Made by a program: the position numbers and the translations under genes. The notes below the pieces were generated by a model. That model worked only from the letters and a program-made list of their open reading frames with translations, was not told the DNA's origin and did not search any database. 30,385 nucleotides of DNA from a virus: positions 1 to 30,385 of IMG/VR virus record IMGVR_UViG_3300005913_000051; one strand, given 5' to 3'. How positions within the stretch are numbered: the first letter of the stretch is position 1; each line of letters opens with the position of its first letter. Shown here piece after piece: positions 1-30,385 of the stretch.

Positions 1-3000
1 ACTGCTGTAGTTAATGCAATAGTAGATGATATTGGTTTAATAGAAACATTTGACCATGTACTAGTGTTGCCGGCAAATACGTTAGAAGATAGAAGAGTAT
101 CTCCATTAATGAATATATTTCCTGTAGTGTTAAAAGTAAAATCATTATTCTTAATAAAGTAGGCTGTTGCTGAACTAATTACATTGCCTTGTGTTGCACC
201 AATGGCATTACCATACACTATAGCATTTGCACCAGTTGATGGTTGTGTAATAAAGTCCCCAATGTTAGCTGTAAAGACACTGTAGAGTGGGTAAGCAGAT
301 GTGGAACCATCAACTGTAAAAATATGATCAGCTAAGAAGTTTAAGTACATGTCAGCTTCTGGTTGTATGATTACATTGCCTGTGTGTCCTGCTACTAATC
401 CATGGGCTCCGCTAAATGTTACGTTAGCTAGTATTTCTCCACTGAATCCAGGTTGTTGATTAAAGTTTAATCCTTGTATCTGCACTCCTGGATATTCAAT
501 TCCAGGAATCAATTGATTTAAATCTTTTGCTGCCATGTCTGACTGCGGACTGTAATATGCCAGGATTCGATCGTTGGCGTTATCAAAATCGGCCGCTGAG
601 TAAACAGTATACTCACTGGTAACAAATGAGTTACTTGTGGTTACATTTGCTATTACTTGGTAGCCAACATTTCCGTAACTTACGATAGTGTTGGATTCAA
701 AGAATGTATTAGTTTGCCAAGGTTGTACGGATGTACCATAAGAGATTCTATCAAATTTTAGTTTGGTATCAAAAGTTCTTATTTTATTATTTTTTAACAC
801 AGCGTAAGCAGTTGCCGGAGTGCCTTGTTGTGTGGTTGTTGTAAACCCAAAGCTGATTGCTGTGTTAGTGAACACACTTGTGTTAGCTGTCGTCATAACT
901 ATTTTAAGATTTGCACGATCAATGTTTTCTATTATAGTGTTGGCTGTGAATGCAGTGTTGGCCGACATCCCAACAAATAACCCATTGGTCGAATTAACAG
1001 TGTATGTATTTGATATTATATTTGCATTGCCACCTATGATAGTAACGTTACTAACTGTTGTTCCGTTGATTGTAATTGTCGGAGTTGTTACATAATCCTT
1101 GCCTTCAGTTACCACAGTTATACTAGTTACAGAACCAGTATCTCCATTGATTGTTGCTGTGGCTGTTGCTTGTACGTTAGACCCGCCGCCTGATATAGTT
1201 ACAGTAGGTATGCTAGTATATCCACTGCCTGCATTGGTTATAATTATGTTGTCAACAACAAAAGTTCTATTGTTATACCAATTTGGATAATCAATGTTAA
1301 CCAATCCGCCATTGTTATTTAGATATCCTGTAGACCACAGTGAACTATCTTTTGCAACATACTCGCCACTCGGACTGCGGAACTGTTTTAGATCTTGATC
1401 ATAATATGGTGCAAGATCAAAGTCAGTTAGATCTCCGCCAAACGAATCGTTACGAGTATAGTTTGTTAGATACTCGCGTATTTTAGTCCTGTATGGTTTT
1501 ACTTCTTCTATGTAATTCTCATAGTAGGTTAAATTGTCTTTGATATAATTGGCCGGTTGACCTAACTCTCTCAAATAATGGGTTACGCTAATGAAACTTG
1601 TTTTAAATACCCAATCCACATATTGTTGCTCAGTGAATAGATAATTAATCATCACAAAGAATAGTTTATTAAACTCTCCCTGTAACTCGCCAACAAATAT
1701 ATCATCTCGCAGTGCATTTATGATATACCTTGTTTCGATGTTTGGGCTTTGGTCAAACCTGTTTGCTTCAAATCCTTGATTACCTAAGCCAATACCGTTA
1801 TCACTAAAATTACCCAAAGACTTACTTAGTTGTATGGTACCGTTTTGTATGCCAACCGTTGCATACGTACCGTCATTGGTAACAGTTAATAAATTCCATC
1901 CGCCACCAGTAGCTGTTGTAACTTTAACTAAAACTTCATCACCAATTGATGCAGATAATTTTAATGCATCCGGGAGAGTATCAACCACATACTCAATGAC
2001 CTCATTGGCATCATACCCAGCGGCATACCAATCAACATATGACCAATAAAGGCTAGTTTTATAACTTTGTATTTTTGCCAATGCCCAAGTGTTATCAGCT
2101 TGTAGTTCATATAGTACCCACAGGTTATCCTGCGTGGTATCTTGCTCTACTAATACTTTATATCCAGTTAACAAATCGGATGTATTAATATATGGCAACT
2201 CTACTTCTGTTGGAATAGCAATATCATATTCGCCCAATTTGATACTAGGTTTTGCCTCTTCAGAAAGCATCTGTGTTAGATCATATTGACGTGCTATAGG
2301 TTTAGTGATCAATATAGAATTAACATAAGTGACCAAATCACCCATTGCTTTTAATCTATCACTGAATATAGTCTGTCTTGGTCGGATGTCAATCCCGTAC
2401 CTATCAGCTGGGTTTAATGTAGGGTCTGGTACTGTTCTGCCATTGGCATCAATTCCAGATAGACTGTCTATCATCTTGTTAACAATCTTACTTGGGATTA
2501 GATCAACTGGGTTCCCTTGTTGTATTAATTCATACTCACTGTGAATTAAACTTGAATTCTTTAACAGGTCATGATCAAGATGTAATATGGTATTTTGTGC
2601 TGATAGATATTCGCTAACATTATACACTATGATTGCATTGTTTTGTATAATCGCTGAGTAAGCAATTCCTTGTGATTTAGGATTGGCTATATAGTTTGCA
2701 ATTGTTTGTATAGATAAATTTCTAGTTTCGTCATTACCTGTCAGGCTGGTTTTGTTAGTGACCCAGAAATAATAAACGCTTTCAATAATGTTTGATATTG
2801 GATTTACCCTAGACACCTCAACATAGTTGCTGTTATCCGCATATTTTGGTATGCCGTCATATCCAGCATCAACATATTGGCTAGGCAACACTGTGCTTTC
2901 TACCCATTCACAGATTTCTACTAGACTGCCAGGGAATAGTCTTCCCCAATTAATACTACGATATTCTAAATTACTTTGTTCATAATCAACAAAACGAACT

Positions 3001-6000
3001 TGTCCTAAATTCCACCAAACTTGATTTACTTGTGAATCGCTCCAATGGAAGGCAGAGTTTGCCTTTGCTCCGCGATTATAAACAGCAGGATCGTATTCAG
3101 TTTTAAAGGAAATTTCTTGATCTGCAACACCTAATATCTTACCTTTTGCAGGGTCGATGAATTCTAAATTAGTTAAGATGGTGTTGGATACTTTACTGTA
3201 TAAGAACATCCTATTAACTGTGTCAACATCAACTCTAGGTTGTTCGTATCTTATAAGATTCCATCCTCGTGTCATTGCTGGGTTTGAGAATACATAGATA
3301 CTTCCAGTGTCAATTCCTTGTGTGTCATCACCCGGTGCCGATACTACAATTTGTCCGCCCATTACATCTATGGCTGCCCCAAATCTATCACCTGAATTTA
3401 ATCTATCAGTTGGTGTTAAAACATTACCGTCTATGTCTGGAAGATTAAGTTGCTGTGCAAATGCATACCTACCAGGATTTTCTACTTCATTACGTGGGTC
3501 ATCATATAATTCATAAACATAAACACTGCCACTGCCGTTAATGTCATCTGTAAAGATTGTGCTGTCATCATCTAACGTCAATTCGCTGTCGTCAAATGTA
3601 GCGTCTGCTTTAGTAGTGCCACGTTCACTACCAATTACTAACATATAAGCATTTTGTGCCAATACTACTTTGTTACCAAAGTATTCGCCTTGGGCATTAT
3701 GCGGACTTACTATGATTTGCATAAATGCAAATACTTTCATTTCAGCATCTTGTAGAACACCATTGCTAGATCCTGACAATATTCTTAATAAGTTTTTAGC
3801 AACTGTTGAGTCTGAATCTAATTTTAAATATCCATTGGCATTTGTTGCAGTAACTCCAAGAATGTCAGCAGTATTGATGTCATCAACTAACGAGTCTAAT
3901 GTTGTTCCAGTAAGGGTTATTTCGTAGTTGTCTAAACGAATTGTGTTACCGGGGGTAAATGTCGGGTTCAACGCTTCACCGGTGTTAGTTCCGTATAGCC
4001 TGCCCCTGTTATGGAATTTCCAAACCGCGCCTGTATTATATGCTGTGCCATTGTCGTAGTAAGGTGCACCTACATAGATTGCACAGTTGTTAGAACAAAT
4101 AGTTAAGTCAGTGCCAAACGCCGCGCCTGTTTGTATTGCATCGGTACCACCTGTTAGACTGTCGACTCCAATTAATTGTTCTAATAGATTGAACTGATTA
4201 GTTTCAATATAAACAACTTGTCCTAAAGCAGGCGGATTAATAAATGTTAGGGTGGTACCACCAATGGTGGGTGGAAGGTAATCCTCAACAGTAATTCCAT
4301 CAATTGACACTTTGTGTACTAAATCGATTGTTCCTGTTGTTGTGTATGTTAATGTCCCTGTACTTGCAAATGCTTCAATAACTCTGTCATATACATAAAC
4401 AGCACCAGCGCCTTGTACCCACTCACCAGCTACAAAAACATTAGCATTGGGTGCGCCAACACCTAGTTGTGCGCCGTCAAGACTTGAATCCATTGAGGAC
4501 CCAAATGCGCTACCGCTCTCTCCCTGGATGACGTTAGCTAATACATAGTAAGGTGCTTGCGTAATCACGTAAGTGTCTTGAGTTAAATTTTCTTTAAAGC
4601 TAATACTAGTTCCGCTCACTGTATAATCTAAATATGGAATAAACGTCCTGTTTGAATTTCTGACTAATAGTGAATCAGCCGCATTAGCTACTGATGGTGT
4701 AAATGATGTTCCGATGACACTCAAATTTGATACACTATAAAGTGTTTCAGCATACAGTGAGGAGTCGATAGAATTAATTGATATGTTAGCCGCTACATTT
4801 CCTATGTCAAATCCAACTGCGGTGTCAACTACAATATTTGATGCCCAGCTACTTCCAATAATTGTGTTACCAGCTGATATTACTCTAGCTGTTGCTCCAG
4901 TTAATGGATACGTAACATAGTCTCCCACGAAGGCAGCAACATTACCGTCAAGTCGTAGGGTGTTACGGTTATTAATTGATACAATATCTTGTTCTGATGA
5001 TACGTGAGTGTTTAATCCGTATACATATACTCTGTCGTTTCCCGGGGCGCCTACATATAGCCATTCACCATATTCACTTAGTGATATGCTAGACCCAAAT
5101 CTATCTCCGGTTGTGGTAACATCCTTGCTCCACAGTACCTGTGGCTCATTGAATGAAGTAGTTCCTGCAGGTCTATTGTAGAGATATACTAAACCAATAT
5201 TTCCATAGCTACCAGGTGCACCAATGGCAACCTTCTCAACTGCCTGATCAATACTGTGCCCAAATTCACTTGTAACCACTATTGCATTACCAGCGGCTGG
5301 CACTAAACTAGTGCCTGCTACAAGATTGCCTGCATAATTTTTATCAAATGTATTAACTCGACCAGTGGTCACTTCTGCACCACCACTATAGTACGGAACA
5401 GTATTTGCAAAGGGACTTCCTACTGTTGCTAAAAGTCCGTCATAACTAAATTTAACTGATTGGCCGTACCCATTAGTTGCATATTCAGAACTAGATTTTA
5501 ATAGGGACTCTTTATAATCCCACGGTTTAGTTTTTTCGTATACCTTCCAGCCACCACTTGGTACATCATAAGGTTGCCCTTGCGCCGTTGTGGTTTCACC
5601 GTCATTATCAATCCAAATCTTATCACCTACACGCCACCCTTGTTTAGGATCAGTTAATCCAAATACCCTAGAATCTTCCATGTATTGAAATCTTAGGCTA
5701 TCTAACACAAACAACATACCAGTGCCATTGGATGTATTAAGATCGTCTAGATTGTCAGGGTTACCAAGATATTGTGCTGTAACTCTCTTAAGGTCGGGTG
5801 TCTTGTACACTTGATAGAAACCATCAAAATTAACATCAAACCCACGTACTAAAAATATATCGTCTTTAACTAGTCCGTGCTGTCCTGATGACGTCCAAGT
5901 GACATAACCATCTAAGGCATTAGTTAATAATACTACTTGATTGTTTGTTTCAGACACTCTATAGACATTCCATTTTCCTGTAAAGTCTTTAGCAGTCCAT

Positions 6001-9000
6001 ATTGTATATCCTGTTCCAATGACATCAGTTAAATTATCTAACGTAGAGTAGTCAGCTATGTCATATATTGTTGTATCTACGTCATCAATGTTAACATATC
6101 CAGCAGTTAAGATGTCGTTGTCATAGTTACTGTGGCTATCTCTATTGATGGCAATATTGCCATTGAATTTAGCGCCAGACTGATCAAAGAATTTATAAAG
6201 TTGGCCTTGATTAAATGTGTCTAATCCATTACCTTCGTTAGCATTATCAGTTCCAACAAATTTTATAGTAGCTGGATTAACTGATATTGCTTTTTCGTCA
6301 AGAGCAATTTCAACATAAGGATTAGAAGTTATCGCGCCATACTCGCCTGTGCGAATCGCCCATTCTTCATAATAATTAATATTGCTAGAAAGTGTATTAA
6401 AGTTTGCTTTAGTTAATGCATCAATCGCATTCTTTGTTCCTTTTTGTTTTATATAACCTTTATAAAATTCAATTTGTGTTGTTTCAGTTAACCCTAGGTC
6501 GTCTAGATACTGTCTTGGTTTATATCCAATTAGACCGTGACTGTATGCCATCTGATCTTTATCGCGTATCTTGCCGTAGCTGTCATAGTAACTTTGAGAC
6601 TCAACAGCAGTAGTTGAGAAGTTACTGAGCAATCCAGATTTTATTTCTGATTTAGGTATCTGTTTCCAGGTAGTAAAATTAAATTCTGTCGTGCCGGGAA
6701 CATTTTTTAAAGCTACATAATATTGCTCTTTGTATACGATTAGGTCGCCTTTAAGATAGTCAACCCCGACTTGCCATTCTGGTACGGTTTCGTTGTTGTA
6801 AACAAATCCTGGAGCATACATGCTACCATCCCAAAGGTCTGTCTTTTGCCCAATGAGTTTTAATCTAAATTGTCTGTTGCCTAACTCAGGACGATATATC
6901 ACATCATTGAACACTGTGGTGTTGTCAAAGACTAACACATGCTCATACTGCACCAGGGCCAATTCAACCAGGGCCAATACATTGTCATCTGATAATGTAA
7001 CACTAAAGTTATTAGAACTACGTGTAATCTGATATCCAGTATTTTTTACTAGATTAAAATTTTGATCTACGATTTTACTACCGTGTTGACTGTCTTCGAT
7101 GCCGTCAACTATGTTACCTTGTGTTACTACTTTTATACTATTTGTAACTGGACTTAATACCAATATGCTACCTGGTTTCCATCCTTGCTGTGCCCAGAAT
7201 AAAAATTCTCTAACACTTAATTTCCAGTTACGTGTTTCACCGAGATCACCATCTCTATCATTGAAGGTAAAGCCCTGTGCTATGAGATGTCTCTCATAAC
7301 TTATAAGGAAGTCAACTACCTGCTGTATGGTCTTAAATTCATAACCGTATGGTACTGTTAATTTTACAGACTGATAGTCATTGAAGACATATCCTGTTTC
7401 GTCTTGAACCGTAATGCCATATCCATTATTATTAGCAATACTGGGAATGATAGTGAAGTAAGGTTTGTGTAAATCATAGCCTCGCACACTAAAGCCATTT
7501 GTTGATTTTTCAACAATTACAGCACTGTATGTTAATTTGCTAAGTGGTGTTGACTTATTCAATAAGACGTCATAGTTCTCATCTGGAATCATGATACTAG
7601 CATTGGTGCTTGTTGGTGAGCTTTGCTCTGCTAGAACCTGTAAATATTTCTTATCACTGAATCCTGCCATCTTATATGCTAATTTAACATTATAGTTTTC
7701 TAGCATTGTATTAATTTTTACTGACGGTGTTATGCCAAGATTTTTTAAATAGTCAGCGATCCAATTTAGATAACCGGCGCCCCTGTTAATGACTGTTGGT
7801 AATAATGGGTCTATATAACCATTGTATACTATCTCATCCTGTCTAACATGATGATTATTAACAAATGTCAGATATTGGCGTAAGCTAGTATTGTAGCGAA
7901 TATTATACGTGTCAATGAATCTGCCAAAATACACTGCTGGTTTAAGTAATGCCATAGCTTGTTGCAAGACATATGGATAATCACTACTGCTTCTCCACGC
8001 CCATTCAACTGGCCCCAATTGTCCGGTTGCCCAAGATGTTGCGGCATCTATAGAATTTGATGCTAACGCCACTACTTTCTCTGGACTTAATAAGTATCCG
8101 TTTTGATCTACTGGAATAATCTGTGACAGTCCTGGACGAGCATAGTTTGTATCTATACCAACCCCCGATCCCATGTCAACCAACGACCGCGGGCCACCGT
8201 ATATTCGACCCGCTTCTAGATCATCCCACAACAGTTTGTTACCGCCTGTGTATGGTCCTGCGCCATAACGGTCTTCCCACCAATTTGGTTTTGTTGAGAA
8301 ACCTAACATTTCCCATGGTCGGATATGTGGATATATGGTGTCATAGAAGTATTGATAAACTGCACGCCAACTGCCTGGCAGGTATTCGCCGTCGATGCGA
8401 TCAACAAATCTTGAATAGTTCCATGTAAACGGTTCGTTACTTTGGAATGAACTGTTAGTACTGAAATCAACTCTGTTCCTGCCAACCCAGGTCATAAACC
8501 CTTTTGATGTAACGTTCCACACCTCTGAGTAAGAATATCCAGATTCTCTGAACTTGCCTGGCATTGCAGAAAGCAATTCATTTTGATATGTATTGCTGTC
8601 TGGTAATTTAATGTTGTTGTAGATACGTTTTTCTAATTCAAGAAGCAGGGTATCTCTGTAATCACTAAATGCAGGTGTAATGCTACCGTCGTGACCACGT
8701 ATCACAGTGATCGCAGTTCTATAAGTGTCATCAGTAATAATCTCTGGCATAAACTTTGGATATGTGCCAAGTTTCGACGGAGTTTCTGGTATGTAAGAAC
8801 CATCAGTATTTGCATATTCAACCATGGTTATTACGTCACCAACAGCAAATGTCACATAATTAACATCAAAGGTAACTGCTGGCCTTGTGGCATCAAATGA
8901 GTAGTCTTTGCCTAATATTAATTGTGTGCCATTTAGGTATACTAACACTGCTTGGTTAGTTAATGTTGTGGACGAAAATACATTTGTAATTTCATAACTA

Positions 9001-12000
9001 AGAACAAACGGATCAAACACACTGTATGTTATAACGTTCTTCAATGTTCCGTATGGAATCATGTCACTGTAATGCCATGGTGATGAAACATTCTTATTAA
9101 TGTTTATTTGTGCAAGTATGATGTCAACGCTAGCGACAGGGTCTGACGAATCTATGCCTGGAGATGATACCGCCAACTCAAGAAACTTGTTCTTAAATTT
9201 TGCATACTCTCTCTGTGCATATTGAATTGCATCAACAAAGTTTGCTTTGTCATCTATCAGGAATAGTTCAGCATAAGGAATAGGTGCACTGTGTTGTAAT
9301 ATACTACCACCTTGGCCAGTGATGCTTATGTCTCTTAGATTTGATAGCCCAAGGATGTCTCCTACTAATGCCGTGCTATTTGTTCCTAATGCCACAACGT
9401 GATTTCTAATTTGTCCAAGCGTCAATGACGTTATATCAGTATTCTGTGCATTTAGATCTAAGTTTAAAGGAACTTGATAGTATGCTTCTTTACTAATTTG
9501 ATCACTATAAACTAATGCATTAATAGTATCACCTTGGACCAACGTAGTATTCAGCGTTATCTTGTTTGTAGCTGATATAGTCCACTGTGTCTGTTTTAGT
9601 AGTTTTTGATTCTGATAAACTTTAACATAAGGAATCGTATCTGAGAACCCATGTACATTTTGATTTTTTGGCGTAACGTCTAGTGCAAATAGATTATTTG
9701 TTCCGTCGTATTCAAATGCGAATATCTGATATTGCTTGCTAGGTTCGTTGACTGTGTGCCAAGTATTTTTAGGTGTGGTTGTCCTATTAGACTGTATAGA
9801 CTGCAAGAATCCAATATTAGTACTTTTTTCTGTAACGTCTTGGTCAATCACATAATCAAACTTATCAGTATTAAAATAGTTAGAGAAAAGAATATCACCT
9901 TGACTATTAAAACTCCTATAGCTTAACGGAAAGCCTAAAACACTGTCGTTGGTTCCTGTTGTTCCACGTTGATATCCAAATAATTTTGTTCCAACAAAAC
10001 TACTGCGTGGATAATAGTCAGTGTTTGACAAACTTCTATTATTATTATCGTAAACATCAAACAATGGATCTTGTTGTGCCGCTGTTTTTTGTTGACTTTC
10101 ATTCCACTGTGTTCCGTTATACCACCAGGCACTGCCTTTGTATCTACCGGCACCAACTACTACTGAGTCCCACTCTTCCGCATCACCATCGTCTGCTTTA
10201 GTTAAGTTGATATGGAATGTGCCTTCTGGTGCACCATCTGAGTCAACTTCATATTGTACTAAATTAAGAACATATATTTTATTTTTTACCAATGGATCAT
10301 TGTCGTTAGCAAATAGTACACGCATGCCATCAAACAATGTGATGCCAAATGCTGTTGTTAATGTTTTACCTTCTAGCTCTGTAAAAGCGTCTGTGATTAC
10401 AGTGTCTAAAATATCAATATGCCGCTTACCAATTCGTCCATGGTTGAATAGTTGCAGGTCACCTTCAAATTGTATTATAGGACGTTGAGCACGCAAGTCT
10501 TGTGAGAGAACTAATATCTCAGAATTGTAAGTTGCTGTGGCTTCAATGACTGCAGAGTGTACCCAGCGATTACTACGTGACCATGCATTTAGATCTAATG
10601 CGTCTCTTTTTATTGTGATATAGTCTGGAAATACTTTATCCGGAAAAGCCTCGTAAACAGTTGTTCCTGAGGCTATGCTGTTGTGCCCACTTACTGCTTG
10701 TCCCTTATCAATGTTTGCTATTGAGTCAAGGGTAGTTATCTTTGTTGACCCGATCGCTATATCGGTGTAAACTTCAATTGAGCTAGTGCCAACTGTAATT
10801 ATTGTACCTCCGGGGATTATTCCTGTTGTCGACTTTGTCAGCATTACACGTTGCAACGGGTAGTTTGTTGCTACTTCGTCGTTGTACAACTCAGGGGTTA
10901 CTAACAATGTTTCGTCGACTAATCTAATTGCTTCTCCAACATTTTCTACATAGTATGTTTTTCCTTGGTATGAGGCAGGAGTAACATCATTGTCAAATTG
11001 TATTTTTAATCCACTGGTAAATTCTATACCATTGGGACTGGTATATGTAGACTCATTTAAAATATCATTGTCAACGTCAATGGTAAAATTATTAAACTCT
11101 ACGATTTTAATCTTGGTGTAGATGTCTGCTCTCTCACCGTCTTGGATCCATAGCGTATCTAAGATACTGGATATAACTGGAACTGGTTCGAGGAAAGCGG
11201 TATATTCTTTGTAAAATTCTTTGTTTACATAGTTTATGCCTGACTTGACGTACACTTTATTATCAAATGGTATACTAGTTGTTGGGTATATATTAATAAG
11301 CTGATCACTACCGGAAGTAATTAGTTGTACTTCCCACACGCCGTATCTACTTCCCTCAGGAACTATGTCCCCAAAATCAAATTCAACTGATTCACCACTA
11401 TTCTCGTATGCTACTGTCCACGCATCTTCTACATTCGTTAATTGGTCCTGTAAAACAAATACTACAGTCTTACCGTCTAACTGACCAGCAAGTCCAGCAA
11501 ACTGTGGAAATTCTTCTAAGAAAGAACTTAGTAATCTATTTTGTACTTTAGAAAATGCCAACGGAAGTGCATAGTCAACAGTTGCTACTGTATTTTGTGC
11601 TAGGAATCTATCTTGGGCATCTGATTGTGGCACTGTAAATGTTACTGTACCAACGTTAGCTCCGTTGTTTTCTACTCCCAACACCCCTCTACTACTAATT
11701 GTTGGAGTAACATTAATTAATCCATCTATGCCTAGTTCTGTTTGAATCCAAAATCCAGCTGACTGATTTACTGTAAAGGTGTATGTGCCACCTCGTGCCA
11801 ATATCAATGTGTTGTTCTGTACTCCTTCAGAAGTAAAGTCATATTGATTTTGGTTATCGTTGCGAGAAACTGTATAACCTTTGATTAGTTCAACTCCACC
11901 TGTGTTTACTTGTACTGTGGATGGGCCATTAGGCAACCAATAATATTGTCCAAAATTTACAAACTTGTCATATGACATCTGTGGGTCAAAGCTGTAGTAT

Positions 12001-12338
12001 TCGCTGGCAAATAACCTACTGTGGTTATTAGTGTATCCACCGTAGTAGTTAACCTTATTAAGGAAATCTAAATAACTAGCAAAGAATGTTGTTTCGTCTT
12101 TAGTATTTTTTATTACTGTAGTCGGTTCTAACTGATAGTCCTGACGTTTAGTTGTTCCTTCAGTAACATAACTATCACCTTTCTGATATGTTGGAGAAAA
12201 TTGACGACCAATATAGCCATAAAGAGTTGTTAGTGATGGTTCACTAACTAGCTGGTCTACTGTAGCATTTAGAAACTTTTCGTTAACATCAGTTCTAAAT
12301 ACACCAGGAAGTAAATTTATGCTTTTTCTTGCGGCCAT
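1..12338 (-). CDS. Giant baseplate/tail structural protein, 3' end beyond window
   Basis: One reading frame runs without a visible stop from an ATG at 12338 down to base 1, at least 4112 codons; the C-terminus lies outside the window. I checked the frame at the start, near 8.2, 6.5 and 5.1 kb and at the left edge, and it is the same throughout. The N-terminus reads MAARKSINLLPGVFRTDVNE. Most of the chain is Asn/Thr/Tyr/Gly-rich, typical of phage fibre and baseplate beta structure. Seven FG-GAP-like repeats (pattern FGxSI...VGAPG...VYVY) lie at about 3.27-5.48 kb. A repeated Gly/Thr module (AGSGYTSIPTVTISGGG and a diverged second copy) lies at about 1.06-1.26 kb. The gene follows gp53, gp25 and gp6, the position of the T4 wedge protein gp7, so an expanded gp7-type wedge or fibre-bearing protein is my inference. 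No secretion signal or membrane segment is seen. No strong ribosome site is visible; the gene starts 29 bases after the gp6 stop. Confidence 0.85.
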   Translation of the reverse strand, partial: MAARKSINLLPGVFRTDVNEKFLNATVDQLVSEPSLTTLYGYIGRQFSPTYQKGDSYVTEGTTKRQDYQLEPTTVIKNTKDETTFFASYLDFLNKVNYYGGYTNNHSRLFASEYYSFDPQMSYDKFVNFGQYYWLPNGPSTVQVNTGGVELIKGYTVSRNDNQNQYDFTSEGVQNNTLILARGGTYTFTVNQSAGFWIQTELGIDGLINVTPTISSRGVLGVENNGANVGTVTFTVPQSDAQDRFLAQNTVATVDYALPLAFSKVQNRLLSSFLEEFPQFAGLAGQLDGKTVVFVLQDQLTNVEDAWTVAYENSGESVEFDFGDIVPEGSRYGVWEVQLITSGSDQLINIYPTTSIPFDNKVYVKSGINYVNKEFYKEYTAFLEPVPVISSILDTLWIQDGERADIYTKIKIVEFNNFTIDVDNDILNESTYTSPNGIEFTSGLKIQFDNDVTPASYQGKTYYVENVGEAIRLVDETLLVTPELYNDEVATNYPLQRVMLTKSTTGIIPGGTIITVGTSSIEVYTDIAIGSTKITTLDSIANIDKGQAVSGHNSIASGTTVYEAFPDKVFPDYITIKRDALDLNAWSRSNRWVHSAVIEATATYNSEILVLSQDLRAQRPIIQFEGDLQLFNHGRIGKRHIDILDTVITDAFTELEGKTLTTAFGITLFDGMRVLFANDNDPLVKNKIYVLNLVQYEVDSDGAPEGTFHINLTKADDGDAEEWDSVVVGAGRYKGSAWWYNGTQWNESQQKTAAQQDPLFDVYDNNNRSLSNTDYYPRSSFVGTKLFGYQRGTTGTNDSVLGFPLSYRSFNSQGDILFSNYFNTDKFDYVIDQDVTEKSTNIGFLQSIQSNRTTTPKNTWHTVNEPSKQYQIFAFEYDGTNNLFALDVTPKNQNVHGFSDTIPYVKVYQNQKLLKQTQWTISATNKITLNTTLVQGDTINALVYSDQISKEAYYQVPLNLDLNAQNTDITSLTLGQIRNHVVALGTNSTALVGDILGLSNLRDISITGQGGSILQHSAPIPYAELFLIDDKANFVDAIQYAQREYAKFKNKFLELAVSSPGIDSSDPVASVDIILAQININKNVSSPWHYSDMIPYGTLKNVITYSVFDPFVLSYEITNVFSSTTLTNQAVLVYLNGTQLILGKDYSFDATRPAVTFDVNYVTFAVGDVITMVEYANTDGSYIPETPSKLGTYPKFMPEIITDDTYRTAITVIRGHDGSITPAFSDYRDTLLLELEKRIYNNIKLPDSNTYQNELLSAMPGKFRESGYSYSEVWNVTSKGFMTWVGRNRVDFSTNSSFQSNEPFTWNYSRFVDRIDGEYLPGSWRAVYQYFYDTIYPHIRPWEMLGFSTKPNWWEDRYGAGPYTGGNKLLWDDLEAGRIYGGPRSLVDMGSGVGIDTNYARPGLSQIIPVDQNGYLLSPEKVVALASNSIDAATSWATGQLGPVEWAWRSSSDYPYVLQQAMALLKPAVYFGRFIDTYNIRYNTSLRQYLTFVNNHHVRQDEIVYNGYIDPLLPTVINRGAGYLNWIADYLKNLGITPSVKINTMLENYNVKLAYKMAGFSDKKYLQVLAEQSSPTSTNASIMIPDENYDVLLNKSTPLSKLTYSAVIVEKSTNGFSVRGYDLHKPYFTIIPSIANNNGYGITVQDETGYVFNDYQSVKLTVPYGYEFKTIQQVVDFLISYERHLIAQGFTFNDRDGDLGETRNWKLSVREFLFWAQQGWKPGSILVLSPVTNSIKVVTQGNIVDGIEDSQHGSKIVDQNFNLVKNTGYQITRSSNNFSVTLSDDNVLALVELALVQYEHVLVFDNTTVFNDVIYRPELGNRQFRLKLIGQKTDLWDGSMYAPGFVYNNETVPEWQVGVDYLKGDLIVYKEQYYVALKNVPGTTEFNFTTWKQIPKSEIKSGLLSNFSTTAVESQSYYDSYGKIRDKDQMAYSHGLIGYKPRQYLDDLGLTETTQIEFYKGYIKQKGTKNAIDALTKANFNTLSSNINYYEEWAIRTGEYGAITSNPYVEIALDEKAISVNPATIKFVGTDNANEGNGLDTFNQGQLYKFFDQSGAKFNGNIAINRDSHSNYDNDILTAGYVNIDDVDTTIYDIADYSTLDNLTDVIGTGYTIWTAKDFTGKWNVYRVSETNNQVVLLTNALDGYVTWTSSGQHGLVKDDIFLVRGFDVNFDGFYQVYKTPDLKRVTAQYLGNPDNLDDLNTSNGTGMLFVLDSLRFQYMEDSRVFGLTDPKQGWRVGDKIWIDNDGETTTAQGQPYDVPSGGWKVYEKTKPWDYKESLLKSSSEYATNGYGQSVKFSYDGLLATVGSPFANTVPYYSGGAEVTTGRVNTFDKNYAGNLVAGTSLVPAAGNAIVVTSEFGHSIDQAVEKVAIGAPGSYGNIGLVYLYNRPAGTTSFNEPQVLWSKDVTTTGDRFGSSISLSEYGEWLYVGAPGNDRVYVYGLNTHVSSEQDIVSINNRNTLRLDGNVAAFVGDYVTYPLTGATARVISAGNTIIGSSWASNIVVDTAVGFDIGNVAANISINSIDSSLYAETLYSVSNLSVIGTSFTPSVANAADSLLVRNSNRTFIPYLDYTVSGTSISFKENLTQDTYVITQAPYYVLANVIQGESGSAFGSSMDSSLDGAQLGVGAPNANVFVAGEWVQGAGAVYVYDRVIEAFASTGTLTYTTTGTIDLVHKVSIDGITVEDYLPPTIGGTTLTFINPPALGQVVYIETNQFNLLEQLIGVDSLTGGTDAIQTGAAFGTDLTICSNNCAIYVGAPYYDNGTAYNTGAVWKFHNRGRLYGTNTGEALNPTFTPGNTIRLDNYEITLTGTTLDSLVDDINTADILGVTATNANGYLKLDSDSTVAKNLLRILSGSSNGVLQDAEMKVFAFMQIIVSPHNAQGEYFGNKVVLAQNAYMLVIGSERGTTKADATFDDSELTLDDDSTIFTDDINGSGSVYVYELYDDPRNEVENPGRYAFAQQLNLPDIDGNVLTPTDRLNSGDRFGAAIDVMGGQIVVSAPGDDTQGIDTGSIYVFSNPAMTRGWNLIRYEQPRVDVDTVNRMFLYSKVSNTILTNLEFIDPAKGKILGVADQEISFKTEYDPAVYNRGAKANSAFHWSDSQVNQVWWNLGQVRFVDYEQSNLEYRSINWGRLFPGSLVEICEWVESTVLPSQYVDAGYDGIPKYADNSNYVEVSRVNPISNIIESVYYFWVTNKTSLTGNDETRNLSIQTIANYIANPKSQGIAYSAIIQNNAIIVYNVSEYLSAQNTILHLDHDLLKNSSLIHSEYELIQQGNPVDLIPSKIVNKMIDSLSGIDANGRTVPDPTLNPADRYGIDIRPRQTIFSDRLKAMGDLVTYVNSILITKPIARQYDLTQMLSEEAKPSIKLGEYDIAIPTEVELPYINTSDLLTGYKVLVEQDTTQDNLWVLYELQADNTWALAKIQSYKTSLYWSYVDWYAAGYDANEVIEYVVDTLPDALKLSASIGDEVLVKVTTATGGGWNLLTVTNDGTYATVGIQNGTIQLSKSLGNFSDNGIGLGNQGFEANRFDQSPNIETRYIINALRDDIFVGELQGEFNKLFFVMINYLFTEQQYVDWVFKTSFISVTHYLRELGQPANYIKDNLTYYENYIEEVKPYRTKIREYLTNYTRNDSFGGDLTDFDLAPYYDQDLKQFRSPSGEYVAKDSSLWSTGYLNNNGGLVNIDYPNWYNNRTFVVDNIIITNAGSGYTSIPTVTISGGGSNVQATATATINGDTGSVTSITVVTEGKDYVTTPTITINGTTVSNVTIIGGNANIISNTYTVNSTNGLFVGMSANTAFTANTIIENIDRANLKIVMTTANTSVFTNTAISFGFTTTTQQGTPATAYAVLKNNKIRTFDTKLKFDRISYGTSVQPWQTNTFFESNTIVSYGNVGYQVIANVTTSNSFVTSEYTVYSAADFDNANDRILAYYSPQSDMAAKDLNQLIPGIEYPGVQIQGLNFNQQPGFSGEILANVTFSGAHGLVAGHTGNVIIQPEADMYLNFLADHIFTVDGSTSAYPLYSVFTANIGDFITQPSTGANAIVYGNAIGATQGNVISSATAYFIKNNDFTFNTTGNIFINGDTLLSSNVFAGNTSTWSNVSIKPISSTIALTTA
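1060..1262 (-). repeat. Repeated Gly/Thr-rich beta module inside giant protein
   Basis: On the minus strand this stretch encodes AGSGYTSIPTVTISGGG, then a short linker with ATATATINGDTGSVTSI, then EGKDYVTTPTITING. The second half is a diverged copy of the first. This kind of (G/D)YxxxPTxTI repeat is common in phage and bacterial surface proteins. It is the clearest internal repeat in the last third of the visible chain. Confidence 0.55.
3270..5480 (-). repeat. Seven FG-GAP-like repeats inside giant protein
   Basis: Read on the minus strand, seven segments match the FG-GAP pattern, in order: NGFGQSVKFSYDGLLATVGS (about 5.42-5.48 kb), SEFGHSID...VAIGAPGS...VYLY (5.17-5.27), DRFGSSIS...LYVGAPGN..VYVY (5.02-5.11), SAFGSSMD...LGVGAPN...VYVY (4.38-4.52), AAFGTDLT...IYVGAPY...VWKF (4.00-4.14), EYFGNKVV...LVIGSE...VYVYE (3.50-3.70) and DRFGAAID...VVSAPGD...IYVF (3.27-3.41). 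FG-GAP repeats form beta-propeller blades, as in integrin alpha chains, and seven is the number in that propeller. Spacing is irregular (about 55 to 200 residues), so insertions between blades are likely. Positions are approximate. Confidence 0.7.
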
Positions 12339-12367
12339 TATTTTCTCATCTTTTGAATAGTATTCAT

Positions 12368-15300
12368 TTACGCTGTCACGGTTTGATTAAGTTGTGCGGC
12401 TGTAATAGCTGTAATAATTTGCACATTATCTACCGTGGCCGCACTTACGATAATCTCATTGTACTCTGCATTGATCTGTAAGAGACTACCAAAGGTTTCG
12501 GTTGCACTGCTTGGAACTATGGTCACACTGGCTATGTTCGGAGCCAACACGCTGTGGAGGTACGCACTTAGTTCACTGAAGTAGAATGTTTCTCCGAAGT
12601 CCCAATTGTTTAAATCAAAGTAAGTATTGATTGCCGCAATCACACTAGTCTTCACGTTATTATCACTGACAACCACGCTAGAGTTTTTGACTACTTTAAA
12701 CGTTGCCTGCAGTGCAGGTTCTGCCTTGCCACCAAAGATAGGTTTAAACTTAGCAGGATTATATATCACTGTATCCGACACTGTCTTATAGTTCTCTAGA
12801 TTGCTATAGTCTGTTCCTAAGACCTCTGGGGTAGGCGCTGTTGGTTGGACAACTGTGTTAGTTGTATCCTGCAACCAAGCAAGATAGTCTGTGGCGTAAG
12901 ATTTAGTTAGTATGTACAAGTCAACAATGTTATTTGGGCTTGGATCAATACGTCTATTATTTGGACTGCTGTGTCTATATTGGAAGTATATGTCTTGTCT
13001 TCCTACCTTAGCAGTATATCCAGTAACCACAGACACTGTATAAACTGCGCCACTGATTGCTAATTGATAGAACTTGTCAGTACTTGGAATATAAAATAAT
13101 TGTCCATGTTGATAAAGAGTTTTTGCAGTTTCAAGGGCAACAAGAGAATTATATGTACTAACTACTAAACTGTTGCTCACTGACGTTTGTATAACAAAAT
13201 TATCGTAGCCATAGGTATTTTGGAAATAGACATATTTCTGAGCTGTTAAGGTAGTAGGACTTACCAGTATTTCAAATAGTTCTGGATTGTCTGGAACACC
13301 ATCATCGTTTGAATCAGGGAATGTAACTAATACTTTATTGGGATTAGAATACCCATCTGTTTCGACAACATTGTCATAAATGTGCCATTGGTATTCTAAT
13401 GCCAATGGGTTAGAATCATCTGGGTTTGTATTCATTTTTAATACATTGATCTGATCACGTATGGTAAATCCTGTTCGTGGGTCGTATATTTTAACGGCTT
13501 CGTCAAAATAGAAATTAGTTTCTCTGACACTTTCAAATACGTATTGGAGCCCTCTATAATAGACTGAATATGTTTGCCCCACTGTTTGGAATCTAATTAA
13601 CCAACTAGAATCAAGACCAGCTGAACTAGTATTGCCTGCGGCTGACAGATTAAACGCACCGTTGTTCATATTTTCCGGTGTTATTATAGTCCAGGCTGAT
13701 GTGGTTACATCGTAGCGCAGACCAAAGTCTTTGAATGCTTGTATATAGTCAACCATACTGGTAGTCACAGCAGTAGTTAATGTATTATTAAATACTGGAA
13801 ATACCCGGATAGCCTCTGCACCTGTTGGAACAATCTGATTTAATGTTATTGGGCCACTGCCATTGGCTAAATTACCTTCACCACCATTGGTTCCATCTGC
13901 TAAGACCTCAATGATTTCAGCATAGATATAATACTTGTCTCCGGCGTTGTTTGGCGTTCCGGTTTTAATTGTGTTTTGTGCATCAAAATATTTGCCTGCG
14001 CCTGCGGAGAATTTTACAATAGAGCCTTGTTTAACATATTTTTTACTGTCACTAACATAATGGCCAACTTGTAATATGTTGTCAGTAGCATCATAAAAAT
14101 ATCCAGTAATGCCTGCATCATCTAATGCCTTATTCCAATACGTGTTTGTCACACCAATTTGTGCATAATTAGAATAGAAGAACTGTAATGTATCTTTTTT
14201 CTTAAGTAATGATATAATCTGATTAGTAATTACTTTGTAGATGTCACTGGTAGTAACAAAACTAAAACTAAATGTGTCAGTGATCTCATCCTTGTACAAT
14301 ATACCATCCTGGCAGAATATGTTCGTGCTAGAATATTTTCCAGTGCTGTCAATGACGTCTAGATATCTACTGATACCGCTCGATGTCCTATTAACCCCTT
14401 TAACTTTCAACACGCTGTTGAATAACGTGTAAGGCAATATGTTATAGTCCTCGCCTGTTACCATGCGATCTTGTGTGTAGTATTGTTGTGGTGCTTTTTG
14501 TCTTACCTCTTCAACAGTTTCACGTGCTGTTGCATTGGTTACAGTATATCGTAAGCTAGCACGGATATTAACAGTCTCTATCCTTCCTGCTTTACTAACA
14601 TAATTTATAGGTATAACTATTCCACGCATTTCGTCGGGTGATATTTTGTAGCTTAATCCGTTGCTGGTCCTGTAGTACAATCTAAATCTACCTTGTGGCA
14701 TTGTTGCAAAACTTCCATCGCCAAATATCAAATCAATTTGATCGCCTGCACGTGTGTTTACTTGATAGATGTTCTTGTTAGTGCTAGTGTTATAAATGAT
14801 ATTTGTAGCACCAACACTAGGTACTGGTGTCCATAGTGTGTCAATATTACCATTTGAATCTAATTTGTATAACCAAACATCTAAATTATTAATATTGTCA
14901 ACGTTTACGTTGTATGCTCTATTAGGGAGACTTTCTTGGAAGTTGATGTCTATACTTTTTAGTCCGCCTTGTTTAAAGTACATGAAGAATCCGGTATTGT
15001 TACTGCCATTACCTAGATTGTCATTCTTGTACAATATGTTGAAACTGCTAGTTGGCCTTGGCGCGACTTCATAGATATAAGATTGGCCTGCTGATGTTGG
15101 GCTTACCATTTCAAATGATGTCTGTGACCCTTCAATGGCGGCACTAAACGCATAGGTAGCTGTTATGTTTGGTACTAGATTAATCTGATATTCTTCATTT
15201 AGTATGCTATTGATTAATTTACTGTTGCTTGGCTTGCCTATTGACTGTGTTGTGTTAAGGCTACTATTAATCACTGCATTAAATTGTTCTTGCCAATTAT

Positions 15301-15748
15301 CGTTTGCACTGTCTGCCCAATTGATCACTAATCCTGATAGGTTAAGACCATTGCTGTCATAAACTGTTTCTGTAGTACTAACTGAATCAATCTTAAGCAG
15401 GCCATTAGCTGGAATATTACGTTTGGGATTGTAGCTGATTAGACGTGCTAGTTTTAATACTGAGTCACGGCGCTGTGCGGTGTCAATAAAGTTTTCACGT
15501 GCATTTAGATCTCCTCTAAATGCCAGACTTTGTCCTAAGAAACTTAATAGGTCAATCAGAGCGATAAACTCACTTGATTCAATGAAGTCGTTAAAGTCTT
15601 CAGGATAGTATAAGCGGAGATAGTCCACCATACTCTTTCTTAGAGTCTCATAGTCATAGCTTTGGAAATCAGCATTGCGGAAGGTCTGATATAGTTTAGT
15701 CCAATCTTCAGCGACTAGTAAACTGCTTTGTCTTGTGGTAATTGCCAT
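12368..15748 (-). CDS. gp6: Baseplate wedge protein gp6
   Basis: Wedge protein that forms the inner ring of the T4-type baseplate. The N-terminus carries the recognisable gp6 region: LRKSMVDYLRLYYPEDFNDF at residues 36-55, then a helical stretch ending in RENFIDTAQRRDSVLKLA near 84-101, then a Pro/Asn-rich beta region. At 1126 residues it is much longer than T4 gp6 (about 660); the extra length is mostly Tyr/Asn/Thr-rich sequence in the middle and C-terminal half. It lies between gp25 upstream and the giant gene downstream, the T4-like wedge grouping. The start is preceded at 18 bases by a late-promoter-like element; the ribosome site is weak (CAGGGA). Confidence 0.88.
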   Translation of the reverse strand: MAITTRQSSLLVAEDWTKLYQTFRNADFQSYDYETLRKSMVDYLRLYYPEDFNDFIESSEFIALIDLLSFLGQSLAFRGDLNARENFIDTAQRRDSVLKLARLISYNPKRNIPANGLLKIDSVSTTETVYDSNGLNLSGLVINWADSANDNWQEQFNAVINSSLNTTQSIGKPSNSKLINSILNEEYQINLVPNITATYAFSAAIEGSQTSFEMVSPTSAGQSYIYEVAPRPTSSFNILYKNDNLGNGSNNTGFFMYFKQGGLKSIDINFQESLPNRAYNVNVDNINNLDVWLYKLDSNGNIDTLWTPVPSVGATNIIYNTSTNKNIYQVNTRAGDQIDLIFGDGSFATMPQGRFRLYYRTSNGLSYKISPDEMRGIVIPINYVSKAGRIETVNIRASLRYTVTNATARETVEEVRQKAPQQYYTQDRMVTGEDYNILPYTLFNSVLKVKGVNRTSSGISRYLDVIDSTGKYSSTNIFCQDGILYKDEITDTFSFSFVTTSDIYKVITNQIISLLKKKDTLQFFYSNYAQIGVTNTYWNKALDDAGITGYFYDATDNILQVGHYVSDSKKYVKQGSIVKFSAGAGKYFDAQNTIKTGTPNNAGDKYYIYAEIIEVLADGTNGGEGNLANGSGPITLNQIVPTGAEAIRVFPVFNNTLTTAVTTSMVDYIQAFKDFGLRYDVTTSAWTIITPENMNNGAFNLSAAGNTSSAGLDSSWLIRFQTVGQTYSVYYRGLQYVFESVRETNFYFDEAVKIYDPRTGFTIRDQINVLKMNTNPDDSNPLALEYQWHIYDNVVETDGYSNPNKVLVTFPDSNDDGVPDNPELFEILVSPTTLTAQKYVYFQNTYGYDNFVIQTSVSNSLVVSTYNSLVALETAKTLYQHGQLFYIPSTDKFYQLAISGAVYTVSVVTGYTAKVGRQDIYFQYRHSSPNNRRIDPSPNNIVDLYILTKSYATDYLAWLQDTTNTVVQPTAPTPEVLGTDYSNLENYKTVSDTVIYNPAKFKPIFGGKAEPALQATFKVVKNSSVVVSDNNVKTSVIAAINTYFDLNNWDFGETFYFSELSAYLHSVLAPNIASVTIVPSSATETFGSLLQINAEYNEIIVSAATVDNVQIITAITAAQLNQTVTA

Positions 15749-15766
15749 ATAATTTTTCCCTGTATA

Positions 15767-15777
15767 ATGTATTTATT
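15767..15777 (-). promoter_or_regulatory. Putative T4-type late promoter ahead of gp6
   Basis: On the minus strand this reads AATAAATACAT, close to the T4 late -10 element TATAAATA recognised by gp55. It sits in the 52-base gap between gp25 and gp6, 18 bases before the gp6 ATG. The identical 11-mer occurs ahead of the first minus-strand gene at 22145-22155, which argues against chance. No -35 is expected for this class. Confidence 0.6.
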
Positions 15778-15800
15778 AGGATTAAAAAGTGCTATGTTAA

Positions 15801-16178
15801 TTATACGGCAGTTAGGGTATTATTTTGATTGTCAAATTGTAGATTCATTACATTGATCTGATTTGTTAATACGTAGCGTAATTCTAGTTCAACTTGTATG
15901 CCTTGTGCATATTCTGTTACTACTACATTGTCTATGCTTAGCCTAGGATCGTAGCTGGCTACTGTTTTAATATCGGTAACTATGACACTTTTTAAATCTT
16001 CTGTTAAGGGTTCGTGCACCACGTTCCAGATGATTGTGCCAAAATCAGGATTCATTAATTTCTCACCTTTGCGGATGTAGAAATGATTGATCAGATCCTG
16101 TTTGATTAACTCAAAATCCGTGAGGCGGAATTTGCGATTGCGCCCTACTGTTGAAAATCCTCTGTACATGATAGCCAT
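15801..16178 (-). CDS. gp25: Baseplate wedge protein gp25
   Basis: Small wedge protein (125 aa; T4 gp25 is 132) of the gp25/TssE family that links the baseplate to the start of the sheath. Visible family features are RKGEKLMNPDFGTIIWN at residues 36-52, followed by HEPLTEDL, the place of the conserved Glu-Pro motif (EPL here), and then VIVTDIKTVASYDPRL near 65-80. It starts 8 bases after the gp5-like stop and is followed 52 bases later by gp6, as expected for a wedge operon. An ATAAATA sequence lies just 5 bases before the ATG, on the minus strand. Confidence 0.9.
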   Translation of the reverse strand: MAIMYRGFSTVGRNRKFRLTDFELIKQDLINHFYIRKGEKLMNPDFGTIIWNVVHEPLTEDLKSVIVTDIKTVASYDPRLSIDNVVVTEYAQGIQVELELRYVLTNQINVMNLQFDNQNNTLTAV

Positions 16179-16186
16179 AGTAATAT

Positions 16187-18241
16187 TTATCCTGCTTGAA
16201 CAGCCTGCACTTGCGGTGCTAGTGTTGCTACTGCAAATTTGCCTTTTTGGAAATAGGTGTTACCAGTTGTTCCGTTAGCATCTGCTCCACCACCGGTCGT
16301 TCTCCATTTTTTAGCACCACCAGCACCTAATAAATGGCTAACTGCTAATATGCCGCCAACTTCTTCAGGTGAAGTGTCTTGTGCTATCGTTCCATTGTTT
16401 AACAATGATGTATAATTTTTCTTAGTATATCCAACCATGGCACTTTCTTGTATAGTTTCGTTGCCTAAGAACGTTGCTCGATCTGTGATTCCGTCCTTGC
16501 CTGTCCATGAGTTAGGATTAGTTAGATCGGCGTTGCTGGTTACTGACGATTTGATGTATCCCTCGTCGATTAGAGCTTGGTAGCCCATTTGATACTTGCC
16601 CACATAGCCTAATTCATTGACTGCGGCATAATCACCACTGCTCTCACTCTTGCCTATCTGTGCCATGTATGCCGTTAGTTCATCTTTGCTGAGATTACCT
16701 ACCGTACCGGTTGGCACTGGTTGGTTTCTAATATCATACGTTCCACCTGGGTTGACTACTTCGGTTCCGGCCACATTTTTCGTAGCATCAAACGCACCTT
16801 TGAATGTTGGTTGTGCTGTGATTCTTGAATTAGAATTTTCTGGGTTGAAGAATCTTGCTTGTTGTCCTCTCGGGTAAGGTTCGTGCGTTGGTGCTGACGT
16901 ACAAATAGTGTTAAGTGATCGTGGAGTCGGTTGCCAAAAACCGCCCTTCAATGTAGTGTCGCTCAGATTATACTCTTTCAGGCCTCTCACGGCATCGACC
17001 GTTTCTGTTCCACCACTGTTCTGTAGTATCTGCGAGCCTTCTAATGCTAATACACCACCTGCTTTAACTGATATCTTAGCATCAGCTTGTATTTTAAATT
17101 GTCCGCCGGATTTAAATGCTGTAGTTCCTGTGGATGTTACTGACAGTTTGTTCTGTAGTAAAGTGGTCTCTCCTGTTTCTATCTGTAGCTTGTTCTCTGC
17201 TCGCATCCTGATAGCACCGCCCGACTCAAAATTGATGTTGCTGTCGGAATGGAAATTCATAGTTCCTTCACTGCGTACATTAAATCCGCCCTTGCTGTAC
17301 ATGCTGATCGTACCGTCCTTGTCCATCTCAATCCATGTGTTTCCGTTAGCATGCGATAGATATATCATTTCGTTAGTGTCGTGGAACATTATTTGATGTC
17401 CCTTAGCTGTTCTCAATCTTACCAATTGGTCTACGCCCAAGTTTGTTCCATCATCCATAACAAAGGTATGTCCACCTTTGCGTGTTTTAACTTTATGGTA
17501 TTCACTGGTCAGGGTGTTATTGTTTAGCTTGGTTAGATAGTCTGGATCTTCAGCAGGGTCATTTGTTGGGCGACCCGGAGTGCTGATGCCAAATACTGCA
17601 CTAGGAGTTTCTCGCTGGCTACTGCTGGATATAGATCCACGTATAGAGTCAGTGTCTAACCCCTGTTGCTTCAATATATTATATTGAGGAATATGTATAG
17701 GTTTAGCTATATTATAGAATGCAGAATTAGTTATATTTTCAGTAACATTTTCGTTAAATTCTACAACTGGTACGTTGACATTACTAGTAAACTTGTTTGG
17801 GCCCAATCGCACGTTCGTACTGCCTGCTAGTCCTGGCAACATGTGATGACTAAGATTAGGATTTACGCAACCCATCCAATAGCCACGCAACGGGTCTCCC
17901 GCAATGAATAATACTATAACATGGACGCCAATGTCTGGTGGCACCATCCACATACCGTAGGTATGGGCCACACTGGTAAAAGATTCGTGATCATCACTTA
18001 GATCAGGATTTGTTGTGTACCCCATAAATGGACTAGAATAACTAACTGTGCGCCAATTTAACGGTTCGCTTTCAACACCACCTAGATCTGGTATCCACAC
18101 TTGCACTCGACCACTACGTGTTGGATCTAAATTATTTTTAACTATACCAATATATGGATGTGGGTCAACACGAGTGGCGGCTGTATCCTCTCTCCGTAAG
18201 TTTCTAGTTACCTTAGTGCCTGATCTAAAATCTATTGCCAT
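16187..18241 (-). CDS. gp5: Baseplate hub needle gp5-like with C-terminal muralytic domain
   Basis: Central spike of the tail that pierces the envelope and digests peptidoglycan. Residues about 28-135 form the OB-fold (PYIGIVKNNLDPTRSGRVQV, then GMWMVPPDIGVHVIVLFIAG). Residues about 275-410 are a repetitive beta-helix (IYLSHANGNTWIEM, FNVRSEGTMNFHSDSNINF, QFKIQADAKISVKAGGVL), the needle. Residues about 517-675 look like a lysozyme/transglycosylase fold: IGKSESSGDY with candidate catalytic Glu533, then GYVGKYQMGYQAL. In T4 gp5 (575 aa) the lysozyme lies between OB-fold and needle; here it follows the needle. The gene starts 3 bases after the 854-aa gene, so the two are probably co-translated. 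Confidence 0.85.
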   Translation of the reverse strand: MAIDFRSGTKVTRNLRREDTAATRVDPHPYIGIVKNNLDPTRSGRVQVWIPDLGGVESEPLNWRTVSYSSPFMGYTTNPDLSDDHESFTSVAHTYGMWMVPPDIGVHVIVLFIAGDPLRGYWMGCVNPNLSHHMLPGLAGSTNVRLGPNKFTSNVNVPVVEFNENVTENITNSAFYNIAKPIHIPQYNILKQQGLDTDSIRGSISSSSQRETPSAVFGISTPGRPTNDPAEDPDYLTKLNNNTLTSEYHKVKTRKGGHTFVMDDGTNLGVDQLVRLRTAKGHQIMFHDTNEMIYLSHANGNTWIEMDKDGTISMYSKGGFNVRSEGTMNFHSDSNINFESGGAIRMRAENKLQIETGETTLLQNKLSVTSTGTTAFKSGGQFKIQADAKISVKAGGVLALEGSQILQNSGGTETVDAVRGLKEYNLSDTTLKGGFWQPTPRSLNTICTSAPTHEPYPRGQQARFFNPENSNSRITAQPTFKGAFDATKNVAGTEVVNPGGTYDIRNQPVPTGTVGNLSKDELTAYMAQIGKSESSGDYAAVNELGYVGKYQMGYQALIDEGYIKSSVTSNADLTNPNSWTGKDGITDRATFLGNETIQESAMVGYTKKNYTSLLNNGTIAQDTSPEEVGGILAVSHLLGAGGAKKWRTTGGGADANGTTGNTYFQKGKFAVATLAPQVQAVQAG

Positions 18242-18244
18242 TGA

Positions 18245-20809
18245 TTATTGTCCAAATGAGTTTTGTTGAGATGGAGCATCAGCTCCTGATGGCACTCCCC
18301 TAAATGGGTTAAATGTTGCTGGTTCGTTCTGATCAGTCATTGGTTGGGTAGTAGCCGTTTCATTTATTCCCCGTAATGCCTGTTGATCTGGTCCTATTAA
18401 CGGAGGATCTATATTATTGCGTCCTGCTTGTTGCTGTTGTGCCGACCCTGTATCATCTACAGATTGTGTTAATGCAGTAGCATCTGTGGGGGTAAAGTCT
18501 GGGCCTTGATTATATAGTTCTTGTATTGCTTGCTTGCCAGGAACGTTGTTTCTTTCATCACTGGTTGATACCTTGTTCTGAGCATAGTCCAACGACTGCT
18601 GTCTAACCAATCTAACTAAATTAAGGGTCTGTGTAAACTGTCCATTTCTAAACTTATTAGTTACAGTTAATACACGATAAAGTCCAGAGAATAAGCTATT
18701 CTCATACTTGCTGTCAAATTTCATTAACCCTGTTGACTCATCTCTATCAATCGGACTGCGGAATATAAGACTTACATATACTTCACCGTTGTCCATTTTT
18801 AAACTGCCATCATAGGTTAATCTAGGGTCTGTATTTTCTAGCTCAGCCGCAATCTCTGGAGACCAAAATATTTCATCCTGTTTAATAAAGGTAGGATCGC
18901 CTATTATCTCTAATTTTATATTCATCATGTCAGCTTGACTCATAGTCATCAAACTGGCTTCAACATCTGCTATCGCTACCTGCATTGCTGTTGTTGATCC
19001 ACTACCAGAGGTTGTTCCTGTGTTTATTGTAACTGGTTTCATAACCAATGGCATTATAGCATTTGGATCTTGTTGCCGTATCTTGTTATATCCGTCGGGG
19101 TTTGATTGAACTACCGATTCAACGGGCGAGGCTGGCGGGGTTGTCCTGGTTAGAAGATTTCTATACAGCGTGAGTGCATTGTAGTAAAGGGCGTTAAATT
19201 TTATGTCCACATCTAATATGTCATCATTTTTTCCGGTATAGATATAATTGTAGGCCTTGACTGGGGTTTTTGCCTGGCCTTGGGGAGCCATGTCAACTTT
19301 AACGTTTTCTACCTTGTACTTTTGTATGTTGTATGTTATCTCTCTGGCCCATATCTTCCTTATCTTATCAAACTCAAGCAGTCTAATAGAAGGAGTGATC
19401 TTAAACCAGTAAAGTGGTTTGTTCTTGTTGTCTGTTTGCTTTTGAAGATATGTTTCTATATCTGTTTCACCGTCGGGTATTACCATCTGATCTGTCATCC
19501 ATTGACTGTTACGTATTACCCAGGCTATAATCCTGTCTACGTAAGTACCAGCATTTACCTGGAATATCCTCGTATTGGGATCGTAATCATTGGTGTTTGC
19601 TCCGGTTGATGATTTGTATATTGAATTCGTTCTATCAATTGCAGCCATACCAGTGTCTTTTGGGCTTGATAGAGCGGCCGTTGTAAAGGGGCTGTTGGCT
19701 ATTTCATCATCAAGGAAATTAAAAATATATGTGTCGTTGGCTCCAATTTTGCCTGCGTCATATGCCGCTTTGGCCCAGTTGTTTAGCGCAGTACCATAAC
19801 TTGTGACCAAGCCAAGGTCAATTTTGGTCTGCAGACTCAATAGAGCCGAGTTTGTTGTTGTGATATCAATCGTCGGAATTGGTCTTTTTTCTGTGGTTTC
19901 TGTTTTATTTTTATCTGAGCCAACACTGCTGGTAAAAAATTGTGATATTGTTTTAGCTTTAACTTCAAAATTTGCAGGAGTAGTAACTGTGCTTAGATCA
20001 AATGCTGAATGATTGTACGGCACTCCCTCTATCCTGTATTCTGCTCCCTTTACAGTCATGTTAACATCCATCTTGTTTAGCCTGATGGGCACTCGTTTTG
20101 TAGTATCAGGTATCATACCAGTAAGTGCACCAGTGTCGTCAATACCAAAGAAATCAATCTGCAACATGTATGGCATGTCTAGATAATTGTCACACTCAAG
20201 CTCATTACTTAGAGTAATGATCCTGTCCAACAAGGTAAATCCATATGGTTCTATTAACGTAAACTTGTAATGCACTGCATTAGAATTCCTAGACTGCGCA
20301 TTTAACCCAACCACCGTTTCTAATTCAAGACCGTCAAAATAGAAATCATCTGCAAAATGTGGTGCACGTATAAATTGAGTAGGACCTAGTGTGTTATTGT
20401 GTCTTCCGGCGCTTGCTATTAGTACCCTGGTTGGAGAGTAGACACCTTCTTTGACTATCTTATTGTATTCGTCGGCAGTCATCAAAGCCAGGCTCAGTCC
20501 GTAGGTATAGCTGGCGTACCCATGCAGTGGATTGGGCACTGGTTTGGATATGTCAGCATCAGGAAATTCTCTAGAATAATTCTCTGTTACGTCAATTGAC
20601 GGAATCGTTCCTAAATTTGTGCTAGTTTTAGTCGTGTCTGTAGAGTCTGGTTCAACTGCATTACTGATGTCTGGTTCTACTCCAAAATCGGGTCCTATTT
20701 CTCGTTGGACGTTAGTCAACTCAGGAGGAGTTAATTCGCTCTTGCTTGTGCTTAGTAGAAGAGGTGAAATATTATTTTCTAAATCTTGGTCAGCTGTAGG
20801 GAATGCCAT
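18245..20809 (-). CDS. Large baseplate hub-like structural protein
   Basis: An 854-residue soluble protein directly upstream of the gp5-like gene, with a 3-base gap on each side. Position suggests it does the job of T4 gp27 (391 aa), the hub ring carrying the needle, but it is more than twice that length and I see no decisive motif. Residues about 1-80 are Thr/Ser/Asp/Pro-rich and probably flexible. Next come beta-rich segments such as LHGYASYTYGLSLALMTADE and DDFYFDGLELETVVGLNAQS, then MLQIDFFGIDDTG near residue 215. A late segment YRVLTVTNKFRNGQFTQTLN resembles the closing strand of gp27-type hub domains. The last about 110 residues are Gln/Asn/Pro/Thr-rich. Confidence 0.6.
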   Translation of the reverse strand: MAFPTADQDLENNISPLLLSTSKSELTPPELTNVQREIGPDFGVEPDISNAVEPDSTDTTKTSTNLGTIPSIDVTENYSREFPDADISKPVPNPLHGYASYTYGLSLALMTADEYNKIVKEGVYSPTRVLIASAGRHNNTLGPTQFIRAPHFADDFYFDGLELETVVGLNAQSRNSNAVHYKFTLIEPYGFTLLDRIITLSNELECDNYLDMPYMLQIDFFGIDDTGALTGMIPDTTKRVPIRLNKMDVNMTVKGAEYRIEGVPYNHSAFDLSTVTTPANFEVKAKTISQFFTSSVGSDKNKTETTEKRPIPTIDITTTNSALLSLQTKIDLGLVTSYGTALNNWAKAAYDAGKIGANDTYIFNFLDDEIANSPFTTAALSSPKDTGMAAIDRTNSIYKSSTGANTNDYDPNTRIFQVNAGTYVDRIIAWVIRNSQWMTDQMVIPDGETDIETYLQKQTDNKNKPLYWFKITPSIRLLEFDKIRKIWAREITYNIQKYKVENVKVDMAPQGQAKTPVKAYNYIYTGKNDDILDVDIKFNALYYNALTLYRNLLTRTTPPASPVESVVQSNPDGYNKIRQQDPNAIMPLVMKPVTINTGTTSGSGSTTAMQVAIADVEASLMTMSQADMMNIKLEIIGDPTFIKQDEIFWSPEIAAELENTDPRLTYDGSLKMDNGEVYVSLIFRSPIDRDESTGLMKFDSKYENSLFSGLYRVLTVTNKFRNGQFTQTLNLVRLVRQQSLDYAQNKVSTSDERNNVPGKQAIQELYNQGPDFTPTDATALTQSVDDTGSAQQQQAGRNNIDPPLIGPDQQALRGINETATTQPMTDQNEPATFNPFRGVPSGADAPSQQNSFGQ

Positions 20810-20812
20810 TGA

Positions 20813-21118
20813 TTATAACCCTAACGCTGTGGTTAGAGTATCCTTTTTTGGAATGTATATAGTTGCTCCTGGCAAGAAGTCATAGATTGGATCTTGTAGT
20901 ATGTTAGGATTGCGAATAGAAAAAACCCACCAAAGAGAACTGTCACCGTATAAGTCATATGCCAATAGATCGGGTCTATGATTATAGATGTTGTCGATAC
21001 GATACTGCACATCACTAGGATCTTTTGGTATCGAGGGTATGTTTGCCACATCTAAAAAGAATGAGAATGTCTCAGTGTTTACATACGGACTAGTCTTGCT
21101 GTAGTTCGCCGCCGCCAT
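20813..21118 (-). CDS. gp53: Baseplate wedge protein gp53-like (LysM-like)
   Basis: A 101-residue protein with the gp53/LysM-like core in its second half: IYNHRPDLLAYDLYGDSSLW, then WVFSIRNPN, a DF.PG turn and IYIPKK near the end. T4 gp53 is 196 residues, so this is a minimal version, as in many aquatic T4-like phages. In T4, gp53 clamps neighbouring wedges together. The start codon overlaps the stop of the upstream 334-aa gene (TAATG), and the 854-aa gene follows after 3 bases, which implies coupled translation. Confidence 0.75.
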   Translation of the reverse strand: MAAANYSKTSPYVNTETFSFFLDVANIPSIPKDPSDVQYRIDNIYNHRPDLLAYDLYGDSSLWWVFSIRNPNILQDPIYDFLPGATIYIPKKDTLTTALGL

Positions 21119-22122
21119 TATAGGAATCCTCCAAACCCTTTCTTCTTGTTCCCGACTAACAATCCTTGGGAGAACTCATTAAGATTAAAGTTATTATGTA
21201 AGTTTGCTCTGCTGTACACTGGTCTCAATGTTACTGACACTGTACTAGCTGTTGGCACACGTGTGGATGATGTTATGCTGTTGTATTTCTGTGATTGTGT
21301 TGCTCCAACTTTATTGCTACGCAACAGCGGAGACACGTTATCTAATCCATCATTGTCAAGGAAGTTAACTCCACCATTTGGATTGTCGGCGGCTGTTGGT
21401 ATAGTTACATCTTCCAGTGTGGTTTGTGTTATCGGTACTTGTATGTAATCGACGTCATTGGAAAGATTGTGTGTAAAGTTAGTAACCACACAAGGTACGT
21501 GTGGGAAATAATGGCTACCATACCCATCTAAGAATAAGATCGGGGGTGGACTGCCAATATTAGCACCTTGCCCAAAGAACATTTTAGTCGCTGATCTTAG
21601 GAAATATATCGCGGCCATTAGATACTGGCCTTCGTCAACGCTTTGTACAGTAAACTCACCAGTCACTGTTATGTCACTCACATCTGAGTTGTTGTAGAAA
21701 TGCGCGGAATAATTACTATGTGTAAGCACGGCAGTTGAATAGTTGGCCACGTGGCTTACAGTAATTGTCGGAGTGTACGGCCATATGACTCCATTGGTTT
21801 CAACTAACGGGGCCATTATTGAATTTTGAGTAGACGAGGCTTTATAAAATATGGTAGCACTGTCAGCTAGACTTAATCGAACACGCCAATCGTCTTCACC
21901 GGCCGCACTAGCGCCGCCACCTTCACCACCCAGGAATCCTATGTTAGGAATTAATTTAGACAGCCCACTAAGGCCGCCAGGCAACAGTCCTGAGATCGCT
22001 CGTCGAGCATTTGCGGGATCTAATAGATCAAACGCAGTACCCGAAGATACTTCTTTAGGAGCTTGGCCGCTACCGAACGCAGTTGCGGATTTACCTATGC
22101 TGGAAAAGTCTGGTAATGCCAT
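21118..22122 (-). CDS. Baseplate tail-tube cap/initiator-like protein (gp48/gp54-like)
   Basis: First gene of the minus-strand block, 334 residues. Residues about 1-75 are Gly/Ala/Ser/Pro-rich (GLLPGGLSGLSKLIPNIGFL) and probably extend along the baseplate centre. The middle, about 110-235, has the tail-tube-like pattern seen in gp48/gp54 relatives: GVIWPYTPTITVSHVANYST, HSNYSAHFYNNS, ITVTGEFTVQSVDEGQYLMA, and ATKMFFG. The C-terminus ends in a basic Gly-rich tail (NKKKGFGGFL). Such proteins join the hub to the tail tube. I cannot separate gp48 from gp54 by eye. It has AAGAGG as a ribosome site 11 bases before ATG and a late-promoter-like element upstream. Confidence 0.6.
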   Translation of the reverse strand: MALPDFSSIGKSATAFGSGQAPKEVSSGTAFDLLDPANARRAISGLLPGGLSGLSKLIPNIGFLGGEGGGASAAGEDDWRVRLSLADSATIFYKASSTQNSIMAPLVETNGVIWPYTPTITVSHVANYSTAVLTHSNYSAHFYNNSDVSDITVTGEFTVQSVDEGQYLMAAIYFLRSATKMFFGQGANIGSPPPILFLDGYGSHYFPHVPCVVTNFTHNLSNDVDYIQVPITQTTLEDVTIPTAADNPNGGVNFLDNDGLDNVSPLLRSNKVGATQSQKYNSITSSTRVPTASTVSVTLRPVYSRANLHNNFNLNEFSQGLLVGNKKKGFGGFL

Positions 22123-22137
22123 AATATAAAATACCTC

Positions 22138-22166
22138 TTGTGTTATGTATTTATTGACATTATAAT
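22138..22166 (+). promoter_or_regulatory. Possible sigma70-type promoter for gp55
   Basis: A perfect -10 hexamer TATAAT at 22161-22166 is preceded at 17 bases by a weak -35 (TTGTGT, 22138-22143). It lies in the divergent gap and physically overlaps the minus-strand late element. The gp55 ATG follows 28 bases after the -10, with AAAGGAA at 22178-22184 as ribosome site. Confidence 0.4.
22145..22155 (-). promoter_or_regulatory. Putative T4-type late promoter for the baseplate block
   Basis: Reads AATAAATACAT on the minus strand, identical to the element ahead of gp6 and close to the T4 late consensus TATAAATA. It lies 22 bases before the ATG of the 334-aa gene in the 72-base divergent gap, so it can drive the whole minus-strand block. 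The gp55 gene that would supply its sigma factor is transcribed the other way from the same gap. Confidence 0.6.
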
Positions 22167-22194
22167 AGTAGTAGTTTAAAAGGAACCTTGCTAT

Positions 22195-23073
22195 ATGAGA
22201 AAAGTGAACTATCTGAACAATAAAGATATATTAAAAGAAATACACAAGAGCAAACTTGCGTACTGTGTCTTCACATCACCTGAAGTTACCAGTTATGACA
22301 TGATACTCAGCAATGTGAGCTCTATTACTAAGAAAAACATCGCAGAAGCACGGAAAATGCGTGCAGAACGTTTAGCCAAAGCAACAATTGAGGCTTATGC
22401 TTTAGAAGGCATTAAAAAGAAAATGGATGAGGTGTTAACTCCTACCAAAGACATTCCAATAACTGATATTGTTTTTCGAGTTATGACGTTTGAGCATATT
22501 CCAATTGATGATGTTAAACAGGCTAAAGCAGATCTTAAGGCAGTAGAAGAAGCCGAGGATGAAGAAGTTACGACCGAATATGATGACGACCCGACGTTAG
22601 CCAAAGGCATTACCAAATATGTTAAGGTAAACTTTCCGCCATTCTTTCATTATTGTGTTGACGAAGAGGGTGTTCCTTATCTAGTAGGTAAAAGTCATTG
22701 GAAAGGCACATTAGCGAAAGGCAAGTTCTCTAGAGACCACGGAGCAATGACTAACAAACTAGCACACATGTTTATTAAACTGTGCGAACGTTATGCTACA
22801 CGTAGTAACTGGCGTGGTTACACTTACAATGATGAGATGCGTAGTCAAGCCTTGCTACAGCTAAGCCAAATTGGTCTACAGTTTGATGAGAGCAAAAGTC
22901 AAAATCCGTTTGCTTATTATACAGCGGCTATTACCAATTCGTTTACCCGTGTGTTAAACATCGAAAAACGCAATCAAAATATCCGTGACGACATATTAGA
23001 AATGAATAACTTTAGTCCTAGTTACACCCGTTTGAACAATTGGGGTGGCGCTGGTGGTAGCGGTGACGAGTGA
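22195..23073 (+). CDS. gp55: Late transcription sigma factor gp55
   Basis: Phage sigma factor that directs host RNA polymerase to late promoters. The N-terminus NYLNNKDILKEI (residues 5-16) matches the YVNNKELL start of T4 gp55. Residues about 185-262 carry the sigma-2-like core: LAHMFIKLCERY, NWRGYTYNDEMRSQALLQLS, FDESKSQNPFAYYTAAITNS, then FTRVLNIEKRNQN. At 292 residues it is well over the 185 of T4 gp55. The surplus is mainly an insert at about 25-180, with a Lys/Ala-rich helix, an acidic run (EEAEDEE, 118-124) and FPPFFHYCVDEEGVPYLVG. The C-terminus is Gly-rich (GGAGGSGDE) and lacks the hydrophobic clamp-binding end of the T4 protein. It is the first plus-strand gene after the divergent gap. 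Confidence 0.85.
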   Translation: MRKVNYLNNKDILKEIHKSKLAYCVFTSPEVTSYDMILSNVSSITKKNIAEARKMRAERLAKATIEAYALEGIKKKMDEVLTPTKDIPITDIVFRVMTFEHIPIDDVKQAKADLKAVEEAEDEEVTTEYDDDPTLAKGITKYVKVNFPPFFHYCVDEEGVPYLVGKSHWKGTLAKGKFSRDHGAMTNKLAHMFIKLCERYATRSNWRGYTYNDEMRSQALLQLSQIGLQFDESKSQNPFAYYTAAITNSFTRVLNIEKRNQNIRDDILEMNNFSPSYTRLNNWGGAGGSGDE

Positions 23074-23109
23074 CATTAAGCAGAAATTCAACGTAAGGCT
23101 AATCTATTT

Positions 23110-23116
23110 AAGGAGG
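23110..23116 (+). promoter_or_regulatory. Strong ribosome binding site of the first radical SAM gene
   Basis: AAGGAGG, a full-length anti-16S match, lies 5 bases before the ATG at 23122. It is the strongest such site among the plus-strand genes and fixes that start. The gene therefore looks independently translated at a high rate, unlike the coupled genes further right. Confidence 0.75.
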
Positions 23117-23121
23117 CGAAT

Positions 23122-24612
23122 ATGCTTGACCAATATCAAGTATTAGACAGCATAGTATTAGAAGACTTGTTAACTCAAGAATCTTCTAGTTTTTATCGTT
23201 TCCTAAATTCAGTAAAACGTGATATTTTTCACAATCCTAAACGAATTGTTTTTTATAATTACACCCCGTTACCCTCGGATCTGATCCAGCATATCAAAGA
23301 TACAATAGTTTACTTAGATATTCCAGACTTTTTTATTTTAGTAGTAGATAGTCATCAAACTTATCAATTTGCCGATTACGAGTTTAAAAAATCTGATACT
23401 ACTGAACACAAGCCTGTATTTAACATAGCTAATTCAATGTGTGCTCATGCCTGGGCAGGTATCCATGTGTGGCCTGACGGAACTTGTGGTGCTTGCTGTG
23501 ATTCTACTCAAAAAATTACTAAACCCAACGGAGAGTATTATAATATCAAAGAAAATACCATAGAACAGATATTAGATAGTACATGGATGCAGGATCTGAG
23601 ACAGCAATTCAGAGAGAACAAAAAAGCCAATAACTGCCAGATTTGTTGGCAAAGAGAAGAACTACAATTAGATAGTAAGAGAACGCTAACTCCTCATAAA
23701 CTTGAAAATATCTATGGATTAATTAATTGGGAGCAAGAAGGTCAGTTAGCATTTCTTGGCGGCCATATGGGAAATTTATGTAACTTAAAATGTCGGATTT
23801 GTAGTAGTGCATTTAGTTCGTCTATTGCAAACGAATTACTGAGTGAATTACCAAGAGTTGATCGAAAAAAATCTAAACACTATACTATCTCACACGAAGC
23901 TTCTTGGGCATCTGGCACAACTTTTTGGGATCAAGTTAAACAACTAGCACCAAAAATTAAGAATTTTGAATTCTTAGGTGGCGAACCTTTTCTGTTAAAA
24001 CAAAATAATGATTTCATCGAATTTCTAATAGAAAATGATCTTGGTCACGATACTATATTTTATTTTAATACTAATGGTACGCAGTATCCTAAAATTTTAG
24101 ATCATGCAGATCAACTAAAGAAATTAGAAATCACCATTAGTATCGACAATATTGACGATCGATTCGAACTTGAAAGATCTGGTGCTAAATGGGCAGATGT
24201 AGAAAATAATATAAGAAAATTCGTTAAGCTAGGAAAAAAAATAAAAAGTCTTAAAATCGATATTGCCATCACTGTGAATATACAGAATGTCTTTTATCTG
24301 CCAGAAATTATTGATTGGGCAAATTTAATTGAGGTCGATAGTTATTATTTAAACTATGTTACTGCCCCAACGTACCTGGCTGTTGATAGCTTAACTGCAC
24401 AAGCTAAAGAATTAGTACTTGATAAATTATCTAATTATAATTTCAGCTCAGATGATCAAGAAAAGGTCAGAGGAATCATTGATAAAATATCAAACATTAA
24501 ACCAGGTGACGGCAAAGAATTTTGCAAAGAGATGCGTCGATTTGATCGACTACGTAATCAAAATTTTCTAAAAACTCACACAGATATTGCCAAAGCAATG
24601 GGATACGGGTAG
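23122..24612 (+). CDS. Radical SAM protein with N-terminal twitch-like cysteine domain
   Basis: A 496-residue radical SAM enzyme. The 4Fe-4S motif is CNLKCRIC (Cys220, 224, 227), followed by LGGEPF at 285-290, the SAM-binding GGE loop. Before the barrel, residues 107-175 hold a second cysteine set: Cys107, DGTCGACC (122, 125, 126) and NCQIC (172, 175). This looks like a twitch/SPASM auxiliary-cluster domain placed N-terminally rather than in its usual C-terminal place. Proteins with this N-twitch order are known from phages and some bacteria, but I know of no assigned reaction. The C-terminus has a basic segment (EMRRFDRLRNQNFL). It sits between gp55 and gp47, which lie in the same neighbourhood in T4 without it. 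By eye it is more A/T-rich than its neighbours, which may mean later acquisition. Confidence 0.85.
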   Translation: MLDQYQVLDSIVLEDLLTQESSSFYRFLNSVKRDIFHNPKRIVFYNYTPLPSDLIQHIKDTIVYLDIPDFFILVVDSHQTYQFADYEFKKSDTTEHKPVFNIANSMCAHAWAGIHVWPDGTCGACCDSTQKITKPNGEYYNIKENTIEQILDSTWMQDLRQQFRENKKANNCQICWQREELQLDSKRTLTPHKLENIYGLINWEQEGQLAFLGGHMGNLCNLKCRICSSAFSSSIANELLSELPRVDRKKSKHYTISHEASWASGTTFWDQVKQLAPKIKNFEFLGGEPFLLKQNNDFIEFLIENDLGHDTIFYFNTNGTQYPKILDHADQLKKLEITISIDNIDDRFELERSGAKWADVENNIRKFVKLGKKIKSLKIDIAITVNIQNVFYLPEIIDWANLIEVDSYYLNYVTAPTYLAVDSLTAQAKELVLDKLSNYNFSSDDQEKVRGIIDKISNIKPGDGKEFCKEMRRFDRLRNQNFLKTHTDIAKAMGYG

Positions 24613-24638
24613 ACATTGATCAAAAAATCATCTATAAT
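24610..24638 (+). promoter_or_regulatory. Near-consensus sigma70 promoter for gp47
   Basis: The -35 TAGACA (24610-24615, five of six to TTGACA) and -10 TATAAT (24633-24638, six of six) are separated by exactly 17 bases. The -35 overlaps the TAG stop of the preceding radical SAM gene. The gp47 ATG begins 8 bases after the -10, where transcription would be expected to start, so the message would have almost no leader. No Shine-Dalgarno sequence is visible in the 33-base gap. Confidence 0.65.
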
Positions 24639-24645
24639 ATAATAT

Positions 24646-25662
24646 ATGGCAAATCTATTTAAGAAAGCGGCAATTCTCACTGACATTCACTTTGGCTTAA
24701 AATCCAATTCAACGACTCATAACGAGGATTGTTTGAACTTTGTCAAGTGGTTTATTACCAAAGCAAAAGAAGAAGGGTGTGAAACTTGTCTGATGTTAGG
24801 TGACTGGCACAACAACAGGGCCGCAATTAATATCGTTACACTCAACTATAGTTTAACAGCTTTGGAACTATTAGGACAGGCATTTGATCGTGTGATGTTT
24901 ATTCCTGGCAACCATGACTTGTACTACAGAGACAAACGTGACATACAATCAGCTCAATGGGCACGCCACATTCCAAACGTTGAAATAGTTAACGACTTTT
25001 ACAAAGAAGGTGGAGTATCGTTTGTGCCTTGGTTGGTAGGTGATGATCACAAGAAGGTACAGAAGATTGATGCCGAGTACATGTTTGGACATTTTGAACT
25101 TCCTAGCTTTTACATGAACGCCATGGTACAGATGCCAGACGTAGGAGAGATTAACAGAGATCACTTTAAGGGCGTTGGGCACATGTTCTCAGGACATTTC
25201 CACAAACGGCAGACTAACAAAAATATTACCTACGTTGGTAATTGTTTCCCACACAACTATGCAGACGCTGGAGATGATGACAGGGGTATGACTATTATTG
25301 CCTGGGGCGAAAAGCCAGTGCATCATTCTTGGCCAGATCAACCTAGATATAGAGTTTACGATTTGAGTGCTGTACTTAAAACACCCGAATTATTGCTTCA
25401 ACCCGGAATGCACTGTCGAGTTAAGCTAGACATTGACATTACGTATGAAGAAGCAACGTTTATCAAAGAAACATTTGTTAGCACTTACAAACTGCGTGAG
25501 CTATCACTGCTACCAGTCAAAGAAGTCACCATCGGTGATGACATACAGTTAGGCAACGTGGCATTTGAATCGATTGACACTATCGTTACCAATCAGCTGA
25601 CTAGCATACAAAGCGACACATACGATCCCAATTTGTTATTGTCAATCTACAGAGATTTATAA
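24646..25662 (+). CDS. gp47: Recombination endonuclease subunit gp47 (SbcD/Mre11 family)
   Basis: Nuclease subunit of the gp46/gp47 complex (Mre11-Rad50 type) that resects DNA ends for recombination-dependent replication and host DNA degradation. All metallophosphoesterase motifs are present: DIHFG (residues 13-17), GDWHNNR (52-58), GNHD (88-91), GHFE (148-151) and GHFH (183-186). Length is 338 residues, like T4 gp47 (339). The ATG at 24646 puts the first metal motif at residue 13, as expected for the family. There is no ribosome site and a strong promoter ends just before it. The stop directly abuts the gp46 start codon, so the two subunits are translationally coupled. Confidence 0.95.
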   Translation: MANLFKKAAILTDIHFGLKSNSTTHNEDCLNFVKWFITKAKEEGCETCLMLGDWHNNRAAINIVTLNYSLTALELLGQAFDRVMFIPGNHDLYYRDKRDIQSAQWARHIPNVEIVNDFYKEGGVSFVPWLVGDDHKKVQKIDAEYMFGHFELPSFYMNAMVQMPDVGEINRDHFKGVGHMFSGHFHKRQTNKNITYVGNCFPHNYADAGDDDRGMTIIAWGEKPVHHSWPDQPRYRVYDLSAVLKTPELLLQPGMHCRVKLDIDITYEEATFIKETFVSTYKLRELSLLPVKEVTIGDDIQLGNVAFESIDTIVTNQLTSIQSDTYDPNLLLSIYRDL

Positions 25663-27435
25663 TTGTTTAAAATAAAGAACCTCACAGTTAAAAACTTTAT
25701 GAGTGTTGGTAACTCAACGCAAGCGGTGTCGTTCGATCGCGATGACCTCACCTTAGTACTAGGCAAGAATATAGATCTTGGAGGCGATGATAGTGGCGCC
25801 CGTAATGGAACTGGTAAGACCACTATCATCAACGCCCTTTCATATGCGTTCTATGGCGTAGCATTAACTAACATTCGTCGAGACAACTTAGTCAATAAGA
25901 CAAATGCTAAAGCCATGCTGGTTACTGTAGAGTTTGAACACAATGGTATTGAATACAAGATCGAGCGTGGACGTAAGCCCAACATATTAAAATTCTACGT
26001 AGGTGGTGAGGAGCAGGAAGAGAAAGATGATAATGCCCAAGGAGACTCTAGAGAAACACAAAAAGAAATAGAACGCCTGCTTAACATGAAACACGAGATG
26101 TTCAAACATGTTGTGGCCTTAAACACTTACACGGAACCGTTCCTTTCACTTAAACCTAATGACCAGCGTGCCATCATCGAACAACTATTAGGTATTACAG
26201 TACTAAGCGAAAAAGCCGAGACCCTTAAAGAAGAACAAAAAGTTACTCGTGATGCTATCAAGGAAGAAGAATACAAGATCAAATCGATCCAAGAGTCAAA
26301 CAGCAAAATGCAGGAGCAGGTTGAAAGCCTAAAACGTAGACAACTCATGTGGCAAAAGAAACATCAAGAAAGTCAGGAAGAGATACTGTCGGCATTAGAT
26401 GAACTGCTTAAGATTGACATTGATGCTGAAATTGAACAGCACAAAGAACTTGCAGAATATGCAAAAAAAGAAAAAGAAATTGCAGAAATAGCAAATTTAA
26501 TTGTACGTATTACAAAAGATGTGCAAAGAGAAGACAGTAATCTGCAAAAACTACAAAAAGAAATAGATCAGCTTAAAGAACATAAGTGTTATGCATGTGG
26601 GCAAGAACTACATGACGGAAAACACGAAGAAGTTTTACAAGGCAAAGAAGACAGCATAGTTGAGGCACAAACATTACATGCTAAACACCAAGGTGAACTC
26701 AACGAATTAGAAACTGCGTTGGCTGAGCTAGGCACGTTGGGAGATAAACCCAAAACATTCTATTCTAATCACGAAGATGCCATCCATCATCGAAGTTCGG
26801 TAGCCAACTTAGAAACACAATTAGTCAGCAAGGGAAAAGAAGAAGATCCTTATGTTGACCAAATAGCAGAGATGGAAGCCACAACTGCTGAAGAGATCAA
26901 TTATGATGCTATCAATGGATATCAGCGTATGCAAGAACATCAAGACTTCTTGTACAAACTATTAACCAACAAAGACAGTTTTGTGCGTAAACGAATTATT
27001 GATCAAAATTTGAGTTATCTAAATGCTCGCCTAGGACAGTATCTTGATAGGATAGGTCTCCCCCACTCAGTTACCTTCCTGAATGACCTAACCGTTGAGA
27101 TCACTGAACTAGGTAGAGATTTAGACTTTGATAACTTGTCAAGAGGCGAGCGTAACAGATTGATCTTGTCATTGAGCTGGGCATTCCGTGATGTTTGGGA
27201 AAGCCTGTATCAACCAATTAACTTGTTGTTTATTGATGAATTAGTGGATTCGGGTATGGATGCGTCGGGTGTTGAAAATGCCATGAGTATCCTCAAGAAA
27301 ATGGCACGCGAACATAACAAGTCAATTTGGTTGGTATCACACCGAGACGAGCTAGCAGGACGAGTAAATAACATTATGACTGTGATCAAAGAAAACGGAT
27401 TCACTATGTATGACACTGATGTTGAGATGTCATGA
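25663..27435 (+). CDS. gp46: Recombination endonuclease ATPase subunit gp46 (SbcC/Rad50 family)
   Basis: SMC-like ATPase partner of gp47. The Walker A is GARNGTGKT with Lys52 (residues 45-53). Two long coiled-coil arms flank a zinc hook CYAC (Cys309, Cys312). The ABC signature is LSRGERNRL from residue 492, Walker B LLFIDE at 521-526, and the switch histidine is in LVSHRDE (His560). Length is 590 residues (T4: 560). The start is TTG at 25663, with no gap after the gp47 stop; translating from it gives MFKIKNLTVKNFMSVG, matching the family N-terminus, so it is the real start. An extra acidic/Gly stretch (DLGGDDS) sits just before the P-loop. The stop overlaps the next gene. Confidence 0.95.
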   Translation: MFKIKNLTVKNFMSVGNSTQAVSFDRDDLTLVLGKNIDLGGDDSGARNGTGKTTIINALSYAFYGVALTNIRRDNLVNKTNAKAMLVTVEFEHNGIEYKIERGRKPNILKFYVGGEEQEEKDDNAQGDSRETQKEIERLLNMKHEMFKHVVALNTYTEPFLSLKPNDQRAIIEQLLGITVLSEKAETLKEEQKVTRDAIKEEEYKIKSIQESNSKMQEQVESLKRRQLMWQKKHQESQEEILSALDELLKIDIDAEIEQHKELAEYAKKEKEIAEIANLIVRITKDVQREDSNLQKLQKEIDQLKEHKCYACGQELHDGKHEEVLQGKEDSIVEAQTLHAKHQGELNELETALAELGTLGDKPKTFYSNHEDAIHHRSSVANLETQLVSKGKEEDPYVDQIAEMEATTAEEINYDAINGYQRMQEHQDFLYKLLTNKDSFVRKRIIDQNLSYLNARLGQYLDRIGLPHSVTFLNDLTVEITELGRDLDFDNLSRGERNRLILSLSWAFRDVWESLYQPINLLFIDELVDSGMDASGVENAMSILKKMAREHNKSIWLVSHRDELAGRVNNIMTVIKENGFTMYDTDVEMS

Positions 27436-28064
27436 TGAATGTATTTTTAACAGGCGGAAGTTCGGGCATTGGTCAGGAATTTAAACAACATTTAGAATCT
27501 AATAACTATAGTGTTACTGCACCAACACGTCAAGAGTTAGATCTATCAAATTTTAACATTGACACTGTTGATCTTAGAGAATACGATTATCTGATATTAT
27601 GTGCTGGTGTAGATACCAACGGAAGGGCTCCGTTCGTTAATATGAAGCCGACTGATTTCATAAACACAATAAATGTAAACCTTACCGCTAATATTATTCT
27701 AATCCACAAGTATGTTCAACAGAGATTATTTAAACCATGGAGCAAGGTTGTTGTTCTTGGGAGCCAAGTTGTTGACGGATATTATCCAGGGTACGGAGTT
27801 TATGGCACATCTAAACATGCGCTGGATGCATTTATGAGTACTATCAAATACGAATTAAAAGACAAGAACATAGGATTTACAATAATGCACCCCGCACTAA
27901 CCAAGACCAATTTTAATCGCAATCGTGGAAATGTGCCGGCTGACAAGGTCAATGACTTGTATGATCAAATACCTCACATGCAGACTAGTGATCTTATACC
28001 TGTGTTTGATCAGATCTTAAATGATCATAAGAATCTTATCACTAAGATAAGTATGACCGCATGA
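27432..28064 (+). CDS. Short-chain dehydrogenase/reductase
   Basis: A 210-residue SDR enzyme, NAD(P)H-dependent oxidoreductase fold. The cofactor loop is TGGSSGIG (residues 7-14), CAG at 57-59 takes the place of NNAG, Asn83 is in NVNLTA, Ser111 follows VVVLG, and Tyr124-x3-Lys128 (YGTSK) completes the catalytic set. It is short for a classical SDR (about 250), mainly at the C-terminus, but keeps all active-site residues, so it should be active. Its ATG overlaps the gp46 stop (ATGATGA), and its own stop overlaps the start of the following radical SAM gene (ATGA). Coupling on both sides suggests the product works with the radical SAM enzyme. The substrate cannot be told from sequence. Confidence 0.88.
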   Translation: MMNVFLTGGSSGIGQEFKQHLESNNYSVTAPTRQELDLSNFNIDTVDLREYDYLILCAGVDTNGRAPFVNMKPTDFINTINVNLTANIILIHKYVQQRLFKPWSKVVVLGSQVVDGYYPGYGVYGTSKHALDAFMSTIKYELKDKNIGFTIMHPALTKTNFNRNRGNVPADKVNDLYDQIPHMQTSDLIPVFDQILNDHKNLITKISMTA

Positions 28065-29164
28065 ACTTAATATATCCATGGCAACTATATCATTGGCATT
28101 TTGGCATCACCAGCAAGTGTACCTTAAAATGTCCGCGTTGTCCTAGAACAGAATATCAGGAGCAGTTAAAATTAAATTCTGATATTACATTAGCTACCTT
28201 CCAAAAAATACTGTCCCCCAACCTGCTTACTAACACTGTTAAACGTATCACCATGTGTGGTGATCTTGGTGATCCAATATATAACAAAGAATACTTAGAA
28301 ATATGTAGGTACATCAAATCTACTAACCCCAACATACATCTGTTTACAATAACCAATGGCAGTTACAAGGATGTTAACTGGTGGAAAGAATTTGCTCAGA
28401 TTAGTAACAGTCGAGACACTGTTAATTTTAGTATAGACGGGTTTGACGAAGAGTCAAACAACATCTACAGGATCAATAGCAATTGGGACAGTATTATGAC
28501 AGGCATAGAAATTATGGCTCAGCAGTCTGATGCATTTGTTAATTGGGCTACAATTATTTTTAAATACAATCAGGATAAAATTAATAACATAGTTGAACAG
28601 GCAAGGAAACTAGGATGTGATGCTGTGCAATTAACTAAAAGTACCAAATTTGGTAGCAAGTATGACGAAACTTATGGGGGGTCTAATGATCCTCTAGAGC
28701 CTAGGCCAGAGTTTATTAGTACTACTAATAGATACGAACGGATAATGATTCCTGTTACATCAAGGGCGTTAGATAACACTGACTACATAAAAACTAAAGA
28801 AATTCATTTTAATAAGATTCAGGATAAGTACAATCGAGCTATAACACCTTTGTGCCTAATAGGTACACAAGGAATGTATGTCAATGCAAATGGAATACTA
28901 TATCCATGTAGTTGGAAAGGGTTACCTTACAGTAGTTTAACATCCGACGCCAAACACATAAGTTTTGAAGATGACTTCTTTACCGTAAATCAATCGCGGT
29001 TAAATTTAAATCAAAGAACGTTAGAAGAAATATTAAATGATCCGATTTGGGAATCCTTTTTTAATCATTTAGATAACAAAGACACCAGCTGGACTGAATG
29101 CCAATATAAATGCAGTTCAGATATAGTTGATCATGATTATGCTGTTGGTTATGAAACTAATTAA
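28061..29164 (+). CDS. Radical SAM protein with SPASM-like C-terminus
   Basis: A 367-residue radical SAM enzyme. The cluster motif CTLKCPRC has Cys20, 24 and 27, near the N-terminus as usual. MCGDLGDP at 65-72 stands where the GGEP loop is found. VNFSIDG at 121-127 is a later barrel strand. C-terminal cysteines Cys265, Cys283 (YPCSWKG), Cys347 and Cys351 (ECQYKC) look like ligands of an auxiliary iron-sulfur cluster in a SPASM-like domain. SPASM enzymes commonly modify peptides or proteins, but some act on sugars or cofactors. The start overlaps the SDR stop by 4 bases (ATGA at 28061-28064). It is not a close copy of the other radical SAM protein in this window, which has the auxiliary cysteines on the opposite side. 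Confidence 0.85.
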   Translation: MNLIYPWQLYHWHFGITSKCTLKCPRCPRTEYQEQLKLNSDITLATFQKILSPNLLTNTVKRITMCGDLGDPIYNKEYLEICRYIKSTNPNIHLFTITNGSYKDVNWWKEFAQISNSRDTVNFSIDGFDEESNNIYRINSNWDSIMTGIEIMAQQSDAFVNWATIIFKYNQDKINNIVEQARKLGCDAVQLTKSTKFGSKYDETYGGSNDPLEPRPEFISTTNRYERIMIPVTSRALDNTDYIKTKEIHFNKIQDKYNRAITPLCLIGTQGMYVNANGILYPCSWKGLPYSSLTSDAKHISFEDDFFTVNQSRLNLNQRTLEEILNDPIWESFFNHLDNKDTSWTECQYKCSSDIVDHDYAVGYETN

Positions 29165-29194
29165 AATCAATATCGCGTCTAGTGCATTTAAACT

Positions 29195-29227
29195 AAGGTA
29201 AGTAGAAGGTAAGTAGAAGGTAAGTTG
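29195..29227 (+). repeat. Three tandem 11-base repeats in a leader
   Basis: The unit AAGGTAAGTAG occurs at 29195-29205 and 29206-29216, with a third copy (AAGGTAAGTTG, one change) at 29217-29227. It lies in the 80-base gap after the second radical SAM gene, and the ribosome site AAAGGAG of the next gene follows at 29231-29237. Each unit contains an AAGG core, so it could offer repeated weak ribosome contacts or be a slippage product. Confidence 0.8.
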
Positions 29228-29244
29228 AATAAAGGAGTATTGAT

Positions 29245-29433
29245 ATGGCGCAGACAGGAAGAATACATCCAGGAAGACGCAAAGCAAATCCAGAAGCAAC
29301 ATGCAATGGTAAGCCACGAATCAAAGGATGGAGCAAGGCAAGACTAGAAGAAGCGATAGAAAAAAGTTCTCGCAACAAAGAGAAAGCAAGGTATAAAAAA
29401 GAAGTAGCAAGACGTTTCACAATAGCAGTATAA
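29245..29433 (+). CDS. Small basic protein of unknown function
   Basis: A 62-residue, strongly basic protein (many Lys and Arg) with an N-terminal Gly/Pro/Arg part (GRIHPGRRKANPEATCNGKP) and a helical, charged C-terminal half (KARLEEAIEKSSRNKEKARY). A good ribosome site AAAGGAG (29231-29237) lies 7 bases before the ATG, which supports expression. The charge suggests binding to DNA or RNA, but I do not recognise a family. It could also be an arginine/lysine-rich virion or nucleoid protein. It is followed after 22 bases by a histone-like gene. Confidence 0.7.
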   Translation: MAQTGRIHPGRRKANPEATCNGKPRIKGWSKARLEEAIEKSSRNKEKARYKKEVARRFTIAV

Positions 29434-29455
29434 CATTCAATAAGGAACAAGAAAT

Positions 29456-29629
29456 ATGTCAATTCATACAGATATTTTAGCACAATTAGACTCATATGTG
29501 GCTGAAAGTGCCAAGTTTGAAGGCGGTAATAAATCGGCGGGTACTAGGGCACGTAAAGCACTAGGTGATCTAGCTAAACTAGCAAAAGCACGTCGAGCAG
29601 AAATTCAAGATAAGAAAAACGCAGGATAA
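29456..29629 (+). CDS. Small histone Hc1-like DNA-binding protein
   Basis: A 57-residue protein with an acidic N-terminal helix (HTDILAQLDSYVAESAKFEG) followed by GNKSAGTRARKALGDLAKLA and KARRAEIQDKK. The GNKsAgtRaRkal...la pattern resembles the N-terminal part of chlamydial histone Hc1 and the small histone-H1-like proteins found in aquatic T4-like phages, so DNA compaction is a reasonable role (inference from similarity by eye). AAGGA lies 9 bases before the ATG. The stop overlaps the next start (TAATG), coupling it to the endonuclease gene. Confidence 0.7.
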   Translation: MSIHTDILAQLDSYVAESAKFEGGNKSAGTRARKALGDLAKLAKARRAEIQDKKNAG

Positions 29630-30078
29630 TGTCATCATACGATAATCCTTGGACTTATAACGGTACTGCCTTTGAGTCTGAGGACATCGGTGACAACTAC
29701 GGGTTCGTATACAGAATCACAAACACAGAAAACGGACACGATTACGTAGGTCGTAAATTTTTCTGGACTATCAAAAAGAGACCACCTCTAAAAGGCAAGA
29801 AAAATAAACGTAGAGAAACAGTTGAAACAGACTGGAAAACATATTACGGATCATCCGAAAGGTTGGTTAGAGATGTCGAAGAATTAGGAAAAGAAAAGTT
29901 CACTCGTGAAATACTATATTTGTGTAAAACACGTGGTGAGACCAACTATATGGAGGCGTATTTTCAGTTTAAAGAAGATGTCCTATTGAGAGATGATAAC
30001 TACAATGGGATCATTAATATTAGACTTGGAATAGGTTCCGTAAAAAATATTCTAGTAGAAGATTTAAAAAAAATATAG
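29629..30078 (+). CDS. GIY-YIG-type endonuclease-like protein
   Basis: A 149-residue protein with a GIY-YIG-like N-terminus: GFVYRITNTENGHDYVGRKF at residues 25-44, where GFVYRI and DYVGRK occupy the GIY and YIG positions. A basic loop follows (KRPPLKGKKNKRR), then WKTYYGSS, VEELGKEKFTREILYLC and a family Glu near NYMEAYFQF. Relatives occur widely in T4-like phages, mostly as stand-alone genes of unproven function; homing or host-DNA cleavage are both possible. It is coupled to the upstream histone-like gene by TAATG, and a candidate structured RNA begins about 25 bases after its stop. Confidence 0.75.
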   Translation: MSSYDNPWTYNGTAFESEDIGDNYGFVYRITNTENGHDYVGRKFFWTIKKRPPLKGKKNKRRETVETDWKTYYGSSERLVRDVEELGKEKFTREILYLCKTRGETNYMEAYFQFKEDVLLRDDNYNGIINIRLGIGSVKNILVEDLKKI

Positions 30079-30100
30079 CAGTCAATGATGCAGATGTATT

Positions 30101-30385
30101 CTGTGTCCTGGGGAGATGGTAGGTTATGCCTACTTGGAACGTGTAGAGAAGACTACACACAGGACGACACGGCATTCTATAGGTTTAAAAACCAAAAGAT
30201 GTAGGCTCTGAGAAAAAGCAACCTACGTGACTTTGATAATTGGCTAACTACGGTTATCAAAGCATCCGCCAGATGAAGCAAGAGTAGGGGGTACAGGCTG
30301 ACCGCCTCCGTGTTATGTAAACAATCTCTTTTAGTTAGTATGTGCGTAAGACTCAGATAAAGTGTCTTTCATACTTTGCCTTGCA
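30101..30385 (+). ncRNA. Candidate structured RNA, continuing past the window end
   Basis: This 307-base tail (30079-30385) has no convincing gene but dense complementary pairing on the plus strand. GTCCTG (30105-30110) pairs with CAGGAC (30160-30165) and encloses two hairpins, GTAGG/CCTAC (30119-30123 with 30129-30133, 5-base loop) and GTGTAG/CTACAC (30141-30146 with 30153-30158), giving a three-way junction. A third hairpin uses GTAGG/CCTAC again (30201-30205 with 30222-30226). A fourth has a perfect 9-bp stem CTTTGATAA/TTATCAAAG (30231-30239 with 30254-30262) and a 14-base loop. Short stems follow at 30263-30275 and 30295-30307. I see no tRNA T-arm, tmRNA tag or group I intron core. Large phage RNAs such as GOLLD are a possible class, not recognised by motif. 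The strand is inferred from the flanking genes. Confidence 0.55.

Follow-up and report, generated by a model that had tools for sequence, protein, structure and literature searches.

An SDR–radical SAM gene pair behind gp46

The window analyzed here, i.e., the whole 30,385-nucleotide stretch of IMG/VR virus record IMGVR_UViG_3300005913_000051, carries an operon on the plus strand that begins with a late sigma factor. This is followed by a radical SAM protein of the twitch-domain type (positions 23122–24612; NF033640, 273 bits vs. a cut-off of 170), the SbcD-like subunit gp47 (24646–25662), the SbcC-like recombination subunit gp46 (25663–27435), a compact SDR of 210 aa (27432–28064), and a radical SAM enzyme of 367 aa (28061–29164; hereafter rSAM). 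A 62-aa basic ORF lies further downstream on the same strand (29245–29433). The operon is thus longer than the one described in the original prediction, which had noted 4-base overlaps joining the SDR to both gp46 and the rSAM. Both overlaps are present in the DNA: the SDR/rSAM joint reads gcATGAac, with an ATGA overlap, and the gp46/SDR joint reads gtcATGATGaatg. Because the latter contains two in-frame ATGs (ATGATG), the SDR start is ambiguous and may be at 27432 or 27435. The SDR and rSAM genes are both real and intact, and their conservation is not a matter of chance, since the window and its nearest relative differ by a dN of 0.09–0.12 against a near-saturated dS.

The SDR matched Pfam adh_short above the Pfam cut-off (E = 5.7e-22), and its predicted structure (pLDDT 90) mostly retrieved solved SDR folds. 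It displays the features of a classical SDR, i.e., TGxxxGxG (TGGSSGIG, residues 7–14), a catalytic Asn and Ser, and YxxxK (YGTSK, residues 124–128), all of which are invariant in the clade A partners defined below; N83, S111, Y124, and K128 are likewise invariant among the partners of 34 phage homologues of the rSAM. The intact SDR put forward from its two motifs is therefore confirmed. Arg33, which follows the second strand and is invariant, is compatible with the use of NADP(H), and we predict the enzyme to be of the NADP(H) type. A tblastn search with the window SDR against named phages returned no match.

The rSAM combines the CxxxCxxC core of the radical SAM superfamily (CTLKCPRC; Cys20, Cys24, and Cys27) with a match to Pfam Radical_SAM (PF04055) above the curated cut-off (E = 2.1e-9, 38.2 vs. 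29.5 bits). Four additional cysteines (Cys265, Cys283, Cys347, and Cys351) lie toward its C-terminus, as first read from the sequence. Far from being poorly conserved in homologues, these four are invariant along with the three core cysteines across the 34 phage homologues, and they are also present in 6/6 aligned cellular orthologues.

Co-inheritance of the SDR and the rSAM across phages

To follow the pair across viruses, we relied on a first scan that yielded 55 viral loci and on a profile scan that yielded 226 relatives, 80 of which were kept before the removal of duplicates. The set used for counting comprised 57 non-redundant rSAMs with room upstream, distributed across two sister clades (A and B). 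An SDR was found directly upstream of the rSAM in all 57 loci (36/36 in clade A and 21/21 in clade B), as well as upstream of two mid-scoring rSAM pieces. By contrast, 19 phage rSAM paralogues that are more distant all lacked an SDR upstream. Hence the two genes are not dispersed in most related phages, and the 4-base overlap between them is nearly universal among paired loci. This association persists while the SDRs themselves diverge down to ~14% identity: clade B members are compact (~172 aa) and recognized by profile only (HHalign E = 7e-22), with the Ser and YxxxK kept. One deep phage clade displays the reverse order, with the SDR downstream of the rSAM.

The relationship of the pair with gp46 is of a different nature. 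Overall, 47 of the 57 pairs sit directly behind gp46, 5 are separated from an upstream gp46 by an insert, and 5 have no gp46 in the available upstream sequence, so that the pair does hold together away from gp46 (10/57 pairs not adjacent). Inserts were seen between gp46 and the SDR but never between the SDR and the rSAM. Reciprocally, many gp46 relatives lack the pair, and this absence is frequent at 50–70% gp46 identity. Across 49 loci, SDR and rSAM distances were correlated with r = 0.88, or 0.87 with gp46 held constant, compared to 0.45 for rSAM–gp46 and 0.35 for SDR–gp46. Linkage alone may partly explain the co-inheritance of adjacent genes, and gp46, which is equally close, serves as a control for this effect. 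The SDR and the rSAM, with their catalytic residues intact, are thus well supported as a true, strictly co-inherited unit, i.e., a two-enzyme module, and we found no description of such a phage pair in the literature searched. The possibility that these are unrelated cargo genes left side by side by an accident of insertion would be in line with the gp47–gp46–rSAM region being a cargo hot spot, but appears highly improbable against a 57/57 retention, the lack of any interruption, and the occurrence of the pair in phages and mostly in bacteria as well, in both gene orders.

With 10/57 pairs away from gp46 and many gp46 relatives devoid of the pair, we interpret gp46 as a docking site rather than a functional partner, and do not count it as a member of the module; the pair is a cassette, usually docked behind gp46. 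A tie to recombination through gp46/gp47, as raised by the shared operon, was rejected on the second of these grounds, along with gp46 distances that do not track those of the pair. The gp47–gp46 slot carries cargo that varies between relatives, including twitch rSAMs, B12-rSAMs, and AMP-ligases besides further genes of metabolism, and expression together with gp46/gp47 is therefore a matter of address. In the window, the twitch-type radical SAM protein encoded ahead of gp47 (23122–24612) is a possible pathway partner of the pair.

This cargo also bears on an alternative role in auxiliary metabolism, in which the pair would act on a host metabolite or cofactor during infection, e.g., an amino-acid- or lipid-like compound, with the AMP-ligases and epimerases of the cargo slot in the same pathway. 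AMP-binding ligases, a TctC-like protein, 2OG oxygenases, and SGNH-type ORFs do occur in single relatives, either in the gp47–gp46 interval or in the vicinity of the pair, and a beta-eliminating lyase lies directly upstream in one Bdellovibrionota contig (L229). However, such genes are sporadic and vary between phages while the pair is constant, and we regard this role as improbable.

A four-cysteine Twitch domain and its structural relatives

The C-terminus of the rSAM had been labeled SPASM-like. The SPASM motif includes seven cysteines (CX9-15GX4C-gap-CX2CX5CX3C-gap-C), and Twitch is its truncated, single-cluster form (PMC6231123). In BtrN, four cysteines are sufficient to fully ligate the auxiliary cluster (PMC9012708). 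The rSAM reads C265-x12-G278-x4-C283 … C347-x3-C351, i.e., the CX9-15GX4C half followed by two more cysteines near the C-terminus, and the short Pfam SPASM model is only barely above its cut-off (22.8 vs. 21.5). Judging from this cysteine pattern, the domain is a four-cysteine Twitch and not a full seven-cysteine SPASM, and it is predicted to bind one cluster: the C-terminal cysteines first noted are real, but the SPASM label does not hold in the strict sense.

The predicted rSAM structure (pLDDT 84) groups with radical SAM enzymes that carry auxiliary clusters. The top Foldseek match was the sugar-nucleoside enzyme BlsE (E = 6.8e-10), while the best PDB profile match was the peptide enzyme SkfB, and fold alignments gave Z-scores of 17.6 for SuiB, 16.6 for both SkfB and BlsE, 15.9 for DesII, and 13.7 for BtrN (4m7t). 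The comparison of SPASM maturases with sugar and nucleotide enzymes that had been suggested as a check thus places the rSAM with auxiliary-cluster enzymes, but the ranking based on the predicted model fails to separate sugar (BlsE, DesII) from peptide (SuiB, SkfB) enzymes, and families missing from the comparison list may be relatives as well.

The high ranks of two RiPP enzymes, SkfB and SuiB, in the profile and fold comparisons would be in line with a maturase role, in which the rSAM would create a radical on a residue within a protein of the phage or the host and the SDR would reduce or protect the product. A B12-rSAM that recurs as a neighbor of the pair also scored best against a RiPP C-methyltransferase model, although far under the cut-off. 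On the other hand, only 19 residues precede Cys20, which leaves no room for a fused RRE, and PqqD was detected in 0/12 related records, with its control positive and with records that may be fragments. The search for a cis-encoded precursor peptide gave no conserved candidate: the 1.5 kb downstream of the pair contains no small ORF shared across loci, in agreement with the earlier remark that no obvious one lay nearby, although a precursor may be distant or unannotated. The 62-aa basic protein, which had been offered as a potential partner, is seen in the window's subclade only and was not judged a member of the module. Without an RRE, a PqqD, or a conserved precursor, a peptide target becomes less likely, and we consider peptide or protein modification unlikely overall.

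Viperin-like nucleotide enzymes also ranked high in both the fold and the profile comparisons. Together with the co-transcription of the pair with DNA genes, and with the rSAM enzymes known from phage hypermodification pathways, this would be consistent with a modification of nucleotides, DNA, or RNA, in which the pair produces an altered nucleotide, e.g., one with a modified base or one of the antiviral type. Yet the distances of the pair do not follow gp46, and the cellular pairs are placed with glycosyltransferases, which makes this a rather improbable function. The 5-hydroxymethyl-dU kinase family, a marker of phage thymidine hypermodification systems, matched 0/12 related records, and its control gave no match either.

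Bdellovibrionota counterparts and a possible sugar substrate

Searching bacterial genomes with the strict phage profile initially gave no hit, while a broader profile recovered relatives of the rSAM in Bdellovibrionota genomes; no strong relatives were obtained from a Bacteroidota sample, in a scan run without a positive control. Among eight strong Bdellovibrionota orthologues, five have an SDR adjoining on the same strand, which is compact in each case and overlaps the rSAM in four, and the remaining three include one SDR behind a twitch rSAM, one facing SDR, and one locus with no SDR. In the phylogeny, the phage A + B clade is close to the Bdellovibrionota clade, with an unpaired phage clade in between. 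The catalytic Tyr is lost in three cellular SDR partners (L206, L230, and L232), so that a reductase role may not hold for every partner.

The genomic context of these counterparts points to sugars. In one genome (G097, locus L232), the rSAM-SDR pair ends a polysaccharide locus including genes for a Wzx-type, flippase-like protein (PF01943), a sugar epimerase (NAD-epimerase), two GT4 enzymes, and PhyH. In another (G131, L231), a GT2 gene lies upstream of the pair in the same run, and more distant cellular members, in L249, are surrounded by GT4, GT28, and carbamoyltransferase genes. In two phage loci outside the gp46 context (L102 and L121), the pair is preceded by a GT8-like gene, below the Pfam cut-off, and followed by an IscA-type Fe-S protein and a match to a sialyltransferase PHROG (E = 2.2e-5). 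In the window, the pair has no sugar gene immediately next to it, and the same is true of most phage loci. A sugar target is the weakest step in the interpretation of this window, where we infer it mainly from the Bdellovibrionota counterparts and a few phage neighborhoods. Of the nucleotide, sugar, and peptide targets initially listed, the peptide has lost ground and the cellular context favors the sugar.

We tentatively propose that the pair encodes an undescribed two-step pathway, a plausible reading in which the Twitch rSAM would oxidize or dehydrate a sugar carbon and the SDR would reduce the resulting carbonyl. A two-step pathway had been suggested from the outset, and the dedicated enzyme pair it implies is found in 57/57 loci; both the chemistry and the substrate are extrapolated here, from established enzymes and from neighborhoods. 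Specifically, the 5′-deoxyadenosyl radical of the rSAM would abstract a hydrogen from an unactivated hydroxyl-bearing carbon, with a sugar, either nucleotide-bound or in a polymer, as the most likely substrate. Either the four-cysteine Twitch cluster would then accept an electron, as in the dehydrogenation by BtrN, or water would leave, as in the dehydration by AprD4. Reduction of the carbonyl by the SDR with NADPH would yield an epimerized or deoxygenated sugar, and the product made by the phage may alter a surface or virion glycan. A broader version is more doubtful. Here, a Twitch rSAM and an NADPH reductase would make up a module for radical editing of sugars, common to a large-phage lineage and Bdellovibrionota, that deoxygenates a surface sugar or inverts its stereochemistry in an undescribed manner and lets the phage remodel host or virion glycans during infection.

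A close parallel in logic is AprD4/AprD3, in which an rSAM works with a dedicated NADPH-dependent reductase in the C3′ deoxygenation of apramycin (PMC5461906). As in the window, the rSAM is encoded with its reductase, and the proposed radical oxidation or dehydration followed by carbonyl reduction would be the same, but the window pair occurs in phages and Bdellovibrionota, and its rSAM has a conserved four-cysteine Twitch domain. Such a domain, with four cysteines available for one auxiliary cluster, is shared with Twitch alcohol dehydrogenases such as BtrN and SpeY, and in BtrN the fully ligated cluster accompanies a two-electron alcohol oxidation (PMC6231123, PMC9012708). Unlike BtrN, to which it is only ~11% identical, the window rSAM is paired with an SDR. 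BlsE, a cytosylglucuronate decarboxylase acting on a sugar nucleoside, can be aligned with the rSAM over its full length, but at 14–16% identity, and we know of no SDR partner for it.

Many phage radical SAM genes have no assigned role, and this rSAM stands out through its constant partner, defined clade, deep conservation, and cellular counterparts within or close to polysaccharide loci. Its function can therefore be addressed with a concrete two-enzyme assay rather than guessed for one enzyme on its own. Should the sugar reading hold, radical-based sugar editing would join the means by which phages alter glycans, and the envelope chemistry of Bdellovibrionota would be tied to phage cassettes.

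Cassettes with many radical SAM genes have been described as islands in Campylobacter phage CP220 (PMC2853527) and in pelagimyophages (PMC7029224), with sugar-transferase genes nearby in CP220. The members of these islands are only 22–30% identical to the window rSAM, and no SDR is annotated beside the matching rSAM in CP220 and Mosig. The NF033640 family (N_Twi_rSAM), which has one member in the window operon, also combines a radical SAM with a twitch-type cluster domain, but its twitch is N-terminal and its domain order differs from that of the window rSAM. Members of this family are frequent neighbors in Bdellovibrionota.

SDR partners with a replaced catalytic tyrosine

In three cellular loci where an SDR accompanies the Twitch radical SAM enzyme (rSAM), the catalytic Tyr of this SDR was replaced, by Trp in L206 (6629-7195) and in the Bdellovibrionota polysaccharide locus L232 (8724-9281), and by Leu in L230 (2233-2808), with Ser and Lys retained in each case. 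We consider these cellular SDRs as possible non-reductase partners of rSAM.

Additional radical SAM genes around the pair

The window operon carrying the SDR-rSAM pair also includes a second radical SAM gene, of the N_Twi_rSAM type (23122-24612, + strand; NF033640), and genes of this type were likewise neighbors of rSAM in Bdellovibrionota contigs. In three Bdellovibrionota contigs (L228, L233, and L248), radical SAM genes and twitch rSAM genes were densely clustered, and up to ten matches to the window rSAM family were detected in a single Bdellovibrionota genome. Across many relatives, a B12-binding radical SAM protein of ~520 aa was a recurrent neighbor of the pair and came with a small partner of ~130-180 aa, e.g., in L012 (1905-4012) and L013 (5520-7411), as well as in other loci.

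Other neighboring genes and contigs

Immediately 3' of the pair, an IscA/HesB-type Fe-S carrier was found in phages without an adjacent gp46 (L102, 7412-7747; L121, 7427-7780). In one relative, L045, gp47 and gp46 were separated by an insert (3206-5567) that encodes a TctC-type binding protein together with an AMP-binding ligase. Downstream of the pair, the window encodes a 57-aa protein matching histone H1-like Hc1 (29456-29629; Pfam E-value 1.7e-13); several related phages also conserve this protein 3' of their pair. Next in the window comes a GIY-YIG segE-type endonuclease (29629-30078), whose PHROGs family, phrog_447, is also labeled NAD synthetase, which looks like an annotation error.

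Contig L205, filed under a Pacearchaeota MAG, encodes a Clp-like ATPase, a lysozyme-like protein, and small membrane proteins; it looks like a phage contig and was probably misbinned.

Finally, a 4112-aa ORF on the minus strand (3-12338) extends past the window edge, with a baseplate-type gene nearby (16187-18241).
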